IMG/VR virus record: IMGVR_UViG_3300017917_002795
Coordinates: 1 to 64,000 of that record
Length of the DNA stretch: 64,000 nucleotides
DNA from: a virus
Strand: one strand, 5' to 3'
The position numbers and the translations under genes are program-made. The notes under the pieces are model-generated. The model ran no database searches, had not been told where the DNA came from, and was given only the letters and a program-made list of their open reading frames with translations. Shown piece by piece: positions 1 through 64,000 of this stretch (position 1 is the stretch's first letter; the number at the start of each line of letters is the position of its first letter).

Positions 1-100
1 AGACGCTAACTCGCAGATTGATAAAGTGGTGATACGGCAGAAGTTCGTATTCAATCGTATAAGAACCATCACTATACAGGTTCGAATCCTGTCCTGACTA
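1..100 (+). tRNA. tRNA-like gene, 3' part (5' end outside window)
   Basis: The window opens inside a tRNA-like gene: the D-arm end AGACGC, then an unusually long middle, then a T-arm (CAGG-TTCGAAT-CCTG) and the acceptor strand CCTGACT with discriminator A100. No CCA is encoded. The 3' end is identical over about 25 nt to three other tRNA-like genes in the window. The stretch between D-arm and T-arm is over 70 nt and I cannot fold a normal 7-nt anticodon loop, so identity is not assignable. It may be a type II (Leu-like) tRNA, a degenerate copy, or a non-decoding tRNA-like RNA. Confidence 0.6.
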
Positions 101-114
101 CAAAAATAAAGAAT

Positions 115-504
115 ATGAAACGATTAATTTTAACGGTTGCATTGTTTTGCACCACAACATTAAATGCTCAATTAAAATATCTACCTGGATTTGAAAAGGG
201 CTCGTACGGATACACCAAAACAGTGTTTACTGAAGAAGAAGCCATTCGTTTATACAACTACGTATTGGACAAAAACGGTGTAGATACAGTGAATGGTGAC
301 TACCGTAGAGGAAAGAATCCAGTCATCTTTGATTTTTTCAAATTTAAGCCAGACGCAAAAAACGTTAACATTGGAGCAATCATTAACTATAACGGTGTAT
401 ATGATGTACTGTTCACAACAATTAAAGATGAAGATACTGTCTTGTTTACGGTAAAAGATGAGAACGGTAAATTACTTGATTTGATATACGAAAAGCCAGA
501 ATAG
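115..504 (+). CDS. Secreted or periplasmic hypothetical protein
   Basis: The 129-residue product starts with a classic signal peptide: KR at the N-terminus, a hydrophobic stretch (LILTVALFCTTTL) and a likely cleavage site NAQ near residue 19. The mature part is about 110 residues, mixed charge, with no motif I recognise. It lies between two tRNA-like genes, a common spot for accessory phage genes. No strong Shine-Dalgarno is seen upstream, as usual for Bacteroidota. Export suggests a role at the host envelope, but that is inference. Confidence 0.75.
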   Translation: MKRLILTVALFCTTTLNAQLKYLPGFEKGSYGYTKTVFTEEEAIRLYNYVLDKNGVDTVNGDYRRGKNPVIFDFFKFKPDAKNVNIGAIINYNGVYDVLFTTIKDEDTVLFTVKDENGKLLDLIYEKPE

Positions 505-512
505 ATTAAAAT

Positions 513-621
513 AGTCAGGTGGCGAAATTGGTTAGACGCTATTGAATGAGAAAAACGGTTAAGATTAACATGGATGTAAATGAGGAAGTTAATCATGCAG
601 GTTCGAATCCTGTCCTGACTA
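513..621 (+). tRNA. tRNA-Leu-like gene with aberrant anticodon region
   Basis: Acceptor strands AGTCAGG (513-519) and CCTGACT (614-620) pair perfectly, the D-arm is GCG...CGC with a GG in the loop, and the T-arm is GCAGG-TTCGAAT-CCTGT. Between D-arm and T-arm lie about 57 nt instead of the 30-35 expected for a type II tRNA. A 7-bp stem GATTAAC/GTTAATC can serve as a long variable arm, but no 5-bp anticodon stem with a 7-nt loop is evident. The D-arm sequence looks like a leucine tRNA. It may be degenerate, carry an insertion, or be non-decoding. Confidence 0.6.
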
Positions 622-678
622 CGCAAAAAACACGGATGGAGTTTCCTTACCTCAACAGAGATGGGTTTTAGAAGTCCA

Positions 679-688
679 GATATTTATT
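679..688 (+). promoter_or_regulatory. Late-type promoter GATATTTATT
   Basis: Same motif as seen just upstream of structural genes; here it precedes no ORF but a structured RNA ending in a terminator at 1069. Confidence 0.5.
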
Positions 689-689
689 C

Positions 690-1072
690 ATGATAGTACC
701 TACCACGCTTTGGATTTGGGTGTCCCAGGTCGGCGTACCAGGGTAGGTCTTTTGCCCCACCGTTAGGCGCGCTAACGGAACCCTCTAGTTCTCCGGTTCT
801 AGAGTATAGTTCTTTACCTTTGGTACGGAATTTATAAAGGTTTTGTGCATTGAACCCGTAATCAATGTAACGCCACCCTGTGAATAGAATTCATAGGCTA
901 AGTACCATCGGGCATACCGTTAGATCTGCTCACTTAGATGGTCTTTTTTGATATCGGGAAATTGGACCTGCTTTATGGGTGCACGACGGTGCCTTCATGA
1001 ACAACCTTATAACCGGTATCGCCCCTTAGTAAGCCTGCTTGATCAACAGACACTGCTAAGGGTTTTTTTGTG
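690..1072 (+). ncRNA. Candidate structured non-coding RNA (about 380 nt)
   Basis: This stretch has no convincing ORF but starts just after a late-type promoter and ends in a strong intrinsic terminator. Pairings seen by eye include ACCTACC with GGTAGGT near its 5' end, a hairpin CCGTTAG-GCGCG-CTAACGG around 760, and CTCTAG/CTAGAG around 783-804. It sits beside tRNA genes, as large ornate phage RNAs such as GOLLD and ROOL do, but is shorter than those and I see no specific match. It could also be a processed leader. Confidence 0.5.
1023..1069 (+). terminator. Intrinsic terminator of the candidate ncRNA
   Basis: CCCTTAG (1023-1029) pairs with CTAAGGG (1056-1062), directly followed by seven T. 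The long loop may hold a second hairpin. Confidence 0.75.
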
Positions 1073-1076
1073 TTCT

Positions 1077-1086
1077 GATATTTATT
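1077..1086 (+). promoter_or_regulatory. Late-type promoter GATATTTATT
   Basis: Lies 7 nt before the ATG of the 50-residue gene at 1093 and directly after the terminator; no TTTG box 20 nt upstream. Confidence 0.5.
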
Positions 1087-1092
1087 AATGAA

Positions 1093-1245
1093 ATGAAAAA
1101 ACAAGTTAAACTCAAAACGGAACAGACTGCATTAATCAATGTGTTGACCAAGCTTCAGGAAAAATATGAACAGGTTCAATCCAAAACACTGAATGATGCT
1201 ATTACACATTTGCATGCAGCAATCCGAAGTTTAAACTGTGTTTAG
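1093..1245 (+). CDS. Small basic helical protein (50 aa)
   Basis: ATG at 1093 opens a 50-codon frame ending TAG at 1245. The product is lysine-rich at its N-terminus and predicted mostly helical (EQTALINVLTKLQEKYEQV), then ends HAAIRSLNCV. It follows a late-type promoter, and its stop codon shares one base with the first base of the tRNA-Ser gene, a tight packing that supports it being a real gene. No function recognised. Confidence 0.55.
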   Translation: MKKQVKLKTEQTALINVLTKLQEKYEQVQSKTLNDAITHLHAAIRSLNCV

Positions 1246-1331
1246 GAGGCTTGGCAGAGCGGTCGAATGCGATGGTCTTGAAAACCATTTTACGGGAAAC
1301 TGTAACCGGGGTTCGAATCCCTGAGCCTCCG
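1245..1331 (+). tRNA. tRNA-Ser(TGA)
   Basis: All arms are canonical: acceptor GGAGGCT/AGCCTCC, D-arm GCA...TGC, anticodon stem ATGGT/ACCAT with loop CTTGAAA (anticodon TGA, decoding UCA), a type II variable arm, and T-arm CGGGG-TTCGAAT-CCCTG. CCA is not encoded. It shares no acceptor sequence with the AGTCAGG tRNA-like family and serves as a normal reference for it. Confidence 0.95.
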
Positions 1332-1346
1332 CTAAATGAAAGGAAA

Positions 1347-1535
1347 ATGATGAATCATGTTACTAGTATTGCTGTGATATTGTTTTTAGGTGCAATGGGA
1401 GTATTATGGCCTACATGGTTGCGAGATGGATATCTTGATACCTGGTACTTGAAGATTGCAACATTTGTAGCAGTTTATGGTGGATTTGTAGGCAATTTGG
1501 TATGGTACATACAATATGTTCGACGCAATCGTTGA
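1347..1535 (+). CDS. Small membrane protein, two TM segments
   Basis: Start chosen at 1347 because the frame further upstream runs through the tRNA-Ser gene and because AGGAAA lies 6 nt before this ATG. The 62-residue product has a hydrophobic segment near residues 5-18, a short WPTW...LDTWYL linker, a second segment (ATFVAVYGGFVGNLVWY), and a basic tail YVRRNR that should lie in the cytoplasm. It overlaps the next membrane-protein gene by 20 nt. The pair could act together at the inner membrane; no family recognised. Confidence 0.7.
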   Translation: MMNHVTSIAVILFLGAMGVLWPTWLRDGYLDTWYLKIATFVAVYGGFVGNLVWYIQYVRRNR

Positions 1536-1929
1536 TATGATATGGTGGATACTCGCCGGCGTGTTGTGTGTAATTGCTGCAGCAGTTTGCGAAGGTGTTA
1601 TGGACACATTGCAGTTTCATTATATGCGATCAGTGTTTCATCAGTTCTCAAACAAAACGTTTTGGGATCCAACTATATCATGGAGAAACAAATACCGGGA
1701 CGGAGATCCTGCAGCAGGTCCACGCTTTCCAGGTTCCATTACCGTCTTCGTAGGCCTTACTGATGCATGGCACTTATTTAAACTGCTCCGCAATGTGTTT
1801 GTGTGTTTAGCGGTTTTCCTGCTGCTTAGTGCATTTATTTCTGTGTATTGGTCTATGTTATATGTTGTGTTGTATCGTGTTGTATACGGCTTTATTTTCA
1901 CCGTATCATACCGGAGGTTTTACGAATAA
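1516..1929 (+). CDS. Membrane protein (137 aa)
   Basis: N-terminal hydrophobic segment (MIWWILAGVLCVIAAAVC), a soluble middle of about 70 residues, then one or two long hydrophobic segments near residues 92-128, ending SYRRFYE. Overlaps the preceding membrane gene by 20 nt, so translation is probably coupled. Topology suggests an inner-membrane protein with a loop on one side. A holin or superinfection-exclusion role would fit the layout but nothing specific supports it. Confidence 0.7.
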   Translation: MFDAIVDMIWWILAGVLCVIAAAVCEGVMDTLQFHYMRSVFHQFSNKTFWDPTISWRNKYRDGDPAAGPRFPGSITVFVGLTDAWHLFKLLRNVFVCLAVFLLLSAFISVYWSMLYVVLYRVVYGFIFTVSYRRFYE

Positions 1930-1933
1930 TAAG

Positions 1934-1965
1934 ATTGGATATATTTAAAACATTTCATATATTAA
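1934..1965 (+). promoter_or_regulatory. Host-type promoter ATTG-N20-TATATTAA
   Basis: ATTG at 1934-1937 and TATATTAA at 1958-1965, 20 nt apart, just before the phosphoesterase gene. Confidence 0.55.
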
Positions 1966-1968
1966 GTT

Positions 1969-2688
1969 ATGAAACATAAGATTACCGTTATATCAGATAC
2001 ACACGGAAAGCATGCACAGATTACACAAGACCTACCAGGTGGAGACGTATTGATCCATGCCGGTGATTTCATGAATTCAGGTTACTATAAAACAGAAGCC
2101 ATTGAGTTCTGGAATTGGTTTGATGCAATTCCAAATTATGACACAAAGGTATTCATTGCCGGGAATCATGACCGCATAATGCAGGATGATCCAACATGGG
2201 CTACTGGATGCTTAACAGCATACAAAACAATAGAGTATCTGGCAGATGCAGAGTTAGGCGTATATCATGATGACTTGAACGGAGAGGGCGCAGAAGATAA
2301 CATTCACATATACGGTTCTCCATGGCAACCTGAATTTCATAATTGGGCCTTTAATCTTCCGCGGAATGGAGATGCCTTAAAGGCACGATGGGAAGCAATA
2401 CCTGCACAAACAGACATCTTAGTAACTCATGGACCTGCATTTGGATTCCTAGATATCCCAGGCTTTGGAGCTCCGCGCAACGTAGGCTGTGAATTGCTTA
2501 GATATCGCATTGATGTGTTACGTCCCAAGATTCACGTATGCGGGCATATACATGGCGGGTATGGTTATTATTTTAATGGACATACTCATTTCTTTAATGC
2601 AGCCGTGCTCAATGAGCGATACTCTTATTCAAATGTGCCGCAAACTTTTGTGTGGGACAATGTTACAAATGAAATAGAATGGATATAA
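1969..2688 (+). CDS. Calcineurin-like metallophosphoesterase
   Basis: The 239-residue product has the full metallophosphoesterase metal-binding set in order: SDTHG (D10, H12), HAGDF (D33), GNHD near 65-68, THGP near 152, and GHIHGG near 193. Spacing and the 'DTHGKH' start resemble the small MPPED/UPF0046-type phosphoesterases, which hydrolyse phosphodiesters with two metal ions. Substrate is unknown; cyclic nucleotides or nucleic-acid ends are possible. It has its own host-type promoter and begins the early gene array that runs to 14 kb. Confidence 0.9.
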   Translation: MKHKITVISDTHGKHAQITQDLPGGDVLIHAGDFMNSGYYKTEAIEFWNWFDAIPNYDTKVFIAGNHDRIMQDDPTWATGCLTAYKTIEYLADAELGVYHDDLNGEGAEDNIHIYGSPWQPEFHNWAFNLPRNGDALKARWEAIPAQTDILVTHGPAFGFLDIPGFGAPRNVGCELLRYRIDVLRPKIHVCGHIHGGYGYYFNGHTHFFNAAVLNERYSYSNVPQTFVWDNVTNEIEWI

Positions 2689-2695
2689 GGAACAT

Positions 2696-2905
2696 ATGAA
2701 ACAAGACTTGCCCGTACGATTTGCAAATGAAGGTTATTATGCTAATACGATTGCAATTGATGTATCTAAACTAACCGACATCATGAAATTCAGAGATGAA
2801 GTATTTGGCACCATTGATGGTATTCGTATTGCAATACGACGCGATGATTACGAAAATGCACTTCAAAATTTGGAAACGCCAAAAAATTTTCATATATTAA
2901 AATAA
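2696..2905 (+). CDS. Hypothetical small protein (69 aa)
   Basis: Follows the phosphoesterase after 7 nt with an AAGGA site, so probably in the same transcript. The product is a mix of short strands and a helix (SKLTDIMKFRDEVFG) with no motif I know. Its last codons contain the promoter of the next gene. Confidence 0.7.
   Translation: MKQDLPVRFANEGYYANTIAIDVSKLTDIMKFRDEVFGTIDGIRIAIRRDDYENALQNLETPKNFHILK
2869..2900 (+). promoter_or_regulatory. Host-type promoter TTTG-N20-TATATTAA
   Basis: A perfect TTTG box (2869-2872) lies inside the 3' end of the previous gene; TATATTAA is at 2893-2900, 12 nt before the next ATG. Confidence 0.6.
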
Positions 2906-2912
2906 AAGAAAT

Positions 2913-3137
2913 ATGTCGAAGGTAACTCTAGAATTTAATCCAATCGAAGATAGAGACGATATGGAGTCGGCTATCAATGGTTGGAAGTGGAAAATGTTAG
3001 TTTGGGATCTAGATCAGCATTTGCGATCTGAATTAAAATACAATGAAGAAGTTACCGGTGAGGTTTATGAAGCTTTGGAAAAGATTCGAGAACATCTTCA
3101 TGAATTACGAAAAGAAAGCGGTTTAACTTTAGACTAA
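2913..3137 (+). CDS. Hypothetical helical protein (74 aa)
   Basis: Acidic product with a long predicted helix over its second half (EVYEALEKIREHLHELRKE). Own promoter immediately upstream. Separated from the next gene by 3 nt. No family recognised. Confidence 0.75.
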   Translation: MSKVTLEFNPIEDRDDMESAINGWKWKMLVWDLDQHLRSELKYNEEVTGEVYEALEKIREHLHELRKESGLTLD

Positions 3138-3140
3138 GTT

Positions 3141-3428
3141 ATGGCAAAGAGATTAACAAGAGAAGAAAAACAAAAACAAGCAGTAGTTGATTTGATCAAT
3201 GAAATGTTTCGTATTGCGGGTCATGATGCAACATATGATGATATGATATGTCGTGAAGATCAATGGTTTAATGAATATGAAATGACTGAAGAGCAATATG
3301 ATGAATGGAAAGCTTGGGGTAAAAAATACTTAATGAAAAACTTAGGTATGTATGCTGCACGTGCTGAAAAAGAAATGGCTTGGGCTGGATTGCAGTGGGG
3401 TTTAAAAATAAATTATGATGCAGAATAA
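3141..3428 (+). CDS. Conserved small phage protein (95 aa)
   Basis: Tryptophan- and glutamate-rich product with the pattern NEMFRIAGHDATYDD, then WF..YEMTEEQYDEWKAWGKKYL and a final EMAWAGLQWGLK. From memory this matches a widespread protein family of Bacteroidota phages with no assigned role. Predicted all-helical, soluble. It overlaps the next gene by 14 nt, indicating coupled translation. Confidence 0.8.
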   Translation: MAKRLTREEKQKQAVVDLINEMFRIAGHDATYDDMICREDQWFNEYEMTEEQYDEWKAWGKKYLMKNLGMYAARAEKEMAWAGLQWGLKINYDAE

Positions 3429-3726
3429 ACCAGCTTTAGAAATACTGTTAGGTGCATTGTCAGATGCCGAATGGATGCAACTTAAACAGTTACGTGAATC
3501 AAAGAACGCATTTCGTAATTCTGATATCGTTGTTGCTCGTAAAACGAGTGCCGTACAGTTTGCTAATTGGATCCTTAAACACGCCGTTAATCCAGGATAT
3601 GATGAGAATGGATGGGCTTGTTGGGTATTAGCAGATGGCACTGACAGAGTCTTTACATCAACGGAACTGTATGAAGCATATATAAACGGATTATTTGACC
3701 CAGAAGAAGATGACGAAGAAAATTAA
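3415..3726 (+). CDS. Hypothetical protein (103 aa)
   Basis: Starts inside the end of the previous gene (two adjacent ATGs at 3415 and 3418). The product begins with a helical LGALSDAEWMQLKQLRES segment and ends in a very acidic tail (DPEEDDEEN). The middle holds YDENGWACWVLADGT, probably a small beta unit. No motif recognised; soluble cytoplasmic protein expected. Confidence 0.75.
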   Translation: MMQNKPALEILLGALSDAEWMQLKQLRESKNAFRNSDIVVARKTSAVQFANWILKHAVNPGYDENGWACWVLADGTDRVFTSTELYEAYINGLFDPEEDDEEN

Positions 3727-4039
3727 ACAAATCAAACTACCTGTAGAGTTAGCAGACTTAGCAGAAGTAATCGCACAACCTGCTCCTAACTGGAAACTTG
3801 TTAGAGAACGAGACGGTTTAACTAAACAATCAACGGGTGTTACATGGATTGAATTCGGAGAAGATGGATACTATAAAGACCGACACGATGAACCAGCTGT
3901 TGGCAGATCTTTGTTAATGTCTCCATTCTCGCAGTTCTTTACATGGCAGACAACTGTCGTTACTGAAATTGTAGAGCAAAGGCCAGACTATGTTAAGTTT
4001 CATACCGGTAACAGTACTTATGAATTGTTTAAGATATGA
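3710..4039 (+). CDS. Hypothetical protein (109 aa)
   Basis: I prefer the ATG at 3710 (GAAGAAG site upstream) over an in-frame ATG at 3695 because it reduces the overlap with the previous gene to 17 nt. The N-terminus is basic (KKIKQIKLP) and the rest looks like a small beta-rich domain. Its stop overlaps the next start as ATGA. No function recognised. Confidence 0.75.
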   Translation: MTKKIKQIKLPVELADLAEVIAQPAPNWKLVRERDGLTKQSTGVTWIEFGEDGYYKDRHDEPAVGRSLLMSPFSQFFTWQTTVVTEIVEQRPDYVKFHTGNSTYELFKI

Positions 4040-4320
4040 AAATAGGTTTTGATACAACTCAATTGATAGGCAAACGTTTCCGGTACCGAAGCAAGTATGG
4101 AGTATCCGAATGGACTGATACGGTTTCTGATGTGGTAGCAATGCACGGTATCGAATTTGATAAACCTTGGCCATGGTTTAAAATATCTGCAGATGGTGAG
4201 AAATGTGATGCAGAACATACAAAAATCATTGGATACCATTATCGTCTGCATGTACGAGCAACCAGAACAAAACATATATATGAATTTGAAAATTGTATTT
4301 TTTTAAATGATGAAGAATAA
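4036..4320 (+). CDS. Hypothetical protein (94 aa)
   Basis: ATGA overlap with the previous gene. Product has alternating strands typical of a small SH3-like or OB-like barrel (LIGKRFRYRSKYGVSEWTDTV...FKISADG) and an acidic end. No catalytic motif. It overlaps the next gene by 14 nt. Confidence 0.75.
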   Translation: MKIGFDTTQLIGKRFRYRSKYGVSEWTDTVSDVVAMHGIEFDKPWPWFKISADGEKCDAEHTKIIGYHYRLHVRATRTKHIYEFENCIFLNDEE

Positions 4321-4891
4321 TTTATTAGACCGTATACAGCGTTGGTGGCGATTTGAAGGACGTCACATACCAAGAAACATCCGTGTTGGCATCCGTAACT
4401 TGTGGCGGTGGGCTCCAACCATATGGCGAGACCGAGATTGGGATGGTCATTACATCTACGAGCTCCTTCGAGTGAAACTAGAACACCAGGCTGCGTATAT
4501 TGGAGATCGAGATATTCGGGTGGAGTCAAAACGTGATGCTGAAAGGATGCGGCTTGTTGCTCGTCTCATAAAACTTCAACAAGATGAAACTTACGGAATG
4601 GAGTATATGGATTATCATGATACTAAATATGAGTTTGTTCCAACCGATGCATCGGAGAATTGGTATATTATGGAGGAAACTGAAATTTCTGAATGTTTTG
4701 ATGCATACTTTGCCAAGTATCCGAGACAATATAAACGAGTGATATCAGGAGAAATCAACAGATACCGCAGACCGCCAGAGAATAATGATAAGAAGCTTAT
4801 TGCAATGGAGATTGCTCATGAAAATCAATCACGTTGTCAGCGTTTAATATTTGATATCATGCACGACCACATTGAACGGTGGTGGGACTAA
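4307..4891 (+). CDS. Conserved hypothetical phage protein (194 aa)
   Basis: A tryptophan-rich N-terminal half (RNLWRWAPTIWRDRDWDGHYIYELLRVKLEH) followed by charged helices and a C-terminal HDHIERWWD. This IRNLW.W.P.IW.DRDWD pattern recurs in many large phages, where function is unknown. Soluble, basic-acidic mixed. It ends the first coupled gene block; a 90-nt gap with a GIY-YIG homing-type gene follows. Confidence 0.8.
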   Translation: MMKNNLLDRIQRWWRFEGRHIPRNIRVGIRNLWRWAPTIWRDRDWDGHYIYELLRVKLEHQAAYIGDRDIRVESKRDAERMRLVARLIKLQQDETYGMEYMDYHDTKYEFVPTDASENWYIMEETEISECFDAYFAKYPRQYKRVISGEINRYRRPPENNDKKLIAMEIAHENQSRCQRLIFDIMHDHIERWWD

Positions 4892-4927
4892 AGAAACACA
4901 CAAAAACAACATAAAAAAAGGAAAATT

Positions 4928-4957
4928 ATGGAAATTACATCATTTGTTTTAAGTTAA
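4928..4957 (+). other. Possible 5' remnant of the gene now starting at 5675
   Basis: A 9-codon frame (MEITSFVLS, stop) sits behind AAAAAAAGGA, and the gene at 5675 starts behind the same AAAAAAAGGA with MNLFVLGIL. The homing-type endonuclease gene lies exactly between them. This looks like a duplicated gene start left by insertion, but the matches are short. Confidence 0.35.
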
Positions 4958-4974
4958 TATATATTTATATAAAA
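4957..4974 (+). promoter_or_regulatory. Late-type promoter TATATATTTATATAAAA
   Basis: Directly upstream of the GIY-YIG gene at 4982, with AAAGGA overlapping its end as the ribosome site. Confidence 0.55.
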
Positions 4975-4981
4975 GGAATAT

Positions 4982-5659
4982 ATGTCTAATGTTATATGTG
5001 TATATAAAATCATTTCGCCAAATGGTAATACATATATAGGTAGTACCATCAATCTTAAACGAAGATTAGCTGAACATAAAAAACATCCAGGTTGTCGTAG
5101 ATTACATTTTTCTATAGAAAAATATGGATGGGAAAATCATATATGTGAAGTTATTCAACATTGCAATATTGACGAATTGCGTGATTTAGAATCAAAATAT
5201 AAACAAATGTTTATCGATGAATATGGATGGGAGAAAGCATTGTTTTTTCAGATCGATGATAGGAGTTGTTATATCGCTCCAGAGGATTTTTCAGAAAAGA
5301 TGCGTAGACTTGCATTAGAAAATTGGAAGAAAAACCCATCGATGGGGTTTACGGGTAAAAAACATACTAAAAAAAGTAATATACAACGTGTTAATACTAA
5401 ACGTTTAAATGGTACTGATAAAGTTTCTGCAGAAACCCGGAAAAAAATATCTCAAGGTAATTTAGGTAAACGGATGAGCGATGACACGAAACAAAAAATA
5501 TCTCAATCTAAATCTGGAGTTAAATTATCTGCAGAACATGTAGCAGCACTGCGCGCAGCAAAAAGACCACAAAATGTAATTACATGTCCTCATTGTCAAA
5601 CGTCTGGTGGAAATGCAATGCATCGTTGGCATTTTAATAATTGTAAAAATAAAAATTAA
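4982..5659 (+). CDS. GIY-YIG homing endonuclease with NUMOD3 repeats
   Basis: The 225-residue product starts with a GIY-YIG nuclease domain: VYKI (7-10), TYIGST (17-22), the catalytic arginine in NLKRRL (26-28) and a glutamate near 70. After about residue 115 come NUMOD3-type DNA-binding repeats (GFTGKKHTKKS, SAETRKKISQG, SDDTKQKISQSKSG), then a zinc-finger-like C-terminus with C202, C205, H217 and C221. This is the SegA/F-TevI layout of free-standing phage homing endonucleases, which cut a DNA target and spread their own gene. It has its own late-type promoter and appears to have inserted near the start of the following gene. Confidence 0.93.
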   Translation: MSNVICVYKIISPNGNTYIGSTINLKRRLAEHKKHPGCRRLHFSIEKYGWENHICEVIQHCNIDELRDLESKYKQMFIDEYGWEKALFFQIDDRSCYIAPEDFSEKMRRLALENWKKNPSMGFTGKKHTKKSNIQRVNTKRLNGTDKVSAETRKKISQGNLGKRMSDDTKQKISQSKSGVKLSAEHVAALRAAKRPQNVITCPHCQTSGGNAMHRWHFNNCKNKN

Positions 5660-5674
5660 AAAAAGGAGTTACTT

Positions 5675-6076
5675 ATGAATTTATTTGTATTAGGAATTTT
5701 ATCAACCATTGCTACCATAATGGTAGCAGTGATCGTTGTAGGTATTGTTAAGATATTGAAACTAACAAAACAGTTAAAGGATTTAGAAACAACGTTTTTT
5801 CAATCTCGCGGAGATTTGTATAGAAATATCGAAGAACGCATTCATCCAATTTGGAAACAGTTTGAAGATACAGGGCGAGACGTTACAATGGTTGAACAGA
5901 CATTACGTAATCAAATTGAAGAATCCAAACGCCAAACTGAAGATGCTGCAACGGCTATGTGTCATGCAGATAGAAGATACACAGATTCGCGTATCGACAA
6001 ACTCATTGACACTTATTTTGAACACGTAGGTGCCAAGAACCCATCAAAAAACAATAAAGAACTTATTAACGGATAA
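5675..6076 (+). CDS. Membrane-anchored coiled-coil protein (133 aa)
   Basis: One N-terminal membrane segment (residues 3-28) followed by a long polar helical region likely to form a coiled coil (residues 32-105) and a basic, asparagine-rich end. Unusually for this window it has a strong ribosome site, AAAGGAG, 9 nt before the ATG. Cytoplasmic coiled coil anchored in the inner membrane is expected. A terminator follows 22 nt later. Confidence 0.75.
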   Translation: MNLFVLGILSTIATIMVAVIVVGIVKILKLTKQLKDLETTFFQSRGDLYRNIEERIHPIWKQFEDTGRDVTMVEQTLRNQIEESKRQTEDAATAMCHADRRYTDSRIDKLIDTYFEHVGAKNPSKNNKELING

Positions 6077-6098
6077 AAAATACAGTTTTTGTGTGTGA

Positions 6099-6124
6099 AG
6101 AGCTTGGATTCCAGGCTCTTTTTT
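6099..6124 (+). terminator. Intrinsic terminator
   Basis: AGAGCTTGG (6099-6107) pairs with CCAGGCTCT (6111-6119) with one wobble and a 3-nt loop, followed by TTTTT. It closes the first gene block, and the next promoter is embedded in it. Confidence 0.9.
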
Positions 6125-6134
6125 GCTATTATAT
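6103..6134 (+). promoter_or_regulatory. Host-type promoter CTTG-N20-TATTATAT overlapping the terminator
   Basis: The CTTG box (6103-6106) lies in the terminator stem and TATTATAT (6127-6134) just after its T-run. Confidence 0.45.
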
Positions 6135-6149
6135 AGAAAATAAAGAGCT

Positions 6150-6380
6150 ATGACACTTAAGAAGAAAATTAGATCAAGAATGCTGCTCTCATTGAGAAGC
6201 ATAGGTTTATTGTGTAAACGACCTGTAGAGACGACACACAGGATCCGAATATCTCAAACACGTAATCCAGATGGTAGCATTACACATCATAAAAACCTAA
6301 CCAAGCAACCATTGGTAGAAGGCAGCACAGTTGAAACCGAATTGCATATATGGCAAGAAATTCACAAACAAAACAAATAA
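6150..6380 (+). CDS. Hypothetical basic protein (76 aa)
   Basis: First gene after a terminator/promoter pair. The N-terminus is strongly basic (MTLKKKIRSRMLLSLRS) and the rest is polar (NPDGSITHHKNLTKQP). No motif recognised; nucleic-acid binding is possible from charge only. The next gene starts 1 nt after its stop. Confidence 0.65.
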   Translation: MTLKKKIRSRMLLSLRSIGLLCKRPVETTHRIRISQTRNPDGSITHHKNLTKQPLVEGSTVETELHIWQEIHKQNK

Positions 6381-6381
6381 G

Positions 6382-6675
6382 ATGAACCAAGAAAAATTTG
6401 CCGAATGGCTACAATCACAAGGGCTTAATTCATATGATGAAGCCGTAGAACAATTCCTGAAACAAGTATCCGAGAACATTGATCCTCGAGACTACATGAC
6501 ACCCACTCAACGTGAGATTGCAGACCTACCTTTTGCAGAACTTGAAACGGAATATCAATTGGTACAGGCAAAGGCCAGCAGTCGAAGTGCTGCACAAAGA
6601 AAATTTATCACTCAACGCTATGAATATGAAATCTCTAGGCCAACAACCACTGAGCAAGATGATGCCAATGCTTAA
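6382..6675 (+). CDS. Hypothetical acidic protein (97 aa)
   Basis: Start set at 6382 (MNQEKFAEWLQSQG) because it directly follows the previous stop; an upstream in-frame ATG would overlap the previous gene by 50 nt. The product is acidic and helical (FAEWLQSQG..SYDEAVEQFLKQV), then a QRKFITQRYEYEISRP segment. No family recognised. Confidence 0.7.
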   Translation: MNQEKFAEWLQSQGLNSYDEAVEQFLKQVSENIDPRDYMTPTQREIADLPFAELETEYQLVQAKASSRSAAQRKFITQRYEYEISRPTTTEQDDANA

Positions 6676-6772
6676 GATGATTGCTGCGGCTCATGGACTC
6701 AAACTTCATGTAGCTCGTGAATTCCGAATGGCTCGTTTACTTCTAGCTAACCAATACAGTAATGCCCTATGA
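6626..6772 (+). CDS. Possible small basic protein overlapping its neighbour
   Basis: A +2-frame ORF overlaps the end of the previous gene and its stop overlaps the next start as ATGA, which favours translation. Several ATGs are possible (6620, 6626, 6659); the part after 6659 (MLKMIAAAHGLKLHVAREFRMARLLLANQ) looks most protein-like. Exact start unresolved. Confidence 0.4.
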   Translation: MKSLGQQPLSKMMPMLKMIAAAHGLKLHVAREFRMARLLLANQYSNAL

Positions 6773-6951
6773 ACAATAAAACTTACATTATATCAGTCTT
6801 GATTGGCATCGTAATAGGATGCTGCATTGGATACTGGCTGTCCCGACTCTATGCACAGACTCATCTAAGCAACGAAGCATTGCATCAGGAGAATCGAGAA
6901 CTCCGAAGAATTATATTTGAACAACACCAAAGATACTACGAAATCCAATGA
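6769..6951 (+). CDS. Single-pass membrane protein (60 aa)
   Basis: N-terminal membrane segment (ISVLIGIVIGCCIGYWL, residues 8-24), then a charged helix with heptad-like pattern (ALHQENRELRRIIFEQHQRYYEIQ). Coupled to both neighbours by ATGA overlaps. The layout resembles small i-spanin-like proteins but no endolysin pair lies alongside, so this is left open. Confidence 0.7.
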   Translation: MNNKTYIISVLIGIVIGCCIGYWLSRLYAQTHLSNEALHQENRELRRIIFEQHQRYYEIQ

Positions 6952-7154
6952 GTGCAGTACATAAACCCAACTTAAACTTTGATAATGAAAAGCAAACTCA
7001 TATTCCATATCGGGAAGTTGTAAAAGCTAGTATGCGATCTGCATATGAAGATTTCATGCGACCCAAAAAGGTAACAACACTTAAAAAAGAAAAACGTGTA
7101 AAGGACACTAGCATCAATCCAGATACTAAGAATTTTCAAAAATGGTTCAAATAA
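6948..7154 (+). CDS. Hypothetical basic protein (68 aa)
   Basis: ATGA-coupled to the membrane protein before it. Lysine-rich throughout the second half (MRPKKVTTLKKEKRVKD), ending TKNFQKWFK. Little predicted order; possibly nucleic-acid binding by charge. No family recognised. Confidence 0.65.
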   Translation: MSAVHKPNLNFDNEKQTHIPYREVVKASMRSAYEDFMRPKKVTTLKKEKRVKDTSINPDTKNFQKWFK

Positions 7155-7160
7155 AACGGT

Positions 7161-7394
7161 ATGAGTAAATTCTTCAAATATGAGTCTAAAGCAGAAACGA
7201 CTCCAGTAACAGGCGCCATTACGGATGCAGAATTGATGTCTTTGATTAGGGCTGAGTTAAAAGGTAATCTGAGCATACTGATTGATCCTAAGAAGAAGAA
7301 TAGTTTCGATACACATCGCATCAACACCTGGAGCAATGTTGTTTCAGAACGGGTGCTATATTATGTGAAGAATTGGTTGGAAAACTCCAAATAA
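7161..7394 (+). CDS. Hypothetical protein (77 aa)
   Basis: Short frame 6 nt after the previous gene. Helical region AELMSLIRAELKGNL, then a basic turn (DPKKKNSFD) and RINTWSNVVSERVLYYVKNWL. The tail of this gene carries the GTTG box of the next promoter. No function recognised. Confidence 0.7.
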   Translation: MSKFFKYESKAETTPVTGAITDAELMSLIRAELKGNLSILIDPKKKNSFDTHRINTWSNVVSERVLYYVKNWLENSK

Positions 7395-7407
7395 TTTCTT
7401 ATATTAA
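7376..7407 (+). promoter_or_regulatory. Host-type promoter GTTG-N20-TATATTAA
   Basis: GTTG at 7376-7379 inside the previous gene, TATATTAA at 7400-7407, 6 nt before the next ATG. Confidence 0.6.
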
Positions 7408-7413
7408 AGAAAA

Positions 7414-7815
7414 ATGGAAAAAGAATTTGTACCATATGAGTTAGCTTTAAGAATGAAGCAACTTGGATTTGATGAGCCTTGTTTAGCTTGGTATGATGGT
7501 AGATATACATCATCTATAAATGAAAATTACTGTAAAAATTCTGAAGAGTGGTTAAATACTATTCATTGTGCAGCACCACTATTCCAACAAGCATTTAGAT
7601 GGTTTAGAGAGAAGTATGATTTACATTATCAATTGATTCCTTTCTTTTCAGATAAAGAGAGTCATGCCGTAGACTATTATCTTGCGATTGCCCAACATAG
7701 ACCCCCAATTCAGGTAAAAACATTTGAAGAAGCAGAACTTGCTTGTCTTGAAAAACTAATTGAAATTGTAGAACAAACAAATGCCAAGATGGCTGCAAAT
7801 GGAGTATATAGATAA
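7414..7815 (+). CDS. Conserved phage protein of Bacteroidota viruses (133 aa)
   Basis: The product carries the pattern ALRMKQLGFDEPCLAWYDG, then APLFQQAFRWFREKYDLHYQL and finally TFEEAELACLEKLIEIVEQ. I recognise this set from many Bacteroides and Flavobacterium phages, where it is common, cytoplasmic and unassigned. Length is typical. Own promoter upstream. Confidence 0.85.
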   Translation: MEKEFVPYELALRMKQLGFDEPCLAWYDGRYTSSINENYCKNSEEWLNTIHCAAPLFQQAFRWFREKYDLHYQLIPFFSDKESHAVDYYLAIAQHRPPIQVKTFEEAELACLEKLIEIVEQTNAKMAANGVYR

Positions 7816-7821
7816 AAGGTT

Positions 7822-8214
7822 ATGGAAGACAGAATACAAGTTAATGGTATCTGGTATGTTAGAGAAACATCAGAAGTATCACCTAAAGAAGAACATTACG
7901 AAGTTTCAGATAGTTTGCAGTGTGTGTATGAAAATTCCGAATGGTGCTTTGAAGCCTCCATATTGTTAGAACGTGATGCAACGGAATTGACAGACACCGA
8001 AGGAACGCCATGGATCAAAATAACAGATAAAAGATTTAACGATCGAGATGTGTGGACAGAAGATACGGTAGACAGTTCTGACTGGATGTTAGGTGTATAT
8101 GATGGTGCGCCGGAGTCGATGCCAGAAGCAAACAAGATCTTTGATCGAGATGGGCTTCGTCATTTTACATCGTTCATAGGTAAATTAATTGAAAAGGGTT
8201 GGTTAAAAAGATAG
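7822..8214 (+). CDS. Hypothetical acidic protein (130 aa)
   Basis: Strongly acidic product with a beta-rich N-terminal half (IQVNGIWYVRETSE) and a helical end (GLRHFTSFIGKLIEKGWLKR). AAAGG lies before the start. No motif recognised. Same transcript as neighbours by spacing (6 nt before, 4 nt after). Confidence 0.75.
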   Translation: MEDRIQVNGIWYVRETSEVSPKEEHYEVSDSLQCVYENSEWCFEASILLERDATELTDTEGTPWIKITDKRFNDRDVWTEDTVDSSDWMLGVYDGAPESMPEANKIFDRDGLRHFTSFIGKLIEKGWLKR

Positions 8215-8218
8215 AGTT

Positions 8219-8446
8219 ATGGATAAAGAAACACTTGAAGAAGCTGCTGAAAGATTATTTCCAGATAGCAGTATTCAAAGAAGAATTTTTAAAAAAGGTG
8301 CTAACTGGCAAGCTAAAAGAATGTATAGTGAGGAAGAATTTAGATTATTTGCTAGACAATATTACAGAGAAATCAAGTTAGATAAATCAAATTTACTTTG
8401 GAATGATCTTGTGGATAAATGTTTAGAACAATTTAAAAAGAAGTAG
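8219..8446 (+). CDS. GANWQA-family small phage protein, copy 1 (75 aa)
   Basis: Contains LEEAAERLFP, then FKKGANWQAKRMYSEEEF and a final CLEQFKKK. The gene at 8890 has the same order (LEEAAEKYA, GANWQAERMYSEED, WFEQFKKK), so the two are paralogues. The family (AFIxGAKWQ.ERMYSEEE) is a hallmark of phages of Bacteroidota, function unknown, helical. Confidence 0.85.
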   Translation: MDKETLEEAAERLFPDSSIQRRIFKKGANWQAKRMYSEEEFRLFARQYYREIKLDKSNLLWNDLVDKCLEQFKKK

Positions 8447-8447
8447 T

Positions 8448-8888
8448 ATGGCAATAATAATTTTATTAGGGTTATTCTTTTTTGGTGGTGTATTATTTTT
8501 TACTGTATTAGGTTTCAAACCGGAAGAAACGGTATATGAGAAAAAAATAACAATAAGAATCGCTATATTTTTCTGGTTAGGATTTATATACATTTTAACA
8601 GTTAATTTCACAGCAACAAGAAATCCGGGTTGTGTAGAATGGCATTCATTTGGAAGTAATCCTAGAACGGTTACTGATGGAAAACGTCTTGTAAATAAGG
8701 TATGGAAAGATAATTCACATTTAGAATGGGATATTGATTATGTGCCTTATGATTGCGATTGCGTTACATATCATTGGTTGTTTGTTGCTGGTGATTGGAA
8801 TGATTTTACACAAGATAGTGTTATTAAGGGCCAATTCAAGGGACCAACAGTTAAACCTAATAAATTAATAAATTTTAAAAATAGATAA
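8448..8888 (+). CDS. Membrane protein with cysteine-rich exterior domain (146 aa)
   Basis: Two N-terminal membrane segments (residues 2-22 and 34-52) followed by about 90 residues with several cysteines (CVEW, YDCDCVTYHW) and tryptophans, probably outside the cytoplasm. It sits between the two GANWQA paralogues, 1 nt from each, so one transcript. No family recognised; an envelope-modifying role is possible. Confidence 0.75.
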   Translation: MAIIILLGLFFFGGVLFFTVLGFKPEETVYEKKITIRIAIFFWLGFIYILTVNFTATRNPGCVEWHSFGSNPRTVTDGKRLVNKVWKDNSHLEWDIDYVPYDCDCVTYHWLFVAGDWNDFTQDSVIKGQFKGPTVKPNKLINFKNR

Positions 8889-8889
8889 T

Positions 8890-9213
8890 ATGAAAAACAT
8901 TCCAAAAAATAAAATTGTTGAGGATTGGTTGGAAGAACACGGTGACCCTGAAATAGATAAGAAGGTTGAAAAACAATTAGAACTTGAAGAAGCTGCTGAA
9001 AAGTATGCAACAAATCATGGTATGATGTTATATGTTTTTCCAGAAAAAAGAGATAGTTTTATTGCAGGTGCTAACTGGCAAGCTGAAAGAATGTATAGTG
9101 AGGAAGATATGAATAGATATGCCGAATACTGTACAGGTCATGTTTTAAAATCAAAGATTGGTCATCCTTATTTATCAGTAACAGAATGGTTTGAACAATT
9201 TAAAAAGAAGTAA
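8890..9213 (+). CDS. GANWQA-family small phage protein, copy 2 (107 aa)
   Basis: Paralogue of the gene at 8219 with an extra N-terminal region (KIVEDWLEEHGDPEIDKKVEKQL). Conserved blocks are LEEAAEKYA, FIAGANWQAERMYSEED and WFEQFKKK. Helical, cytoplasmic, unassigned. The DNA stretch coding for the block is nearly identical to copy 1, pointing to a recent local duplication or recombination. Confidence 0.85.
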   Translation: MKNIPKNKIVEDWLEEHGDPEIDKKVEKQLELEEAAEKYATNHGMMLYVFPEKRDSFIAGANWQAERMYSEEDMNRYAEYCTGHVLKSKIGHPYLSVTEWFEQFKKK

Positions 9214-9215
9214 TC

Positions 9216-9569
9216 ATGATACAATACTCGGTACTAAGTTATAGAGTGAATACGCATCCCGAAGAATGCATTGCGGTAGGTTTAGTTTTCATAGATACAG
9301 AAACAGGCGAGTTCAAAACCAGAATATCGGATGTGAAAATGAAGATTGCTCGTAAAATATTACCGGATAAGTCCGCGTTCAAATTGTTCGAATATTACGT
9401 AAAACAATTCGTTAAGGCAGAATGGACGGCGGATGTATTGGATCATAGTGCACGTCATCAAAACGGCCTAGTTAAACTTAGTAGACCAGCTCCCATTGCA
9501 TGCAACATGGATTACTTTGACACCATGTTCTTCAAACAACTGGAAGAAAATTTTATCAAGAAACCTTAA
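9216..9569 (+). CDS. DUF3037-like protein (117 aa)
   Basis: N-terminal YSVLSYRVNTHPEECIAVGLVFIDTETGEF resembles the DUF3037 pattern (YSvvrY.P....E.invGvvl), a family found in phages and mobile elements with no known role. The rest is helical (AFKLFEYYVKQFV) with a FDTMFFKQLEENF end. Assignment is from pattern only. Confidence 0.6.
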   Translation: MIQYSVLSYRVNTHPEECIAVGLVFIDTETGEFKTRISDVKMKIARKILPDKSAFKLFEYYVKQFVKAEWTADVLDHSARHQNGLVKLSRPAPIACNMDYFDTMFFKQLEENFIKKP

Positions 9570-9580
9570 AAACAAACAAA

Positions 9581-9841
9581 ATGGAAAAGATGGATAAATT
9601 ATTAATCGCGTTTGCCATCATTACTGTTATCGGCACTGCATTAATTTGTACGTATTCTATATACCGAGATGAAACAATTTGTGATGAACAAGTAACGTTA
9701 ACGGATGGCACTATAATAGAAGCTAGACAGGTTAATTCATATTCATCATTTATGACTGATATTCGATGTTGTGATGGATCATACGTTGAAGTCCCGACGA
9801 ATCGAATCAAAATGGTAGAAAGGTTGGATTCTGCTGAATAA
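9581..9841 (+). CDS. Membrane-anchored protein with short exterior domain (86 aa)
   Basis: One membrane segment (LLIAFAIITVIGTALICTYSI, residues 7-27), then a domain of about 55 residues with three cysteines (ETICDEQ, IRCCDG) and beta-like strands (VTLTDGTIIEARQV). Likely a signal-anchored protein with its domain in the periplasm. No family recognised. Confidence 0.7.
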   Translation: MEKMDKLLIAFAIITVIGTALICTYSIYRDETICDEQVTLTDGTIIEARQVNSYSSFMTDIRCCDGSYVEVPTNRIKMVERLDSAE

Positions 9842-9854
9842 ATTCTTATATTAA
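9823..9854 (+). promoter_or_regulatory. Host-type promoter GTTG-N20-TATATTAA
   Basis: GTTG at 9823-9826 within the previous gene, TATATTAA at 9847-9854, ahead of the gene at 9868. Confidence 0.6.
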
Positions 9855-9867
9855 AGAAAAAAAGAGA

Positions 9868-10092
9868 ATGAAAGATTTATTTGAAACTCCAGAATTAATA
9901 CCAGATGCCGTTCAAAATATACTTGAATCATTTGATGAAGATGCACCTAACACGTATTTAGAACTAGATAGATTAACTCATGCGCTAAACGCAATAGGAT
10001 ATACATTTGATTACTTCCTAGATGCTGAACCATATGGACTAAGACCTATTAATGTAGATTTACAGGAGTTAGAAGGCTGGGAACATGTTTAA
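9868..10092 (+). CDS. Hypothetical acidic protein (74 aa)
   Basis: Very acidic, helical product (NILESFDEDAPNTYLELDRLTHALNAIGYTFDYFLD) ending QELEGWEHV. Charge and size would suit a DNA mimic or a host-protein inhibitor, but there is no direct support. Own promoter. Confidence 0.7.
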   Translation: MKDLFETPELIPDAVQNILESFDEDAPNTYLELDRLTHALNAIGYTFDYFLDAEPYGLRPINVDLQELEGWEHV

Positions 10093-10112
10093 TTGTAAAT
10101 TTATAAAGTAAT

Positions 10113-10418
10113 ATGGTTGATGTACTTAGCATATTAAAAAATCGTTTAAGTAAACTAGGCATTGAACTAGAATTCGTAGGAAACTATCCATGGATCTATC
10201 TGGATCGAGTGAATGGCATTCGCATCCGCCAAGAAGATTTCACTGCCAATCATGGATTTAACATTGCTTGGTATGGCATCCGTAATGAAGATAAAATACG
10301 GTTAGCTGAAGACCCTAAAACAATCATTGCCTTGATACGTCGTTATGTGACAGAATCACGTCTAGCTCAAATGATGAAAGACGACGAAGCATCAGGATTA
10401 TATCAAAAACCAGAATAA
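10113..10418 (+). CDS. Conserved small phage protein (101 aa)
   Basis: Pattern ILKNRLSKLGIELEFVGNYPWIYLDRVNGIRI...F.ANHGFNIAWYG is one I recognise from phages of Flavobacteriia and Bacteroides, unassigned. Predicted alpha/beta, cytoplasmic. The stop is 1 nt before the next start. Confidence 0.8.
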   Translation: MVDVLSILKNRLSKLGIELEFVGNYPWIYLDRVNGIRIRQEDFTANHGFNIAWYGIRNEDKIRLAEDPKTIIALIRRYVTESRLAQMMKDDEASGLYQKPE

Positions 10419-10419
10419 G

Positions 10420-10746
10420 ATGCCGGATTGGAAAAAACTACATGAAGAACTTGATGATGCATTGAATTCAATGACTGATGCTAAATGGCAGGAATTTCAC
10501 ATCAAATCAAAAGCAGATGCCTTAACGGAACGCTTCTATTACACACTGCCTAACAATGGATCTTTTACCGGACCGAACAATGTCAATGCGCGTTGGACGG
10601 AAGCACGACAATGTGCCATAGTATGCGTAAAGGAGATGTTAGATGAGGTAGAATGCATACAGTCACTCAATGAGTTATCCGCGGACTATGTGACGTATTG
10701 GACAGAAGTATTAACGGAATTGAATACATTAAACGAAACAGAATGA
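10420..10746 (+). CDS. Conserved small phage protein, ARQCA family copy 1 (108 aa)
   Basis: Contains ALTERFYYTLPN, then WTEARQCAIVCVKEMLDEVE and YVTYWTEVLTELN. The next gene has the same order in shorter form (ALVDSFMNI, TAKQCALIAVAEIL, YWQQVEQEIENL), so they are paralogues of a small helical family common in Bacteroidota phages. Function unknown. ATGA overlap with the next gene. Confidence 0.8.
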   Translation: MPDWKKLHEELDDALNSMTDAKWQEFHIKSKADALTERFYYTLPNNGSFTGPNNVNARWTEARQCAIVCVKEMLDEVECIQSLNELSADYVTYWTEVLTELNTLNETE

Positions 10747-10982
10747 CACCAAAAGAAAAGGCAGAAGCGTTAGTAGATTCTTTCATGAATATAAAATCCA
10801 TGAAGCTATCAGATTATTCCATGATATATCATCCAACAGCCAAACAATGTGCTTTGATTGCAGTTGCGGAGATACTACTAACATTAAACAAAGACATCAG
10901 AGATTTAGATGTTGTAGGCAATGTGTTATTGGATTTAATTGAATACTGGCAACAAGTCGAACAAGAAATAGAAAACCTTTAA
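10743..10982 (+). CDS. Conserved small phage protein, AKQCA family copy 2 (79 aa)
   Basis: Start placed at 10743 (MTPKEKAEALVDSFM) because it overlaps the previous stop as ATGA; an upstream in-frame ATG at 10698 would be buried in the previous gene. The AKQCALIAVAEIL block matches a very common small phage protein. Helical, cytoplasmic, unassigned. Confidence 0.85.
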   Translation: MTPKEKAEALVDSFMNIKSMKLSDYSMIYHPTAKQCALIAVAEILLTLNKDIRDLDVVGNVLLDLIEYWQQVEQEIENL

Positions 10983-10985
10983 GAT

Positions 10986-11396
10986 ATGATGACAGAACAA
11001 GAGATGAACGAGTTCCTGCAATCCATCGGAGGATTGAAAAACGGATACTACTCAGACCGGGAACCTATAACCGATGCAGGATTTCTTTGCGTAGGCCTAG
11101 GCTGGTATCCATTGATCAAAGACCTGATTGAAGATCTCATTGAATTGGGTTGGGATCGAGAAGTGTGCCAAGTCAAAGAAAAGTTTGGAGGCCTTCGATT
11201 CTACATCAATGCCGCATCAGATGAAATGTATGATCGCATCAGCCAAGCAGAAAAGGAGAGCTATGAGACTTGCGAAGACACAGGACAACCAGGTAAGCTC
11301 CGTACGGATCTAGGTTGGTGGGTAACATTATGTGATGCCGAATACGAAAAACGATTAGCAGAAAAAATACGTAAACAAATAGAACAAAAACAATGA
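10986..11396 (+). CDS. Conserved phage protein with a decayed zinc ribbon (136 aa)
   Basis: Blocks LGWYPLIKDLIEDLIELGWDREVCQVKEKFGGLRFYI and ASDEMYDRISQAEKESYETC identify a widespread phage family. Relatives from memory end in a CxxCG...TLCxxH zinc ribbon; here it reads CEDTGQPG...TLCDAE, so two metal ligands appear lost (C to T, H to E). Function unknown; the loss suggests metal is not needed in this version. ATGA overlap with the next gene. Confidence 0.85.
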   Translation: MMTEQEMNEFLQSIGGLKNGYYSDREPITDAGFLCVGLGWYPLIKDLIEDLIELGWDREVCQVKEKFGGLRFYINAASDEMYDRISQAEKESYETCEDTGQPGKLRTDLGWWVTLCDAEYEKRLAEKIRKQIEQKQ

Positions 11397-11632
11397 GTAA
11401 ACCAATTTTCATAGTAAGATTTCCAGCAGAGATTGTAATGGAAAATCGAGAACGTTTCGAAGAAGCTGCTGAGGCAATTCAACGCAAACTAAGTGACTAT
11501 CATGTACTAGTCGTAATGGAATCTGGATTAGAAGCCACCCAGTTTGAATGCTTCAATGCAGTCAATGCAACGGATAAAGACATTGAAGAACTCCGGGATA
11601 TGTGCTTAGATGCTATAAAAAACATCAAGTAA
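11393..11632 (+). CDS. Hypothetical protein (79 aa)
   Basis: Compact alpha/beta product (IFIVRFPAEIVMENRERFEEAAEAIQRKL...YHVLVVMESG) with acidic C-terminal helix. It resembles small 'IVRFP' phage proteins of unknown role. Coupled to the previous gene. Confidence 0.7.
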   Translation: MSKPIFIVRFPAEIVMENRERFEEAAEAIQRKLSDYHVLVVMESGLEATQFECFNAVNATDKDIEELRDMCLDAIKNIK

Positions 11633-11635
11633 CTG

Positions 11636-11667
11636 GTTGGATTCCTAACACGGTTTTCTTATATTAT
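11636..11667 (+). promoter_or_regulatory. Host-type promoter GTTG-N20-TATATTAT
   Basis: GTTG 11636-11639 right after the previous stop, TATATTAT 11660-11667, 18 nt before the next ATG. Confidence 0.65.
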
Positions 11668-11684
11668 AGAAAAATAAAAAAGCT

Positions 11685-12056
11685 ATGAAAATAAGAATCA
11701 ATCAAATTGAATGTCGACACAGTCAAGGCCGTTATGAGATAGTTCGTTGGCAACCTAATTCATACTACAACAAGCAAGAAGAATATCTAGCTGATGGTTG
11801 GGAACGTACTGGAGGTTTTTATAGAAAAGATAACGTGAGCGTATCAGAAGGATGCTTTGTGAATCCAGAAACATGTTATACTGTTGCAACCTTACAGTAT
11901 CGTGCCGGAGAAGGTGACTGTGATATGCATACAGTAGGATCTCGCTTGTTGCAACTAGATCGGGCAGATCGCGAAGACTTCTTTGCAGTGTATGAATTGG
12001 CAGAAGACCGGATTCGTGAAGAAGCCCGGAACCAAGAAAAAGAATTGAACTTTTAA
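11685..12056 (+). CDS. Hypothetical protein (123 aa)
   Basis: Own promoter. Beta-rich middle with four cysteines (ECRH, EGCF, PETCYT, GDCDMHT) and an acidic, helical C-terminus (DREDFFAVYELAEDRIREEARNQEKEL). No recognised family; cysteines do not form a CxxC pair. Confidence 0.7.
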   Translation: MKIRINQIECRHSQGRYEIVRWQPNSYYNKQEEYLADGWERTGGFYRKDNVSVSEGCFVNPETCYTVATLQYRAGEGDCDMHTVGSRLLQLDRADREDFFAVYELAEDRIREEARNQEKELNF

Positions 12057-12067
12057 CGCAGAATAGA

Positions 12068-12346
12068 ATGGGTAAAACAAGAGAAAAATTATTGAATGCA
12101 AATAAGTATTGTCATATCTATGTAGATGATGACGGGATAACTAATTATCATGATACTGAAACAAATGAGACTTATAGGGTTATACCTGACACAGGAGCAT
12201 TAGGTTTTTATTTGGAGTATTTTAAAGATGGTGTATTAAAAGCAAGAAATTCATTTGAATTTAAAGAACTTAAAATACTTGCAAATCTTACTGGGAGTAA
12301 TTATTTACTAAACAATTTAATTGGTGGAGAACTTAAATCAGAATAG
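12068..12346 (+). CDS. Hypothetical protein (92 aa)
   Basis: Starts MGKTREKLLNANKYCHIYVDDDGITNYHDTETNE and ends in helices (KELKILANLTGSNYLLNNLIGGELKSE). Lower G+C than its neighbours by eye, suggesting separate arrival. No motif recognised. Confidence 0.7.
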   Translation: MGKTREKLLNANKYCHIYVDDDGITNYHDTETNETYRVIPDTGALGFYLEYFKDGVLKARNSFEFKELKILANLTGSNYLLNNLIGGELKSE

Positions 12347-12347
12347 A

Positions 12348-12563
12348 ATGGATCAAACAGCAGTAGAATGGTTTGTTGGGCAAATGTTTTTGCAAGGTTA
12401 TCTTAATGATAGCCCAATGACCATTGTTAACATCAACCATTTTGTTCGACAAGCCAAATCCATGGAAACCAAACAACGTCAAGCAGACACCAATCACGGC
12501 TATGCACAAGGTTATGATGATGCTGCTCAAGGCAAGGAACCAATGCAACCAGAAATGCTTTAA
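12348..12563 (+). CDS. TAVEW-family small phage protein (71 aa)
   Basis: Start set at 12348 (MDQTAVEWFVGQM), 1 nt after the previous stop. The TAVEWFxxQ...FVRQAKSMExxQ pattern is a very common marker of phages from Bacteroidota. Helical, unassigned. The C-terminus is glutamine-rich (GYAQGYDDAAQGKEPMQPEML). Confidence 0.85.
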   Translation: MDQTAVEWFVGQMFLQGYLNDSPMTIVNINHFVRQAKSMETKQRQADTNHGYAQGYDDAAQGKEPMQPEML

Positions 12564-12574
12564 CTCAGAACACC

Positions 12575-13186
12575 ATGAAAAGGCCTTTACTAACAACATC
12601 AACAGATTTTCATGAAGCGTTGTCTGCACATTATGGAATGTATGGACGACTAACACATCCGCGGGTAGAAGACATCTTACAACGTGCAATTGATATTGGT
12701 GCATTATATAATATATTTCATGGCAAAGTGCATGTTGATGTAGAACGGGTTACACATCAAGACAACGTGATACAGATCCCGGAACAGAACCTGCAAGGTG
12801 CAGCAACAGTGTATTTGGTTGATTCAGCAACATGGATAATGTTCTTGCAGAGTAATGTTGATCGCAGTGAAGCGTATGCTTGGCAGATTCCGGTCATGGA
12901 TTATTATCCAGCTTATCCAACAACATATCGCATAACACCGGTCAACCCAACGTTGTATCAAGAAGGGTGGCACATTGATGCTGATGCTAAGGGTGCATTA
13001 GGTTCTTATATAAGAAACCATACGGATCAACTAATTACGATATCAAGGAACTCTAAGTTAGCAGAGCCTCCGAAATTTCAAGTTACGCAACGGCTAGCAA
13101 CAGCAACATATCAGCAGTATCAGTTACCTCAAATAGATACTAAGAATGTCATTGATGAATTTATGAAATTTTGGGAAACAAATTAA
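12575..13186 (+). CDS. Hypothetical protein (203 aa)
   Basis: No domain recognised. N-terminal region has AHYGMYGRLTHPRVEDILQRAIDIG, the middle is beta-rich (VYLVDSATWIMFLQSN), and the tail is glutamine/tyrosine-rich. A soluble protein is expected. It begins a block of three genes ending at 14050. Confidence 0.7.
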   Translation: MKRPLLTTSTDFHEALSAHYGMYGRLTHPRVEDILQRAIDIGALYNIFHGKVHVDVERVTHQDNVIQIPEQNLQGAATVYLVDSATWIMFLQSNVDRSEAYAWQIPVMDYYPAYPTTYRITPVNPTLYQEGWHIDADAKGALGSYIRNHTDQLITISRNSKLAEPPKFQVTQRLATATYQQYQLPQIDTKNVIDEFMKFWETN

Positions 13187-13196
13187 TATTGAAATC

Positions 13197-13586
13197 ATGA
13201 ACAAAATGGTACCATGGCTACTTAATTGGACGGCATTTGTTACAAGAAACACGCATGCGGTTATTGAAGGTGTATCATATGAAGATGGACCGATATGGTT
13301 CGAAGCAATGTGGGAGTTATGGCTGAATAATTCGGATCATGGACAACAACTAAAACAAAATAAAATGACAAGAACAACAACGGTATTTGAAGGCACGGCT
13401 CAATGGAGTCGTACGGCCTTTCTGCGTCTAGAAAATGATAAAGTCATATTTGATTGTTCAGACTCAGAATACGGCCCAATTGAGTTTCCTTTACAACAAC
13501 TCAAAGACGCAATACGGTATCATGATGAGCCAGAAGATTTTTCGGATTGGGATGCAACCTTATTGGACGGTTTAGAAGATTTATAA
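13197..13586 (+). CDS. Hypothetical protein (129 aa)
   Basis: Tryptophan-rich N-terminal half (MVPWLLNWTAFVTRNTH, WFEAMWELWLNN) and an acidic end (DEPEDFSDWDATLLDGLEDL). Its last base is the first base of the next start codon, so translation is coupled. No family recognised. Confidence 0.7.
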   Translation: MNKMVPWLLNWTAFVTRNTHAVIEGVSYEDGPIWFEAMWELWLNNSDHGQQLKQNKMTRTTTVFEGTAQWSRTAFLRLENDKVIFDCSDSEYGPIEFPLQQLKDAIRYHDEPEDFSDWDATLLDGLEDL

Positions 13587-14050
13587 TGCAACGGATAACT
13601 GAAGAAGAAGCTGCTGCATACATTGCGTGTGCCGAAGACTTTACGGAAGCTGCAGCAGCATACTACACCGTAACCCAAGATGGCACAGGATGGGACTTGA
13701 TAACATATTATACAGCAAAACGTCGTGGCATATATCATGGCAAGCAAGGTGATGAAATGGTGTATGTTTTATCCAATCCGGCCATGCCAGGACTTTACAA
13801 AATAGGCCACACTAAAAGTGATGCTGTCAACCGAGCCACACAGATATCACGTAGCACCGGAGTCCCACAGGATTTCCAAGTAGAATGGACACTGCGTTGC
13901 TTCAAAGCGGAACGCATAGAGCGAGAGACACATCGTCGTTTTAAAACACAAAGAGTGAACCGTCGCAAAGAATTCTTCCGCGCGGATATAGAAGACATCA
14001 AAATGGCCATCCAGCAGATTGCAGCCAAGTATGATGAGCTCCCAAACTAA
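13586..14050 (+). CDS. T5orf172-type GIY-YIG nuclease-like protein (154 aa)
   Basis: Start taken at 13586 (MQRITEEEAAAYI) where it overlaps the previous stop. From residue 55 the product reads VYVLSNPAMPGLYKIGHT, then RATQISRSTGVPQDFQVEWTL, a glutamate-containing helix (ERIERETHRRFKTQRV) and NRRKEFFRADIEDI. This is the T5orf172/Mug113 subset of the GIY-YIG fold, often joined to other domains in phages. DNA cleavage or binding is likely; a homing role is possible but the DNA-recognition repeats of the gene at 4982 are absent. Confidence 0.85.
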   Translation: MQRITEEEAAAYIACAEDFTEAAAAYYTVTQDGTGWDLITYYTAKRRGIYHGKQGDEMVYVLSNPAMPGLYKIGHTKSDAVNRATQISRSTGVPQDFQVEWTLRCFKAERIERETHRRFKTQRVNRRKEFFRADIEDIKMAIQQIAAKYDELPN

Positions 14051-14235
14051 TTAAAATCTACGCACTGTTACGGGTACTGCACACAAAGACACAGTATAAG
14101 CACACTAATAAAGCAAAGCACAATAAGCACAATAAGCAGTGAAATGTGATGATGGTTACTACCAGGGTGTCCCGGTGTCTAGAGTCTAGTAAGATTATGT
14201 GGTGTGGGTATCAGAGCAGCAGAATGCTAGTATTA

Positions 14236-14761
14236 TTTTTAGACACTGTGGTGCTGTGGTGCCAGCAAAAGGAGTCAAGTAGATGGGTGACTGGTAGTAT
14301 ACAGATTTTCCTACCTGGATTCTGTATTTTTATATACCATAGTCTCTTTATCGCCAAGCATCTGGATATCTTCCCTATCCCGCCAGGTTAAACCGCATTA
14401 AAAGTGCTGTATTAGAGCGCCATGTTCTGTGATTTTTAGAGCATTTTTAGAAGAATCCTGGTGTTATTTTTAGACTCGTTTTAGATGCATACGCTGCGCG
14501 TATATTCGGATGATTCCTAGTTTTAGTGCGATCACTAGCTATACGGAGTAAACCAGGACCTGCACTTTTGAGCCGTATACGGTGGTTTTGGTGGTTTTGC
14601 TAGCTATACGGAGTACTCTGATCTGGCTATTTTTAGGGGAGTTTTAGCAGAATACGTTGTGATTTTTAGAATTCCGGCTATTTTTAGACTCGTTTTAGCA
14701 GAATCTGGTGCTTATTTTTAGGCAAGTTTTAGTCCTATTTTTAGCAGAATCGCCGTTTTAG
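14236..14761 (+). repeat. Array of fifteen TTTTTAG/TTTTAG boxes
   Basis: Boxes start at 14236, 14433, 14444, 14467, 14479, 14521, 14630, 14642, 14663, 14681, 14693, 14715, 14727, 14738 and 14756. Several neighbours are 11-12 or 21-23 bp apart, that is one or two helical turns. All point the same way. Longer shared context such as ATTTTTAGACTCGTTTTAG (two copies) and AGCAGAAT after some boxes shows common descent. Confidence 0.75.
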
Positions 14762-14797
14762 GCGTGGTTTCTTTTGGTTTGCTAGCTATACGGAGTA
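14535..14797 (+). repeat. Three copies of CTAGCTATACGGAGTA
   Basis: Identical 16-bp direct repeats at 14535-14550, 14600-14615 and 14782-14797. The second and third are also preceded by similar TTGGTTTTG-like sequence. A related palindrome CCGTATACGG lies at 14573-14582. Confidence 0.85.
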
Positions 14798-14815
14798 AAC
14801 GTTTTCGGCGTTCCG

Positions 14816-14847
14816 GTTGGATTCTACCAGGAGATTTCATAATATAT
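14816..14847 (+). promoter_or_regulatory. Host-type promoter GTTG-N20-TAATATAT
   Basis: GTTG 14816-14819 and TAATATAT 14840-14847 precede a 25-codon gene and lie 19 nt after the last 16-bp repeat. Confidence 0.5.
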
Positions 14848-14865
14848 AGATGTAAATAAGACGAT

Positions 14866-14943
14866 ATGATCATAACCGGCATTGTATTTGGAGTAGCAGT
14901 AGCATTGGTGCTTCATTACCTGGATAATAAATTTAGATTTTAA
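14866..14943 (+). CDS. Micro membrane protein (25 aa)
   Basis: A 25-codon frame with one clear membrane segment (IITGIVFGVAVALVLHYL) and a charged tail DNKFRF. It has a promoter and sits directly between the repeat region and the twin hairpins. Too short for homology calls; the amphipathic composition argues for a real membrane micro-protein. Confidence 0.45.
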   Translation: MIITGIVFGVAVALVLHYLDNKFRF

Positions 14944-15121
14944 ACGAAGGGATCCGTGCCAGTGCAGGACCTTCACTCAATAGATGGGATCACGACCACA
15001 GGATGCTGCCGGCACTCCGAACACTGTGGTCCCATCAGGATATTTTCACAGAGCCTAGTTTCTCTCTCTTATTTCTAGGCCACCAAGCACCCGGGTTTCT
15101 CTCTCTTATTTCCCGGGTGCT
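14944..15121 (+). ncRNA. Candidate structured RNA ending in twin hairpins
   Basis: No ORF. GGGATCACGACCACAG can pair with CTGTGGTCCC, and two hairpins near the 3' end share an identical loop. The last is a terminator. Could be the 3' UTR of the micro-protein gene or a separate small RNA. Confidence 0.4.
15053..15080 (+). repeat. Hairpin 1 with 16-nt pyrimidine-rich loop
   Basis: Stem GCCTAG (15053-15058) / CTAGGC (15075-15080), loop TTTCTCTCTCTTATTT. The loop is identical to that of the terminator hairpin 16 nt downstream, although the stems differ. Confidence 0.8.
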
Positions 15122-15126
15122 TTTCT
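15086..15126 (+). terminator. Intrinsic terminator with the same loop as hairpin 1
   Basis: Perfect 10-bp stem AGCACCCGGG (15086-15095) / CCCGGGTGCT (15112-15121), loop TTTCTCTCTCTTATTT, then a T-rich tail. Confidence 0.9.
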
Positions 15127-15178
15127 TTTATACACGAAAAATTGTGAATAACTTTTTTTAAACTTTTTCGCGAAAAGA

Positions 15179-15210
15179 TTAGGATCGCATTATTTTTTTG
15201 CTTATCTTTA
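15179..15210 (+). promoter_or_regulatory. Strong host-type promoter TTAG-N20-TATCTTTA
   Basis: TTAG 15179-15182, TATCTTTA 15203-15210, followed by the shared leader AATAAGAGATATG. Confidence 0.75.
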
Positions 15211-15232
15211 AGTATATAAAAAAATAAGAGAT

Positions 15233-15388
15233 ATGTATAGTTTGAATTGTGATTATTACACAGCAGAGTTTCCGACGCTAGGAGACCTTATCGCCCACAT
15301 TATGATTTCCGGGATGGATCCGAATTATGAGATCACTCGCAATGGCAAAGGCACGGGAGAAATGGCAATAGACTTTGTTGAATTTTAA
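15233..15388 (+). CDS. Small acidic protein (51 aa)
   Basis: The 51-codon frame follows a strong promoter and the standard AATAAGAGATATG leader used by other genes here. The product (CDYYTAEFPTLGDLIAHIMISGMDPNYEI, then GKGTGEMAIDFVEF) looks like a small compact alpha/beta unit. No family recognised. Confidence 0.65.
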   Translation: MYSLNCDYYTAEFPTLGDLIAHIMISGMDPNYEITRNGKGTGEMAIDFVEF

Positions 15389-15409
15389 TTAAAAAAAGTT
15401 TGCAAAAGA

Positions 15410-15441
15410 TTTGGCACATTGAAAAAAAATGCTTATCTTTA
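15410..15441 (+). promoter_or_regulatory. Strong host-type promoter TTTG-N20-TATCTTTA
   Basis: Best match to the Bacteroidota consensus in the window: TTTG 15410-15413 and TATCTTTA 15434-15441, preceded by the conserved AAAAAGTTTGCAAAAGA upstream block. Confidence 0.8.
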
Positions 15442-15467
15442 TATTATTAATTTAAAACCAAAGAACA

Positions 15468-15752
15468 ATGTCACAGTCATTAGGAGTAAGAAATTTTAGT
15501 AAAAAAGGTTTAGCTGCAATGTGTATATATAAGGATTTATATGCTGCAGCAATCCAGAAGCGTCAGGCAAAAGGTTTAAGTGGTGTTGAATCTTTACAGC
15601 CAATTGTAACAGAAGCAAAGCGCTTAGCAGAAACATCTGAATTATTAGCATTAAGCCGCATCCAATTGGAAGCAAAGGCAACGGTGGTTAAAGGATGCAA
15701 TTCTTCTTGGGGAAGTTATTCAACATTTTCCAGCAGTCAATTTGCAGAATAA
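15468..15752 (+). CDS. Hypothetical protein (94 aa)
   Basis: Helical, alanine-rich product (IYKDLYAAAIQKRQAKG, VTEAKRLAETSELLALSRIQLEAKA) with a serine-rich end (SSWGSYSTFSSSQFAE). Strong promoter and no membrane segment. It leads a short operon with the two barrel-like proteins that follow. Confidence 0.75.
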   Translation: MSQSLGVRNFSKKGLAAMCIYKDLYAAAIQKRQAKGLSGVESLQPIVTEAKRLAETSELLALSRIQLEAKATVVKGCNSSWGSYSTFSSSQFAE

Positions 15753-15769
15753 ACATAAAAATAAGGGAC

Positions 15770-15970
15770 ATGAAATTTAACGTAGGAGATGAAGTAGTAA
15801 TCATGAATTCGGATTGGAAAAATGCTAACTATTCCGGGGACACAGGAATTATCACGGAAATAGATCCTAGAGATGGCGATTGCCGAGTTCAGGTTGAAGG
15901 ACGCGCGAAAATAGGGAATTGGTGTCCGCAATCCGATTTAAAATTAATTCACGATAAAAAACAAGCATAA
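15770..15970 (+). CDS. SH3/KOW-like small barrel protein (66 aa)
   Basis: Start set at 15770 (MKFNVGDEVVIM) as the upstream in-frame ATG lies in the previous gene. KFNVGDEVVIMNSD...GDTGIITEIDP..GDCRVQVEG is the pattern of KOW/SH3-like mini-barrels that bind nucleic acid or protein. Its stop overlaps the next start by one base. Confidence 0.7.
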   Translation: MKFNVGDEVVIMNSDWKNANYSGDTGIITEIDPRDGDCRVQVEGRAKIGNWCPQSDLKLIHDKKQA

Positions 15971-16206
15971 TGAGTTTAACTAAAAGATTATTAGCAGGAG
16001 GCTGGGAAGCAGTCAACTTAAAAGCCGGAAACGTTAAAGTAGGAGATAACATTGTGAATCGCAATGACCTATTTGGCACTCTCATTAAGATTACCGGCGG
16101 CAAATATGTAGTTCAGTTTGATATTGACTGGGATCGTCCCGAAGATGCACCGACAAAGTTCACAGCAGACGAGTTTGAAAGCTTTTTCCTTGTAGATAAA
16201 AGATAA
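15970..16206 (+). CDS. Second barrel-like small protein (78 aa)
   Basis: After an N-terminal helix (MSLTKRLLAGGWEAVNL) the product reads VKVGDNIVNRNDLFGTLIKITGGKYVVQFDIDWD, again a KOW/SH3-like strand pattern. Coupled to the previous gene by a one-base stop/start overlap, so the two may act together. Confidence 0.7.
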   Translation: MSLTKRLLAGGWEAVNLKAGNVKVGDNIVNRNDLFGTLIKITGGKYVVQFDIDWDRPEDAPTKFTADEFESFFLVDKR

Positions 16207-16234
16207 ACATTTTTTGAAAAAAGTTTCAAAAAGA

Positions 16235-16266
16235 TTAGGATCCGAACAAAATTATTATTATCTTTA
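16235..16266 (+). promoter_or_regulatory. Strong host-type promoter TTAG-N20-TATCTTTA
   Basis: TTAG 16235-16238, TATCTTTA 16259-16266, then AATAAGAGATATG leader. Confidence 0.75.
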
Positions 16267-16288
16267 TATAAATAAAAAAATAAGAGAT

Positions 16289-16504
16289 ATGAAAAAAGAA
16301 AGAGAATTTAAAGTTGACATTACATTAGCCGCAGATTTTGCATTATTTTTGGAAACCTTGCTTGAAGCTGAGTTTAATGAGGAATTTGATGCTGAGGAGC
16401 CGGTAACAGACACATTCCTGGATTACTATATCCCAAACGGGATCGTGCCGGCGCAAGATTTAATTAATGCATTATTAGCATCTGGCATTGTAAAAAAAGT
16501 TTAA
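16289..16504 (+). CDS. Hypothetical acidic protein (71 aa)
   Basis: Start set at 16289 after the standard leader. Very acidic N-terminal half (LETLLEAEFNEEFDAEEP) and a helical end (VPAQDLINALLASGIVKKV). No family recognised. Monocistronic: its stop is followed at once by the next promoter's upstream block. Confidence 0.75.
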   Translation: MKKEREFKVDITLAADFALFLETLLEAEFNEEFDAEEPVTDTFLDYYIPNGIVPAQDLINALLASGIVKKV

Positions 16505-16520
16505 AAAAGTTTGCAAAAGA

Positions 16521-16552
16521 TTAGGATCGCATTGATTTTTTCATTAAATTTA
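16521..16552 (+). promoter_or_regulatory. Host-type promoter TTAG-N20-TAAATTTA
   Basis: TTAG 16521-16524, TAAATTTA 16545-16552, same leader as above. Confidence 0.75.
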
Positions 16553-16577
16553 TATTATTAATTAAAAAATAAGAGAT

Positions 16578-16829
16578 ATGTCATTTTCAGAAGCAAACAA
16601 AAAGGTTCACAAAGTAGAAGCGCAGTGGCACTATGAGACCATGATAAGTTACGGGTTTACTCCGATTGATAAGGAGGGAATAGGATTCGTTAGAAGTTAT
16701 AGGTATTCTAAAGGGGATAGAATAATCACGTGCAACACAGGGGCATCTGCAGATTATTGGAAGGATGAGACCACAAGGGCTGGAGGATTCTGGGCTTCAC
16801 TTAAGGAATATGTATCTAAAATAGTTTAA
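16578..16829 (+). CDS. Hypothetical protein (83 aa)
   Basis: Product has HYETMISYGFTPID, SYRYSKGDRIITCNTGASADYWKDE and a C-terminal helix. Looks like a small alpha/beta cytoplasmic protein. Own promoter, monocistronic. No family recognised. Confidence 0.75.
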   Translation: MSFSEANKKVHKVEAQWHYETMISYGFTPIDKEGIGFVRSYRYSKGDRIITCNTGASADYWKDETTRAGGFWASLKEYVSKIV

Positions 16830-16846
16830 AAAAAGTTCCAAAAAGA

Positions 16847-16878
16847 TTTGGCAGATTGAAAAATAATCATTAAATTTA
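16847..16878 (+). promoter_or_regulatory. Host-type promoter TTTG-N20-TAAATTTA
   Basis: TTTG 16847-16850 and TAAATTTA 16871-16878 before the gene at 16903. Confidence 0.75.
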
Positions 16879-16902
16879 TAGTATAATTAAAAAAAAGAGA
16901 AA

Positions 16903-17094
16903 ATGGCAAAAGGAAAAAGAAATTCAGGATTTTTTAAGCAGGAAGCAGTAGCAGGACGTTTTATGGCAGATGCTCGCAAACCGCAAGAGGTAAATGCAAT
17001 TGTTAAACAAGCAATGGCACAAGCAGATCGTAATGCGGTATACAGAGCCGAGCAAGAAGCTAAGGCGAAATTGAATCCTCGCTTCGTTAGATAA
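16903..17094 (+). CDS. Small basic helical protein (63 aa)
   Basis: Basic N-terminus (MAKGKRNSGFFKQEAV), alanine-rich helix with alternating charges (NAIVKQAMAQADRNAVYRAEQEAKAK), basic end NPRFVR. Charge suggests nucleic-acid contact; no family recognised. Confidence 0.7.
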   Translation: MAKGKRNSGFFKQEAVAGRFMADARKPQEVNAIVKQAMAQADRNAVYRAEQEAKAKLNPRFVR

Positions 17095-17184
17095 TGTGGT
17101 GAACAACGCAGCACAGGAGTTGTACCTTTACGGTTTTGAAATGTGCTTATTAAATTAATAAAAATGAAATTAATAAAAATCAAA

Positions 17185-17391
17185 ATGTCAGAAAAAACAA
17201 AAAACACTTCCGGAGGTATAGGAATAGGAATGATTCTCTTTCTTATCTTCATGACTCTAAAATTAACCGGAAACATTGATTGGAGCTGGTGGTGGATAAC
17301 TGCACCGATTTGGATGCCAGCTGGATTAATTGCGGTGATGTTCATGATTGCTGGGATCGTTTTCTTGCGTGAAGTAAAAAGACGCAAATAA
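17185..17391 (+). CDS. Small membrane protein, two TM segments (68 aa)
   Basis: Start taken at 17185 (MSEKTKNTSGGIG); ATGs further upstream add a lysine/isoleucine stretch. Two hydrophobic segments (GIGMILFLIFMTLKL and PIWMPAGLIAVMFMIAGIVFL) flank a tryptophan-rich loop (DWSWWWI). Ends with a basic tail KRRK. No family recognised. Confidence 0.65.
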   Translation: MSEKTKNTSGGIGIGMILFLIFMTLKLTGNIDWSWWWITAPIWMPAGLIAVMFMIAGIVFLREVKRRK

Positions 17392-17399
17392 TAAAAATA

Positions 17400-17477
17400 A
17401 GTCAGGTAGTGTAATTGGTAACACCCTAGCCCTCCTCTAAAGGGTAGAAGATGCAGGTTCGAATCCTGTCCTGACTA
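17400..17477 (+). tRNA. tRNA-Arg(TCT)-like gene with extended anticodon arm
   Basis: Acceptor AGTCAGG/CCTGACT, D-arm GTG...CAC with GG, and T-arm GCAGG-TTCGAAT-CCTGT are sound. The anticodon arm is CTA-G-CCCT / AGGG-TAG with a bulged G and a 7-nt loop CCTCTAA: longer than normal, and C rather than U at position 33. Reading the loop gives TCT (Arg). The non-standard arm leaves doubt whether it decodes. Shares its acceptor and T-arm with the other AGTCAGG genes. Confidence 0.65.
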
Positions 17478-17491
17478 CAAAAACAAAATAT

Positions 17492-17575
17492 ATGAATACT
17501 TGTATTTATTGTAACATAGAAATTATTGATGAAGCTGAATTATGCGACGAGTGTAGTGCAGGAGAAGATATTTAA
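17492..17575 (+). CDS. 27-residue zinc-knuckle micro-protein
   Basis: A 27-codon frame between two tRNA-like genes encodes two CxxC pairs: C4-x2-C7 and C18-x2-C21 (CIYC and CDEC) with an acidic spacer. That is enough for one structural zinc site, in a protein of minimal size. No promoter is obvious; it may ride on the tRNA transcript and be released by RNA processing. Confidence 0.5.
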   Translation: MNTCIYCNIEIIDEAELCDECSAGEDI

Positions 17576-17583
17576 AAAATTAT

Positions 17584-17683
17584 AGTCAGGTGGCGGAATT
17601 GGTAGACGCAATAAGTTGTTAAATCTTAACCTTAGAATACAATAGGTATTACTTATTCACAGGTTCGAATCCTGTCCTGACTA
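17584..17683 (+). tRNA. tRNA-Leu(TAA)-like gene
   Basis: Acceptor AGTCAGG/CCTGACT, D-arm GCG-GAATTGGTAGA-CGC and T-arm fit a leucine-type tRNA, with variable arm GAATAC/GTATTAC-like hairpin. The anticodon stem folds only as TAAG/CTTA with a 9-nt loop TTGTTAAAT, from which TAA is the likely anticodon. An alternative long-range pairing AATAAG/CTTATT would remove the normal arm altogether. Decoding ability uncertain. Confidence 0.65.
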
Positions 17684-17712
17684 CAAAAAAGTTTAAAAAA
17701 GTTTGCAAAAGA

Positions 17713-17744
17713 TTAGGATCCTATCCGTATTTTCCTTATCTTTA
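17713..17744 (+). promoter_or_regulatory. Strong host-type promoter TTAG-N20-TATCTTTA of the sigma gene
   Basis: TTAG 17713-17716 and TATCTTTA 17737-17744, with the GTTTGCAAAAGATTAGGATC upstream block. Confidence 0.75.
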
Positions 17745-17784
17745 TGTATAGTAATTAAGAGTTATAAACCTAAAAAAGAGAGAA

Positions 17785-18525
17785 ATGGCAAAAAGAATCA
17801 ATGTAAGCAATGGCGTAATCATCACAGATACAGCAAGTATCCGTCAGTATGTGAAAGAAACCAAGAAACCGGCAACATTCAGTCTAGCTGAAGAAAAGAC
17901 GTTGTTAACCGCAGCACAATCCGGTGACCTCCAAGCACGAGACACAATCATCCGAGCCAACCTTCGCTTTGTGATTCAAGTAGCACGAAGCTTCCAGGGA
18001 ATGGGATTGGAATTGGAGGATCTCATTGCATTTGGTAATGTAGGTTTGTTTGAGGCTGTGGATCGTTATGATGCTGCAAAGGATTTCAAATTCATTACGT
18101 TTGCTGTGTGGTATGTGCGCGCTGAGATTCAAAAGGCACTCAATGACCTATCCCGCGTAGTTAGGATCCCTTCCCATAAGACTACCACAGAAACCCAAAG
18201 CATTAAAAGCATACACGCTCCGGTAGGTGAAGACGAAAACAAAGAGACATATGCAGATCGTTTCCTAGAAGCCGAGTCCGGTAAATCACAGCGCGACATC
18301 AATGACCTTCGCTTTGACTTGCACCGAGCATTGAATCAGCTGCCAGAGAAGCAAAGAGAAGCTGTGACACGCTTTTATGGTATTGATAGGGAATATGCTC
18401 AGTGCATGGAACAAATTGCTGAGGAGCTTAATATAACGGGAGAGCGTGCAAGACAATTAGTTAGAATGGCTGAGATGTCTTTGAGAGCTATGCCGGGTAT
18501 TAAATTGCTTGAGCAATATTTGTGA
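17785..18525 (+). CDS. RNA polymerase sigma-70 family factor
   Basis: The 246-residue product has a clear region 2 (NLRFVIQVARSF, LEDLIAFGNVGLFEAVDRYD, FKFITFAVWYVRAEIQKAL; about residues 58-118), a short region 3 and a helix-turn-helix region 4 (QLPEKQREAVTRFYGI...MEQIAEELNITGERARQLVRMAE; about 178-232). It resembles the compact primary sigma factors of Bacteroidota but is shorter and lacks region 1.1. It should direct host RNA polymerase to a phage promoter class. Driven itself by a host-type promoter, so it is probably made early and used for a later class. Confidence 0.93.
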   Translation: MAKRINVSNGVIITDTASIRQYVKETKKPATFSLAEEKTLLTAAQSGDLQARDTIIRANLRFVIQVARSFQGMGLELEDLIAFGNVGLFEAVDRYDAAKDFKFITFAVWYVRAEIQKALNDLSRVVRIPSHKTTTETQSIKSIHAPVGEDENKETYADRFLEAESGKSQRDINDLRFDLHRALNQLPEKQREAVTRFYGIDREYAQCMEQIAEELNITGERARQLVRMAEMSLRAMPGIKLLEQYL

Positions 18526-18925
18526 AAAATTTGGAGTTGTGCATATTTATTTATATAATATAATAGAATGCCTGAGAACCATTCTGCCATAATATGATAA
18601 ATAAAGTTGGCGCCGGGTGGAGTTCTCAGCAGCACAGGTGCCGACACGATATAAAGGGTGTCAGCAATGGCGCCCTTTCTTTATGTTACTGCGGTCCTGA
18701 GAACATCGCTGAATCTTTCAAAACAGATAATCGCCCTGAGACAACAGCGAGATATTGAGATGTGTCGATTCATTAGGGTAGTGCCGATGAGTCTTGCAAC
18801 ACATTGCATCATGTCGAGTTTATTTGCAGTCTTTCAAGTTTGGGCATGATCCTCATTAATCTGAGTCTACAGTTAAAATAAAGTACTGGTTAAGATATTT
18901 CCTTTCAGGTCAGCTCGATAAATCT
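18526..18925 (+). ncRNA. Candidate structured non-coding RNA downstream of the sigma gene
   Basis: About 490 bases lie between genes; no credible ORF. A late-type motif at 18542 precedes a hairpin AGAATG/CATTCT whose loop CCTGAGAAC (18571-18579) is complementary to GTTCTCAG (18622-18629), and CCTGAGAAC occurs again at 18696-18704. A further hairpin AAAGGGTG/CGCCCTTT spans 18653-18678. The rest, to 18925, shows nothing I can name. Confidence 0.45.
18542..18558 (+). promoter_or_regulatory. Late-type promoter motif CATATTTATTTATATAA
   Basis: Just after the sigma gene and ahead of a structured non-coding stretch. Confidence 0.4.
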
Positions 18926-18960
18926 TCGCTGAAAAAAGTTTAAACATTTCTGGAAAAAGA

Positions 18961-18992
18961 TTAGGATCGCATTATTATTTTGCTTATCTTTA
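18961..18992 (+). promoter_or_regulatory. Strong host-type promoter TTAG-N20-TATCTTTA
   Basis: TTAG 18961-18964, TATCTTTA 18985-18992, standard AATAAGAGATATG leader. Confidence 0.75.
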
Positions 18993-19016
18993 TATTATAA
19001 ATAAAAAATAAGAGAT

Positions 19017-19259
19017 ATGAAAAATTTAACGATTAACGATTGGGACCTAGTAGAAAATGCGAAAACCTTCTTTAAAGGAGACGCTGACTTAGCACAAGAT
19101 TGGCTAGAAATGTTTTCAGATTTCGGAGACGTTCCGTTGTCGGAATTAGTTGAGCCAGCTGCCGAGTTTGCAATTGAGAACGAATTACCGTTCCGGGTAT
19201 TAGACGCGATAGATCAAAATGAGGACGGCGAAGTAACTTGGATTATAGAAATGCAGTAA
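19017..19259 (+). CDS. Hypothetical acidic protein (80 aa)
   Basis: Strongly acidic, helical product (DLVENAKTFFKGDADLAQDWLEMFSDFGDVPLSELVEPAAEFAIENELPF) with net charge far below zero. Could mimic DNA or bind a host protein, but no motif supports either. Monocistronic with its own strong promoter. Confidence 0.75.
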   Translation: MKNLTINDWDLVENAKTFFKGDADLAQDWLEMFSDFGDVPLSELVEPAAEFAIENELPFRVLDAIDQNEDGEVTWIIEMQ

Positions 19260-19286
19260 AAAAGTTGGAAAAAAGTTTGCGGATCG

Positions 19287-19318
19287 GTAGGTTCGCATTC
19301 TTTTTTTCCTTATCTTTA
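19287..19318 (+). promoter_or_regulatory. Host-type promoter GTAG-N20-TATCTTTA
   Basis: GTAG 19287-19290 within GGTAGGTTCGCATT, TATCTTTA 19311-19318. Confidence 0.65.
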
Positions 19319-19337
19319 TAGTATAAAATTAAGAGAG

Positions 19338-19424
19338 ATGAAAGACACCGCAAGCACGTTAATTTACCTGAGTTTTTTACTCAATGTAGTTTTAATCCTT
19401 AAATGTTTAACCCGTAAAAAATAA
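19338..19424 (+). CDS. Micro membrane protein (28 aa)
   Basis: A 28-codon frame behind a strong promoter encodes one membrane segment (LIYLSFLLNVVLILKCL) with a basic end TRKK. A second micro-gene follows after 5 nt. No homology can be judged at this length. Confidence 0.5.
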   Translation: MKDTASTLIYLSFLLNVVLILKCLTRKK

Positions 19425-19429
19425 GAGAC

Positions 19430-19522
19430 ATGAATCCACAAACACAAGAAGAATTCGAAATGATGGTAACACAGATTACCCTGGCAGTTGAGGCAGTGAT
19501 ATTATCCACGATCCGCAGCTAA
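19430..19522 (+). CDS. Micro-protein (30 aa)
   Basis: A 30-codon frame behind AATAAGAGACATG, a close variant of the standard leader. Product is amphipathic and helical (EEFEMMVTQITLAVEAVILSTIRS). Same transcript as the 28-residue membrane protein. Confidence 0.5.
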   Translation: MNPQTQEEFEMMVTQITLAVEAVILSTIRS

Positions 19523-19550
19523 AAAAAGTTTAAAAAAAGTTGCCAAAAAG

Positions 19551-19582
19551 GTTGGCACATTGAAAAAAAATCATTAAATTTA
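19551..19582 (+). promoter_or_regulatory. Host-type promoter GTTG-N20-TAAATTTA
   Basis: GTTG 19551-19554, TAAATTTA 19575-19582, leader AATAAGAGATATG, before the AAA ATPase gene. Confidence 0.75.
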
Positions 19583-19606
19583 TAGTATAATTAAAAAATA
19601 AGAGAT

Positions 19607-19609
19607 ATG
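19607..19609 (+). other. Start codon choice for the AAA ATPase gene
   Basis: Two adjacent ATGs (19607 and 19610) follow the AATAAGAGAT leader; the first is at the usual spacing and is used here. Confidence 0.5.
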
Positions 19610-20548
19610 ATGAGTAATGTTTTTGAGCCAGTAAGAATTAAAGGCAAATTAGTAGCAAAAAATGTAGTAACCGGAGAGATTGCAGATCCTGGATTAATCC
19701 GAGGAATTGTTATCCGCGCAGCAGAACAAGAACGCCAAGTAATGATAGTGTCGGATACAGGCCGCGTAACAAGAATGTCAATGGCAGGCACTGGCGTCAC
19801 ACCAACTCCAGGCAAAATGTCCTTTATGTCGGTTAAGCAGCAACAGGATCCACAAGAGATGTTTGAGAACATTGAACGCCTAACCAAAATGGTAGGACGA
19901 GGGATCCAACCCAGCTTAGTAGTAACTGGTGGTGCCGGAATGGGTAAGACACACTTAGTTAAACAAACCCTAGAAAGCTTAGGTCTTCAAGAGTCATATG
20001 ACTTTGTGCACTTCAAAGGACGATGCACAGCAGCAGGACTATACATAACCCTATATGAGAATTCGGATAAGATTGTTGTGTTAGATGACTGTGACTCCGT
20101 GTTCCGAGATATGGATGCAGTTAATATCCTTAAAGGTGCCTTAGACAGTTACGATTCTCGTAAAATATCTTATATAACAAGCAAAACGTTTAAAGACGAA
20201 TTTGGTATGGAGGTACCTCGTCATTTTGAATTCACCGGCAAAATTATATTCATCTCAAATATATCTCAAAGTCGTCTAGACGAAGCAATCCGAAGCCGTA
20301 GCTTTGTGGCGGATGTGGACCTGACAACGGAACAAGTATTTGCTCGTATGCATCAATTAATTGACAAAATGGAACCGCGCATTCCCATAGCAGCTAAACA
20401 GCAAGCACTCGAATTAATGAGGGAGTTAGATGCGGATTTTGATGGCATTGAAATCAACCTCAGAAGCTTTATTAAAGCAGCTCGTATATGTGCAATGGGA
20501 TTTGAGAATCCAAAAATGATGATTGCAGAACAAATTTGCTCTCAATAA
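19607..20548 (+). CDS. AAA-family ATPase (313 aa)
   Basis: Walker A GGAGMGKTH (108-116) and Walker B IVVLDDCD (156-163) are intact; SNISQSRLDEAIRSRSF supplies sensor-1 and an arginine-finger-like RSR. The first 95 residues form a separate N-terminal part. The family occurs in large phages as a single-domain AAA protein; roles suggested by the fold include clamp or helicase loading and nucleoprotein remodelling. It follows the sigma factor and the repeat region, so a replication role is a fair guess but not shown. Confidence 0.88.
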   Translation: MMSNVFEPVRIKGKLVAKNVVTGEIADPGLIRGIVIRAAEQERQVMIVSDTGRVTRMSMAGTGVTPTPGKMSFMSVKQQQDPQEMFENIERLTKMVGRGIQPSLVVTGGAGMGKTHLVKQTLESLGLQESYDFVHFKGRCTAAGLYITLYENSDKIVVLDDCDSVFRDMDAVNILKGALDSYDSRKISYITSKTFKDEFGMEVPRHFEFTGKIIFISNISQSRLDEAIRSRSFVADVDLTTEQVFARMHQLIDKMEPRIPIAAKQQALELMRELDADFDGIEINLRSFIKAARICAMGFENPKMMIAEQICSQ

Positions 20549-20557
20549 TATATCTCG

Positions 20558-20592
20558 GCAGGATCCGGCATCGCAAGGTGTCGGATTTCTGC
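20558..20592 (+). terminator. Hairpin after the ATPase gene, weak terminator
   Basis: GCAGGATCCG (20558-20567) pairs with CGGATTTCTGC (20582-20592) with one bulge. No T-run follows, so termination is uncertain. Confidence 0.4.
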
Positions 20593-20624
20593 TGTAAAAA
20601 AGTTGGAAAAAAGTTGCTAAAAGA

Positions 20625-20656
20625 TTAGGTTCATGTTGATATTTTCATTATCTTTA
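20625..20656 (+). promoter_or_regulatory. Strong host-type promoter TTAG-N20-TATCTTTA
   Basis: TTAG 20625-20628, TATCTTTA 20649-20656, standard leader before the gene at 20681. Confidence 0.75.
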
Positions 20657-20680
20657 TATTATAAATAAAAAATAAGAGAT

Positions 20681-20917
20681 ATGAAAAGAGAACAAATGAT
20701 TGCCGAAATCCAAAAACAAGAAGCAGCCCTATTCTTAATGCTCAAGCAGACAGAGCGTGATTATGGAACCGATGCAAGCCTCACCACACAATTGAGAACA
20801 CGTTGGGGCACCATCATTGACTTAATGGCGGACTTAGGCATTGAGCAAGACTTCATGCTGCCAGACAGCAAACAAGCCTTAGCCATAATACTAGCAGAAC
20901 GAGACAAGGCGGCATAA
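20681..20917 (+). CDS. Hypothetical helical protein (78 aa)
   Basis: All-helical product (EQMIAEIQKQEAALFLMLKQTERDYG, then RTRWGTIIDLMADLGI and LAIILAERDKAA). Probably a small helical bundle or adaptor. Last gene of the strongly promoted block; a terminator follows. Confidence 0.75.
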   Translation: MKREQMIAEIQKQEAALFLMLKQTERDYGTDASLTTQLRTRWGTIIDLMADLGIEQDFMLPDSKQALAIILAERDKAA

Positions 20918-20957
20918 GATATCACAAGCAAACATCGGGTGCGAGAGACGCACTGGG

Positions 20958-20980
20958 AGGGGGGTGTATAGCCCCCCTTT
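20958..20980 (+). terminator. G/C-run hairpin terminator
   Basis: AGGGGGG (20958-20964) pairs with CCCCCCT (20972-20978) around a 7-nt loop, followed by a short T-run. Confidence 0.6.
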
Positions 20981-21006
20981 CAACACCCCCGGTTAGCCCC
21001 CCTTAG

Positions 21007-21050
21007 ACCCCCTTGTTTTGGGGGGTGGGGGAGGGTTTCATTAAGGGGGT
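21007..21050 (+). other. G-rich tract, potential G-quadruplex
   Basis: Four G-runs on the + strand (21020-21025, 21027-21031, 21033-21035, 21045-21049) with loops of 1, 1 and 9 nt, preceded by C-runs that can also pair with them. The intergenic stretch 20918-21295 otherwise holds short repeats of TGCCAATACT (near 21206-21235) and no ORF. Confidence 0.6.
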
Positions 21051-21281
21051 AAAAGACCCCATCTAGGTATGGGTATTGATATATGTTTTTCTAGCACGGG
21101 TAAGATTTTTGCTATATAGGTGCTCTTTATTAGGATATGCGGTGCATATAATATATTCGTGCCGGCCCTGTATCTCCTAGCAGCTCCCTGGTATCTCCCG
21201 GTACTGCCAATACTGCCACCTATCTGCCAATACTCCCTAACAATCCTATTAGCACTTATTAGAACTTATTATCTAGGTAAC

Positions 21282-21292
21282 GTATATTTATT
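21282..21292 (+). promoter_or_regulatory. Late-type promoter GTATATTTATT
   Basis: Three nt before the ATG of the kinase-like gene; start of the leader-tagged gene cluster. Confidence 0.55.
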
Positions 21293-21295
21293 AGT

Positions 21296-22024
21296 ATGAT
21301 ACGACTTAAAGACTTACTGCAAGAACGCATTGTGTATCCTCTAGACGTAGTGCAACGCGTTGCGCAGAGCATGGGTGAATCTGTAACTGAGGAATTAGGC
21401 CGTGGAGCCAATGGTGTTGCGTATGCCTTGGAATCAGGACGTGTCTTAAAGATTACACCGGATCAAGCTGAGGTAGCACTTGCAACTCGTTTGCGCACCA
21501 AGCGGTTATTCAAGCACATCGTAAATGTGTATGATGTGCGCAAGATGGCAGCGTCATACACAAAGGCTGTTGAATTTACTGCAGGTGACAATTGGGTGAT
21601 CATCATGGACCATGTAACACCACTCACAGATAATCATCGTCGCATATGGAATGAGATACGTTATACCTATATGGATCTGCGTGTTTCAGATGCCGAGTTA
21701 CGTGCACGTATACCTAAATTAATAGCCAATGACTTTAAAGCAGAACGAGATGATGCATTTATTCAGCGCATTATGCCACAGCGCAAAGGTCTCATGCGAG
21801 ACTTTAACGAGTTGCGCATTGTGCATCGCGAAGCACATGGGGCTAATATGGGATGGAATCGACATGGTAGCTTGGTGCACTTTGATGCTTGGCAACATGC
21901 CCATTACACCAAAGTACCTGTGTGGATGCACCATGCAGCCAAAACACAAGGCTATGAAATGCCGCGCAACATGGATCCTTATAAAAAGTCGTTGGGCACG
22001 GACATAAACCCGGAGACACTATGA
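21296..22024 (+). CDS. Kinase-like protein with capsid-targeting-like leader (242 aa)
   Basis: The product starts with the leader MIRLKDLLQE shared by a set of unrelated proteins here. After it come kinase-fold landmarks: a glycine loop LGRGANG (34-40), a VLKIT lysine (K52), a catalytic-loop-like HREAHGAN (177-184) and HFDAW (D197) in place of DFG. The catalytic Asp of HRD is Glu here, so activity is not assured. Known precedent: T4 packages the Alt enzyme behind a 10-residue leader and injects it. I infer a packaged host-modifying kinase or pseudokinase. ATGA overlap with the next tagged gene. Confidence 0.7.
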   Translation: MIRLKDLLQERIVYPLDVVQRVAQSMGESVTEELGRGANGVAYALESGRVLKITPDQAEVALATRLRTKRLFKHIVNVYDVRKMAASYTKAVEFTAGDNWVIIMDHVTPLTDNHRRIWNEIRYTYMDLRVSDAELRARIPKLIANDFKAERDDAFIQRIMPQRKGLMRDFNELRIVHREAHGANMGWNRHGSLVHFDAWQHAHYTKVPVWMHHAAKTQGYEMPRNMDPYKKSLGTDINPETL

Positions 22025-22551
22025 TACGATTCGCCGACTTGCTGGCCGAAATTACATTGGGAAACATTCAACCATATGCTCGTCAGTTCCCATGGGAATC
22101 AATGTCAAATATCGATGATGCATACGAGGCTCGATTCATGGCTGATGGCGTTGAAATAGTAATGACCATGATGCATGGAGGTGACAATGAATGGTATTTT
22201 GCGTTTTTAATGCCCACTGCACAAACGAATGCTTGGAACAGCGGACGGACTACTTCACATTCTAAAAGTGGTGCAGTGGGACAACTTAACTATTTACGGC
22301 TCATACGTACCGCTGGAGAAGCGATACTAGATTTTTGCACAACACACACACCCGGAGCTGTTAATATATCTGGAGCTGATAGTTCCGCGGACAAAGAATC
22401 GCAAAAGACACGTATGTATGCTGCATTTGTTAGAGACAACGCTGCACGTTTAGCAGCAGCAGGATACACCACAATGCATCGCGGAGATCAATTGTGGTTA
22501 GTGCGTCGTAGTGATGCTGATGCAACGGGAGTAGAATCAGAGTCCCGTTAG
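22021..22551 (+). CDS. Leader-tagged conserved phage protein (176 aa)
   Basis: Starts MIRFADLLAE, the same leader type, and overlaps the kinase-like gene by ATGA. The second half (INISGADSSADKESQKTRMY, then LAAAGYTTMHRGDQLWLVRR) recalls a recurring phage family with a 'KRxRIY...GY' end; role unknown. A predicted alpha/beta globular protein of about 165 residues would remain after leader removal. Region 22552-22623 after it is GC-richer and empty. Confidence 0.7.
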   Translation: MIRFADLLAEITLGNIQPYARQFPWESMSNIDDAYEARFMADGVEIVMTMMHGGDNEWYFAFLMPTAQTNAWNSGRTTSHSKSGAVGQLNYLRLIRTAGEAILDFCTTHTPGAVNISGADSSADKESQKTRMYAAFVRDNAARLAAAGYTTMHRGDQLWLVRRSDADATGVESESR

Positions 22552-22623
22552 GGGCGTGAGTCAGCGGAGGCCTGTAGGGCTGCAGCGGACGAGCGTATTC
22601 ATACCGGGTTAATTTGTTATTCG

Positions 22624-22633
22624 GATATTTATT
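22624..22633 (+). promoter_or_regulatory. Late-type promoter GATATTTATT
   Basis: Three nt before the next ATG, same spacing as at 21282. Confidence 0.55.
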
Positions 22634-22636
22634 ATT

Positions 22637-23140
22637 ATGATACGACTACGAGACTTATTGGAACAATTGGGACAACTAGATTCAGTACGAGATGAAATTC
22701 TCCGACGTGTGCCATTTTTAAAATCGTTCAATGTTTCTAATCATCCTCGCGATCCTAAACGTCTTGAAGCGCAACGCGTTGTATACAATAAAGATGTACG
22801 AACTACGATGGGCGATGACATAATTATATTTCCACAATTCAATGTATCATCTAACGTAACGTATTATCCGCATGTTGTTGATGCATATACATTTCATAAC
22901 TTTGTCGTTAAAAATGAAATACATGCAATGCAACCCAAGGATATGGATGATTTAACATTTCGTGTATTTTTATATGCAAAGAAATCGTTGGAAGATAAAT
23001 TGTCATATAGTAAAGAGTTAATGGTGCCAACCGGAGAACCTATACCGACGCAAGATATGAATGACATTGTTAATGCAATGAATAAAACATTTTTTGAAAT
23101 TGAAGAATATACTAAAAACCATAATATAGATTTGTTCTAA
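22637..23140 (+). CDS. Leader-tagged hypothetical protein (167 aa)
   Basis: Leader MIRLRDLLEQ with likely cut after LLE. The remainder has no motif I recognise: a basic stretch FNVSNHPRDPKRLEAQR, beta-rich centre and acidic helical end (MNKTFFEIEEYTKNHN). The stop shares a base with the next tagged gene's start, so the cluster is translated as a unit. Confidence 0.7.
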   Translation: MIRLRDLLEQLGQLDSVRDEILRRVPFLKSFNVSNHPRDPKRLEAQRVVYNKDVRTTMGDDIIIFPQFNVSSNVTYYPHVVDAYTFHNFVVKNEIHAMQPKDMDDLTFRVFLYAKKSLEDKLSYSKELMVPTGEPIPTQDMNDIVNAMNKTFFEIEEYTKNHNIDLF

Positions 23141-23508
23141 TGATACAGTTAAAACATTTACTGGAGAATTTGGATACTTCGAAAATCAAAATTCGTAGTA
23201 CTCTAGTTAATGGTTTGCTGGTTTATTTGCCTACATATGATGGTGAACGTATGGGAGCATTTCGTTTACGTCCTCATGGTACGGATTGGCAAATTGATTC
23301 TGTTTTGCTTTACGATCGATTCAAAGGCGCGGGCATTGGTAAAGGGATGTATCGTTTCATTATCAAACATTTAGCACAACAACAGAAAAAATTGTATTCT
23401 GATAAGATGCAATCTCAGGAAGCACTTAATGTTTGGCAGAGTTTAGTTACTGCTGGACTTGCCATTCCTTTAGAAGGTGGAACATTTGTATCGAAGGTTA
23501 CAGCATGA
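23140..23508 (+). CDS. Leader-tagged GNAT acetyltransferase (122 aa)
   Basis: Leader MIQLKHLLEN. The core shows GNAT motif A: IDSVLLYDRFKGAGIGKGMYRFIIKHL, with the acetyl-CoA pyrophosphate loop R-F-K-G-A-G-I-G-K-G (60-69), then LYSDKMQSQEALNVWQSLV as motif B. It should transfer an acetyl group from acetyl-CoA to an amine. Target unknown; if packaged, a host protein or small molecule early in infection is likely. The fold is small but complete. Confidence 0.8.
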   Translation: MIQLKHLLENLDTSKIKIRSTLVNGLLVYLPTYDGERMGAFRLRPHGTDWQIDSVLLYDRFKGAGIGKGMYRFIIKHLAQQQKKLYSDKMQSQEALNVWQSLVTAGLAIPLEGGTFVSKVTA

Positions 23509-23951
23509 TATCACTTAACGGCATACTTACGGAACTTTTAATTGAACAGATTGCTGCTTCGCAAGTTGATCCCGTGCTAGACGGAGAAAATGGAAAGTTT
23601 TGGCACGTTACATTTGATTATACAGGCCCAGATGGCGTTACTTCTCAACGTTGGTGTCAATTATATCAGCGAAACATTACTACGCGTGGCAATGGCGCTA
23701 TATCTGCATATCAAGTATCACGTGATGGTCAATTAACAGGACCAGGTGGTGAATCATATGAAGGATGGAGAATATTTCGTTTAGACCGAATGCGCAACCT
23801 TAAAGTATCGCGTGTTCCTTTCTATCAGCCTCAAGCAGGGTTTAACCGTACTGGTAACCAAACTCCAAGTATCCGACAAACTGTTAAGATTGCTCCGGTT
23901 GGAACTTATCAATATAAGAATCCAAATTATCAGCCTAAACAAACTACTTAA
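23505..23951 (+). CDS. Leader-tagged WYL-like domain protein (148 aa)
   Basis: Start at 23505 (MISLNGILTE), ATGA-coupled; a longer in-frame reading begins inside the GNAT gene. Residues 33-105 read HVTFDYTGPDGVTSQRWCQLYQRNITTRGNGAISAYQ, then EGWRIFRLDRMRNLK, matching the WYL domain pattern (nG...aYq...gwr.frldrI). WYL domains sense ligands, often nucleic acids or nucleotides, in regulators of defence and DNA repair. The C-terminus is proline/asparagine-rich and probably flexible. Confidence 0.65.
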   Translation: MISLNGILTELLIEQIAASQVDPVLDGENGKFWHVTFDYTGPDGVTSQRWCQLYQRNITTRGNGAISAYQVSRDGQLTGPGGESYEGWRIFRLDRMRNLKVSRVPFYQPQAGFNRTGNQTPSIRQTVKIAPVGTYQYKNPNYQPKQTT

Positions 23952-23968
23952 AACTTTCTTGCATTTTT

Positions 23969-24000
23969 CTTGGTTTGCATCAATTTTTTTCTTATATTTA
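23969..24000 (+). promoter_or_regulatory. Host-type promoter CTTG-N20-TATATTTA
   Basis: CTTG 23969-23972 and TATATTTA 23993-24000 before the micro-gene at 24020. Confidence 0.6.
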
Positions 24001-24019
24001 AGGTATAAAAATTAAACAT

Positions 24020-24118
24020 ATGAAAAAAGTATTCAAAACATGTTTGGTTATTGCAGTGTTTTTAGTTGCAATATATATCAAGTACAAATATATGCATGTA
24101 TATTATATAGTTGAATAA
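24020..24118 (+). CDS. Micro membrane protein (32 aa)
   Basis: A 32-codon frame with a basic start (MKKVFK) and one membrane segment (TCLVIAVFLVAIYI), followed by a tyrosine-rich tail. Own host-type promoter. It is an early-class insert within a late-class cluster. Confidence 0.5.
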   Translation: MKKVFKTCLVIAVFLVAIYIKYKYMHVYYIVE

Positions 24119-24179
24119 AAAATATATTATAAAGTTTCTGAATACACAGTAACTTTTTTTCAATTCTACGATATATCCT

Positions 24180-24190
24180 GATATTTATGG
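24180..24190 (+). promoter_or_regulatory. Late-type promoter GATATTTATGG
   Basis: 22 nt before the next ATG, with AAAGGATAGGGGG as ribosome site. Confidence 0.45.
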
Positions 24191-24211
24191 TAAATGAAAG
24201 GATAGGGGGTG

Positions 24212-24475
24212 ATGGGACCGGAAGACATTGCGAAATTGACTCGAGATTTCGAACAGTTACGAGAATGTTATATACATTGGTTGGATCGTAATTTATATGA
24301 TTTAGCAGAAGAAGGTTCTATATCACATTATGATTATCAGCATGTTTTATTTGATGCATATGATTTTACCATAGATCCAACAGATTTCATCGATTTCATA
24401 AAACAAAAACATGGATTAGATACTGCTGAAGATATATTGCAATTTTTAAGTAGATTCTTGAAATGTATGGAATGA
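24212..24475 (+). CDS. Hypothetical acidic protein (87 aa)
   Basis: ATG at 24212 preferred; a GTG lies one codon upstream. Helical, acidic product (EDIAKLTRDFEQLRECYIHWLDRNLYDLAEEG, then IDFIKQKHGLDTAEDILQFLSRFL). No leader of the tagged type. No family recognised. Confidence 0.7.
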   Translation: MGPEDIAKLTRDFEQLRECYIHWLDRNLYDLAEEGSISHYDYQHVLFDAYDFTIDPTDFIDFIKQKHGLDTAEDILQFLSRFLKCME

Positions 24476-24486
24476 TATATTTATAT
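24474..24486 (+). promoter_or_regulatory. Late-type promoter GATATATTTATAT
   Basis: Overlaps the previous stop and lies 20 nt before the next start. Confidence 0.5.
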
Positions 24487-24506
24487 GTGTAAAAGGAATT
24501 GAAAAA

Positions 24507-24878
24507 ATGTTAAAACTTAAATCTTTAATTAAAGAAGGTTTTGCGTGGGAACGCAAAGCAGATGGATCTTTGCCTACCCTTAAAGATGCTATAGCAGTAC
24601 ACGAAGCCAATCAGAGTGTTAAACCTGATTATATCGACCTAGATAAAGATGGTAATAAAAAAGAGCCTATGAAAAAAGCTGCTAAGGAAGTAAATGAAGG
24701 TAAAGATGATTCTATTCTAGACTTAGTTTCTAGAGCCGAAGATATGGTTCAAAATCTACGTAGAAATATGGCTACTAATAGTGTATTACAACGTGAAGAG
24801 AAAATGGGATATCTTCGAGCTTATGACGAATTGCTAGATGTATTGAGTGATATTGGCTACCAAGCTGAAATGGAATAA
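24507..24878 (+). CDS. Leader-tagged protein with EF-hand-like loop (123 aa)
   Basis: Leader MLKLKSLIKE followed by G, a textbook gp21-type (I-x-E) junction. Then KPDYIDLDKDGNKKEPMKKAAKE, whose DxDxDGxxxE loop resembles a calcium-binding EF-hand or dockerin loop and recurs in phage proteins near head genes. The C-terminal half is a long helix. Possibly a virion-internal or scaffold-like protein. Confidence 0.7.
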   Translation: MLKLKSLIKEGFAWERKADGSLPTLKDAIAVHEANQSVKPDYIDLDKDGNKKEPMKKAAKEVNEGKDDSILDLVSRAEDMVQNLRRNMATNSVLQREEKMGYLRAYDELLDVLSDIGYQAEME

Positions 24879-24923
24879 AAATGCCTGCTACCTTAGGCAA
24901 TACGTTGTGAGGTAAACGTACGG

Positions 24924-24952
24924 AGTGCTAGTAGAAATATTAGCACTTTTTT
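24924..24952 (+). terminator. Intrinsic terminator
   Basis: AGTGCTA (24924-24930) pairs with TAGCACT (24941-24947), followed by TTTTT. Confidence 0.85.
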
Positions 24953-24960
24953 ACTGTTTA

Positions 24961-24970
24961 GATATTTATT
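24961..24970 (+). promoter_or_regulatory. Late-type promoter GATATTTATT
   Basis: Directly after the terminator and 3 nt before the micro-gene at 24974. Confidence 0.55.
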
Positions 24971-24973
24971 AAT

Positions 24974-25072
24974 ATGAAAAGTATATTTGCATTCTTAGTA
25001 GGTTGTGTAGCAATAATCGTGCTAGGACATTATGCATTTTACGAAATGTTATTTATCAAGGTCAATCAATGA
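24974..25072 (+). CDS. Micro membrane protein (32 aa)
   Basis: A 32-codon frame, one membrane segment (IFAFLVGCVAIIVLGHYAF) and short polar end. ATGA overlap with the ferritin-like gene suggests coupled translation and perhaps joint function at the membrane. Confidence 0.55.
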   Translation: MKSIFAFLVGCVAIIVLGHYAFYEMLFIKVNQ

Positions 25073-25575
25073 GTACAATTAAAACACCAAAAACATTAGC
25101 TGATGCATCCGTAAAAATTTTAACAGAACGGTTAGGGGATGAATACACAGCTCATTATTTTTATCGCAATGCAACAAATTGGTGTGCTGGGATAGGTTAT
25201 ATGAAAGCCGCAGCATTTTTTGCGCAAGAAGCCGAAAATGAATTAGAACATGCAAAAGGATTGCAGAAATATCTAGTAGATTGGAACGTAATGCCTTTAT
25301 TACCGTCAATCAAACCAAACATCACATTCACAGATCTAATTGATATAATTAATAAAGCATACGCATTAGAATATGCCTTATTTGAAGCGTATATGCGTGA
25401 TTCAAAATCTTTATTCGAAACAGATTTGAATACATATGATTTTTTAACTGCATACCGCACCGGGCAAAATGATTCAGTAATTGAATATTCTGATTTATTG
25501 AATGCTGCAGAACTGATTGATACAAATAATAAGTTTGAAATACTATATTTCGAACAAACATATTTTCAAGGATAA
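25069..25575 (+). CDS. Ferritin-like protein (168 aa)
   Basis: Start at 25069 (MSTIKTPKTLADASV) by the ATGA overlap; the upstream in-frame extension lies within the micro-gene. The four-helix pattern fits ferritin: LTERLGDEYTAHYFYRNATNW (helix A), GYMKAAAFFAQEAENELEHAKGLQKYL with ExxH (helix B, residues 54-61), a YALEYALFEAYMRD helix C and TAYRTGQNDSVIEYSDLL helix D. Helix D has lost the EQHEEE metal cluster of bacterial ferritins, so the diiron site may be altered. Ferritins store or oxidise iron; phage versions are uncommon. Confidence 0.75.
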   Translation: MSTIKTPKTLADASVKILTERLGDEYTAHYFYRNATNWCAGIGYMKAAAFFAQEAENELEHAKGLQKYLVDWNVMPLLPSIKPNITFTDLIDIINKAYALEYALFEAYMRDSKSLFETDLNTYDFLTAYRTGQNDSVIEYSDLLNAAELIDTNNKFEILYFEQTYFQG

Positions 25576-25577
25576 CA

Positions 25578-25721
25578 ATGGCAAAGGTTAAAGCAAATAC
25601 CGTAAGTACACATATTAAACGTCCAAAAGTTAAACGTCCGGGCGTGCACGCAAAATCAAAATCATCTACAAACAAAACCAGTAAAAATTACGTTAAGTCA
25701 TATGTAGCTCAGGGAAGATGA
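25578..25721 (+). CDS. Small highly basic phage protein (47 aa)
   Basis: Very basic frame of 47 codons with the pattern KRPKVKRPGVHAKSKSS...KTSKNYVKSYVAQGR, which recurs in many tailed phages (KRPGxHAKxKxSxxKxSKNYKKxYxGQGR). Likely binds DNA or RNA by charge; role unassigned. ATGA overlap with the next leader-tagged gene. Confidence 0.75.
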   Translation: MAKVKANTVSTHIKRPKVKRPGVHAKSKSSTNKTSKNYVKSYVAQGR

Positions 25722-27646
25722 TACGGTTAAAATACATATTAGAGCAAGCTAAAAATGCAAAACAGTCATCGAAACCAAAAAAACTAAATGTTCTTTTTGT
25801 TGGTGATGCTGATACAACTGCTACATTTAGTTATGCTCGAGATATTTTAAAAACCAGAGAAGTTAACGGCAATATTTCAGCTGCTAACATTTCAATTGAA
25901 CAATTTCCTAGATTATTGCAAACTGCAGATATGAAAAAATATAATGTTATCTGCATTATGTATAGCAATATTAAACCCGGTAAAACTACACGCGAAGAAG
26001 AAGTGTTACAACAAATGTACACAGATGCCAAAGATTCTGGTGCTATGTTGATTGCCATAACGCCGACTACCAAAGAATTTGTCGCTTATGGCCATATCAC
26101 ACACGAAAACAATGAAAGCATTGTGCAATGGGTATTAGAACAAAACATTGCAGACCATGTAATCGATGCATATAAATTAACGCGTAAGAAAAACTTTTTC
26201 AATAAAGATGGATTACTATTAAACGCAGAAGGACATGAACTCATTGCTCGTCAAGTTTTACGAGTATTAAATGAAATTGATTCGGATGTTGACGCTGCGG
26301 CAATTGAACGAGAAAAACAATCGGAGAAAGAAAAATCACGTAAAACGAAACGTAAAGATATTAAAGGTAAAGTTAAAAAAGCCGTTGAATTTAAACGCGG
26401 ATCCAAATCTCCTGATTTAATTGAAATACAACAACGTCTAGTTAAATTAGGATATGAAATAGATCCCGTAGAAATCAAACAAGGTTTATTCGGTGAAACT
26501 ACGGAAACTGCCGTAATGCAATTTCAAACAATAAATGATTTATCGGTAACTAGTAAATTAACAAAAACTGATATTAATGCAATAAAGTCATCTGGTGCTA
26601 AAAGTTATGGTACACTGTCATATATGGCAAAATCATTGGTTAATAAACCAGTTGAATTGCCAAAAGAAGAACCAGATTCTAAAGAACCAGATACACTATC
26701 AACACAATTTATAAGCGGTGAAAAATATGATGCTGAAACTTCAGATGATATTATTACACAAGCAGCTGCAATACTGCGATCTGAAGAAGGTTTTTCTACA
26801 AAACCACATTGGGATGTAAATAACTGGAGAATTGGATACGGTAGTAGCACTATTACAGATGCATCTGGTAAAGTAGTCAAACTATCATCAAATCGATCAG
26901 AACGTCCAGCTATTAAAATCACCCAACAAGATGCTGAACGCGATTTACAACGCAGATTACGAGATGAATTTATACCGCATACCAAAAAAAGTATTGGGAC
27001 TGGTGTTGATAAATTAAACAATGCTACTATTGCTGCATTAACATCAGTAACATATAACTACGGAACTTTGCCATCATCTGTAGTTCAAGCAGCTAGAACT
27101 GGTGATATTGAATCAATTGCCGATGCTGTTAGATCTTTAAGTGCTAATCGTAAAAGAAGAAATCGAGAAGCAGATTGGATCCAAAATAGTAAATCTAGAG
27201 AAGTCTCAAAAACTATAGCTACTGGAAATAATGGTAAACTGTCAGCTGGTGAATTAGTTAGTATTGGTGATGGGTTTAAATTAAATGCAGATGCTGCTGC
27301 TGATTTTCTAGAAATGAAAAAAGCTGCTAATGCTGATGGTGTACAATTTAAAATAACTGATGCATATCGACCATATGAAATTCAAGATGCTATTTTTGAT
27401 TGGGAACGATATAATAGAACCGGAGAAAAAAAGAAAAAAGGAACAAATGTAGCTGCAGCATTACCAGGCACATCCAACCATGGATGGGGTAAGGCAATAG
27501 ATGTTTCTCCAGCAGCTGCTCAGCAATGGATCAAGAAAAACGGATATAAATATAATTGGTCATGGTATGAGGGAAAGTCGCTTAATCCGCCAGAACATTG
27601 GCACTTTACATGGACTACAGATTCATCTAAATTAAAAGAATGGTAG
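25718..27646 (+). CDS. Leader-tagged multi-domain cell-wall hydrolase (642 aa)
   Basis: Domains in order: leader MIRLKYILEQ; an SGNH-hydrolase-like domain (about 22-185) with GDAD at 29-32 instead of the catalytic GDS and block V LNAEGH (H173), so probably inactive; a lysine-rich linker (195-228); a peptidoglycan-binding repeat (230-292); a GH24 lysozyme domain (345-495) with RSEEGF, WRIGYGS and a T/N-rich helix; and an M15 D-Ala-D-Ala peptidase (505-635) with SNHGWGKAID (H588, D595) and PPEHWHF (E626, H629). It should cut both sugar and peptide bonds of peptidoglycan. The leader suggests it rides in the virion, unlike a holin-released endolysin. Confidence 0.85.
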   Translation: MIRLKYILEQAKNAKQSSKPKKLNVLFVGDADTTATFSYARDILKTREVNGNISAANISIEQFPRLLQTADMKKYNVICIMYSNIKPGKTTREEEVLQQMYTDAKDSGAMLIAITPTTKEFVAYGHITHENNESIVQWVLEQNIADHVIDAYKLTRKKNFFNKDGLLLNAEGHELIARQVLRVLNEIDSDVDAAAIEREKQSEKEKSRKTKRKDIKGKVKKAVEFKRGSKSPDLIEIQQRLVKLGYEIDPVEIKQGLFGETTETAVMQFQTINDLSVTSKLTKTDINAIKSSGAKSYGTLSYMAKSLVNKPVELPKEEPDSKEPDTLSTQFISGEKYDAETSDDIITQAAAILRSEEGFSTKPHWDVNNWRIGYGSSTITDASGKVVKLSSNRSERPAIKITQQDAERDLQRRLRDEFIPHTKKSIGTGVDKLNNATIAALTSVTYNYGTLPSSVVQAARTGDIESIADAVRSLSANRKRRNREADWIQNSKSREVSKTIATGNNGKLSAGELVSIGDGFKLNADAAADFLEMKKAANADGVQFKITDAYRPYEIQDAIFDWERYNRTGEKKKKGTNVAAALPGTSNHGWGKAIDVSPAAAQQWIKKNGYKYNWSWYEGKSLNPPEHWHFTWTTDSSKLKEW

Positions 27647-27655
27647 ATATTTATT
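27646..27655 (+). promoter_or_regulatory. Late-type promoter GATATTTATT
   Basis: Overlaps the stop of the hydrolase gene; 19 nt before the next ATG. Confidence 0.5.
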
Positions 27656-27674
27656 TTAAAAAACGGATAAAACA

Positions 27675-28118
27675 ATGAATTTTAAAAAACTTATAGCAAC
27701 TAATCCTACTTTTCGTAGAATTGTAACCGAAGAAGCAAAACGATTTGCTAAAATCATTAAAGAATATGAAGAAAAATCTAGTATCAATGAAGATCGAACT
27801 AATTTTCCGTTGTTACGTGGAATTTTAGGTATGGTTTTTGATGAAGAACGTTTTACAAATGCTGCAGATGTTAGAAAAACTTTAAAAACATTAATTAATT
27901 CATCTGGCGATGATGTTGATTCATTACGAATTGCATTATTTAAGTATAATGATGAAAATCCAGATAAAGTTTATGATTTACATAAACAAATAACCAAAGA
28001 TTTAATGTTTAGAAATCCAAATGAATTAACGTTTACAATTCATGATACCAATCCTCGTCAAACAACTGGTGGTGAACCAACACGTCAACGAGGTGGTGGA
28101 TATTGGACTGGCGATTAA
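27675..28118 (+). CDS. Hypothetical protein (147 aa), possibly virion-associated
   Basis: Starts MNFKKLIATNPTFRRIVTEEAKRFAKIIKEYEE, a basic amphipathic helix that ends with a TE pair, loosely like the tagged leaders but longer. A glycine/arginine-rich C-terminus (TTGGEPTRQRGGGYWTGD) follows a helical centre. Late-type promoter. No family recognised. Confidence 0.7.
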   Translation: MNFKKLIATNPTFRRIVTEEAKRFAKIIKEYEEKSSINEDRTNFPLLRGILGMVFDEERFTNAADVRKTLKTLINSSGDDVDSLRIALFKYNDENPDKVYDLHKQITKDLMFRNPNELTFTIHDTNPRQTTGGEPTRQRGGGYWTGD

Positions 28119-28139
28119 TTGTTCTTTTAGGGCTTGGTT

Positions 28140-28334
28140 ATGCAAAACTCAAACATGTTTCTTAAAGTTGATGTGTTAGATAAGCAAGGTAATGTGCATG
28201 TTAAGTACATTAATAAAAATCACATCATAACAATACGTCAGTCTGATGAAAATATCATAATCGAAATGACTGATTATGAAGAATTACGAGTTCCAAACCA
28301 AAATATACATGTTTTTATGGACCGTTTTAAGTGA
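28140..28334 (+). CDS. Hypothetical small beta protein (64 aa)
   Basis: ATG at 28140 preferred to a TTG two codons upstream. Product has several strands (FLKVDVLDKQGNVHVKYINKNHIITIRQ) ending IHVFMDRFK. Probably a compact beta fold; unassigned. Confidence 0.65.
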   Translation: MQNSNMFLKVDVLDKQGNVHVKYINKNHIITIRQSDENIIIEMTDYEELRVPNQNIHVFMDRFK

Positions 28335-28344
28335 AAACGGTATT

Positions 28345-28358
28345 TATATTTATATAAA
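28345..28358 (+). promoter_or_regulatory. Late-type promoter TATATTTATATAAA
   Basis: 13 nt before the H1-like gene; AGAAGG forms its ribosome site. Confidence 0.55.
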
Positions 28359-28370
28359 AAGAAGGTTAAT

Positions 28371-28556
28371 ATGACATCACAAGAACTTTTCCAAGAAATG
28401 GAACAACATTGGTTATCGTTTAAAGAAAATCACGAACGTTTTACTGAAAAACAAGTAAAAGCAGCTGGAGTTAGAGCTCGAAAATCTATCAATGAACTTA
28501 AAAAACTTGCAAGTAAGTATAGATCGACCCAATTAGCTGAATCGAAAAATGCGTAA
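28371..28556 (+). CDS. Histone H1-like (Hc1-type) protein (61 aa)
   Basis: The stretch QVKAAGVRARKSINELKKLASKYR (about 28-51) matches the Hc1/histone-H1-like pattern (KaaGxRARKaLxELkkLakeyR), a nucleoid-associated family common in Bacteroidota and in their phages. The first 25 residues are acidic/helical. Expected to bind DNA; here under late-type control, so packaging or late nucleoid remodelling is plausible. Overlaps the next gene by 8 nt. Confidence 0.75.
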   Translation: MTSQELFQEMEQHWLSFKENHERFTEKQVKAAGVRARKSINELKKLASKYRSTQLAESKNA

Positions 28557-29109
28557 ACCTATCAATGAACATATCATCGTAACGACATTGCATCAGATGG
28601 TGTATGAACAAGCAGAAGCTGGTAAAATCAGCACTGATAATGCACCATCATCTGATCCTGAGTCTGCATTTACACCAGCTGAAAAAAGATTTTTGGGTAA
28701 ATTTGATGCGTATGGTTCTAATCATTTAGGTATCATATATTCTATTTCAGATGCTGGCATTCGAGAATTCATAGCAAGAAGCGGTAAAGACTTCAATTGC
28801 ACTCCAGACATCCTATTAGGACTTCTTAGAGACAAAATTATTAAGATTGTTCCTTATACCGGATTTGGTCGTAACAGTGATTACACAATCGAATTGCAAT
28901 TATCATTAGATGATGTTAAAGGTTTTGGTGCAGAAGATAAGGAAAAAGCTGAAAAAGGTGCCGAGGGGGGAGGGGGCGGAATGCCAGCTCCTGAAGCTCC
29001 ACCACCACCGCCTGGTCCTGAAAATGCTGGAGTTGTAAAAACTGGTACGGTACTAAAAGAATCTAAAGATATTTTAAGATCTGCTTTAAAGAAGTTATTA
29101 TCTAAATAA
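28549..29109 (+). CDS. Conserved hypothetical protein with Gly/Pro linker (186 aa)
   Basis: Globular part (45-125) includes FTPAEKRFLGKFDAYGSNHLGIIYSISDAGIREF and CTPDILLGLLRDKIIKIVPYTGFGRNSDYTIELQL. A linker with GGGGG and PPPPPGP (about 140-160) joins a C-terminal basic helix (ESKDILRSALKKLLSK). Such linkers are typical of virion or scaffold proteins. Translationally coupled to the H1-like gene. Confidence 0.75.
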   Translation: MRKPINEHIIVTTLHQMVYEQAEAGKISTDNAPSSDPESAFTPAEKRFLGKFDAYGSNHLGIIYSISDAGIREFIARSGKDFNCTPDILLGLLRDKIIKIVPYTGFGRNSDYTIELQLSLDDVKGFGAEDKEKAEKGAEGGGGGMPAPEAPPPPPGPENAGVVKTGTVLKESKDILRSALKKLLSK

Positions 29110-29113
29110 TAAT

Positions 29114-29144
29114 TTTGATCTTTAAAATAATTTTCTTATATTAT
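29114..29144 (+). promoter_or_regulatory. Host-type promoter TTTG-N19-TATATTAT
   Basis: TTTG 29114-29117 and TATATTAT 29137-29144, spacing 19 instead of 20. Confidence 0.55.
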
Positions 29145-29175
29145 TGATAAGAATTATTAATTTAAAAAACAAAAA

Positions 29176-29385
29176 ATGAGTTATTACACAGCAAAAGTTC
29201 AATTGATTGAATCAGTTGATACGCCAAAAGGCACAAAAGAAAAGCGCGTTACTGAAACGTATTTAGTAGAAGCATTATCTGTAACAGAAGCTGAAGCTAA
29301 GGTTATTGAAGATTTCAAAGGTTATAATTTTGATTTTGAAGTGAAATCAGTATCAGCAAATAAAATCATTAAAATTATCGAATAA
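29176..29385 (+). CDS. DUF4494-like protein (69 aa)
   Basis: YYTAKVQLIESVDTPKGTKEKRVTETYLVEALSVTEAEAKVIE closely follows the DUF4494 pattern (ytakv...kkvtetYLVdAlSvTEAEari), a family restricted mostly to Bacteroidota and their phages. Function unknown. It supports the host-phylum call. Overlaps the next start by one base. Confidence 0.85.
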   Translation: MSYYTAKVQLIESVDTPKGTKEKRVTETYLVEALSVTEAEAKVIEDFKGYNFDFEVKSVSANKIIKIIE

Positions 29386-29657
29386 TGTCAATTCAAATAG
29401 GCGAAACAGTAATTGTAACTCAACAAGGAGTTAATCGTGTCGGTGTTGTTTTAGATAAATTCATTGCAAGTAAACGCACAGTATATGACGTTTTATTAGA
29501 AAATCGAACAGCCGTATGTATGATTGGTTCTACTCGTGCAGAAACATATGTTAATACTACACTAACAGATATGCTTTGCAAAACAGAACAAATTGAAACC
29601 ACAATTCCATATAAAGAATTATTGAATAATGATTTGTTACCTATAACTAAATCATAA
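29385..29657 (+). CDS. Hypothetical protein (90 aa)
   Basis: N-terminal strands IQIGETVIVTQQGVNRVGVVLDKFI resemble a KOW/SH3-like barrel; the rest is mixed. One-base overlap with the DUF4494 gene. No catalytic motif. Confidence 0.75.
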   Translation: MSIQIGETVIVTQQGVNRVGVVLDKFIASKRTVYDVLLENRTAVCMIGSTRAETYVNTTLTDMLCKTEQIETTIPYKELLNNDLLPITKS

Positions 29658-29659
29658 TC

Positions 29660-30319
29660 ATGGAAAATTCAATAACACAAGAAATTCTAAAAAATTTAGA
29701 AAATACCGAAGATCAGTATAAAATATGGGATAAATTAACCGTAGAAGATCCTGATTACTTGATGCACAGTCCAATTCCGGTTGGATATAACACCACAGCA
29801 GAACAACGTTACCTAATGCAAAACGTATTAGTTGGATATAGCGGCGGATCATTGTTAGATATTGGGTGTGGTAGATGTGATTTATATGCCGTAGCACGCG
29901 ATTTGGCTGCGGCTAACAATGACATTGTAGCGTATAATGCCATAGATCATAATCCCGTAATGACGCAGTTAGGCGAAGTTAAATGGGGCTTAACGGATAT
30001 TCAAACGGGTGCATTTGAAACCGCTAAATTAGAACCACATGAATGGGTGGTTGCCAATGGTGTATTTACCCAACGACGATGTGAAACTGAAGATGCTGAT
30101 TTAACTAAACTATTTGAGGATGTTGACATTTTGTATAATGTGGCACAATCAGTAGTATCATTTAATCTTCTTAATCCAATTAACAATACCATCCATGAAG
30201 GATTCTTTTATGTGCATCCTGGTTTAATCATGGATATGTTGATTGAAAAATATCGTTTTGTAACGGTCCGAAACAATTATTCACCAGATGTATACACAGT
30301 AACAATTTATAAATTTTAA
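29660..30319 (+). CDS. Class I SAM-dependent methyltransferase (219 aa)
   Basis: Motif I is LLDIGCGRCDLYAVARDL (about 73-90), followed by an acidic AIDHNP (motif II) and EWVVANGVFTQRR in the motif IV position. The C-terminal half is alpha/beta as in class I methyltransferases. No NPPY or DPPY motif is seen, so DNA N6/N4 methylation is unlikely; small molecule, RNA or protein targets are possible. Confidence 0.85.
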   Translation: MENSITQEILKNLENTEDQYKIWDKLTVEDPDYLMHSPIPVGYNTTAEQRYLMQNVLVGYSGGSLLDIGCGRCDLYAVARDLAAANNDIVAYNAIDHNPVMTQLGEVKWGLTDIQTGAFETAKLEPHEWVVANGVFTQRRCETEDADLTKLFEDVDILYNVAQSVVSFNLLNPINNTIHEGFFYVHPGLIMDMLIEKYRFVTVRNNYSPDVYTVTIYKF

Positions 30320-30324
30320 ATATT

Positions 30325-30714
30325 ATGACAATAAGCAGCGTTAATCAGCCATGGGCTATTTCAGACAAAATCCGCAATCGATATGGAAATACTTGGGCGG
30401 ATATTGATTTTATATTCAATGAAAAAATTTCAGAAGAAGTTTTTCGTGAAGATCCAATGATGACTCAAATTGGTGTATTAGAAGTAGCAGGAGCTAAAAT
30501 TAAATTTCGATACAAAGATTTAATTTCATATTCTAAATCAATTGCAGAACAATCTTCAACGTATTCTAGATTTGGCAATGAAACAGCATTTCCGGTGGAA
30601 ATTAAAACATTTACTGTTAATTTAACACCACATGAAATAACCAGAGTTTCGGAAACTTTATCTGATGCGTTGATCACAACGACTAGAGCATACGAATTAG
30701 GTTTATATTTATAA
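30325..30714 (+). CDS. Hypothetical protein (129 aa)
   Basis: No motif recognised. Begins with PWAISDKIRNRYGNTWADIDFIFN and contains a beta-rich centre (IGVLEVAGAKIKFRYKDLI) before helical C-terminus. Five nt after the methyltransferase stop; probably same transcript. Confidence 0.7.
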   Translation: MTISSVNQPWAISDKIRNRYGNTWADIDFIFNEKISEEVFREDPMMTQIGVLEVAGAKIKFRYKDLISYSKSIAEQSSTYSRFGNETAFPVEIKTFTVNLTPHEITRVSETLSDALITTTRAYELGLYL

Positions 30715-30725
30715 AATAAAATAAC

Positions 30726-30920
30726 ATGAATACATATTCATATTCATATCAAATTGATAGTAAACGTGAGCCAATTGGCCGAGTTCATGCACAGAGCTTA
30801 GATGAAGCAAGACAACAAATAGCAGTTATTAAACAGTTACAACTAGAACAATGTGACGTGTTATTTGCAATTAAACAGGAGGAAAAGCCATGCAAACAGA
30901 TTTTACACAGATATTCATAA
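30726..30920 (+). CDS. Hypothetical protein (64 aa)
   Basis: N-terminal YSYSYQIDSKREPIGRVHAQSLDEARQQIAVIKQL looks like a small strand-helix unit of the DUF4494 size class. Overlaps the next gene by 31 nt, and AGGAGG-like AAACAGGAGG within it is a strong ribosome site for that gene. Confidence 0.65.
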   Translation: MNTYSYSYQIDSKREPIGRVHAQSLDEARQQIAVIKQLQLEQCDVLFAIKQEEKPCKQILHRYS

Positions 30921-31345
30921 GTAAAGAAGAATTTAATTTTTTTCTAACATTGAATACACAGGACCGGATTGATTATTTATTTGGTTTATTTCATTCATAT
31001 GAAGCTGGAACTAATTTAGATTTATCTGATTTCTTTAAATCAGTTGCAGCTTCTTTAGAGGAAAAACAAGATTTGGATATAGAAGATGAATTTATAGAAT
31101 TAACGGATAAACGTGATTCAAATTCTAAATTACATCAAGTTGCTGTTATGATTGATGAAGAAAACATAATGATCGAAGCTAACAGTCTACGTGCAATTCG
31201 AGTAGTTATGAACAATTTCATGCAATCTGGTTATATATTGCAACGGGATAAACAAACAGAAAAAATGTTTTCTAAAGATAAGGTTACAAAATATATCCGC
31301 GTATTCAACATCATAGATCAAATTACCGGTATATGTTTTAATTAA
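30890..31345 (+). CDS. Hypothetical protein (151 aa)
   Basis: Unusually strong ribosome site (ACAGGAGG) about 10 nt before ATG. Acidic helical N-terminal half and alpha/beta second half (LHQVAVMIDEENIMIEANSLRAIRVVMNNFM). No motif recognised. Confidence 0.75.
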   Translation: MQTDFTQIFISKEEFNFFLTLNTQDRIDYLFGLFHSYEAGTNLDLSDFFKSVAASLEEKQDLDIEDEFIELTDKRDSNSKLHQVAVMIDEENIMIEANSLRAIRVVMNNFMQSGYILQRDKQTEKMFSKDKVTKYIRVFNIIDQITGICFN

Positions 31346-31351
31346 ACGGAT

Positions 31352-31918
31352 ATGGCAAAGAAACCTCAAGCACCAGAAAACATAGAAAAACAATTTAACA
31401 AGGCTCTCTTTAAAACCGGAGAGCCTGTTTATTTTACTTGGTTAGGTAGTAAAAAATACGGACATGTTACAAATCATAAACAAACTAATTGGGGCATTCA
31501 ATACACAGTTACATCGAATAATACACGTTATCCGTGTGGCATTCAAATCAAAGAATATGGAACCCAATACACCACCGGATGCATCTTCTTCGAAGAAACC
31601 CGAACTATTGGTGCAACGGAACTCAACCGACGAATTGCAGCAGGTGAACAGCCCAGAATCAATCTCCAAATTTATGAAAAGCCCGAAAGGCCAACGCCTC
31701 CGAGCAGAAATGATGATTCGAACAAGCGAAAGTCTAATAGAACAACTAGTGCTAAAAACAACGCAAATTCCTCCAGAACAAACAGCTTGGAAAATGGTAA
31801 TGAGTCTGGCTCTACACGAATGCACTCAAACAATTCAAAAAAACGAAAAGACCCTAAACTCGATGACGCAATCCAACGTCAACGAGACTTTTTAAATGGA
31901 TTTGTGAAACGAGATTAA
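31352..31918 (+). CDS. Hypothetical protein with overprinted C-terminal half (188 aa)
   Basis: First 105 residues look like a normal folded domain (FTWLGSKKYGHVTNHKQTNWGIQYTV...TRTIGATELNRRIAAGEQ). Residues 110-175 are S/N/K/R-rich and low in complexity, exactly where a second ORF in another frame looks well formed, then KLDDAIQRQRDFLNGFV ends it. This gene probably overlaps a second gene rather than being frameshifted, since its own end also looks real. Confidence 0.65.
   Translation: MAKKPQAPENIEKQFNKALFKTGEPVYFTWLGSKKYGHVTNHKQTNWGIQYTVTSNNTRYPCGIQIKEYGTQYTTGCIFFEETRTIGATELNRRIAAGEQPRINLQIYEKPERPTPPSRNDDSNKRKSNRTTSAKNNANSSRTNSLENGNESGSTRMHSNNSKKRKDPKLDDAIQRQRDFLNGFVKRD
31557..31895 (+). 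CDS. Overlapping gene inside the previous gene (112 aa)
   Basis: In the frame offset from the gene at 31352, an ORF with start candidates at 31464 and 31557 encodes ISKFMKSPKGQRLRAEMMIRTSE, then LIEQLVLKTTQIPPEQTAWKMVMSLALHECTQTI, which reads like a conserved helical protein. It lies wholly within the other gene. Start uncertain; 31557 (MEPNTPPDASSS) is chosen. Confidence 0.55.
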   Translation: MEPNTPPDASSSKKPELLVQRNSTDELQQVNSPESISKFMKSPKGQRLRAEMMIRTSESLIEQLVLKTTQIPPEQTAWKMVMSLALHECTQTIQKNEKTLNSMTQSNVNETF

Positions 31919-31945
31919 ACTTTTTCAAAACTTTTTTTGATTTTG

Positions 31946-31977
31946 GTTGGATCGTACTAATATATTTCTTATATTTA
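31946..31977 (+). promoter_or_regulatory. Host-type promoter GTTG-N20-TATATTTA
   Basis: GTTG 31946-31949, TATATTTA 31970-31977, the latter inside a 44-bp repeat shared with 32863-32906. Confidence 0.65.
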
Positions 31978-32008
31978 TAGTATAATTAATTAGTTAACCA
32001 TTTAAAAA
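31965..32008 (+). repeat. 44-bp promoter-leader repeat, copy 1
   Basis: Identical to 32863-32906. Covers the TATATTTA box and the untranslated leader of the gene at 32018. Confidence 0.9.
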
Positions 32009-32017
32009 ATTAAAGTT

Positions 32018-32251
32018 ATGAAAAAGTTGTTGTTTATTACAAATGTAGTTGTTATTAATACATTATTGTTGTCGGTATGTTTATGTACTATTAATCCATT
32101 TAATTTATCAGTTACTGAAATTATTAATAATGGTATTGAATGGCTGTTTTCGCCTAATCCGATTTATAATATTATTATGATTCTAAGTTTTATTAGTTTG
32201 ATCATTTTTAATATTAATCTAATTGTAGATAAAGTAAAATTTAATAAATAA
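32018..32251 (+). CDS. Small membrane protein, two TM segments (77 aa)
   Basis: Basic start MKK, first membrane segment (LLFITNVVVINTLLLSVCLC) and second (IYNIIMILSFISLIIFNINLIV), basic tail. Converges with a minus-strand gene across a bidirectional terminator. Shares its promoter-leader with the secreted protein at 32916. Confidence 0.7.
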   Translation: MKKLLFITNVVVINTLLLSVCLCTINPFNLSVTEIINNGIEWLFSPNPIYNIIMILSFISLIIFNINLIVDKVKFNK

Positions 32252-32255
32252 GATG

Positions 32256-32285
32256 GAAAATGGGGGTACATAACCCCCCATTTTC
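32256..32285. terminator. Bidirectional intrinsic terminator
   Basis: GAAAATGGGGG (32256-32266) pairs perfectly with CCCCCATTTTC (32275-32285); A-run on one side and T-run on the other serve both converging genes. Confidence 0.9.
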
Positions 32286-32304
32286 ATTAATTTATTTTAG
32301 TATT

Positions 32305-32781
32305 TTAAATTCCACCAGCACCTAGAATACCAGAGTCCGACCATTCTTCGTTTGAGTTAAATTGCTTTAAATGCCTTTCGATACCACCGGTGATTTTTTC
32401 ATTTTTTGGATCAAATAATGATCGGAATGAATTTGGTTTCGTTTCTTCCATATCAGTACTTAACCACGCGAGTATAGTTTTATATTTCATTTTATTAACT
32501 AATGCTAATACTTGATCGTATATTTGTTTATTTTTAATACCTCGTACGACTGCGTTATAAACTGACATATTATCGGTACCTAAACCAGCCATGGCAGTTT
32601 TTATTTGCTGAATAATTGCATTAGGATTTAATTGTTCCAATAATGCTTTACGTACTTCTAAATACAAACCATGTTGTTCAATAGTTTCCATAATTGAGTT
32701 AACAACTAATTCTTTCTGTGCAGCTTCTGACAAATTTTTAGTTCCAAAACGCATCATGTTTTCTGCTAATGTGTTTTTCAT
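32305..32781 (-). CDS. Annexin-like protein with NLSE leader (158 aa)
   Basis: Minus-strand gene with ribosome site AAAGGA. It starts MKNTLAENMMRFGTKNLSE, nearly the same 19 residues as the minus-strand gene at 33541. Residues 56-112 (IIQQIKTAMAGLGTD...YNAVVRGIKNKQIYDQVLALV...ILAWLSTDM) resemble one annexin repeat with the GxGTD calcium loop and an acidic residue about 40 positions later. Annexins bind phospholipid; phage relatives are unassigned. The leader ends L-S-E, fitting a prohead-protease site. Confidence 0.65.
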   Translation of the reverse strand: MKNTLAENMMRFGTKNLSEAAQKELVVNSIMETIEQHGLYLEVRKALLEQLNPNAIIQQIKTAMAGLGTDNMSVYNAVVRGIKNKQIYDQVLALVNKMKYKTILAWLSTDMEETKPNSFRSLFDPKNEKITGGIERHLKQFNSNEEWSDSGILGAGGI

Positions 32782-32806
32782 ATTTTTTTCCTTTGTGGTT
32801 ACTTTC
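32759..32806 (-). repeat. 48-bp leader repeat, copy 1
   Basis: Identical to 34361-34408. Covers the ribosome site, start codon and first seven codons of the minus-strand gene. Confidence 0.9.
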
Positions 32807-32809
32807 TTT

Positions 32810-32822
32810 GATATAAATATAG
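32810..32822 (-). promoter_or_regulatory. Late-type promoter CTATATTTATATC (minus strand)
   Basis: Reads on the minus strand, 29 nt before the ATG of the annexin-like gene. Confidence 0.55.
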
Positions 32823-32843
32823 TAATAATGAAAAAACATTTTA

Positions 32844-32875
32844 TTTGGATATATGAAAATATTTTCTTATATTTA
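32844..32875 (+). promoter_or_regulatory. Host-type promoter TTTG-N20-TATATTTA
   Basis: TTTG 32844-32847 and TATATTTA 32868-32875 before the secreted-protein gene; back to back with the minus-strand late promoter. Confidence 0.7.
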
Positions 32876-32906
32876 TAGTATAATTAATTAGTTAACCATT
32901 TAAAAA
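32863..32906 (+). repeat. 44-bp promoter-leader repeat, copy 2
   Basis: Identical to 31965-32008. Confidence 0.9.
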
Positions 32907-32915
32907 TAAGAGATC

Positions 32916-33536
32916 ATGAAAAAGTTAGCATTTATTTTTGTTTTATATACAAATACATTATTTTCACAAAATATAGTAACTGATTATTATAAAGAAATTG
33001 CAGCCCACTCTGAGTATGCAAGTGATGGTATTACTTCATTTACTCCACGTACATGGAAAACAGATATAAAAATATTTGTTAAAGGTAATAAAGATTCTGT
33101 AGCCTATTCAGAATTGATTAAAGTTATCAATGAATTAAATGAATTAATTAATACCATTGAAATTAAAATTGTAGATACAGAACCAGAAGCTAACTTAATT
33201 GTTTTCTTCGGTTGGTTTATAGATTATGAAAAAATTGATCCAAATGTTGCACCGTATACAGCAGAAAATTATGGTTTAGCTGCTATATATCACGGTGAAA
33301 ATAATAATTGGATCCGCGGGTCATTTTATGTTGATGTTGTAAGGTGTGAATGGTTACCAAAAGATCGAGCTGAATTATTAAAACGTCATGCTGTACGTGA
33401 AGAACTTACGCAATCATTAGGTTTAATGAATGATTCAATGAAGTATCCTGATAGTATTTTTTATCAAGAATGGTCATTAGTAACTGAATATTCAGATTTG
33501 GATAAACAAATTATAAAAATGCATTACGCATATTAA
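32916..33536 (+). CDS. Secreted DUF2927-like protein (206 aa)
   Basis: Signal peptide MKKLAFIFVLYTNTLFSQN with likely cut after FSQ. The mature protein follows the DUF2927 pattern: WKTDIKIFVKG, a central strand region (ANLIVFFGWFIDY), and RHAVREELTQSLGLMNDSMKYPDSIFYQEW with the conserved EEL.Q.LGL.ND.....SIF block, then EYSDLDKQIIKMHY. DUF2927 proteins are exported and sometimes placed near metallopeptidases; activity unproven. Unusual cargo for a phage; probably host-derived. Confidence 0.8.
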   Translation: MKKLAFIFVLYTNTLFSQNIVTDYYKEIAAHSEYASDGITSFTPRTWKTDIKIFVKGNKDSVAYSELIKVINELNELINTIEIKIVDTEPEANLIVFFGWFIDYEKIDPNVAPYTAENYGLAAIYHGENNNWIRGSFYVDVVRCEWLPKDRAELLKRHAVREELTQSLGLMNDSMKYPDSIFYQEWSLVTEYSDLDKQIIKMHYAY

Positions 33537-33540
33537 TAAT

Positions 33541-34383
33541 TTATTTTATTTTATTAACATTAACCATCTCACCATAATGCCATGTTAGAACTTCGATATA
33601 ATCTGCATATCCCTTATATTCTGGACAATATCCATCCCCTAATCTTATTCGAATATAATCAACTCCAGCTTTTAATTTTGAACCATTTATATGAAGACTT
33701 TTTGGAATAACCGTTGGATCATCAAATGCTGCTAAAGCTTGATCTGCCCCAGCCCCAGCACCTCTTGCAACAAACAAATCTGATTGCTGTTCTATAGTAC
33801 GATCAGCTGATTCAGATGCTGTACCGTCACTTTGTATAAATGGTTTATTTGGATCTCCAGAATAGTTTGTGGTAACTGGCCGGTTAAATAAATATAAGTA
33901 TGTTGTACCAGATTTTAAATCTGCGTTGTTAGTTACACTACCATAATGTCCAACATAACAAGCTCTTGTCATAAATGAACCTACAATAATCTTATCTGTA
34001 TTATTATTTTCTAACTCTAGAAATCCGTAACCACCAGCACCAGCAACAGCTCCAGATTTAGGATCCCATAATACAAGTTTTTTTGCAAAAACTAAAATAG
34101 TTTTTCCAATTATTTTATTAAGATTGCCCTGATAACCTCCTATATATTCGATCATTGTTTTCCATAATCCATCAGACTTTAAAAACGATCGATTTGGATC
34201 AGATTTCGAAGGAGTAATTGAGATTCCAGGAACGGTCATTAATGATTTTGCATGAGTTCCGGTAATATTAGACTTACCAGAATCAGTTGGTTCTGTTGCC
34301 TGTTCTGCTAATTTAGATCGATCAGTTTCAGAAAGATTTTTTACGCCAAATCTAAGTAAATTTTCTGCTAATGTGTTTTTCAT
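33541..34383 (-). CDS. NLSE-leader protein, copy 2 (280 aa)
   Basis: Start at 34383 (MKNTLAENLLRFGVKNLSE) by match with the paralogous leader at 32781; an in-frame ATG nine codons upstream precedes the ribosome site and is unlikely. After the leader the protein differs fully from its neighbour: a beta-rich region of 240 residues with DPNRSFLKSDGLWKT and DPNKPFIQSDG repeats, VLWDPKSG and GYGFLELENNN. Possibly a virion protein. Converges with the secreted-protein gene, 4 nt apart. Confidence 0.7.
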   Translation of the reverse strand: MKNTLAENLLRFGVKNLSETDRSKLAEQATEPTDSGKSNITGTHAKSLMTVPGISITPSKSDPNRSFLKSDGLWKTMIEYIGGYQGNLNKIIGKTILVFAKKLVLWDPKSGAVAGAGGYGFLELENNNTDKIIVGSFMTRACYVGHYGSVTNNADLKSGTTYLYLFNRPVTTNYSGDPNKPFIQSDGTASESADRTIEQQSDLFVARGAGAGADQALAAFDDPTVIPKSLHINGSKLKAGVDYIRIRLGDGYCPEYKGYADYIEVLTWHYGEMVNVNKIK

Positions 34384-34408
34384 ATTTTTTTCCTTTGTGG
34401 TTACTTTC
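34361..34408 (-). repeat. 48-bp leader repeat, copy 2
   Basis: Identical to 32759-32806, covering ribosome site, start codon and first seven codons. Confidence 0.9.
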
Positions 34409-34420
34409 ATATAAATATAC
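34408..34420 (-). promoter_or_regulatory. Late-type promoter GTATATTTATATG (minus strand)
   Basis: About 25 nt before the minus-strand ATG at 34383. Confidence 0.55.
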
Positions 34421-34442
34421 GAATAAAAAAAAATACCAGTTA

Positions 34443-34474
34443 TTTGGATTTGTGAAAATGTTTATATAATATAT
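34443..34474 (+). promoter_or_regulatory. Host-type promoter TTTG-N20-TAATATAT
   Basis: TTTG 34443-34446 and TAATATAT 34467-34474 before the UVDE gene; same -7 box as at 14840. Confidence 0.5.
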
Positions 34475-34498
34475 AGTATAATCCATTAAATTTATTAT

Positions 34499-35530
34499 AT
34501 GATTCGTCTAGGTTACTGCTGCATTAATATGCAACTTTCATCTCAAGGCATCCGCACCGGTCGCACAATGATTGATCGCAAGTTCCGTCTTGGCGGTTTA
34601 CAATTAGCTTCTGACATTGCACTTGCCAATGCTAAAGATTTATTGACTATTCTGCAATGGAATGAATCGCAAGGTATTCGTCTATTTCGTATTGGTTCAG
34701 AATTATTTCCTCGTTGGAATCATTATGAGTTAGCAGATTTGCCAGGTATCGCGGAGATCACACATCATCTTCGCATAGCAGGTGATTATGCTCGTGCTCA
34801 TAATCATCGTCTTACGACACACCCTGGTCCGTTTCATATCTTAGGTAGTCCTGATGATGTGGTTGTTGACAATAGCATCATTGGCCTCGAGCGTCATAGC
34901 GAAATGTTTGACCTTATGGGTTATGCTCCTAGCTTTGACAATCTTATCAATATTCATATTGGTGCTACTTACGGCGATAAGCCTGGTACGGTTGCTCGTT
35001 GGTTGTTTAACTACGCACGTTTATCAGCGTCCTGCCGTGCACGGTTAGTTGTTGAGAATGATGATAAGGCTTCCATGTATTCCGTGCGTGAATTATATGA
35101 GATGGTGCATTCTGTTACGCGTATTCCTATTACATTTGACTATTGGCATCATACATTCAATACAGGTGACATCAGCGAGCAAGAAGCTTTCTTCATGGCA
35201 CGTGACACGTGGGCTATTCATGGTGCTACGCAATGCACTCATTACTCCGAGTCGCGACGTCGTGAGCAGCAACTTCTCATTGAGCGTATGTTTGCACATC
35301 ATGGCATTTCTTTAGAAACTATTGCACAATGGCCAACATTTCACAAACAATACAAAGAATTTACTAAGATCAAGGAGCAAGCTCATGCTGATTTTATCAC
35401 ACAGCTTCCGAATACATATGGTGTTGATGCATTAGATGTTGAGGTTGAGGCTAAGGCTAAAGAGCAATCATTGTTACAACTAAATGTAACATGTTGCCAA
35501 GAACAAAAAACTGCATTGATTTTAGATTAA
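34499..35530 (+). CDS. uvsE: UV damage endonuclease (UvdE/UvsE type)
   Basis: The 343-residue product shows UVDE hallmarks: GYCCINMQL at the start, RIGSELFPRW, HLRIAGDYARAHNHRLTTHPGPFHILGS, NIHIGATYGDK, LVVENDD and FDYWHHTFN, with the histidines, glutamates and aspartates that hold the metal cluster of its TIM barrel. The end reads ADFITQLPNTYG...DVEVEAKAKEQSLL. UVDE nicks 5' to pyrimidine dimers and other lesions. Phage copies would protect phage DNA; T4 uses a different enzyme (DenV). Full length and intact by eye. G+C looks higher than flanking genes, hinting at separate origin. Confidence 0.93.
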   Translation: MIRLGYCCINMQLSSQGIRTGRTMIDRKFRLGGLQLASDIALANAKDLLTILQWNESQGIRLFRIGSELFPRWNHYELADLPGIAEITHHLRIAGDYARAHNHRLTTHPGPFHILGSPDDVVVDNSIIGLERHSEMFDLMGYAPSFDNLINIHIGATYGDKPGTVARWLFNYARLSASCRARLVVENDDKASMYSVRELYEMVHSVTRIPITFDYWHHTFNTGDISEQEAFFMARDTWAIHGATQCTHYSESRRREQQLLIERMFAHHGISLETIAQWPTFHKQYKEFTKIKEQAHADFITQLPNTYGVDALDVEVEAKAKEQSLLQLNVTCCQEQKTALILD

Positions 35531-35531
35531 C

Positions 35532-35543
35532 CATATTTATTAT
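35532..35543 (+). promoter_or_regulatory. Late-type promoter CATATTTATTAT
   Basis: 24 nt before the ATG at 35567, with AAAAAAGGA as ribosome site. Confidence 0.45.
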
Positions 35544-35566
35544 AAATTTAAAAAAAAAGGATAGTT

Positions 35567-35746
35567 ATGGCTCATTACCGTTACAAAGCACAAATTACTG
35601 ATGATATTGAAGATGCAAGAGAGATTATCAGAAACACCGGACTTATGCTGCAAGAAGGCAAAATAGATAAAGCATCTGCATTGCATAATTTAGCAACCGC
35701 TCTTAAGAAATTAGATTCTGCACGTTATTTTATCGATAGAGAATGA
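35567..35746 (+). CDS. Hypothetical helical protein (59 aa)
   Basis: All-helical product (YRYKAQITDDIEDAREIIRNTGLMLQEGKIDKASALHNLATALKKLDSARYF), probably a helical hairpin. AAGGA ribosome site. ATGA overlap with the next gene. Confidence 0.65.
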   Translation: MAHYRYKAQITDDIEDAREIIRNTGLMLQEGKIDKASALHNLATALKKLDSARYFIDRE

Positions 35747-35907
35747 GAAACACAAAATCAACAAAACCACCTAAAGGTTACAAAAAACTGCAATGTAAAT
35801 ATTGTGATGAAATTTGTCAACGAGTAGATGAAAAGGCAACTGCAATAACATGTTCAAAATGTGTTACAAAGCTTGTTGCAGGATTTGTATTGGAAATACG
35901 AAAATAA
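35743..35907 (+). CDS. Small zinc-ribbon protein (54 aa)
   Basis: Two CxxC pairs (CKYC near 18-21 and CSKC near 37-40) 15 residues apart form a zinc ribbon or zinc-beta-ribbon; N-terminus is basic and proline-containing, C-terminus hydrophobic then basic. ATGA-coupled to the previous gene. Likely binds nucleic acid or acts as an adaptor. Confidence 0.65.
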   Translation: MRNTKSTKPPKGYKKLQCKYCDEICQRVDEKATAITCSKCVTKLVAGFVLEIRK

Positions 35908-35923
35908 TTCATTATAATAAGTT

Positions 35924-36700
35924 ATGTTAGAAGCAGAAAAAATCAAATCAAATTGGGAACGTTATCGCGGATTAGTTAATGATTTATTTCCATCCCGGAA
36001 AGGCGCATTAAATAAGATGTATGATGATTTCGAAGATCGAATGGCGTTAATGCCAGCATCTTCCATGGAACATTTTCATAATGCATTTGCTGGTGGATAT
36101 GTAGACCATGTACTTCGAGTAATGGATTGTGCGTTAACTTTGCATAATACATGGACAGTTTGTGGTGCTGATATGTCTGGTTATACTACGGAAGAATTGT
36201 TGTTTGCTGCAATGCATCATGATTTAGGTAAAGTAGGATTTCCAGGCGAAGGCAATGAAGTATATCAAGTAGAAACTTCGGATTGGCATCGCAAGAATCA
36301 AGGTAAATTATATAAAACAAATTCAAATATTCCATTCACAATGGTACCAGATTTATCAATTTGGTTGCTTCAAGAATATGGTGTTAAAATATCTTGGAAT
36401 GAGTATCAAGCAATCAAGATTCACGACGGAATGTATGATGATGCAAATAAACCATATTTTGTTGCTAGATCTCCACAAGCTAAATTGAAAACAAATCTTC
36501 CAATCATATTGCATCACGCTGACCATATGGCATCAACTATTGAATATGAGCGTTGGAGAAATGAAAAAGCATCATCTCCGGCTCCTGTTGCAGAAAAAAG
36601 TAAAATCACAAAAAGCAACGGTTTAAAAAACTTAGCAGAAAATAATCCAGATGTTGAAAAGACGTTAACGGATATTTTTAGTGCGTTTAATGCAGAATAA
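35924..36700 (+). CDS. HD-domain phosphohydrolase (258 aa)
   Basis: HD signature: FHNAFAGGYVDHVLRVMDCAL (first His), then AAMHHDLGKVGFPG with the paired HD, and HHADHMAS with the last metal residues near 192-196. Such phage HD proteins hydrolyse nucleotides or nucleotide second messengers; substrate unclear. The last 45 residues are a charged tail (VAEKSKITKSNGLKNLAENNPDVEKTLTDIF). Starts an operon-like run with two genes up to the late sigma candidate. Confidence 0.88.
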   Translation: MLEAEKIKSNWERYRGLVNDLFPSRKGALNKMYDDFEDRMALMPASSMEHFHNAFAGGYVDHVLRVMDCALTLHNTWTVCGADMSGYTTEELLFAAMHHDLGKVGFPGEGNEVYQVETSDWHRKNQGKLYKTNSNIPFTMVPDLSIWLLQEYGVKISWNEYQAIKIHDGMYDDANKPYFVARSPQAKLKTNLPIILHHADHMASTIEYERWRNEKASSPAPVAEKSKITKSNGLKNLAENNPDVEKTLTDIFSAFNAE

Positions 36701-36705
36701 TAAAC

Positions 36706-36993
36706 ATGATAGCACTTATATTATTATCAATCGTAGCCACAGGAGCCGCAGTATATTTTGGTTATAGAGCTTATATTTTAGCTGGCGTTTTAGCTGACAC
36801 TGATGAATTTTTTGAGTCGATTCAGCAAACAAATGAATACATGTATTCTAGAATTCAGCAATCATATGATGCCATGCAAAAAATTGATCGACTAGGAGCA
36901 TTTGAAAAAGATGATGAAGCTGGAACAACGTTTGATTTGTTAAAACAAGTAATTGAAGAACTTAAAGAGGAATTTGATGGGCAAGAGAGCTAA
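36706..36993 (+). CDS. Membrane-anchored coiled-coil protein (95 aa)
   Basis: N-terminal membrane segment (IALILLSIVATGAAVYFGYRAYI), then a polar helix of about 65 residues with coiled-coil tendency and acidic end (QVIEELKEEFDGQES). Overlaps the next gene by 17 nt. Layout similar to the gene at 5675. Confidence 0.7.
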   Translation: MIALILLSIVATGAAVYFGYRAYILAGVLADTDEFFESIQQTNEYMYSRIQQSYDAMQKIDRLGAFEKDDEAGTTFDLLKQVIEELKEEFDGQES

Positions 36994-37681
36994 AAAACAA
37001 AGTAATGTATATTTTACAAAGATCACTGATATAGCAATTTGTGCATACAATAAAACGGAAGATCAACCTGCTTTTCGCGAAAAAATTTATCGCAGATTTA
37101 TATTTCCGGCATTCATGAAACTTGCAGAAAATTTAATCAACAAGATAAAACCTGATTACATTGATTCGACGTTTAATGATTTACAAACTGATTTAGTTAC
37201 ATTTTTAACGGCTCGTTTAGATAAATTTAAACCAGAAAACGGAAAAGCATATTCTTATTATACAAGAACGTCATTTAACTATTTAATTGCAGAAAATCAA
37301 AAAGGTTATGCAAAGGTAAAGGCTGATGCCCATGTTATTGATGTAGATGAAGATCGCAACATAATCACAGAAATTCACAATGATGAAATGCGTGAAACTT
37401 TAGAATATTTTATGGATGCTTACATTGAATATTGTTATGATAACTTAAATTATATATTTAATAATTCTACAGATATTCATGTTGCTGAATCTGTGTTGCA
37501 TATTTTTGAGACTCGCGAAAATATTGAAGATTTCAACAAGAAAGCGTTGTATATTTTAATTCGAGAACGCACTGGAATGGAAACAACTAACATTACCAGG
37601 GTTGTTAAGACATTAAAACAAATTTACGAAGATAGATTTAAAGAGTACGAACAAACAGACTTCATAAAATTGCCGTTTTGA
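36977..37681 (+). CDS. gp55-like late sigma factor candidate (234 aa)
   Basis: Start at 36977 (MGKRAKKQSNVYF) with AGAGGA 8 nt upstream; a longer frame would overlap the previous gene more. The block LDKFKPENGKAYSYYTRTSFNYLIAENQKGYAKVK resembles T4 gp55 ([28 protein letters not shown]), the region-2-like core that reads the late -10 box, and similar 'late sigma' proteins of marine phages. No region 4 is seen, consistent with single-box late promoters. Lies immediately before the structural genes. Confidence 0.6.
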   Translation: MGKRAKKQSNVYFTKITDIAICAYNKTEDQPAFREKIYRRFIFPAFMKLAENLINKIKPDYIDSTFNDLQTDLVTFLTARLDKFKPENGKAYSYYTRTSFNYLIAENQKGYAKVKADAHVIDVDEDRNIITEIHNDEMRETLEYFMDAYIEYCYDNLNYIFNNSTDIHVAESVLHIFETRENIEDFNKKALYILIRERTGMETTNITRVVKTLKQIYEDRFKEYEQTDFIKLPF

Positions 37682-37698
37682 TATTTATATTTATATAA
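37680..37698 (+). promoter_or_regulatory. Late-type promoter GATATTTATATTTATATAA
   Basis: First promoter of the structural gene block, 11 nt before the ATG at 37709; overlaps the previous stop. Confidence 0.65.
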
Positions 37699-37708
37699 AT
37701 GTTTTAAA

Positions 37709-38149
37709 ATGGATAGAAACGAAGAATTATTTAAAGGTACTACATTTGCTGATTTGATGTCTGATGTATATCATAATAGCAAGAAAAAAGATCGTCAGAT
37801 AACGCAACTGATTGCTCAGTTACAGCCGTTAATTAAAAATGCATCTGATGCAACTATCATCGTTCCTTTAATTAAGGAATATCTAGATGTTGCTGTTAAG
37901 AATGATGATCATCTAGTTAAATTAACTGCGATTGTTCAGCGTTATATTTCAACTAAACAAACTATTGCAGGTGCTGATTCATTGCTTAGCGATGAAGAAA
38001 AACAACAATTGATTCGAATGGCTGAAACTACATTAGAAACGGAATTGGAAGATGAAATTCGAGATCTTAAACAATTAGATGTAGAAGACGCAAATTTCCA
38101 GAACAAAATAAATCAAGCCAAAAGCAAGTTGACAGGTAATAATGAGTAG
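37709..38149 (+). CDS. Hypothetical helical protein at head of baseplate block (146 aa)
   Basis: All-helical, charged product (TTFADLMSDVYHNSKKKDRQITQLIAQLQPLI, then LLSDEEKQQLIRMAETTLETELEDEIRDLKQLD). Position and late promoter suggest a baseplate or tail-assembly role. Overlaps the hub gene by 8 nt. Confidence 0.7.
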   Translation: MDRNEELFKGTTFADLMSDVYHNSKKKDRQITQLIAQLQPLIKNASDATIIVPLIKEYLDVAVKNDDHLVKLTAIVQRYISTKQTIAGADSLLSDEEKQQLIRMAETTLETELEDEIRDLKQLDVEDANFQNKINQAKSKLTGNNE

Positions 38150-39206
38150 ACCGTATTCAAATCCAGTTTGGTTTTATGTCGCTGAAGTAACTGCGGTTAC
38201 CCCAAATCCTACTTATGATTTATCAATTGATCGTAAAATAAAAGAAAAAAATCAACCTGCAGACCGCAATGTAAAAAACATATACATGATCGATTGTTCG
38301 ATTATTCAAACCGGTACATGGTCTCCTCCAATCATCGCTAAACCTGCGGATTTGAATACATCTAAAATTCCATTAGTTGGTGAACATGTACTAGTTTTCC
38401 GTGGTTATCGTGCTGATTCCAATGTTGAAAGTAGAAAAACAGAATGGTTTTATCTGAATACATTGTCTATAAGTTCTGATATCAATCTAAATGCTATTCC
38501 AGGTGTTTCTGATTCCAGAATATCAGGGTCTGCAGCCCCAGGTGATTCTTTTAAAGAACGTGTTGTATCCATACTTCAGCAATTTGAAGGAGATGTTGTA
38601 TTGCAAGGACGTTGGGGGAATAGTTTGCGGTTTAGTAGCACAATTGATACTAAAAATATAAAAGTAGAACAACAACCTACATGGATTGGTAACCGTACGG
38701 GAGATCCAATTACTATTATTTCAAATAACCGGATTAATGAAGATGATTCATATGGAATTGAGCAAATAAAAGATGAAAATGCGGCAATTTATTTAACATC
38801 AACCCAACAACTGCCAACATTAACATTAGGAACTTCACAAGAAAAAAATCCATTGCGTTGTTTTACTCCAACAGAATCACAGTATGCAAAATCTCAACTC
38901 ATCGGAACTGCTGATCGCATTGTGCTCAAAGCTAAAACAGACGTTGCAGTTATTGATGCACCGAAAGCAGTTATATTAAATACAACCGGTGATGTGAAAA
39001 TTGGAAGTGATGAAGCAAATATTTCCATGGTTCATGGAGATGTATTGCTTGTTATACTTCAAAAGATATTAAACCAACTCAATGTCCCGGTGCAAGCAGC
39101 TCATTTAACAGGTACGTTTTTAGATAAATCAAATATTCAATCAGCTCAACGTGATTTACAAAAACTACTTAGTTCTAAATATTTTATAAAACAACAAACA
39201 TATTAA
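38142..39206 (+). CDS. Baseplate hub/spike protein, gp5-like (354 aa)
   Basis: N-terminal beta region, then an OB-fold-like stretch including LVGEHVLVFRGY and EGDVVLQGRWGNSLRFSST, which I recognise from T4-type gp5/VgrG-like hub proteins of marine and Bacteroidota phages. The DRIVLKAKTDVAVIDAPKAVILNTTGDVKIGSDEANISM stretch is a short beta-helix of the spike type. No lysozyme domain is inserted, unlike T4 gp5. Adjacent to gp25- and gp6-like genes, as expected. Confidence 0.75.
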   Translation: MSRPYSNPVWFYVAEVTAVTPNPTYDLSIDRKIKEKNQPADRNVKNIYMIDCSIIQTGTWSPPIIAKPADLNTSKIPLVGEHVLVFRGYRADSNVESRKTEWFYLNTLSISSDINLNAIPGVSDSRISGSAAPGDSFKERVVSILQQFEGDVVLQGRWGNSLRFSSTIDTKNIKVEQQPTWIGNRTGDPITIISNNRINEDDSYGIEQIKDENAAIYLTSTQQLPTLTLGTSQEKNPLRCFTPTESQYAKSQLIGTADRIVLKAKTDVAVIDAPKAVILNTTGDVKIGSDEANISMVHGDVLLVILQKILNQLNVPVQAAHLTGTFLDKSNIQSAQRDLQKLLSSKYFIKQQTY

Positions 39207-39215
39207 GGTTATATC

Positions 39216-40064
39216 ATGTCAGCACTAACACCACCATTTGATATTGTTCCTAAATTACCTGGCAAAGGCGTCAATTTAATAGTTAAACAACTTGATCAGC
39301 AAACTAATCGGTTAGTTGAATCAGTAAATAAAACTGTACAAGATTCAATAAAATTACCGCGAGGTTGTAGTTGTGATGATCCTAATGTTAAAAAAATCAA
39401 AGATGATTTAGCTAAAATACAACAGCAAATCACTAAAGTACAACAAACAATTCCTGACATAAGTAAAACTATTAAGACAGTTCAAACATTAGTTAAAACA
39501 GCTAGTGCGGTAAAATCTGCAATTACTGCAGCTCAATTATTGAATCCGGTTACTGCGCCTTTATTTATTGCACAACAATTAACAGCAATACAGGATGCAA
39601 CCATAGCAAATGCAATTGCATCTTTAGAACAATTTAAAACTATACCAGATTCAATAACATCGAAACTTGCTACCATAGTGCCACCGTTAATCAATGCAAT
39701 ACAACGTATATCAGAAACATGTAATGGTGATTTAGATGGTTTAGAAAACTTACAACTACCAAAATCTGTTATCGATGATATTGATGGCGATTACAATGAT
39801 TTAATTGATTCTGACTTCTACAATGAATTAAATGTTTCTGATGATGATTTACAACAAAGGTCAGATACCATTGAATCTTTAGTAGCTCAACAACAATCAT
39901 TATTAACATCATTATTAGAAGCCCCAAGCCGAGTATATCAAGAAAATGGTGCACCAAAATCTAATTTAGGTAAATTGGGCGATTACTATATAGATATTCA
40001 AAATAGAATGATGTATGGTCCAAAATTAGATGCTCAATCATGGGGAACGGGCATAAACTATTGA
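39216..40064 (+). CDS. Tail or baseplate protein with coiled coil (282 aa)
   Basis: Long amphipathic helices (KKIKDDLAKIQQQITKVQQTIPDISKTIKTVQTLVKTASAVKSAITAAQ) followed by a hydrophobic region and acidic stretch. The end (NLGKLGDYYIDIQNRMMYGPKLDAQSWGTGINY) resembles fibre-tip endings of the form GDYYID....lYGPK....WG. Probably a trimeric baseplate-associated fibre. Next gene has its own late promoter. Confidence 0.65.
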   Translation: MSALTPPFDIVPKLPGKGVNLIVKQLDQQTNRLVESVNKTVQDSIKLPRGCSCDDPNVKKIKDDLAKIQQQITKVQQTIPDISKTIKTVQTLVKTASAVKSAITAAQLLNPVTAPLFIAQQLTAIQDATIANAIASLEQFKTIPDSITSKLATIVPPLINAIQRISETCNGDLDGLENLQLPKSVIDDIDGDYNDLIDSDFYNELNVSDDDLQQRSDTIESLVAQQQSLLTSLLEAPSRVYQENGAPKSNLGKLGDYYIDIQNRMMYGPKLDAQSWGTGINY

Positions 40065-40068
40065 TCTT

Positions 40069-40084
40069 TATATTTATAATAAAA
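40069..40084 (+). promoter_or_regulatory. Late-type promoter TATATTTATAATAAAA
   Basis: 9 nt before the ATG at 40093. Confidence 0.6.
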
Positions 40085-40092
40085 GATATCAT

Positions 40093-40599
40093 ATGGATTC
40101 AAAAACATTAATAAAAGCACTTAAAACCGCTGTACGTGAGGTTATAAAAGAAGAATTGACAGAAATTCTTCAAGAAGGTTTACAATCTACTATTAATGAG
40201 ATGAAAATGTCATCCGTAAAGAAACGTGTAACCCAAGAGCCAGTACGAAATAAAACTAGTATTGTTCCAGAAACACAACATGTAAAAAATAAAGTTCAAT
40301 TCAAATCAACCAGCTTTGCAAATATTTTAAACGAAACGCCATCTATGCGAGATCCAGGAACTGGTATATCTAGTTTTGCTGAACTAGTAAATGAAGATAT
40401 TGATACGTTGAGTTTTACATCTGCAGATGCACCTGGTTTTGGTATGATGCGAACAAATCAGCAGCCTAGTAAACCACAAACAATGCATGATCCAGAAACG
40501 GATAAAATTTTACAAGTTGATCCGGTAGTTGCAAAAGCCATAACAAGAGATTATTCTGCTTTGATGAAAGCCGTTGATAAGAAAAAAGGATTCGTATAA
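40093..40599 (+). CDS. Conserved structural-block protein (168 aa)
   Basis: Lysine/glutamate-rich N-terminal helix (LIKALKTAVREVIKEELTEILQEGL), disordered middle, then SSFAELVNEDIDTLSFTSADAPGFG and DPVVAKAITRDYSALMKAVDKKKG. This tail pattern recurs next to gp25 in related phages. One-base overlap with the gp25-like gene. Possibly an assembly factor. Confidence 0.7.
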   Translation: MDSKTLIKALKTAVREVIKEELTEILQEGLQSTINEMKMSSVKKRVTQEPVRNKTSIVPETQHVKNKVQFKSTSFANILNETPSMRDPGTGISSFAELVNEDIDTLSFTSADAPGFGMMRTNQQPSKPQTMHDPETDKILQVDPVVAKAITRDYSALMKAVDKKKGFV

Positions 40600-41045
40600 T
40601 GTCATATGTTGTTGTATCTAGCGCGGAAAATGTTAGAACTAATAATACACCACTAGGAATTAGTATAAATTTTTCTAGACCGGGAGTATTTGAATCACTC
40701 ACAGATATTGACACGCAAGCTCGTAACAACTTAAAGAATTTACTCTTAACATTTCCTGGTGAACGATATGAAAATCCAACATTTGGATGTAATTTAAAGC
40801 GTATAATTTTTGAACAAAGCAATTTGTTTGTTAAAGAACAAATTCAAACACTTATAAATGCAGCTGTATCAAATTTTACACCATATATTAACATACAAAA
40901 TCTAAAAATCATTACAGTAGAAGATGACCCGACATTTGAACATTATATTAAAATAACAATTATATTTACTGTAGATCGATCAGCTTTTGAACAACAAATT
41001 ACAATTACTGGAACTGAAAATGGTCAAATAATTGTTGGAGATTAA
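40599..41045 (+). CDS. Baseplate wedge protein, gp25-like (148 aa)
   Basis: ITDIDTQ-like block (ESLTDIDTQARNNLKNLLLTFPGERYENPTFGCNLKRIIFEQ) is the GPW_gp25 signature, with the conserved 'PGERv..P.FG..l' turn. About 140 residues is the normal length. In T4-type baseplates gp25 clamps the wedge and starts sheath assembly. Followed after 14 nt by the gp6-like gene. Confidence 0.92.
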   Translation: MSYVVVSSAENVRTNNTPLGISINFSRPGVFESLTDIDTQARNNLKNLLLTFPGERYENPTFGCNLKRIIFEQSNLFVKEQIQTLINAAVSNFTPYINIQNLKIITVEDDPTFEHYIKITIIFTVDRSAFEQQITITGTENGQIIVGD

Positions 41046-41059
41046 CAGAAATAAACATC

Positions 41060-42931
41060 ATGGAAACAAAAAAAGAAATATCATATTTAGGAAAAGATTT
41101 CGGGCAATTCAAGAAAAACTTGATTGATTTTACTAAACAATATTTTCCAGATACATATACTGATTTTAGTGATGCATCTCCTGGCGGAGTGTTTATCGAA
41201 ATGGCTGCGTATGTTGGTGATGTTTTAAGTTTTTATGCAGATACCAATATTCGCGAAACGTTGATGAATCAAGCTTCAGAAACAGGAAATATATTTGATA
41301 TTGCTGCTACATTGGGATATAAAGCAAAAACTGTAACATCAGCACAAACAATGTTAGATGTATTTCATCTTGTTCCTGCTATAGGATCTGGTGTTAATGT
41401 TCGGCCAGATTTTGATTATGCACTTTCTATTAATAGTTTACGGGCACGATCAGGTGGTGTTGTATTTAGATCTACAGATTCATTAGATTTTTCATTTTCA
41501 TCATCTCTAGATCCAACTGAAATTTCTGTGTATGAAGCAGATCCTGCAACAAAAGCGCCAACATATTTTCTTTTAAAGAAACGTGTTAGAGCAGTCTCTG
41601 GTGAAATTCGTACACAATCATTTACCTTTGGATCTCCCGTTGCATATGATAAAGTTTTACTAAATGATACTAATATCGTAGAAATTTTATCAGTAGAAGA
41701 ATCTGATGGTGATAATTGGTATGAAGTTCCATATTTAGCCCAAGATACTATTTTTGAATCAATTCCAAATATCGCAGAAAATGATCCAGAACTTTCTGTG
41801 TTTAGGTCATCATCACCTAGTTTGCTTAAACTACGGAAAACATCAAAACGATTTGTTACTAGGTTACGCAGTGATAATCTTTTAGAAATGCAGTTTGGTT
41901 CTGGGGTATCATTTAACAATGATGAAGAAATTGTTCCAAATCCGGACAATGTTGGAAATGGATTAGCAGGATTTCGGCGAGATATTGATGTTGATATTGA
42001 TCCAGCAAACTTCTTATATACAAGAACATATGGGCAAGCTCCTGCAAATACAACATTAACCGTAACATATGTAGTATCAAATGGATTAGCAGAAAATGTT
42101 GCTGCAAATACTATAACACAATTAGATGTTGTGTCATATTATGATAACATTAATTCTACAACTAATGCAAATATGCTTAATTTTGTAAAATCTTCAGTTG
42201 CTGTTAACAACCCAGAGCCAGCTAATGGCGGAAAATCTGCAGAAAGTATAACAGATATTAAAAATAATGCGATGGCATATTTTGCAACTCAAAATCGTTT
42301 AGTAACCAGAGAAGATTATGTTGTTCGCACATATTCAATGCCAGCTAAATTTGGTTCTGTTGCTAAGGTATATATTGTTCCAGATGATCAAATTTCTCAA
42401 AAAGAAACATTAGATACTCGTATTGCAAATCCATTGGCAATGAATATGTATGTTTTGGGATATGATCAATCAAAACATTTAACTGAATTAAATCAAGCAG
42501 TAAAAGAAAACTTAAAAACATATCTTAGTTATTACAGAATAATGACTGATGCGGTGAATATTAAAGATGCGTTTATTATTAACATTGGCGTTGATTTTGA
42601 AATCACTGTTCTTCCAAACTATAATAGCAATGAAGTTTTATTGAAATGTATATCAGTATTAACAGACTATTTTAATCTCGATCGTTGGCAGATCAATCAA
42701 CCTATTATGAAATCTGATATATCTACTACGATTGCAAATGTTAAAGGAGTTCAAAGTGTTATAGGAGTTAATTTTTTAAATTTATATGATTCTGATTTTG
42801 GATATTCTGGTAATGTTTATGATTTAGATGGTGCAACGCGTAATGGTGTAATTTATCCATCTCTAGATCCTAGTATTTTTGAACTTAAATTTCCTAATAA
42901 TGATATTCGAGGAAGAGTAGTAAGTTATTAA
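41060..42931 (+). CDS. Baseplate wedge protein, gp6/BaseplateJ-like (623 aa)
   Basis: Begins with YLGKDFGQFKKNLIDFTKQYFPDTYTDFSDASPGGVFIEMAAYVGDVLSFYADTNIRETLM, the standard N-terminus of T4-like gp6 homologues. A BaseplateJ-type core follows, with NRLVTREDYVVRTYSMPAKFGSVAKVYIVPDD near 410-440 and a C-terminal domain including FINIGVDFEITVLPNYN. gp6 forms the inner ring of the wedge. Length is close to T4 gp6 (660). Confidence 0.93.
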   Translation: METKKEISYLGKDFGQFKKNLIDFTKQYFPDTYTDFSDASPGGVFIEMAAYVGDVLSFYADTNIRETLMNQASETGNIFDIAATLGYKAKTVTSAQTMLDVFHLVPAIGSGVNVRPDFDYALSINSLRARSGGVVFRSTDSLDFSFSSSLDPTEISVYEADPATKAPTYFLLKKRVRAVSGEIRTQSFTFGSPVAYDKVLLNDTNIVEILSVEESDGDNWYEVPYLAQDTIFESIPNIAENDPELSVFRSSSPSLLKLRKTSKRFVTRLRSDNLLEMQFGSGVSFNNDEEIVPNPDNVGNGLAGFRRDIDVDIDPANFLYTRTYGQAPANTTLTVTYVVSNGLAENVAANTITQLDVVSYYDNINSTTNANMLNFVKSSVAVNNPEPANGGKSAESITDIKNNAMAYFATQNRLVTREDYVVRTYSMPAKFGSVAKVYIVPDDQISQKETLDTRIANPLAMNMYVLGYDQSKHLTELNQAVKENLKTYLSYYRIMTDAVNIKDAFIINIGVDFEITVLPNYNSNEVLLKCISVLTDYFNLDRWQINQPIMKSDISTTIANVKGVQSVIGVNFLNLYDSDFGYSGNVYDLDGATRNGVIYPSLDPSIFELKFPNNDIRGRVVSY

Positions 42932-42936
42932 TCCGC

Positions 42937-42953
42937 GTATATTTATACTAAAA
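42937..42953 (+). promoter_or_regulatory. Late-type promoter GTATATTTATACTAAAA
   Basis: 14 nt before the ATG at 42967; AAAGGA overlaps as ribosome site. Confidence 0.6.
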
Positions 42954-42966
42954 GGATTAAATAATC

Positions 42967-43539
42967 ATGGGCGTATTATCTAATAATTATGCACAAATTG
43001 TTCCTGGTGCATTAATATCAGCAAGTTATGTGTCTGATATTTACGATGTATTGATGGGTGCAGAATCTGAAAACATAATGTTATCTGGTTCATTAAATGT
43101 AACTGGTAGTATTTATGGAACATTAACAGGAACTGCATCATTTGCTGTTAGTTCTTCTCAAGCAATATCCGCATCATATGTAGAATCATCATCATATTCA
43201 ATTAGTTCATCACATACATTATTTGCAGAAACTGCTTCATACGCTTTTTATGCAGTATCTGCATCATATGAAATTAATTATGAAACTTCTAGTTCATATG
43301 CAGAAACTTCAAGTATTTCATTGAGTTCATTATATTCGGTGACAAGCTCATATGTATCTGGTTCTGAAATATATGTTACATCTGGTTCATTGAATTATAT
43401 TAATGTTTCAGATACATTTATAACACAAGGAACAGTATTAATGTATACAGCATCGTTACCGGAAACAGATCCTGTTGTTAATGGACAGCTATGGAGATCG
43501 GGTAGTTTTCTAATGATTAGTACTGGTTCTGGCGTTTAA
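42967..43539 (+). CDS. Serine-rich SASY-repeat virion protein (190 aa)
   Basis: After a short N-terminus (LSNNYAQIVPGALISASYVSDIYDVLMG) the product is a run of short repeats around [ST]ASY/SSSY (ISASYVESSSY, ETASYAFYAVSASY, ETSSSYAETSS). Such A-S-Y ladders are typical of fibre proteins of T4-like marine and Bacteroidota phages and likely form a beta-helical shaft. Ends with a small domain (ETDPVVNGQLWRSGSFLMISTGSGV), like fibre tips. Confidence 0.75.
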   Translation: MGVLSNNYAQIVPGALISASYVSDIYDVLMGAESENIMLSGSLNVTGSIYGTLTGTASFAVSSSQAISASYVESSSYSISSSHTLFAETASYAFYAVSASYEINYETSSSYAETSSISLSSLYSVTSSYVSGSEIYVTSGSLNYINVSDTFITQGTVLMYTASLPETDPVVNGQLWRSGSFLMISTGSGV

Positions 43540-43553
43540 AAAAGGTTAATAAC

Positions 43554-44750
43554 ATGTTTAGAATATTCTATGCAGAACAAGATGCTACGTTATTTGAAGG
43601 TGCAGATTCTGGCAGTATTACTAGTTTTACAAATACTGGTTTAGATGAAATACTCGAAATTGGTAAACGTTTAGGAACAGATGGTTCTACATTATTAAAA
43701 TCTAGATCTGTTATAAAATTCAACATTACCGAAGTTTTATCAGTAGCTGAAAAATATGATGTAGATTTATCTTCATGTAAATTCATGTTACAACTTTATA
43801 CATCTCATGCAAAAAATTTACCAGCAGAATATTCAATTGATGCAAAAATTATCGCACAACCATGGATAAATGGTACAGGGTTTGCATCTTCAAATCCAGT
43901 AATATCTAACGGCGTTAACTGGGCAATGCCAATGGCAGATTGGTCTTTAGATTCACAAACAGGAAATTTATGGATTTCTAGTTCACAGCAAATTCAAGTT
44001 AATAATTCATCGTTACATGTATCTGGTAGTGGTCAGGGTGGTAGTTGGTTGTGGCAATCGGGTAGTGGTATATTTAATATTTCTAACTTCAATCAATCAT
44101 TTTTTACACAACCAGGTTTAGAATCTCAAGAATCATTTTCATATCGACCAACTGATATTAATATGGATGTGACAAATGCTATATTACTTTGGATATCTGG
44201 ATCTGGTGGTAATTCTATTCAAAATAATGGATTTCTTCTTAAATTTTCTGATGTAGATGAAACAAATTCTGCAGTAACTGGATATGTAAATTTCTTTAGT
44301 AGAGAAACACATACTATATATGTTCCTAGATTAACCATGTATTGGGATCAGAGTGAATATTCTTCTTCATTATCTAACATAGATTTAGATTCATTTACTG
44401 TGTTTACAAAAATGAAACCGGAATATAAAGATACTGAAGTAGCGCGTATTCGAATTTATTCTAGAAATAAATATCCCCAAAAATCACCAACTAACTTATT
44501 TCCAACACAAACCGTTAACCGGTTACCAGTAACAACTTATTATTCTGTCATTGATGCAGCTACAGATGAAGTCATAATTCCATATGATGATATTTATACT
44601 AAAGTAAGTTGTGATAATATAAGTAATTTCATTTACATCGATATGAATGGATTTATGCCAGAACGATATTATCGTTTACAGTTTAAAATTGTAGATGGAT
44701 TTACGGAACAATATGTTGATGATGACATTTATTTTAAAGTAGTTAGATAA
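43554..44750 (+). CDS. Tail/baseplate structural protein (398 aa)
   Basis: Starts FRIFYAEQDATLFEGADSGSITSFTNTGLDEILEIGKRL, a pattern seen in structural proteins of large marine phages. Beta-rich with many SG and SGSG turns; the C-terminus has immunoglobulin-like strands (NFIYIDMNGFMPERYYRLQFKIVDGF). Likely a baseplate-peripheral protein. Its stop shares a base with the next start. Confidence 0.7.
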   Translation: MFRIFYAEQDATLFEGADSGSITSFTNTGLDEILEIGKRLGTDGSTLLKSRSVIKFNITEVLSVAEKYDVDLSSCKFMLQLYTSHAKNLPAEYSIDAKIIAQPWINGTGFASSNPVISNGVNWAMPMADWSLDSQTGNLWISSSQQIQVNNSSLHVSGSGQGGSWLWQSGSGIFNISNFNQSFFTQPGLESQESFSYRPTDINMDVTNAILLWISGSGGNSIQNNGFLLKFSDVDETNSAVTGYVNFFSRETHTIYVPRLTMYWDQSEYSSSLSNIDLDSFTVFTKMKPEYKDTEVARIRIYSRNKYPQKSPTNLFPTQTVNRLPVTTYYSVIDAATDEVIIPYDDIYTKVSCDNISNFIYIDMNGFMPERYYRLQFKIVDGFTEQYVDDDIYFKVVR

Positions 44751-45889
44751 TGGAAAAAGTTGAAAAAGTACGTGAAGCTGAAATAGTACGTGAGTTAGCG
44801 GCGTTCGATTTATCTAAAGATAAAGAAAAAGTTATAATAACTACCGTTGATAGTGTTGTAAAAAATGAATTATTAGATCCAGTTCCACTACGACAACAAG
44901 CAAAATATAAAACTGGCGGGTTAACTGTAACATCTAATAACACAAGTATTATACCTCGAGATGGAGCTGGAAATATAATACTACGAGAAAACGAACAAAA
45001 TAATCCATTACTTATTATTGAACCAGTTGATACTACAATATTATTGGAATCGGTATTAAAAGTTTTAGATACGCGGTTTGAATATTTTAAATTCCCAGTA
45101 TCTACAACAGCAGTCGTCGATCAATCAGCACCAATAACTGAACTTTTAATTGAACCGGAGGTTATAGAATATACGTTTCCTATTTCATACGATTCACAAA
45201 ATCAACCAAATGAATTTTTGAGAATTAATACAACAGATGAAACAACATGGTTTTATAATGATGGAACTACTAGATCTAGCGGATTTAAACAGTTACCGTT
45301 TACCGGTGGTAATCAATCAAAACGAAATGGTTATACATTAACACAAGATGTTATCGATACATTAAAATCTAAGAATAAAACATTAAAATTTACCATTCAA
45401 ACGCAAGTTGCATATAAAACTGATAATTCTACAACACTGATACGATTACAACGTGAAAATGTAAAAGTTTGGAGAATTTGGGAATATCCAGAAATTAATG
45501 CAATTGCACAAACAACTAATCCTGCTCCGGTGTTATCTATGGAGTATGTTTTAAATATAAATGATTTGATAGCTGATGATTTTTATGTTGTAGAAGCAGT
45601 GTCGACTGCTCAAACTAATTTATATGTTGATAGTGCATATTGGACTATAGAAGAAATTGATATTCCTAAAACACGATCATTATCTAATAATGCAGGATAT
45701 GGAGTGTATACTGCTACCGGTGAACAATTACGTATCGTAAAATCATATGTAGATCCAGGACAAAATCCGGAGGTTTTAAAAATTAGTCTTAAGGAACCTA
45801 CTATTGTACAAGTTTTAGATAAAACAACACGTCCGGATCTTGAATCATTTCCCTCTTTTTTGAACCTAGATAGTAATCCTAACGAATAA
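44750..45889 (+). CDS. Tail/baseplate structural protein (379 aa)
   Basis: Charged helical start (EKVEKVREAEIVRELAAFDLSKDKEKV), then mainly beta structure with YTFPISYDSQNQPNEFLRINT and FTIQTQVAYKTDNSTTLIRLQRENVKVW. No catalytic motif. Coupled to both neighbours, so probably equimolar baseplate components. Confidence 0.7.
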   Translation: MEKVEKVREAEIVRELAAFDLSKDKEKVIITTVDSVVKNELLDPVPLRQQAKYKTGGLTVTSNNTSIIPRDGAGNIILRENEQNNPLLIIEPVDTTILLESVLKVLDTRFEYFKFPVSTTAVVDQSAPITELLIEPEVIEYTFPISYDSQNQPNEFLRINTTDETTWFYNDGTTRSSGFKQLPFTGGNQSKRNGYTLTQDVIDTLKSKNKTLKFTIQTQVAYKTDNSTTLIRLQRENVKVWRIWEYPEINAIAQTTNPAPVLSMEYVLNINDLIADDFYVVEAVSTAQTNLYVDSAYWTIEEIDIPKTRSLSNNAGYGVYTATGEQLRIVKSYVDPGQNPEVLKISLKEPTIVQVLDKTTRPDLESFPSFLNLDSNPNE

Positions 45890-45900
45890 ATTGATCTATA

Positions 45901-48900
45901 ATGCTAACACAATATAAAAATATCGATCAAATTCTTTTAGCTACTAGTAGTATTTCAGCGGAACGGTTTTCTCGTAGTAAAACTGCATTCTTAAGTTTTG
46001 ATGCTGATGATTCTATTTATTTAAACGCTGATATCACACAACAGCGCGCGGAACAACGCGTTGAATTGCATGTATATAACAATCAAACATGGTTAACGGG
46101 TAATCATAATGTTACGTTGCAATCCAAGATTCCGGAATATCGCGACAATGTATCAAATAAACTTATAAAATTTGATGCACAACCAATAGCTATTGATTTA
46201 TATAAAGAATTTGAAACTTTAAAATTAACAGCTGGAAATTTTCGTATTGCAGTTAATTTTTTTAAGAATCTAATTGGTAATTATGAAAAACAACATTTAC
46301 GAATTGATGAAATTTCACCAGATCGTCGAGAAATTCGTTTACGTGCAATTGATTCAAAAGATCCAGAATTTCTACAACAAATTACAAACTATATTAAAAT
46401 TGTTAAACAGACATCAAGACGTGTTTTTAGAACATATTTGTTGAATTTTAGCAGAAATACATGTATATCATTTATTAATAGTGTTGTTGTTGGTGAATAT
46501 TTGTATGTTAAATTAGAATCAGAACTACCAACTAATATTGATGTAGATTTTAAATGTTGGGTTGTTGAAGAACAAAAAGATTCATATATTGATCTCGTTT
46601 CTATTGTTACAAAAGAAATCCAACGAACTTTTAAATCATTATCAGGACCAAACTGGGATGCGAAAACAGATTCAGCATTATCATCAGAAACAGATTTTAA
46701 AACTTGGACTGAATTATTAGGATCGACAACACAAACATCTCAACAAATTGTAGATACATATTTTTCTGGGAGTTTAAGTGGAATTGAATTAAATATTGAT
46801 TATTCAGATTTTAATAATTTTATTTTTTATAGTTCTGCAGTAGAACGGTTGAAGAATTTTAAGTATAAAATTTCATTGCTTGAATATTATACATCTCAAA
46901 GTTTAATTGTTTCGGAAATTTCTGGTTCTACGGCACAAGCTAATCAACAAGAATATGAATCTTATAAAACTAATTTAGTTAGCGGATTTGATAGTTTCGA
47001 AAAATACTTATACTATCAATCAGCATCATATGTTGAAACTACATATCCTATTGCATCAGAAAAATTTATCGTATCAGATTTAACTGGTAGTTATATAAAA
47101 CCTGCTCCAAAGTCAGGCTCAGCATATCCATATGTATTATATCCGGTTAGTAGTCCGGAATTTACTACATGGTATGATAATTTAATTGATTCTGCATCGC
47201 AATATGATTCATTCAATCTAAATTCATTGGAATATGCACTTCCGGAATATATACGTTTTGATTCTATAAATCAATCAGTAATTACGTTTGTGCGGATGTT
47301 AGGTCAACACTATGACATCATTTACACGTATATTCGTGAAATGTTAAAAATTCAAAAGCGCGAAGAAAATCCTAAATTAGGTATGCCAAATGAATTGTTA
47401 TATTCTGTAGCAAAACAATTTGGATGGACTTTGATTGACGGAAATCAACAACAAGAATTATGGTCATATGCTTTAGGTGTTGATGCAAATGGTGCACCGC
47501 AAACTGGTTCTAATTCAATAAATGGAACCTCGTTACCAGCCAAGGACAGAACGTATAACGTATGGAGACGCATCGTTAATAACTTACCTTATCTACTCAA
47601 ATCAAAAGGGACTAAGCGCAGTATACAAGCATTATTAGCATGCTACGGGATACCACAAAGCATGATATCAATCAACGAATATGGTGGCCCTAGACTTGAA
47701 CGAGCTCCAGTATATGAAAAGTTGAATTTTGATTATGCATTAGATTTAATTAACAATGCCGCTGGTATTGTAACAGTAAATTATACTACTCCGATACGTT
47801 CTGCGGAATTACGTTTACGAACTGTGGATGTTATAAAAAATCCGTTAGTTCCAAACACGCAAAATATCATAACAGTTGGCGGAAACACAGTAACATTAGA
47901 TTTTGTTAGTGGGAATCAAGGTGTATTTAATATCAACGGAAATGCTACTGCGCCAATTGAAATATACAATGATGATTGGGTGACATTGCTTTTACGAAAT
48001 GACGCAACCGATTCGAATTGTGAATTAATAGTTAAAAAATCTAAATATGGTAAAATAGTTGCAGCTGTATCTGCGTCAGATTCAACCCCATTTACTGCAG
48101 GATCAAATGCAGTAGTTTTAGGTGGTACTACGAATGGTTCTAGATTACAAGGACAACTCCAAGAATTACGATTATGGTCATCGAGTTTGCAAGATTCTGC
48201 ATTTAATAATCATGTTAAAGCCCCGGCTGCGTATGATGGAAATGTAGATGCATATTCTGAATTGGTATTTAGATTACCATTAACACAACGCATCGATCAT
48301 GCAGCTACTAGTAGTTTAACTGGTGTACAACCCGTGTCTTCTAGTATTTCTGCATCATTTACCGGTTGGACAAATGCAATACCATATGATTCAATTGAAG
48401 AAACATATTATTATGATGCTATATCATTAGGCGCTGGTACATTTGATGATAATAAAATACGTATAGAATCAAATGAATTGGTTGGCGTATTAGATGTTAA
48501 AACACGAGCAGAACGTAGTCAATTTGATCGAGCTCCATTAGATAATAAAAACTTAGGAGTTTATTTTTCTCCACAAACAATGATTGATGAAGATATCATT
48601 GCACAATTAGGATTCGTTAATTTAGATGAATATATTGGAGATCCTGGAGAAACTAGTGAAACTGAATATCCGGAATTAATTCGTGTTGCTCAAGGATATT
48701 GGAAAAAATATGAAACGCGCAATGATATTAATGCTTATATAAAAATGTTTTCTTTGTTTGATTTATCGTTTTTCAAACAACTAGAACAATTATTGCCAGC
48801 TCGTGTTAATAAAATGACTGGCGTGCTTATTCAGCCTAACATATTAGAACGAAACAAACAAACAATTGTTCCAAAAATACTTCGAGAAGATGTTGCATAT

Positions 48901-49413
48901 TCAACATTAATTCAAAATAATGATGTTTCTGCATCTGGAGATTATTTACATTTACAAGGTCTTGTTGATGGTAAAATACTGCAAATTGAAGGTATAGATG
49001 ATGATCAATGGCAAATGTATTTAACTGCATCACAAGAACAACGATATGGTGGAACAATATATTCACATCAATACTTAATATTATCTGGAAGTGAATATAT
49101 AACTGGTTCAACGCCATATTGGCAAAGTGAAGCCGTATGTCCGACCATAACTAGTAGTATATTATCAGAATTTAAACAAACAAAATTTATAATTCAAGAC
49201 ACAGCTAGTTATCAAGCAGCTCGTGTAACTGATTTTTTTCCAGCAGGAATAGATAATCAACGTTATTCAGGTGTTAAAATGACTAGTCCAGCATTTAATG
49301 TAAATTCAAAACAAACATATGATGGTGGGCCAGTTGTGGAATGGAGATCTGCAAATCCAAATCAATTAATATACCAACGACTCGGCGAACAAGGTAGTTT
49401 CAGAATAACATAA
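45901..49413 (+). CDS. Large baseplate wedge protein (1170 aa)
   Basis: The longest structural gene. The middle contains LKSKGTKRSIQALLACYGIPQSMISINEYGGP, a block I recognise from large baseplate proteins of T4-like marine phages (gp7/gp10 position). Residues about 610-790 look like a concanavalin/LamG-type beta sandwich (WVTLLLRNDATDSNCELIVKK...GGTTNGSRLQGQLQELRLWSSSL). C-terminal third is mixed, ending QLIYQRLGEQGSFRIT. T4-gene equivalence not certain. Confidence 0.75.
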   Translation: MLTQYKNIDQILLATSSISAERFSRSKTAFLSFDADDSIYLNADITQQRAEQRVELHVYNNQTWLTGNHNVTLQSKIPEYRDNVSNKLIKFDAQPIAIDLYKEFETLKLTAGNFRIAVNFFKNLIGNYEKQHLRIDEISPDRREIRLRAIDSKDPEFLQQITNYIKIVKQTSRRVFRTYLLNFSRNTCISFINSVVVGEYLYVKLESELPTNIDVDFKCWVVEEQKDSYIDLVSIVTKEIQRTFKSLSGPNWDAKTDSALSSETDFKTWTELLGSTTQTSQQIVDTYFSGSLSGIELNIDYSDFNNFIFYSSAVERLKNFKYKISLLEYYTSQSLIVSEISGSTAQANQQEYESYKTNLVSGFDSFEKYLYYQSASYVETTYPIASEKFIVSDLTGSYIKPAPKSGSAYPYVLYPVSSPEFTTWYDNLIDSASQYDSFNLNSLEYALPEYIRFDSINQSVITFVRMLGQHYDIIYTYIREMLKIQKREENPKLGMPNELLYSVAKQFGWTLIDGNQQQELWSYALGVDANGAPQTGSNSINGTSLPAKDRTYNVWRRIVNNLPYLLKSKGTKRSIQALLACYGIPQSMISINEYGGPRLERAPVYEKLNFDYALDLINNAAGIVTVNYTTPIRSAELRLRTVDVIKNPLVPNTQNIITVGGNTVTLDFVSGNQGVFNINGNATAPIEIYNDDWVTLLLRNDATDSNCELIVKKSKYGKIVAAVSASDSTPFTAGSNAVVLGGTTNGSRLQGQLQELRLWSSSLQDSAFNNHVKAPAAYDGNVDAYSELVFRLPLTQRIDHAATSSLTGVQPVSSSISASFTGWTNAIPYDSIEETYYYDAISLGAGTFDDNKIRIESNELVGVLDVKTRAERSQFDRAPLDNKNLGVYFSPQTMIDEDIIAQLGFVNLDEYIGDPGETSETEYPELIRVAQGYWKKYETRNDINAYIKMFSLFDLSFFKQLEQLLPARVNKMTGVLIQPNILERNKQTIVPKILREDVAYSTLIQNNDVSASGDYLHLQGLVDGKILQIEGIDDDQWQMYLTASQEQRYGGTIYSHQYLILSGSEYITGSTPYWQSEAVCPTITSSILSEFKQTKFIIQDTASYQAARVTDFFPAGIDNQRYSGVKMTSPAFNVNSKQTYDGGPVVEWRSANPNQLIYQRLGEQGSFRIT

Positions 49414-49425
49414 ATTTCGAAAACG

Positions 49426-49440
49426 TTATATTTATATAAA
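49426..49440 (+). promoter_or_regulatory. Late-type promoter TTATATTTATATAAA
   Basis: 17 nt before the ATG at 49457; AAAAGG ribosome site follows. Confidence 0.6.
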
Positions 49441-49456
49441 AATTTAAAAGGTAAAT

Positions 49457-50107
49457 ATGGGATACTTAGATAATTCAAGTGTAACAATTGATGCGATACT
49501 TACACTAAAAGGTCGTGAATTATTGGCAAAAGGTGGAAATGCATTTCAAATCACTCAATTTGCATTAGGAGATGATGAAATTGATTATTCATTATGGAAT
49601 CCGGATCATCCACTTGGAACAGCATACTATGGTACGATTATTGAAAATATGCCAATAACAGAAGCGATTCCAGATGAAACACAAGCATTAAAATATAAAT
49701 TAATCAGTTTACCGAAACAAACAACTAATATTCCAGTAATTAATGTAGGAAACACTTCAATTACATTAGCAGCTCCAGGAAATAGTTCAATAATTGCACC
49801 AAACACAAGTAATTTTAAAGGCGGTAATGCAACTTTAGGATACACGGCAATATTATCAGATTCTACTGTAGCAGATATCGAAGTAACTAGAGTATTACAA
49901 ACCACAGTTCTTCCTACTACTCCTAGATTTATCGGAGATAATGAAGATGCACAAAGTGTAGCTGTATCTGGTTATGAATTCCGTGTTGTTGCCAAAACAC
50001 ATCTTCTAGAAGACAAACAAGCAACTATTACTATAATAGGTAATGAAACGGGTGGTAGTGTAACAATTACATTAACTGTTAAAAAAGCAACTACAGCAAC
50101 ATTATAA
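49457..50107 (+). CDS. Conserved tail structural protein (216 aa)
   Basis: GYLDNSSVTIDAILTLKGRELLAKGGNAFQITQFALGDDEIDYSLWNPDHPLGTAYYG is a strongly conserved N-terminus in marine and Bacteroidota myophages, where the protein is found in the tail. The second half is an Ig-like beta domain (YEFRVVAKTHLLEDKQATITIIGNETGGSVTITLTV). Probably a baseplate or tail-terminator-associated protein. One-base overlap with the next gene. Confidence 0.78.
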   Translation: MGYLDNSSVTIDAILTLKGRELLAKGGNAFQITQFALGDDEIDYSLWNPDHPLGTAYYGTIIENMPITEAIPDETQALKYKLISLPKQTTNIPVINVGNTSITLAAPGNSSIIAPNTSNFKGGNATLGYTAILSDSTVADIEVTRVLQTTVLPTTPRFIGDNEDAQSVAVSGYEFRVVAKTHLLEDKQATITIIGNETGGSVTITLTVKKATTATL

Positions 50108-51399
50108 TGGAAAATATTATGATTGATATAACAACATTAAAACAACAACCTAAACAAGGCCAAATGCGAGAAGCTAGAGAAACTAGACAACAAGCAATAA
50201 CAACTGCAAATGTAAATAGTGATATTACACGAGCAGATGCAATTACACAAAACGTACAACAATTAGCTCAACAACTTGCAAATCAAATGATTGCTGAAAT
50301 GCAGCAATCGCAATTAATGGCTAGAAATGGCCGTACTTTTACTAAATTTGATGCTGTAAATGATATTATATCAAATCAAATTGAAGTAGTAACTGGCGGA
50401 GTATGGTCGGATAACGTTGCAAATTTAGAAACATTTTTTACATCATCAGCTCAAACTAATACGCAGAGAAAATATTATGTTGATGTACTTCATAAGAATC
50501 CAGCAGAAACCGGTTCAGCTGTACAATATTCATTAGCATTTGGCCATGCATTAGGCAGCGGTTCTGATTCACAAGGTCAGCTAAATGATTCTCCTAGCAA
50601 GGCAATATATTCACAATATCGACAACTTCTTTTACCTCCAAGTGATACGAGATTTACAACAGCTGGTTCTGGAAGTACTGATTATATTTATGTGATTAAC
50701 TTTAAACGCAATCGATTAAAAGAACGTTTAGATTCAGGAAATTTTGAAATTCCATTGCGTCAATTAGCTAGTGGTCGAGCTTTAAATGCAACTGGAAGTG
50801 TTCCTATTTCTTCGTCAACGAGTGTTATAACACTTATCGATGATTCATCTGCTGCATTACCTAAAATTGGTGAATCTGGAAAAGTTTACAATATCGTATC
50901 TGGATCAATTAATTCAGGTATACATAATCCAACTGCTCCAGTTTATTTTGGATTAGCATATCCAGATTATGGAACTTTGATATTAGATGGAAAAATGTTA
51001 GATCAACATCTTAATTTTCAAACTAACACTGGTTCTAGTTCAGAAGGAAATAATCATTTTGCATTGCACCATTCAATTTCAGCATCAGCACTCATAACTA
51101 ATCCATCAACATCAGATCCATATGGGTTTTTAGCACGTAATTCTGAAAAAGTTACAAGTACACATTATTTTGTGCGTGTTAAAAATGCTGAATATAATTT
51201 TTCAAATAATCCTTCGTATGTAACAGGAAGTGTTGGTCAACTTGCACAATCAACGTTTGTTAATGATCCTAAAACATATATTACTACGGTTGGATTATAT
51301 AATGATAGTCAAGAATTATTAGCAGTATCAAAATTAAGTAAACCATTACTTAAATCATTCCAAAGAGAAGCTCTTATACGAGTTAAGTTGGATTATTAA
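50107..51399 (+). CDS. Tail structural protein with shared C-terminal module (430 aa)
   Basis: Glutamine-rich helical N-terminus (NVQQLAQQLANQMIAEMQQSQLM) then beta-rich body with YIYVINFKRNRLKERLDSGNFEIPL. The end (KTYITTVGLYNDSQELLAVSKLSKPLLKSFQREALIRVKLDY) matches the end of the next protein, so both share a C-terminal module probably used for docking on the baseplate. A terminator-like hairpin follows. Confidence 0.75.
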   Translation: MENIMIDITTLKQQPKQGQMREARETRQQAITTANVNSDITRADAITQNVQQLAQQLANQMIAEMQQSQLMARNGRTFTKFDAVNDIISNQIEVVTGGVWSDNVANLETFFTSSAQTNTQRKYYVDVLHKNPAETGSAVQYSLAFGHALGSGSDSQGQLNDSPSKAIYSQYRQLLLPPSDTRFTTAGSGSTDYIYVINFKRNRLKERLDSGNFEIPLRQLASGRALNATGSVPISSSTSVITLIDDSSAALPKIGESGKVYNIVSGSINSGIHNPTAPVYFGLAYPDYGTLILDGKMLDQHLNFQTNTGSSSEGNNHFALHHSISASALITNPSTSDPYGFLARNSEKVTSTHYFVRVKNAEYNFSNNPSYVTGSVGQLAQSTFVNDPKTYITTVGLYNDSQELLAVSKLSKPLLKSFQREALIRVKLDY

Positions 51400-51424
51400 T
51401 ACAATAAAAATATCTCGAATTTGG

Positions 51425-51460
51425 CCCTGTTATATTTATATTAAATGTAGCAGGGTTTTT
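51425..51460 (+). terminator. Terminator hairpin enclosing a late promoter
   Basis: CCCTG (51425-51429) pairs with CAGGG (51451-51455), followed by TTTTT; the 21-nt loop is the late-type promoter of the next gene. Confidence 0.6.
51431..51445 (+). promoter_or_regulatory. Late-type promoter TATATTTATATTAAA within terminator loop
   Basis: 20 nt before the ATG at 51466. Confidence 0.6.
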
Positions 51461-51465
51461 ACTAT

Positions 51466-53097
51466 ATGGCAGAATCTAAATTAAAACAACAAGATACGTA
51501 TCAAGGAATATATCCTACAGTTTTTAAAAAGATTGATGCTACAGATATTAACGTTAGTCCGTTTCAATCATATAAAACATGGACATTTACAAACAGTAGT
51601 CCTACTAGTAGTATACAAATATTAAAAGGTATATATTCAGATCCAAATTTTTTACCAGCATTAGGTACTAACTTAACGTATAATGATGCTGTGAATAATG
51701 ATGGATCATTGCAAACGCTTACATATTTTTCTATAAATCATTTTTATTATAAATACAAAACAGAACCTACTAAAACTTTTGGTCCTACAGATCTATCTCG
51801 AACTAAAAAAGTTTTATATGAATCTGCTTCTGTTTTTTCTTTTCCACAACGACAAATTGGCGATGGTATTAAACCAGGATCTTTTAAAATAAACGGAAAT
51901 TTCCAAGCTTCGGGTATTTACGGGGTTGGGATTTATGGAAATAGTATATATGGTAATGCTATAAATTCAAATGTTACTATTGTTTCTGATAGATATGGTA
52001 ATTTAATACATTCAGAATATCCAACAGCATCGATTATATCTAATGTAATGTGGTATGAAGGATTTAATGAATATTTTGATACAACACGAGTTGCATATTC
52101 ATCAGCTAATGTTTCATATATTCCAGGAATTTCATATAATTCAGGATCTGGATCATATGGTTATCAAGCTAATTTTGCTGGTGATGGATATATTAAAACA
52201 TCAATCGATGGTTTATATGATCGCAATCATAATTATGCAATTTCATTTTTTATTAAAGCAGAAAATAATACTGCAAATTCTAACATCATTTTAACCAAAT
52301 CTACCAGTTCATTAACACCTCAGTTTCCATTTAAAATTGAATTAACACCAAATAATTACATTGATTTTACGATTGCTGGAAGTACATCAGTTAAAAATAA
52401 TATCACATCTTCTATTGCAATGAATTCAGTTGAACGGCATATATTGTGTCAGAAATCTGGAAGTGTTATGCAGTTATGGATTGATGGTATATTGCATGCT
52501 TCAGCTAGTAGTACGTTTTTAACAGATACCAATTCACCATTAGTAGAATCTGCGCGCATTGATAACGCAGATCCGGTGTTTATTGGTGGATATGAGACTT
52601 CTGGTAGTGGATTAGTTGGTAATATAGATGAAATTCGAATTTATAATAAAGCATTAACATCCACAGAAATTGGTTATTTATGTGATATTAATTCCAATTT
52701 GACATTCATGCAAACTAATCATGTGGGTAACGTATTTTCTAAACAAGGAATAGCCGTAATTTCATCCCCGGATTATCGTTTTGATTACATCGTTAATAAC
52801 AATTTTGAAATTTCATACCGAAGCACCAAAACAATTCATGAATTATCGGTGATTGCTAATGTTAATTCAGGTGATTTTAATATGTCAACCAATTTAACAT
52901 TAACTAAAGATGATGATCAAACATATAAATCATTTGTTAGTAGTAGTAGTTTTTCACCATACATAACTACAATTGGATTATATGATGGCAATGGCCAATT
53001 ATTGGCAGTCGGAAAATTAGCTCAGCCAATACGTAAGCTTACTGATGTTGATATGAATTTATTGGTTCGTATTGATTTAGATAGGAATATATCATGA
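51466..53097 (+). CDS. LamG-domain tail protein (543 aa)
   Basis: N-terminal KQQDTYQGIYPTVFKKIDATDINVSPFQ, a middle with glycine/tyrosine turns (ASGIYGVGIYGNSIYGN), a LamG/concanavalin-like domain at about 225-400 (YAISFFIKAENN, QLWIDGILHASAS, GNIDEIRIYNKALTSTEI), and a C-terminal module (YITTIGLYDGNGQLLAVGKLAQPIRK...LLVRIDLD) shared with the previous protein. LamG domains bind carbohydrate, so host-surface binding is likely. Its stop overlaps the next tagged gene by ATGA. Confidence 0.8.
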   Translation: MAESKLKQQDTYQGIYPTVFKKIDATDINVSPFQSYKTWTFTNSSPTSSIQILKGIYSDPNFLPALGTNLTYNDAVNNDGSLQTLTYFSINHFYYKYKTEPTKTFGPTDLSRTKKVLYESASVFSFPQRQIGDGIKPGSFKINGNFQASGIYGVGIYGNSIYGNAINSNVTIVSDRYGNLIHSEYPTASIISNVMWYEGFNEYFDTTRVAYSSANVSYIPGISYNSGSGSYGYQANFAGDGYIKTSIDGLYDRNHNYAISFFIKAENNTANSNIILTKSTSSLTPQFPFKIELTPNNYIDFTIAGSTSVKNNITSSIAMNSVERHILCQKSGSVMQLWIDGILHASASSTFLTDTNSPLVESARIDNADPVFIGGYETSGSGLVGNIDEIRIYNKALTSTEIGYLCDINSNLTFMQTNHVGNVFSKQGIAVISSPDYRFDYIVNNNFEISYRSTKTIHELSVIANVNSGDFNMSTNLTLTKDDDQTYKSFVSSSSFSPYITTIGLYDGNGQLLAVGKLAQPIRKLTDVDMNLLVRIDLDRNIS

Positions 53098-53639
53098 TAC
53101 GTTTAAAACATTTATTAAATGAAATTTCACAACCAGAAATTCAGCGTTTATTAGAAAAAATCAAACAAAAACAATTTCGTTTATTAGCAACCGGTGATAA
53201 TGGTCGTGTTTATGAAATTGATGGGGAAGATAAAGTTTTTAAAATCACACAAGAACGAGATGAATTAGATGTTGCTTCGGTTATTGTAGGTCGTTGGACT
53301 GAGTTTACTACTTTTATTCCAGTATATTACATTAATAACCGGGAATCAATGTATATCATGGCTAATGCTAATCAATTAACTAGTTCTGATAAAATGTATA
53401 TCGATGAATTTATGTCTAGATATAAAGATTTTGCACGTGCAGAAGGAGGCGAAGTTTCAATTTTTGATTTTTTAGATGCAGATGGTGCTCGTAATACTGA
53501 TGTTAAATTAGTGAATTTTTTACGGTCATTACAAACAGATGTTAGCAAAATAGGTATTGATGAATTAGATTTAGATCTTGATTTTAGTTCTAATAATGTT
53601 ATGATTTGGAATGGTAAAATGGTATTAGTTGATTGGTAA
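53094..53639 (+). CDS. Leader-tagged kinase-like protein, second copy (181 aa)
   Basis: Leader MIRLKHLLNE, then a compact kinase-like fold: glycine loop LLATGDNGRVYEI (30-42), KVFKIT with K50, catalytic-loop-like DLDFSSNN (D163, N168) and VDW (D180) replacing DFG. It is shorter than the copy at 21296 and ends right after the DFG-like motif, so it lacks the lower C-lobe. Phosphotransfer is possible but unproven. Placed at the end of the tail operon, under late control. Confidence 0.65.
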   Translation: MIRLKHLLNEISQPEIQRLLEKIKQKQFRLLATGDNGRVYEIDGEDKVFKITQERDELDVASVIVGRWTEFTTFIPVYYINNRESMYIMANANQLTSSDKMYIDEFMSRYKDFARAEGGEVSIFDFLDADGARNTDVKLVNFLRSLQTDVSKIGIDELDLDLDFSSNNVMIWNGKMVLVDW

Positions 53640-53652
53640 AAAATAATTAATT

Positions 53653-54135
53653 ATGAGAAAAAATCACTTTCATAGTGCTGGAAATTCAAAACGAGCTGCA
53701 GCACTTAAATATGGTTATAAATCTGGTTTAGAACATGTTGTAGCAGAATACATAAAAAGTACTGAATATGATTTGAAATATGAAACAGAAACCATACATT
53801 ATATAGTACCAGAGCGCAAAGCAAAATATACACCAGATTTTGTTTTTACGAAACGCAATGGAAATTTTATGTTTATAGAAACAAAAGGACGTTGGACTAC
53901 TGCAGATCGACAAAAAATGAAACATGTATTAGCATCAAATCCTGGAATTGATATACGAATGGTATTTCAAAATCCAAATCAACGCCTATCAAAAACCAGC
54001 AAAACAACATATGAAGAAGCTGCTCGTAAAATGGGTATTATGTATGTTGCAAAAAAAGATATTCCAGCTGAATGGTTAACAGAATGCGTAAAATCGGGCG
54101 AATCTCCGGCAGATGTGAAACGTTTTTTTAGTTAA
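53653..54135 (+). CDS. Endonuclease I-like Holliday junction nuclease (160 aa)
   Basis: Pattern follows T7 endonuclease I: SGLEHVVAEYI (E), YIVPERKAKYTPDFVF (PDF), FIETKGRWTTADRQKMKHV (ExK), then SKTTYEEAARKMGIMYVAKKDIPAEWL. The E...PD...ExK set forms the catalytic site. It cuts branched DNA, here probably to resolve recombination intermediates before packaging, alongside the SbcD/C fusion and primase that follow. Confidence 0.88.
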   Translation: MRKNHFHSAGNSKRAAALKYGYKSGLEHVVAEYIKSTEYDLKYETETIHYIVPERKAKYTPDFVFTKRNGNFMFIETKGRWTTADRQKMKHVLASNPGIDIRMVFQNPNQRLSKTSKTTYEEAARKMGIMYVAKKDIPAEWLTECVKSGESPADVKRFFS

Positions 54136-54320
54136 GGTTTGATATTTGAAAAATTTTTAATATATTCATGAAGATTAATGAAATTTATTTAATTAATAGA
54201 TTGAATGAAATGTTAATGTAATGAAATCGTTAGATCAGTAATGAAATGTATGTATCTAACCAATATATAATAATTTAATATATTAATTGGAATCCTTACA
54301 GAATTTCATTATAATAAAAT

Positions 54321-55265
54321 ATGAAGAATATTAAACTTTTGCAATTACTAGAATCAATTCTAGGCAAAGGTAAATCAACTTCCGGAAACAATATTGCATT
54401 TTTCTCACCGTTTGTTTCACACTACAAGCCAAAATTAGAAATTGATATCAACACCAATTCTGCCGGTGAAAATGCTTGGCATTGTTGGATATCTGATAAA
54501 AAAGGTCGTACAATTTCTTCATTGTTTAAACAATTAAATTTACCAAAAGAACGGTTTGAACAACTTGCTAAAATAATAGAATCATCACGATACCGTAGTA
54601 CATCGGCAGAAACAAAACCTGCGCAAATTCTGCAACTACCAGCAGAATATATTCCACTTTGGAAAAAGAAATCTACACCAGATTACCGCAATGCAATGTA
54701 TTATTTATCATCACGTGGTATAACTATGTTCGATATTTTAAAATATAGAATAGGTTATTGTGAATCTGGAGAATATTCCGGTAAAATCATAATACCAAGT
54801 TATGATGCGATGGGACAATTAAATTATTTTGTAAGCCGAGCATTTTATAAAGCAGACACTCAAAAACATAAAAATCCAAAAGTTTCCAAAGATATTATTG
54901 GGTTTGAAATGTTTATCAACTGGTCTCAACCTATCATCTTATGTGAAGGTTCATTTGATGCAATTGCCGTTAAACGCAATGCAATTCCACTTTTTGGAAA
55001 AATAATTCAGCCAGCATTACAAAAGAAGATTATTGAAGAACGTGTACGAGATATATACATTTGCCTTGATGCCGATGCGTTGAAAAATGCATTAGATATT
55101 GCCGAAAGATTTATGGGTGAAGGTTTAAATGTATATTTCGTAGAGTTAAAAAATCAAGATGCATCAGAATTAGGATTCACTCAAATAAGAAAAATTATTG
55201 AAAATACTGATCTATTAACATTTGAACGTGTTATGGAATTAAGAATGGGTTTAATATGGATATAA
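54321..55265 (+). CDS. DnaG-type primase, gp61-like (314 aa)
   Basis: N-terminal part (25-65) includes HYKPKLEIDINTNSAGENAWHCWISDKKGRTISSLF, a zinc-binding-domain-like region that has lost most cysteines. The TOPRIM core has ILCEGSFDAIAVKRNAIPLFG (E near 211) and IYICLDADALKNALDIAERF (DxD near 249-251). It makes RNA primers for lagging-strand synthesis. Its end overlaps the next gene by 10 nt. The 185-nt gap before it is AT-rich with repeated AATGAAAT and holds no clear gene. Confidence 0.85.
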   Translation: MKNIKLLQLLESILGKGKSTSGNNIAFFSPFVSHYKPKLEIDINTNSAGENAWHCWISDKKGRTISSLFKQLNLPKERFEQLAKIIESSRYRSTSAETKPAQILQLPAEYIPLWKKKSTPDYRNAMYYLSSRGITMFDILKYRIGYCESGEYSGKIIIPSYDAMGQLNYFVSRAFYKADTQKHKNPKVSKDIIGFEMFINWSQPIILCEGSFDAIAVKRNAIPLFGKIIQPALQKKIIEERVRDIYICLDADALKNALDIAERFMGEGLNVYFVELKNQDASELGFTQIRKIIENTDLLTFERVMELRMGLIWI

Positions 55266-58200
55266 AGATTGACAAAATATTTCACATTTCAGACATACAT
55301 ATTCGCACTTTAAAACGTCACGCAGAGTATCGTCATGTATTTGAAAATTTATTCAATTATATTAATCAACATAAAACTGAACATAGCATAGCAGTTGTTA
55401 CTGGAGATATTGTGCATAGCAAATTAGATATGTCACCAGAACTTGTTCAAATGCTAGTTGATTTTTTCAATGGATTCACATTACCTACCATTGTTATTCT
55501 AGGTAACCATGACATGAACTTGAACAATATGCACCGCGTAGATGCAGTTAGTCCGGTGTTAGATGTTATAGGTAATTCAAATATTCGGTTTATCAAAGAA
55601 AATGGCACGTTTGAGTTTGGTGGCATTACATGGAATCATATGGCTGTTGATAAGACACCTGCAGATTATGTTCGAGCTGAAGATTTTACAGCTTCATATA
55701 AAATTGCAATGCACCATGGAGCTGTTCACACTGCAAAAACTGATATTGGATATGAAATTTCAAATGATCATGTTACCACAGATTTATTCGAAGGACATGA
55801 TATTACATTGTTAGGCGATATTCATAAACCAGCTCAATTCTTAGATGATGCTCAAAGCATTGCATATCCCGGTTCGTTGATCCAGCAGAACCACGGAGAA
55901 GCATTAGACCATGGAATTTTAGTATGGGATGTTGCTAGCAGATCAGCTGAATTTGTTCAAATTGAAAATGATTACGGATATGTTACATTAGAAGTGCATG
56001 GTGATAAAATTGTATCACATCCACACCGAATGCCACGAAAACCTAGAATTCGTATTAAATTCAATGATACTAGTGCAGCGGATATGAAAAAATTGATTGC
56101 AACTATTCGCAAGAAATATGATGTTCAAGATATCACAATACAACGAACTATTAACACTGCACAACAAGGCAATATTCAAAATTTAGCTATTGGAAATGTA
56201 CGTGACGTTGAATATCAAAACACACTTTTATCAGATTATATTGATTCAAATTTTCCACAAGCAACGGCAGCTGAAGTTGACGCAATACGACACATTAACA
56301 GAACCATTAATTCAAAACTCCCGGCAGTAGAATCAATTCGTCATACCACGTGGCATCCGGTGTCATTTGAATTTGATAACATGTTTTCATATGGAGAAGG
56401 CAATGTTTTAAATTTTGAAAATTTGTCAGATGTGTGTGGTTTATTTGCTGCTAATACTTCTGGTAAATCTAGTTTACTTGATGCTATTACATACACAATA
56501 TTTGATAAATGCAGTAAAACTGGCAAAGCAAATGAAGTATTAAACAACAAGAAAACATGGTTTCGTGGAGTATTTCGTTTTGAAATGAATGGCATTATGT
56601 ATACCATCGAACGACATGGAACTCAGAATAAAAAACATAAAACTCATGTTAAAGTTGATGTTAATTTTTATACTGATTCGGAAAATCTAAATGGTGAAGA
56701 ACGAAGTGATACTAATAAAAATATACGTAGATATTTAGGAACATATGATGATTTTATTTTAACTGCATTTTCACTTCAAGCAGATAACAACAACTTCATT
56801 GAAAAATCACAGAAAGAAAGAAAAGATTTGCTTTCACAGTTTTTAGACATCACGGTGTTTGAACAACTATATCAACTTGCTGCCGATGAAATCAAGGAAA
56901 CCGCCGGGCGATTAAAAGAATATAAGAAAACGGATTTTGCAGAAATCATTGTTAATGCAGACCAAATCATTTCAGAAAATCAACACACAATTTCCACATT
57001 AGAAAACACAGAAGATGAATTACAAGATAATAGAAATGCAATGCAAGAACAAATTGTTTCGTTGATTGAAACTAAAATGCCAACAACATATGATGGACCA
57101 AATATCAATGCACTGAAACAACAAGAAGCCACATTAATACAACAAATAGAAACAATTCAACAAGACATAGAAACTGCGGAACATGATTTAGATGTATTAA
57201 CTGATAAAATTGAAACACAAGAAACACAATTATCAGAATTTGATATCAATGATATAAACGAAAAAACCAAACAATATTCTAAAATTGAAAACACCGTTAA
57301 TACACTTTTACAGAATCATCGTCAACAAAAGGAAATAGTAAATGGCAAACAAGAGAAAATTGATCACCTTGCAACACACGAATATGATCCGCAATGTAAA
57401 TACTGTACATCTAACGTTTTCGTGCAAAATGCAATCGAAGCCCAGAATACAATTGATTCGGATAGAGCGGTATTAAATGACATTCAAACCCGTATACATG
57501 ATTTGAATTTGGAATTAGATGCTTTAAAGCCGGTGTTTACACAAACTGAACAATATAACGATTTGCAAACTGCAATCAAAACAAACAAGATTACATTGGA
57601 ACGCAATGAACTTCAACTTCAAATTTTAGAAAGCGATTTGCAAACACGTGAATCTGAATTAGAAACTGTTGTTGAACGCCAAGAAATGTTTCGTCGCAAT
57701 GAAACGGCTATCGCTCATAATGAAACTATCGATGTGCAAATTGAAACATGCAAATCTAAAATAACGACCTGCACTGAAAACATCAAACAAATTCAAACTA
57801 AAATCAAATCATTGCATGGGGCTATTGAAGTTTCTAAAACAAAAAAGGCAACAGCATTGCAACAACTTGAAATATATCAACAGTTAGAAATAGAATATAA
57901 AGCATATGAATATTACCTAGCTTCAGTTAAACGAGATGGAATTCCTTATGAATTAATTTCTAAAGCTCTTCCAAAAATTGAGGCTGAAATAAACAATGTG
58001 CTTAACCAAATAGTTGATTTTAATATGGTGTTAAACACGGATGGTAAAAACATTAACGGATACATCATTTACGATGAAGATAATTTTTGGCCATTAGAAT
58101 TAACTAGTGGAATGGAACGTTTTATTTCATCTCTAGCAATACGCATTGCACTTATTAATGTTTCAGCACTACCGCGTCCAAATTTCATTGCAATTGATGA

Positions 58201-58378
58201 AGGCTGGGGTTCATTGGATTCAGACCACATTTCTTCAGTAGTAAACTTATTTGAATATTTTCGTACTAAATTTGACTTTGCTATTATTATCAGTCACGTT
58301 GATTCAATGCGAGACATGGTAGATAATCTTATCGAAGTTAACAAAACATCAGGATATAGTCAGATTAATCATGTGTGA
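55256..58378 (+). CDS. Fused SbcD-SbcC (gp47-gp46) recombination nuclease (1040 aa)
   Basis: Residues 1-370 are an Mre11/SbcD/gp47 phosphoesterase: HISDIHIR (D13, H15), VTGDIVHSK, ILGNHDMN, AMHHGAVHTA and LLGDIHKP. Residues 375-1040 are a Rad50/SbcC/gp46 ATPase: Walker A AANTSGKSS (about 397-405), long coiled coils either side of a CKYC zinc hook (about 713-716), signature LTSGMERFISSLAIR and Walker B FIAIDEGWGSLD (about 977). No stop or frameshift lies between, so both subunits are made as one chain. In T4 they are two genes that process ends for recombination-dependent replication. Confidence 0.92.
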   Translation: MDIKIDKIFHISDIHIRTLKRHAEYRHVFENLFNYINQHKTEHSIAVVTGDIVHSKLDMSPELVQMLVDFFNGFTLPTIVILGNHDMNLNNMHRVDAVSPVLDVIGNSNIRFIKENGTFEFGGITWNHMAVDKTPADYVRAEDFTASYKIAMHHGAVHTAKTDIGYEISNDHVTTDLFEGHDITLLGDIHKPAQFLDDAQSIAYPGSLIQQNHGEALDHGILVWDVASRSAEFVQIENDYGYVTLEVHGDKIVSHPHRMPRKPRIRIKFNDTSAADMKKLIATIRKKYDVQDITIQRTINTAQQGNIQNLAIGNVRDVEYQNTLLSDYIDSNFPQATAAEVDAIRHINRTINSKLPAVESIRHTTWHPVSFEFDNMFSYGEGNVLNFENLSDVCGLFAANTSGKSSLLDAITYTIFDKCSKTGKANEVLNNKKTWFRGVFRFEMNGIMYTIERHGTQNKKHKTHVKVDVNFYTDSENLNGEERSDTNKNIRRYLGTYDDFILTAFSLQADNNNFIEKSQKERKDLLSQFLDITVFEQLYQLAADEIKETAGRLKEYKKTDFAEIIVNADQIISENQHTISTLENTEDELQDNRNAMQEQIVSLIETKMPTTYDGPNINALKQQEATLIQQIETIQQDIETAEHDLDVLTDKIETQETQLSEFDINDINEKTKQYSKIENTVNTLLQNHRQQKEIVNGKQEKIDHLATHEYDPQCKYCTSNVFVQNAIEAQNTIDSDRAVLNDIQTRIHDLNLELDALKPVFTQTEQYNDLQTAIKTNKITLERNELQLQILESDLQTRESELETVVERQEMFRRNETAIAHNETIDVQIETCKSKITTCTENIKQIQTKIKSLHGAIEVSKTKKATALQQLEIYQQLEIEYKAYEYYLASVKRDGIPYELISKALPKIEAEINNVLNQIVDFNMVLNTDGKNINGYIIYDEDNFWPLELTSGMERFISSLAIRIALINVSALPRPNFIAIDEGWGSLDSDHISSVVNLFEYFRTKFDFAIIISHVDSMRDMVDNLIEVNKTSGYSQINHV

Positions 58379-58390
58379 TATTTATATTAA
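58377..58390 (+). promoter_or_regulatory. Late-type promoter GATATTTATATTAA
   Basis: Overlaps the previous stop; 12 nt before the tail-fibre ATG. Confidence 0.65.
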
Positions 58391-58402
58391 AATGTCATAT
58401 AC

Positions 58403-61400
58403 ATGAAGCGTAAAGAAGCAGTTTATAAAGGAGTAAATCTTACGGAAGTTTATTTTGAAGATACATCATTAACATCACCAGAATATTTTCAAATATCAGA
58501 ATTTCCAACACGTTTAACTGCTGGGAAAAATCTATTTAAACTTCGAGGACATCCCACAAATTTACGGGTTGGTGGTGTTTTAAATTTAGAAGTATTAGAT
58601 TATAACGGTGATCCTATCTACACAGAAATTGTTGATTATCTTGAAGAAGATAAGTCCCGAGTTATTGCAATCTATATTTATTCTGAAACATCACCGGGCG
58701 ATTGCACAGTAACATTAGTAGCTGAAGCAGTAACGATACAAGGTGCACCAGTGCCAATTGAATGGCAAGGACGTCCTAACGTTAAATGGTCTAGAACTGT
58801 CCCGGTTAATCCAAACGTTTCCAATGAAACTGAAATCATATTTACCAAATCACCAGCAATCATAGTATCAGAACAGATAGGAGTACAATTAAATCGTATA
58901 TATCCATCCAATGAACAATTTCCAACATATACCACCGGTCAAGTTCGTTATTTTTCATTGAATGGGGAGCCTGCTATTGAAATTTCCTCCGGGAAATTCT
59001 CCGGAGACATGAAAACTGGTACTATAACTGTACCGGCTCCAGTAAACCCTGCCCCTACACCTAATTTTCCGGTGGTTTCCACGCCTTACGTGTCTACGAT
59101 AAAAAAGATATTATCTGAAACAACGGCTTTGTTAGATCGCGAATATACGGCTTTTAGTAGCCAAAGCATTGCACCACATATATACACGGAATTTGCAGAG
59201 TCTGCATTTTCAATGTCATATGAAGCATCACCTACGTATGTGGCAACAGAAAACTCACAATCATTCGCATTGATACAACTTAAAGGATTAGATCCATCAA
59301 CTGGTGATGTGTCTCGAATCAAAGTTTATACCAATAACAAAGGTACGGTTGGAACATGGGAATTGGTTAATGATATTGAGTTAGAAGAAACGGAAATATT
59401 CGTAACTAGCACAGCATCATTATTTCCAGATGAATCTATAGGATCATTTGTATCACAGAGTATTATTGACACATATTGGGAAGGATTTACATATCAAGGT
59501 AAAACCACAGCAACTGCACCTGTATTAACATGGTCTACTGCATCTATGAATAATGCCATGGTAATTGGCAATGTTGTTGATATATCTGCTCTAAATGCAG
59601 TGAATGTTGTTCAAACTAAAGAAGCATTTAATGGGGTATTCATTGAAAAATCTGCATATAAAGTTACCATCGATGCAATTGGAAGTAGATCCGCAGATGG
59701 ATTGAATCCAAAACTATCCGTGTATGTGTCTGGATCTGCATTTTCATTTGATACTACCGATTACTTTAATCAAGAATTACCTAGAATTCTAGGTAAACGC
59801 ATCGGAGAAATTGAAATTACATCAAATTCACAACGCATTGATGATAAAGTATTTAATTTTGAATCTGATTATGATGGAACGGGTGCTTTACTATTTGTTA
59901 TAGAAGCTGGCAACTGGGAACTATCTGATGTGCGAACTACTACGGATAATGATGCAGGGTATTCGCCAAACTACACCAGATTGCGTTCTGTTATTAATAC
60001 TCCACATAAATCAAACAATCAGATTTCATTTAAAGTAGAATATTATAATGTTGCTGGCGTAAAGAGTAAACAAGAATCATATCTTTACAACAATTCATGG
60101 AAAGGTGGTAATCGTTATATTGATGGCGATTATTCAATGCTAACCGGTTCACTCTATGTTGCAGATTCATTGGAATCGGGTGTTGCAATATCCGGATATA
60201 AAGATACTGGTTTTGTTAGATCATTAGGATATGAAGGATTTGAAGCTGGATTTCCAGGATTCTTGCTTTGGAGTGGATCTGCATTATCTGGTTCAGCAGG
60301 TTCAAAAGGAGGTGTTCCTTATAGTGGCGTTGGATTAGAACTGTATGCCAATACCGCAAGTTATTTTAGATACTCGACTTCAGATTCAGAAATTGATGTG
60401 CGTACTGACAAATTCTTTTTTGGAAATCCAAATACTGCATATATCAGTGGTAGTAATGGCTTGTTAGAAATTTCATCATCTAAATTTTTATTAAGTAGTA
60501 GTGGAGCTGTTTTTATTGAAGGCGATGTTAATGCAACTGTTGGAAACTTTGAAGATGTGAATATAATAGGTATTCCGGTATTCCAATCAGGATCATTGCT
60601 TTATTTTTTAGAAACATGGTTTACATCATCAACGTATATTTTAAATGCATATAACGGAACACAATCAGCAGCTCCTGTTACATCATATTTTAATTATGGA
60701 TTATTAGGATGGTCTGCTAGTAACAGTGCATTAGCAACGCCTCTTTTTACATCATCGATCATGTCTGCGTCTAAATATTCTGGCGTAACAACTCCAAAAC
60801 CTCCTTTGTTTAAACAATGGTTTGAATATACGCATGACAATTCATATTATCCATATTATCCATATGGATCAAAACAATACAATCCAGTAAATAATGTACA
60901 ATTTAGAATTCCAGATGCTGGCACAGGAACGTATACAATAACTAGTGATATAATAACAATACCTGTCGACATATTATCATCTGATAACATGGAAGGATTA
61001 TTATTGCAAACAGTCGCAATGATTGGGCCTAGTTTTGGAGGATATTCGCCTAGCATAAGTGTTCAAATACAAAATGCTAGCGGAGTAAATTTAAAAACTT
61101 TAACATATACTGTTGATAATTCTAGATGGAATTATTTTAATATTGCATTAACACCTATATTAGTATCATATGATTCCTTTGGAAGCCTGACAATAACTAA
61201 TCAAATACGAATTCGATTAAGTTGGTCTGGTGCAAATACACCAGGGGGTGGTAATCTTAATTGGATTAGATGGGGAGAATTACGAATCATAAAAATACCA
61301 CAAGGACCAGGATTATCAATAACTAACGTTACTTTTGGTGATAGTGCATTATCCTCCGGACCATTATTTAATACATCTGGTAGCACTCAACATCTAGGAC

Positions 61401-61786
61401 ATTTTGTTCCAGAAGACGATAATGCTTATAATTTAGGTATTTCTAACCGTAGATGGGATGATATTTATGCTACTAATAATGTAATTCAAACTTCAGATAT
61501 ATCGCAAAAAGAAAATATAATAGATTCTGATTTAGGATTACATTTCATAAATTTATTGAGGCCGGTTAGTTATAAATTCAAAGAAAGATCTAGAACACAT
61601 TATGGGTTAATCGCTCAAGAAGTTAGTGCATCATTAATGCAATTAGATAAAACAACAAGTGAATTTGCTGGTATCGTGACAGGGTCTTTGCTTGGATTAC
61701 GATATATTGAACTATTATCACCTATGATTAAAGCAATACAAGAACTATCTACAGAAGTACAACAATTAAAATTAAATCAAAAATAA
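58403..61786 (+). CDS. Tail fibre with S74 endosialidase-type chaperone end (1127 aa)
   Basis: Starts MKRKEAVYKGVNLTEVYFED. A long beta-rich fibre follows, with SGS and SSS turns and a SASK-rich region. The last 110 residues are an S74 intramolecular chaperone: NAYNLGISNRRWDDIYATN, TSDISQKENI (catalytic Ser), FINLLRPVSYKFKERSRTHYGLIAQEVS and a C-terminal coiled coil SPMIKAIQELSTEVQQLKLNQK. The chaperone folds the trimer and then cuts itself off. Likely the receptor-binding fibre. Confidence 0.88.
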   Translation: MKRKEAVYKGVNLTEVYFEDTSLTSPEYFQISEFPTRLTAGKNLFKLRGHPTNLRVGGVLNLEVLDYNGDPIYTEIVDYLEEDKSRVIAIYIYSETSPGDCTVTLVAEAVTIQGAPVPIEWQGRPNVKWSRTVPVNPNVSNETEIIFTKSPAIIVSEQIGVQLNRIYPSNEQFPTYTTGQVRYFSLNGEPAIEISSGKFSGDMKTGTITVPAPVNPAPTPNFPVVSTPYVSTIKKILSETTALLDREYTAFSSQSIAPHIYTEFAESAFSMSYEASPTYVATENSQSFALIQLKGLDPSTGDVSRIKVYTNNKGTVGTWELVNDIELEETEIFVTSTASLFPDESIGSFVSQSIIDTYWEGFTYQGKTTATAPVLTWSTASMNNAMVIGNVVDISALNAVNVVQTKEAFNGVFIEKSAYKVTIDAIGSRSADGLNPKLSVYVSGSAFSFDTTDYFNQELPRILGKRIGEIEITSNSQRIDDKVFNFESDYDGTGALLFVIEAGNWELSDVRTTTDNDAGYSPNYTRLRSVINTPHKSNNQISFKVEYYNVAGVKSKQESYLYNNSWKGGNRYIDGDYSMLTGSLYVADSLESGVAISGYKDTGFVRSLGYEGFEAGFPGFLLWSGSALSGSAGSKGGVPYSGVGLELYANTASYFRYSTSDSEIDVRTDKFFFGNPNTAYISGSNGLLEISSSKFLLSSSGAVFIEGDVNATVGNFEDVNIIGIPVFQSGSLLYFLETWFTSSTYILNAYNGTQSAAPVTSYFNYGLLGWSASNSALATPLFTSSIMSASKYSGVTTPKPPLFKQWFEYTHDNSYYPYYPYGSKQYNPVNNVQFRIPDAGTGTYTITSDIITIPVDILSSDNMEGLLLQTVAMIGPSFGGYSPSISVQIQNASGVNLKTLTYTVDNSRWNYFNIALTPILVSYDSFGSLTITNQIRIRLSWSGANTPGGGNLNWIRWGELRIIKIPQGPGLSITNVTFGDSALSSGPLFNTSGSTQHLGHFVPEDDNAYNLGISNRRWDDIYATNNVIQTSDISQKENIIDSDLGLHFINLLRPVSYKFKERSRTHYGLIAQEVSASLMQLDKTTSEFAGIVTGSLLGLRYIELLSPMIKAIQELSTEVQQLKLNQK

Positions 61787-61787
61787 C

Positions 61788-61802
61788 ATATTTATATTAA
61801 AA
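61788..61802 (+). promoter_or_regulatory. Late-type promoter ATATTTATATTAAAA
   Basis: Five nt before the ATG at 61808. Confidence 0.6.
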
Positions 61803-61807
61803 TTCAT

Positions 61808-63868
61808 ATGAACAAAATAACAGTGTTATTTCCTGGAGGATTCAAGCCTTTAACTGGAGCTCATCTTGCATTAGCCCAACGTTATGCTGCGTTACCCAAT
61901 GTAGACCGTGTAATACTGCTAATAGGTCCAAAAGATCGAGACGGCATTACACGTGAAAAAACCATTGAAATTTTCAACACATTGAATTCAAATCCACAAA
62001 TTGAAATTCAACCTACTCAATTCAACTCTCCTATTATGGCCGCATATGAATACTTATTTGCATTGCCTGAAGATGCCGTTGGTAATTATGCAATGGCCGC
62101 TTCAACCAAAGGAGATGATTATGTTCGAGCAAAAGCTTTTGTTCCAAACGTAGATAAATACCGAACCGTCGGAGACAAATCCGGACGTAAAATACCACAA
62201 GGTGTTAATGCAACGGAATTGAATTTAGATGTAGATCCATTACTATATAATTCAGGACAACCTATTTCAGCTACCATAGTTCGTCAAGCCATACAAAACA
62301 ATGATTATGACGAATTCCGTGCAGCATATCCAAATAATTCTGATGCTGAAGTACGTAATGCATGGCAAATACTAACCGAAGTACGAGAATCTAACACATG
62401 GCTAGATGAAATTTCTGAAGATGTTATCAAGTTTTTAGAAGGTTATATGGATACTAAAACTGCGGAAAAACACAAATCTAAAATTTCAAAACTAAAACGC
62501 TTTTTGGATTCTAATTTTGGAAAACCATTTACGTATGATTTTGATGAATTTGAAAAAACAGTGGTGGGTGTTAAATTGAATGAAGCTATTCAACTGTTTA
62601 AAGAAGGAGGTGCCGCAGGTCATATGTCACATCCATATGATGATTATGCATTATCTTTTGGTGATATGAAAGAAATTGTTGCTCGAGCTCTTTCTGGACG
62701 ATTAGATATCGAAGAAGCCGTTACTGAAAAGACTGATGGACAAAACATTCAAGTAACATGGAAGAATGGCCAACCTGGTTTTGCTAGAAACAAAGGAACT
62801 GTGATCAATCCAATGACTCCTGATCAGCTGATTGCGGATTTTGAAAGAAAATATCAAGAATCAATACAAAAGAATGGAGCTGAAGCGGCTGAAGGATATA
62901 AACGCGTTGTAGAAGCATACCGAGCATGTGCAGAAGATTTAACAAGCGCATTAACTAAACTTCCGGATGAAACCTTAGCAAAAATATTCAAAAATGGTCG
63001 AGTATTTGCAAACATGGAAATCATTTTTCCAGCCACGCGCAATGTTATATCATATGACAAAGCACATCTTCAATTTCACAATCTAGTTGAATATGATGAA
63101 GCAGGAAATCAAGTTGAAACTGATTTAACTGGAGGAGGAATGCTACAACGTGTCATACAAGATGCAAACGCTCACCTACAAAAAACATTTTCATTTATAC
63201 CACCACAACAAATCAAGATAGGACGCATCACAGATTTTGAAGATCAACAAGCAGCATTTTTCAGTGAAATTGATCAATTACGAAACAAATACAATTTAAA
63301 AGATACGGACCTAGTTTCAGAATATCATAGAGCATGGTGGGCAGATGTAATTCGCTCAAAAGCTCAAGAGTTAGGATATGAAATTCCAGATGATATTTTA
63401 ACCACATTAACTAATCGTTGGGCATTCGCAGATAAAAGCACTAATATATCTATGCTTAAAAAACAAATTGAAAATGCAGACTTTGCCGGTTGGGTAACTG
63501 AATTTGATAAACGTGATTTCAAAACATATCAAAAACAAAACATGGAACCGTTTGAAACAATATTTTTACGGTTAGGTGCAGTAGCATTACGAAATGCAGA
63601 AAATTTCTTAGCTGCAAATCCATCTGCATCAGTTCAACAAATCAAACAAGAAATCGCAGAATTGATCAAAGATCTACAAACACGTGGCGATGAAGCAACT
63701 GTAAAAAAATTAGAACATGAACTTCGTCGCATACAACGCCTAGGAGGTTTTGATGCAATAGTACCATCTGAGGGTGTTGTATTTGTGTACGGAGGGCATA
63801 CATATAAGCTTACAGGATCATTTGCTCCTGTTAATCAAATTTTAGGAGTATTGAAATACGCGCGGTGA
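61808..63868 (+). CDS. Nucleotidyltransferase-ligase fusion (686 aa)
   Basis: Residues 1-165 are a cytidylyltransferase/NMNAT-like domain: FPGGFKPLTGAHLALAQRY (HxGH replaced by T-G-A-H) and ISATIVRQAI (the ISSTxxR block). A helical linker (185-250) leads to a covalent nucleotidyltransferase (ligase-type) domain: EKTDGQNIQVTWKNGQPGFARNKGT with motif I KTDG (K308), FANMEIIFP as motif III-like and EGVVFVYGGHTYKLTGSF as motif IV/V. The second part resembles the phage DUF6267/ligase-like family. Substrate unknown: nucleic acid ends or NAD-type cofactors are possible. Confidence 0.75.
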   Translation: MNKITVLFPGGFKPLTGAHLALAQRYAALPNVDRVILLIGPKDRDGITREKTIEIFNTLNSNPQIEIQPTQFNSPIMAAYEYLFALPEDAVGNYAMAASTKGDDYVRAKAFVPNVDKYRTVGDKSGRKIPQGVNATELNLDVDPLLYNSGQPISATIVRQAIQNNDYDEFRAAYPNNSDAEVRNAWQILTEVRESNTWLDEISEDVIKFLEGYMDTKTAEKHKSKISKLKRFLDSNFGKPFTYDFDEFEKTVVGVKLNEAIQLFKEGGAAGHMSHPYDDYALSFGDMKEIVARALSGRLDIEEAVTEKTDGQNIQVTWKNGQPGFARNKGTVINPMTPDQLIADFERKYQESIQKNGAEAAEGYKRVVEAYRACAEDLTSALTKLPDETLAKIFKNGRVFANMEIIFPATRNVISYDKAHLQFHNLVEYDEAGNQVETDLTGGGMLQRVIQDANAHLQKTFSFIPPQQIKIGRITDFEDQQAAFFSEIDQLRNKYNLKDTDLVSEYHRAWWADVIRSKAQELGYEIPDDILTTLTNRWAFADKSTNISMLKKQIENADFAGWVTEFDKRDFKTYQKQNMEPFETIFLRLGAVALRNAENFLAANPSASVQQIKQEIAELIKDLQTRGDEATVKKLEHELRRIQRLGGFDAIVPSEGVVFVYGGHTYKLTGSFAPVNQILGVLKYAR

Positions 63869-63895
63869 TATATTTATATTATATTTATATAGAAA
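63867..63895 (+). promoter_or_regulatory. Double late-type promoter
   Basis: GATATATTTATATT and TATATTTATATAGAAA in tandem, 13 nt before the last ATG. Confidence 0.6.
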
Positions 63896-63907
63896 ATAGG
63901 ACGAGTA

Positions 63908-64000
63908 ATGGCTGAAAAACATAAAAGCAAATACAAGAAACCAGAAAATAAGAAACCAACATATCGTAAAGATTTAAAAGATTATACGATGGATGATAAA
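63908..64000 (+). CDS. Lysine-rich protein, N-terminal part (runs off window)
   Basis: ATG at 63908 behind ATAGGACGAG opens a frame of at least 31 codons, still open at the window end. The visible part is very basic (AEKHKSKYKKPENKKPTYRKDLKDY). Double late promoter upstream suggests high late expression; DNA binding or a virion protein is possible. Confidence 0.6.
   Translation, partial: MAEKHKSKYKKPENKKPTYRKDLKDYTMDDK

Follow-up and report, generated by a model that had tools for sequence, protein, structure and literature searches.

Head-packaged proteins of T4 and other phages

Phage-injected proteins, and the defences countered by them, are known for few phages, and even in T4 only a handful have been characterised. 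The closest described counterparts of the genes considered here are the T4 internal proteins IPI, IPII and IPIII, which start with an N-terminal leader of 10 residues (19 in IPI) with hydrophobic positions 4, 7 and 8 and a terminal [L/I]-x-E; the mature parts are unrelated, and the genes are clustered away from the head genes in a genome encoding gp21 (PMC9026906, PMC3012670, PMC12373910). The protease gp21 cuts after L/I-X-E; in the capsid-targeting leader (CTS) of IPIII, residues 4 and 7 direct targeting and residues 8 and 10 direct processing, with Asp at position 10 still tolerated for targeting (PMC9026906). The T4 ADP-ribosyltransferase Alt, an enzyme with the leader MELITELFDE, is likewise packaged and injected.

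More distant parallels are the ejection proteins of phiKZ and SPN3US, also carried in the head and cut after x-x-E by a gp21-related protease; their propeptides differ in being mostly longer than 100 residues with S/A-x-E motifs (PMC5694885). In phage P1, an N-terminal signal loads the anti-restriction protein DarB into the head, but this signal comprises ~30 residues, and the Dar proteins display no common consensus (PMC9024508).

The likenesses listed for the T4 internal proteins are all found in a T4-related phage, probably infecting Bacteroidota, whose genome (G000, 140,594 bp) is available as IMG/VR record IMGVR_UViG_3300017917_002795. The analysed stretch, hereafter the window, comprises its first 64,000 nucleotides; comparisons were made within a set of ten genomes (G000–G009), mostly relatives of G000. 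Still, the consensus is M-I-R/K-L-K-x-L-L-x-E here vs. M-K-T-Y-x-E-F-I-x-E in the T4 internal proteins, and the cargo, unlike that of T4, often consists of large multidomain enzymes, the phages being uncultured ones of the Bacteroidota type. As to Alt, the resemblance of the cargo is limited to ART-like N-terminal motifs spotted by eye in L494, Mel-JY01 and G001 cargo. A literature search, with subscription papers mostly outside its range, returned no account of this leader and no virion proteome for this group.

Leader genes of the window

The original prediction that eight different proteins share a 10-residue leader was borne out: all eight ORFs and leaders are exactly as given below, a slash marking the presumed cut, and their number is far above chance.

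21296..22024, + strand: MIRLKDLLQE/R..., 242 aa, possibly kinase-like; exact leader, ATATTTATTA directly upstream
22021..22551, + strand: MIRFADLLAE/I..., 176 aa, no assigned family; leader kept in homologues
22637..23140, + strand: MIRLRDLLE/Q..., 167 aa, Glu at position 9 (LLE); GATATTTATTA directly upstream
23140..23508, + strand: MIQLKHLLE/N..., 122 aa, weak GNAT similarity (Pfam Acetyltransf_1)
23505..23951, + strand: MISLNGILTE/L..., 148 aa, no assigned family; exact leader
24507..24878, + strand: MLKLKSLIKE/G..., 123 aa, no assigned family; exact leader, ATATTTAT upstream
25718..27646, + strand: MIRLKYILE/Q..., 642 aa, GDSL-like N-terminus, PG_binding_1, Phage_lysozyme and VanY (Pfam)
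53094..53639, + strand: MIRLKHLLNE/I..., 181 aa, kinase-like fold (model, Foldseek, orthologues)

The motif itself had to be corrected to M-I-x-L-x-x-[L/I]-[L/I]-x-E: the pattern with three residues between positions 4 and 7, as first written, matches none of its own eight proteins, and the true spacing is two. The search of the rest of the genome for further leader genes revealed a ninth (MIKLKNVLKE at 113551). The triplet [L/I]-x-E is present in all nine leaders, at positions 7–9 or 8–10, so the final Glu predicted for position 10 holds for six of them and is found at position 9 in the other three (22637, LLEQ; 23140, LLEN; 25718, ILEQ).

The predicted functions of the cargo fared unevenly. 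The wall hydrolase encoded at 25718 is clear (VanY, 1e-15; PG_binding_1, 3e-10; Phage_lysozyme, 3e-9; GDSL weak, 0.16), and its homologues in G004, G006 and G008 retain the leader. The GNAT assignment of the 23140 product is weak (E 0.003, 18.2 bits, below the Pfam cut-off of 20.7), and the WYL assignment of the 23505 product is unsupported (a stretch of 18 residues scoring 16.7 bits against a cut-off of 21.8). A kinase-like nature is supported for the 53094 product only; the 21296 product is weakly similar to it (BLASTP, E 0.004), nothing in Pfam, PHROG or NCBIfam matched this product above threshold, tblastn of IMG/VR found no relatives, and its structure predicted from the single sequence was uninformative (pLDDT 36). 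For the 22021 product, tblastn of IMG/VR also found no relatives, though homologues exist in three genomes of the set (G003_15548, G004_99081 and G006_53063), all retaining the leader. The 24507 product matches phrog_24078, a family of no assigned function (9e-8 over 27 residues).

Late-type promoters had also been predicted for these genes. None of the leader genes is preceded by the T4 consensus TATAAATA; the group's own motif, ATATTTAT(A), is enriched in their upstream regions and also precedes virion genes in this phage group.

Conservation and spread of the leader

With internal 10-mers as the background, the loose pattern occurred at 11 N-termini of the source genome (0.89 expected, P = 2e-9) and the strict pattern, which was itself shaped by the finding, at nine (0.08 expected, P = 3e-16). 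Two loose-pattern matches devoid of the I2/L4 code, at 10113 (MVDVLSILKN) and 115870 (an exonuclease, MNKYQRLFKE), were treated as false positives. Of the 59 N-termini of G000–G009 picked by positions 1–8 alone, 49 have Glu as residue 10 and six more have it as residue 9, compared with 69 of 1265 other proteins, a comparison which counts orthologues, so its significance is inflated. In 50 distinct leader 12-mers from these genomes, position 4 is always L or M, position 7 is L, I or V, position 8 is L, I or F, and position 10 is E in 42. Hence, the fixed positions (4, 7, 8 and 10) are those mapped in the CTS of T4 IPIII. As a positive control, the leader pattern at T4 ORF starts retrieved IPII, IPIII, Alt and gp24, along with 61.1 and a few further matches.

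In IMG/VR, the pattern M-I-R-L-K-x-L-L-x-E was found in at least 120 stretches vs. four for a control with E and R swapped, and it stood at ORF starts in 75 of 83 matches vs. none of four. In 84,980 cellular genomes, only eight of 80 matches were at ORF starts and none resembles phage cargo, so these look like chance. Among cultured phages, Flavobacterium phage immuto (vB_FspM_immuto_2-6A) has such leaders on immuto26A_40 (QQO91719.1, MIKLIDLLTE) and immuto26A_178 (QQO91857.1, MISIYNILKE), and presumed leaders ending in LAGIITE on immuto26A_41 and immuto26A_188. A chance origin of the leaders themselves was ruled out by the N-terminal counts, the swapped control and the placement at ORF starts. 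A signal at the RNA or DNA level instead of the peptide is unlikely as well, since the codons at the fixed residues drift.

The cargo is diverse: 152 leader proteins fall into at least 64 clusters that BLAST does not link to one another, the distribution of most cargo families among relatives is patchy, and the domains found include SET, DnaJ, LigT, cupin and zeta-toxin. Murein hydrolases account for several of the proteins, which is odd for cytoplasmic effectors.

The kinase-like family at 53094

This family is present in every relative examined: all ten in a search whose query was correct only up to about residue 45, with G001–G009 confirmed by a second comparison. In its 59 distinct orthologous proteins, I2, L4 and E10 are invariant, positions 7 and 8 are L or I, positions 6 and 9 vary freely, and the codons at positions 4 and 8 drift. 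In the AlphaFold model (pLDDT 90), residues 1–9 score below 50 and are unstructured, the modelled fold starting after the predicted cut. Foldseek matched this fold to APH, RIO and CK2-type kinases; a sequence search of the PDB by means of the kinase profile returned no significant match, and none of 50,697 named phage records was matched by tblastn. Directly behind the presumed cut, the orthologues invariably have L, M or I, in contrast to A, S or D in the T4 examples compared, which makes cleavage less certain in this family. Since T4 tolerates Asp at position 10 for targeting, a protein of this type may possibly be targeted yet remain uncut.

Protease, capsid protein and candidate core

The genome was searched for a gp21-type protease, and one was found at 71196–71825 (Pfam Peptidase_S77, PF03420, 1.7e-31; PHROG head maturation protease, 8e-54); its GELxHP and SSRGxGS motifs are invariant with T4 gp21, the catalytic His and Ser being kept. 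In the major capsid proteins, LVKE/A (G000), IVSE/A (immuto) and LISE/A align exactly with the cut FLTE/A of T4 gp23. Proteins encoded between the portal and the major capsid protein contain [LIV]-x-E sites at 2–4 times the background, which fits core proteins that gp21 would digest. At the place of gp22, a candidate core protein of 334 aa (73230) starts with MAKSDLLKE/A (cf. MLKEQLIAE/A of T4 gp22), but profile searches detected no homology to gp22. Of 20 leader contigs of at least 50 kb found by the leader pattern alone, 14 encode gp21, whereas the contig of this size retrieved by the swapped control has none; gp21 was not found in G048 and G050, leader contigs longer than 100 kb which may be fragments.

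Proposed function and competing explanations

Judging from these comparisons, the leader very probably represents a clade-specific CTS of the T4 type, cut by gp21 and loading diverse proteins into the head; the protease, the capsid protein site, the fixed positions and the unrelated cargo strongly support this part of the original prediction. Late in infection, the leader would form a short helix (hydrophobic at 2, 4, 7 and 8) that binds the prohead's scaffold core, so that each cargo protein is drawn in. Cleavage by the gp21-type protease would follow, at the end of [L/I]-x-E (residue 9 or 10); the protease would also destroy the core and free the mature cargo in the head, which would stay with the DNA, be ejected into the next host and act before phage genes are expressed. 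Core binding, cleavage and residence in the virion are what we infer from sequence; injection and the roles of the cargo in counter-defence or takeover are suggested by analogy with T4 only. A point against this scheme is that in three of nine leaders residue 10 is Q or N, and the cut would have to fall one residue closer to the N-terminus.

An amphipathic N-terminal helix, unrelated to gp21 and attaching the protein to the membrane of the host or to a different phage complex such as the replisome or tail, could share the hydrophobic spacing and would suit the murein hydrolases; it is nonetheless highly improbable, since it predicts neither a near-invariant Glu at position 10 while positions 6 and 9 are unconstrained, nor the retention of [L/I]-x-E by a shift of Glu to position 9, nor the agreement with the CTS residues of T4, and the SET, DnaJ, LigT, cupin and zeta-toxin cargo has no common membrane role. 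Descent of all leader genes from one ancestral gene, with the N-terminus as a relic, is suggested by the adjacency of several of them at 21.3–27.6 kb and by the weak overall similarity of the 21296 and 53094 products. It is scarcely credible: the leader proteins of the source genome, once trimmed of 10 residues, have no BLAST links to one another, and the cargo domains are of clearly different folds, albeit with one confident model (53094).

The leader might also target the prohead while its cargo comprises mainly structural or scaffold components rather than injected effectors. T4 gp24, a shell vertex protein, bears the same kind of leader (MAKINELLRE), and the kinase-like protein occurs in all relatives examined, as a structural part would. 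Most cargo families are, however, patchy and enzyme-like, as are the T4 internal proteins, which renders this explanation unlikely.

A broader reading, with about an even chance of being right, is that a whole uncultured T4-superfamily clade, probably living mostly on Bacteroidota, loads more than 60 fast-changing protein families into its heads via one leader code (with a longer version), which would make the leader a general detector of phage-injected effectors. This putative arsenal would include kinase-fold proteins, murein hydrolases, a zeta-toxin-family kinase, SET-domain and 2'-5' RNA-ligase/LigT proteins and many unassigned ones. A leader readable from sequence turns anonymous genes of uncultured phages into ranked candidates for injected effectors and anti-defence proteins, i.e., a directly testable list of candidate phage weapons; the cultured relatives usable for such tests are Flavobacterium phage immuto and Microcystis phage Mel-JY01.

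Longer leader class

A longer version of the leader, of 19–22 residues, is represented in the window by two genes:

32305..32781, − strand: longer-class leader gene, MKNTLAENMMRFGTKNLSE/A... (leader sequence)
33541..34410, − strand: longer-class leader gene, ...MKNTLAENLLRFGVKNLSE/T..., the start probably being an internal Met (leader sequence)

This class is widespread in IMG/VR, where it stands at the ORF start in 56 of 58 matches.

Leader sequences and affiliation of the genome

G000, the 140,594-bp IMG/VR virus record of which the window is bases 1-64000, encodes gp17-, gp20-, gp21- and gp23-type proteins at 66-76 kb (profile search) and is, by sequence, a T4 superfamily member. By major capsid protein (MCP), Flavobacterium phage immuto is its closest named relative (56%), followed by Microcystis phage Mel-JY01 (54%) and Rhodothermus phage RM378 (40%), which makes a Bacteroidota host likely.

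All eight ten-residue leaders of the original prediction were found at their coordinates, and the rest of G000, proposed as a further place to look, yielded a ninth (MIKLKNVLKE, at 113551). The hydrophobic pattern held, but its form is M-x-x-hydrophobic-x-x-hydrophobic-hydrophobic-x-E instead of one with an x3 spacer; the final Glu is at position 10 in 6/9 leaders but at 9 in the other three (LLE, LLE, ILE). All nine contain [L/I]-x-E. The leader excess in G000 is significant with a loose pattern (P=2e-9 vs. internal 10-mers of the same proteome). Among N-termini picked by residues 1-8 alone in the genome set G000-G009, Glu occurs at 10 in 49/59 and at 9 in 6, vs. 69/1265 for other proteins; the 59 include orthologues and are hence non-independent (50 distinct 12-mers).

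In IMG/VR, the exact pattern M-I-R-L-K-x-L-L-x-E occurs in at least 120 stretches (four for a control with E and R swapped), with an ORF start at 75/83 retrieved matches (control 0/4). The M-I-K-L-K form is likewise found in at least 120 stretches, 81/92 of the matches listed being at ORF starts. By comparison, 84,980 cellular genomes hold the former pattern in 82 stretches, at an ORF start in just 8/80, and these matches show no likeness to any phage cargo protein.

Correspondence to the T4 capsid-targeting sequence

In the T4 IPIII leader, residues 4 and 7 direct targeting and residues 8 and 10 processing; the prohead protease gp21 cleaves after L/I-X-E, Asp at 10 blocks processing with targeting kept, and known leaders span 10-19 residues (PMC9026906). 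In the present leader, positions 2, 4, 7, 8 and 10 are fixed, while 6 and 9 are free. The same holds across 59 distinct orthologues of the protein starting at 53094; codon drift at L4 and L8 in this family argues that selection acts on the peptide. Applied to T4 ORF starts as a positive control, the pattern picked out IPII, IPIII, Alt and gp24; IPI has a longer leader ending STITE↓A (arrow, cut or predicted cut).

The original prediction had named a gp21-type protease as a check, and one is present, sharing the GELxHP and SSRGxGS motifs with T4 gp21:

G000 71196-71825, prohead protease, Peptidase_S77, profile match

The MCP sites LVKE↓A (G000), IVSE↓A (immuto) and LISE↓A (Mel-JY01) fall in the exact alignment column of T4 gp23 FLTE↓A. 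Proteins between portal and MCP carry 21, 15, 10 and 9 [LIV]-x-E sites vs. 5.3, 4.6, 3.7 and 2.1 expected from genome background (ca. 2x the composition expectation), an enrichment absent by the same count from portal, terminase and MCP. The protein in gp22's place begins MAKSDLLKE↓A (T4 gp22, MLKEQLIAE↓A), with no profile connecting it to gp22. Of the leader contigs 50 kb or longer, picked without reference to gp21, 14/20 encode gp21; the single large swapped-control contig does not.

Taken as sequence, the shared leader reads as a capsid-targeting sequence. Two loose ends are that in the 53094 family a hydrophobic residue follows the presumed cut, and that gp21 was not found in two large leader contigs. 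The principle is familiar from T-even phages, in which injected anti-restriction proteins share a leader but are otherwise unrelated (PMC3012670, PMC12373910). New, as far as the literature searched shows, are a distinct leader code shared by a large clade of uncultured phages, an enzyme-rich cargo much larger than in T-even phages, and the use of the leader as a sequence detector.

In G047, a 369-kb record, the gp21 homologue (C1:71424-72503) appears as two matches with one in-frame TAA; an intein, recoding or an error is possible.

Longer leaders

A second leader class of 19-22 residues, M-K-N-[I/L]-L-[A/S]-E-N-[M/L]-x-R-F-G-T-K-N-L-S-E, occurs in 58 IMG/VR ORFs (at the start in 56/58; stretches L434-L472 included) and twice in the window:

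32305-32781, - strand, second leader class
33541-34410, - strand, second leader class

It contains [L/I]-x-E sites, is sometimes fused behind MIKLK of the first leader (hybrids, e.g., MIKLKNILAENMRRFGTKNLSE) and is akin in length to the longer IPI-type propeptide of T4; it is probably an extended capsid-targeting sequence. Two immuto proteins (L089:25061-25456 and L087:11675-12139) have in common MKKQILSEQF[K/R]RMQ[K/F]LAGIITES, an analogous long leader with the end I-T-E. A family with conserved TDNAPxxxxxSxFTP(AE) (window 28549-29109, G003:21023, G004:93107) has a variable N-terminal helix of 14-20 residues ending I/V-x-E↓Q, which may be another extended leader.

Upstream elements

The commonest 8-mer upstream of genes in this phage group, ATATTTAT, stands 5' of portal, neck, tail and baseplate genes in G000 and lies within 30 bases of 22/61 leader genes vs. 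163/1263 other genes (P=7e-6); TATTTATT is enriched 12-fold (odds ratio) upstream of leader genes. As to the late-type promoters of the original prediction, the virion-gene element is enriched upstream of leader genes, and the T4 late element TATAAATA was not found there. These enrichments and the virion-gene association make it plausible that leader genes are expressed late with virion genes, via an element other than T4's. The commonest element upstream of ORFs genome-wide in G000, ATATTTATA, stands before virion genes and is likely the clade's late promoter element, replacing TATAAATA.

Cargo proteins

Trimmed of ten residues, 152 leader proteins form 64 clusters, a minority of which is named by Pfam.

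Cargo domains by Pfam
Lysozymes with LysM or PG-binding domains, VanY, SleB-type hydrolase
SET, DnaJ-like, 2'-5' RNA ligase/LigT, cupin, zeta-toxin family
DUF5872, DUF6934

The most constant cargo is the 53094 product, whose model (pLDDT 90) has residues 1-9 unstructured and a domain beginning past the predicted cut. Fold comparison gives matches, at modest TM-scores, to aminoglycoside phosphotransferases and to RIO and CK2-type kinases, and the protein terminates at a DFG-like Asp-Trp; together, these features point to a short kinase-like protein of putative activity. Among the folds assigned earlier, kinase-like for 21296 retains a weak similarity to the 53094 product, GNAT for 23140 a match just under threshold, and WYL for 23505 found no support.

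The leader occurs independently on several murein hydrolases that are unrelated to one another (Phage_lysozyme, Phage_lysozyme2, SleB-type; L137, L132, L093, L100, L116, L201). These hydrolases might act during DNA entry, as proposed for T7 gp16, rather than in the cytoplasm. ART-like motifs (YHYTN...IIKREGLL, VWHLTT, TYHGSS) were read by eye in the leader cargo of L494:472-1008, L349 (Mel-JY01 record 60276-62718) and L095:5101-5589; if true, they would parallel T4 Alt.

Follow-up and report, generated by a model that had tools for sequence, protein, structure and literature searches.

Could a phage carry small kinases in its head and deliver them to the host together with its DNA? The question is raised by two ORFs of a viral sequence whose products, here named P1 and P2, were described in an initial annotation as leader-tagged, kinase-like proteins with altered catalytic residues that could be injected kinases or pseudokinases. 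The window, which is the whole stretch of 64,000 nt analysed here, corresponds to bases 1–64000 of a 140,594-base IMG/VR virus record. It includes a gene for a gp6-like baseplate wedge protein, and an S77 prohead protease gene (E=1e-32) is found at 71247–71738 of the whole record. As both genes are present, the source appears to be an uncultured T4-type myovirus.

Much of the initial annotation is borne out by the translations. Both proteins contain a glycine loop, a V-x-K-I-T lysine, a catalytic-loop Asn and a metal Asp, P1 has HRE in place of HRD, and neither has a true DFG. The starts of the two ORFs, which had been placed about 32 kb apart in different operons and behind the same leader, are 31.8 kb apart in separate gene clusters, and the two leaders are closely alike (Table 1). 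We consider it probable, from sequence, models and analogy, that both proteins are miniature kinases targeted to the capsid and injected, and that they would act on host proteins.

Table 1. Positions in the window of P1, P2, their key residues and the other leader-tagged ORFs
Feature	Position	Strand	Basis or remark
P1, leader-tagged kinase-like protein, HRE variant, 242 aa	21296..22024	+	ORF, AF2 model, kinase matches, profile homology to P2 family
P1 leader MIRLKDLLQE, capsid-targeting-like, LxE at residues 8–10	21296..21325	+	
P1 Lys52, beta3 Lys (VLKIT)	21449..21451	+	Invariant in alignment A3, 23 rows
P1 Glu179 at catalytic-base position (HRE)	21830..21832	+	Glu in L103 too
P1 Asn184, catalytic-loop Asn	21845..21847	+	Invariant in A3
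P1 Asp197, DFG-equivalent metal Asp (FDAW)	21884..21886	+	Invariant in A3
Leader-tagged ORF (MIRFADLLAE), 176 aa	22021..22551	+	
Leader-tagged ORF (MIRLRDLLEQ), 167 aa	22637..23140	+	
Leader-tagged ORF (MIQLKHLLEN), GNAT-like	23140..23508	+	Below the curated cut-off of Pfam Acetyltransf_1 (E=0.0032)
Leader-tagged ORF (MISLNGILTE), 148 aa	23505..23951	+	
Leader-tagged ORF (MLKLKSLIKE), 123 aa	24507..24878	+	
Leader-tagged ORF (MIRLKYILEQ), 642 aa, endolysin/peptidase-like	25718..27646	+	Matches PHROG endolysin families (best E 1.9e-12) and, below cut-off, VanY-type peptidase models
P2, leader-tagged miniature kinase (putative), 181 aa, C-terminal DW	53094..53639	+	ORF, IMG/VR relatives, AF2, Foldseek/VIA kinases, dN/dS
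P2 leader MIRLKHLLNE	53094..53123	+	Residues 1–8 pLDDT under 50
P2 Lys50, beta3 Lys	53241..53243	+	Invariant in alignment A1, 43 rows
P2 Glu57, helix-C Glu by place in modelled helix 55–64	53262..53264	+	Invariant in A1
P2 Asp163, catalytic Asp	53580..53582	+	Invariant in A1
P2 Asn168, catalytic-loop Asn	53595..53597	+	Invariant in A1
P2 Asp180, metal Asp, one residue before chain end	53631..53633	+	Invariant in A1

Conserved residues and relatives of P1 and P2

P2 includes the motifs GDNG, VFK50IT, LDLD163FSSNN168 and VD180W, the last of which is followed directly by the stop codon. The H and R of HRD and the F-G of DFG are absent, a single Trp follows the metal Asp, and there is no activation segment or further C-lobe. 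At least 144 relatives were confirmed in IMG/VR, and in the best 80 of the 144 the chain invariably ends in DW, one residue past the metal Asp; the 82-row P2 set consists of these 80 and the window protein twice. Alignment A1, made up of P2 and 42 relatives drawn from the best 80, has a mean column identity of 69%, and G34, K50, E57, D163, N168, D180 and W181 are invariant in its 43 rows. The median dN/dS of the family is 0.126 (81 gapless pairs, 80–97% identical). As the full catalytic set is invariant at this level of identity, P2 appears to be under more constraint than nucleotide binding alone would need. By sequence, P2 resembles a kinase that is very short but intact, and it is probably active as one. 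When 84,980 prokaryote genomes were scanned, 40 stretches matched one of two P2 patterns and none was confirmed, and a tblastn search with a P2 relative returned five Bacillus phage records annotated as serine/threonine kinase with E values of 2–7, which are not significant.

The corresponding motifs in P1 are GRGANG(40), VLK52IT, HRE179AHGAN184 and FD197AW. A single relative of P1 could be retrieved, a protein on a viral contig (L103; the same protein is found in L123) that is 30–31% identical to it (blastp E=3e-26). It was found with a general DNA pattern for the N-lobe, which matched 91 stretches, 80 of which were read, and which yielded a set of phage kinases. A further P1-like protein, A0A6J5PG87, is present in BFVD (33% identity). 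No other relative of P1 was returned by a scan of IMG/VR or by searches starting from L103 and from alignment A2, and a tblastn search of cultured phages returned just three primase records (E=0.9). A pattern built on FKHIVNVYDV found one unrelated locus, and all eight matches to an HR[DE]xHxxNMG pattern were due to chance. No P1 relative was seen on 19 P2-bearing contigs, which is uninformative by itself.

Alignment A3 (23 rows) consists of P1 and 22 other sequences, and 18 of the 25 domain rows obtained with the N-lobe pattern entered it; L123, L137, L174, L198 and L210 were left out as duplicates or close relatives, L135 as a fragment and L212 because it is very long. K52, N184 and D197 of P1 are common to all 23 rows, and G37 and E59 are found in at least 90%. 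The column of the catalytic Asp contains Asp in 15 rows, Glu in two (P1 and L103) and Phe or Tyr, directly preceded by an Asp, in the remaining six. As Glu179 has been kept in L103, at 31% identity, P1 is unlikely to be a simple product of decay, a comparison that involves two sequences only, and the Glu may lower or alter the activity of P1. Thus, the altered catalytic residues of the initial annotation hold for P1, where the Asp of HRD has been replaced, and do not hold for P2, which retains its catalytic Asp.

A pattern for the C-lobe gave 27 rows, several of them non-kinase, with Asp in 26; the single Glu row (L211) is an out-of-frame chance match. The pattern has three residues between two Gly where P1 and L103 have four, and its spacing excludes both proteins, so these rows are no test of how frequent Glu is in P1-type proteins.

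Several of the phage proteins found with the N-lobe pattern have features of their own. In L106 and L161, a small kinase domain is fused to an IGRFQPFHxGH stretch, which we take to be nucleotidyltransferase-like, and in L107 a small kinase domain is followed by a C-terminal stretch that is ADP-ribosyltransferase-like by eye. The kinase-like domains of L115, L127, L155, L158 and L173 have Phe or Tyr at the catalytic position and Asp one residue before it, and L127 includes two such domains in one protein.

Predicted folds and the relationship between P1 and P2

The AF2 model of P2, for which the input was its own family only (A1), has a pLDDT of 90.8 and a pTM of 0.85. For P1 the values are 81.6 and 0.80, and the alignment behind this model includes sequences partly gathered by kinase motifs. 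The 45 residues that follow D197 in the P1 model form one predicted helix (207–218) and a low-confidence end. When the P2 model was compared with the PDB using Foldseek, the first matches were phosphotransferases, namely APH(2''), CK2, RIO1, CDC7 and PRPK (best E 9e-5), though with low TM-scores (query-normalised 0.32–0.48 among the matches listed). With VIA-align, all 50 matches listed for P2 are kinases, with Z up to 9.2 (MPS1, rmsd 4.2 over 127 residues), and the matches listed for P1 are kinases or APH, with Z up to 10.7 (ULK4, rmsd 4.1 over 150). ULK4 is a pseudokinase. The BFVD matches of P2 comprise one close relative (67% identity) and, further down the list, numerous viral proteins annotated as kinases, along with small phage proteins that are uncharacterised. 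The models and fold matches thus predict a bilobal kinase fold for P1 and P2 alike.

Alignment A4, which was derived from A3 by removing L173 and the four rows of the P2 family and so consists of P1 and 17 phage kinases, matched kinases when used to query PDB sequences (best E=1.4e-4), and 59 of the 60 chains listed, the best 60 of 320, have kinase, phosphotransferase or EGFR/receptor-kinase names. Among PDB sequences, no kinase was matched with a useful score by the P2 profile (S100-A9 came first, E=0.0079; for the kinase effector Lpg2603 E was 0.4) or by P1 as a single sequence. None of the Pfam and NCBIfam kinase models, Pkinase included, matched P1 or P2, and Pfam Pkinase matched one of the 23 A3 members (E=0.00063). 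SseB, the sole NCBIfam row for P2 below E=0.01, scored 17.9 bits where the cut-off is 350 and was taken as chance. P1 and P2 are not canonical Ser/Thr/Tyr kinases in the sense of Pfam Pkinase.

A pairwise blastp comparison of P1 and P2 gave a weak match (E=0.004, leader included). When the P2-family profile was aligned with A4, which contains no P2 sequence, hhalign returned a probability of 98.7 and E=2.5e-16 over 168 columns. In a tree, the P1 pair and the P2 group are separate, with support of 98/94 and 100/100, respectively, and many of the inner forks are weak. The separate supported groups do not fit a recent duplication, and we conclude that P1 and P2 represent two lineages. Judged by models and profiles, they are homologous, miniature protein-kinase folds.

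The initial annotation had left room for pseudokinases. The most credible of the alternatives, which we nonetheless consider unlikely, is that these are head-packaged kinase folds that bind nucleotides and serve as nucleotide-sensing scaffolds or perform some other chemistry, with P1 the better candidate. It would account for the Glu at the base position of both P1 and L103, for the Phe or Tyr found there in six more of the 23 rows, with Asp one residue earlier, and for the end of the P2 chain directly after the metal Asp. However, even the most divergent rows of A3 all retain the Lys, Asn and metal Asp, and the whole catalytic set of P2 is invariant across A1. The loss of nucleotide-binding residues that we looked for among the relatives was not seen, the residues being conserved instead, and for P2 in particular a pseudokinase is unlikely.

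The leader and its genomic setting

The leader pattern M[IL][RKSQ][LF]xx[LI][LI] is found at 8 of the 370 Met positions in the window from which 60 aa or more run to the stop. Residue resampling predicts 0.07, a contrast that is somewhat flattered as the pattern was devised after the leaders were seen. All eight tagged ORFs are on the + strand, which carries little weight as 320 of the 370 Met positions are too. The pattern asked for no acidic residue, and [LI]xE falls within residues 7–10 in all eight tagged ORFs versus 3 of 88 other ORFs, with the Glu at residue 10 in five of the window leaders and at residue 9 in three (22637, 23140 and 25718). With the first 12 residues removed, the eight tagged proteins do not match one another at E<=0.01, and the same leader has therefore been joined to very different proteins. 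The fourth leader-pattern match of the record, at position 79677, opens 12 codons only and is not a gene. A signal peptide was considered and dropped, as the leader is charged and [LI]xE comes after it. Two different-looking ORFs on the minus strand (32305–32781 and 33541–34410) begin with a second kind of leader, MKNTLAENxxRFGxKNLSE, which contains LxE too.

Among 59 distinct P2-family proteins, the leader has L at residue 4, L or I at residues 7 and 8 and E at residue 10 in every case. Residue 2 is also always I, residue 5 is K in 58 and residue 3 is R in 53, and positions 6 and 9 drift, with 8 and 11 different residues, respectively. The codons vary synonymously. L064 and L067, in which the leader begins with V (apparently a GTG start), are outside the 59.

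The first 10 residues of phage T4 IPIII are enough for packaging, mutations show that capsid targeting depends mainly on residues 4 and 7 and processing on residues 8 and 10, and gp21 cleaves after L/I-X-E (PMC9026906). The N-termini of T4 IPII and IPIII are both MKTYQEFIAE. An L/I8-x-E10 motif together with hydrophobic residues at 4 and 7 is found in all 59 distinct P2 proteins and in P1. That all four T4 functional positions fall within the conserved positions of the leader is the strongest evidence available here for capsid targeting, though the mapping leaves the conserved residues 2, 3 and 5 of the P2 leader unexplained, and the three window leaders with Glu at residue 9 depart from it.

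A prohead protease of the S77 type was found on all nine P2-bearing contigs picked for their length (36–160 kb) and on the 74-kb contig of L103 (E=9e-35). With the wider phage kinases it is present on 4 of 20 contigs versus 3 of 18 controls, the latter being contigs whose pattern hits did not read as kinases, and there is no enrichment. Delivery from the head is thus argued for the P1 and P2 lineages only. An [LI]xE lies near the start in 10 of the 13 stand-alone wider phage kinases and in 43 of 97 ORFs of other kinds, a weak contrast (Fisher p=0.027).

P1 heads a cluster of leader-tagged genes (21296–24878, then 25718), among which ORFs without the tag intervene at 24209 and 25003. A small hydrophobic ORF (21120–21299, 59 aa, GTG start) overlaps the start of P1 by 4 bases. 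P2 overlaps the gene that precedes it (51466–53097), also by 4 bases, and this gene, which shares its strand with the gp6-like baseplate gene, lies approximately 10 kb downstream of it. Among the loci of the 80 relatives, the preceding gene is present in at least 77 and an endonuclease downstream in at least 68, both lower bounds as many loci are short. The overlap with a conserved gene some distance behind the baseplate gene suggests that P2 is probably made late, and late synthesis would fit packaging. In the 73 loci with at least 400 bases after P2, the ORF directly 3' of it is the endonuclease in 8 and another ORF in 65, and [LI]xE is found in residues 3–24 of 34 of the 43 distinct downstream ORFs versus 70 of 225 control ORF starts. 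P2 thus appears to be a fixed member next to a variable slot that is often occupied by a leader-tagged-looking gene. ORFs of up to 943 aa, and leader-like starts such as LLxE, LFEQ and IVLEQ, were seen in this slot (L001–L080). A search of PHROGs with ten genes adjoining P2 gave no informative match.

Two kinds of upstream sequence recur in the window. TATTTAT begins 19–33 nt upstream of the + strand starts at 37709, 40093, 42967, 49457, 51466, 58403 and 61808, and likewise before 4982, 24209, 24507 and 27675. It is nearer, at 11 nt, before P1 (21296) and 22637. Many of its starts are in the structural-gene half, and it could be a late promoter. Closely similar stretches ending in ...TTTATATTATAAATAAAAAATAAGAGAT or similar are found upstream of 16578, 19017, 19607 and 20681, and these might represent an early-promoter cassette.

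The position of P2, downstream of structural genes and beside a variable, often leader-tagged gene, also bears on what its target might be. This setting would suit packaged kinases whose substrates are components of the phage or virion, or small molecules, instead of host proteins, and the first three Foldseek matches are APH(2'') entries, which are small-molecule phosphotransferases. We think such targets less likely again than a kinase fold that is no protein kinase, as a capsid-targeting leader should be needless for action in the producing cell, the PDB matches mix protein kinases with APH-type enzymes, and the kinases of T7 (PMC5512222) and JSS1_004 (PMC12345140) are described as targeting host proteins. 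The weakest of the alternatives, by a little, is that the leader is another sorting or translation-start signal, e.g. for baseplate or tail assembly, which would accommodate its presence on the 642-aa endolysin-like protein, possibly tail-associated, the place of P2 after structural genes and the conservation of leader residues 2 and 5 with no known T4 counterpart, but is improbable given that it is the amino acids that are conserved while codons change synonymously, that residues 4, 7, 8 and 10 mapped in T4 IPIII are among those conserved and that the S77 protease is present.

Proposed delivery and comparison with known systems

Under the reading we prefer, that of capsid-targeted, injected kinases, the 10-residue leader would recruit P1 and P2 into the prohead core, the S77 prohead protease would cut after [LI]xE to free the mature enzyme inside the head, and the enzyme would be injected together with the DNA. 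Host proteins, for instance those of transcription, RNA processing or defence, could then be phosphorylated before phage genes are expressed. P2 would be the conserved, active enzyme and P1 a rarer accessory kinase with Glu at the base position and possibly altered or low activity. As the leader is like the T4 head-packing tag, P1 and P2 probably enter the cell together with the DNA and would modify host proteins immediately. The computational support covers the kinase fold, the retained ATP and metal residues, the leader architecture and the S77 gene; from these we infer late synthesis, packaging, cleavage, injection, catalysis and protein substrates. Injection, as put forward in the initial annotation, is indirectly supported by the T4-like leader and the S77 protease. 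A bolder version, to which we would give somewhat less than an even chance, is that widespread uncultured T4-like phages deliver a 171-residue mature working kinase from the head, that in some of them a second kinase-fold enzyme, which has Glu as its catalytic base, is injected as well, and that host phosphorylation precedes phage transcription.

With injected enzymes, a phage can affect its host ahead of any protein synthesis of its own, and T4 Alt is the classic case. Injected truncated kinases have been predicted among polyvalent proteins, in the available text of that literature with no tie to a capsid-targeting signal (PMC5512222). A conserved leader joined to a single-domain kinase would provide a concrete and cheaply testable system for injected phosphorylation, and the leader may allow the head cargo of such uncultured phages to be listed. 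P2 also poses a structural question, namely how a kinase could function, and hold a protein substrate, with almost nothing past the metal Asp.

Kinase cargo is not named in the T4 internal-protein literature as far as its accessible passages extend, PMC9026906 included, and 'protein kinase' is absent from the available main text of a jumbo-phage survey (PMC7824862) and from the few papers that treat most of these subjects together (phage virion and internal proteins, capsid targeting and mass spectrometry). No leader-tagged phage kinase is among the literature matches listed (titles and the starts of abstracts, a scope outside which most subscription journals fall).

The closest parallels for delivery are T4 Alt, IPI, IPII and IPIII, which share with P1 and P2 an N-terminal leader with key residues at 4, 7, 8 and 10, L/I-x-E processing, predicted in P1 and P2, and a diverse cargo. 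The T4 leader is likewise 10 residues long in IPII and IPIII. The cargo differs, Alt being an ADP-ribosyltransferase and IPI an anti-restriction protein, whereas P1 and P2 are kinase-like.

The enzymes have parallels elsewhere. T7 gp0.7 is expressed early and has a C-terminal shutoff domain. A4 aligns with the T7 gp0.7 kinase over 67 N-lobe columns (hhalign 91%, E=9e-7); the match of P2 is weak (PHROG 15752, E=0.0087, P2 only; 0.6% by hhalign with A1). The kinases of T7 gp0.7 and JSS1_004 resemble P1 and P2 as phage kinases with a short core, and the kinase domain of JSS1_004 phosphorylates and inactivates DndFGH (PMC12345140). JSS1_004 is described there as expressed early and as having a C-terminal shutoff domain, whereas P1 and P2 carry the leader and are too short to accommodate such a domain.

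Iyer et al. (2017) reported truncated kinase domains in phage polyvalent proteins, predicted to be injected, together with stand-alone versions, and kinases and GNATs are included in the four protein-modifying classes of these proteins (PMC5512222). As far as the accessible part of that account describes them, the polyvalent-protein kinases are like P2 in that the C-terminal subdomain has been lost and the ATP and phosphotransfer residues kept. P1 shares the truncation, with 45 residues left after D197, and has Glu as the base, and both P1 and P2 differ from the group in being single-domain proteins with a T4-type leader. Two of the marks given for the polyvalent group, which also include a Glu N-terminal to strand 2, are missing. 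The Gln of the last N-lobe strand is absent from P1 (VIIMDH) and P2 (MYIMAN), though L115, L158 and L173 have it, and the His-Asp insert is absent, HRE being contiguous in P1 and LDLD of P2 having no such His. As these two marks fail, we do not place P1 and P2 in the polyvalent group. The best reading, drawn by analogy, is that P1 and P2 are cousins of the polyvalent-protein and T7 kinases that would be delivered in the manner of T4 Alt.
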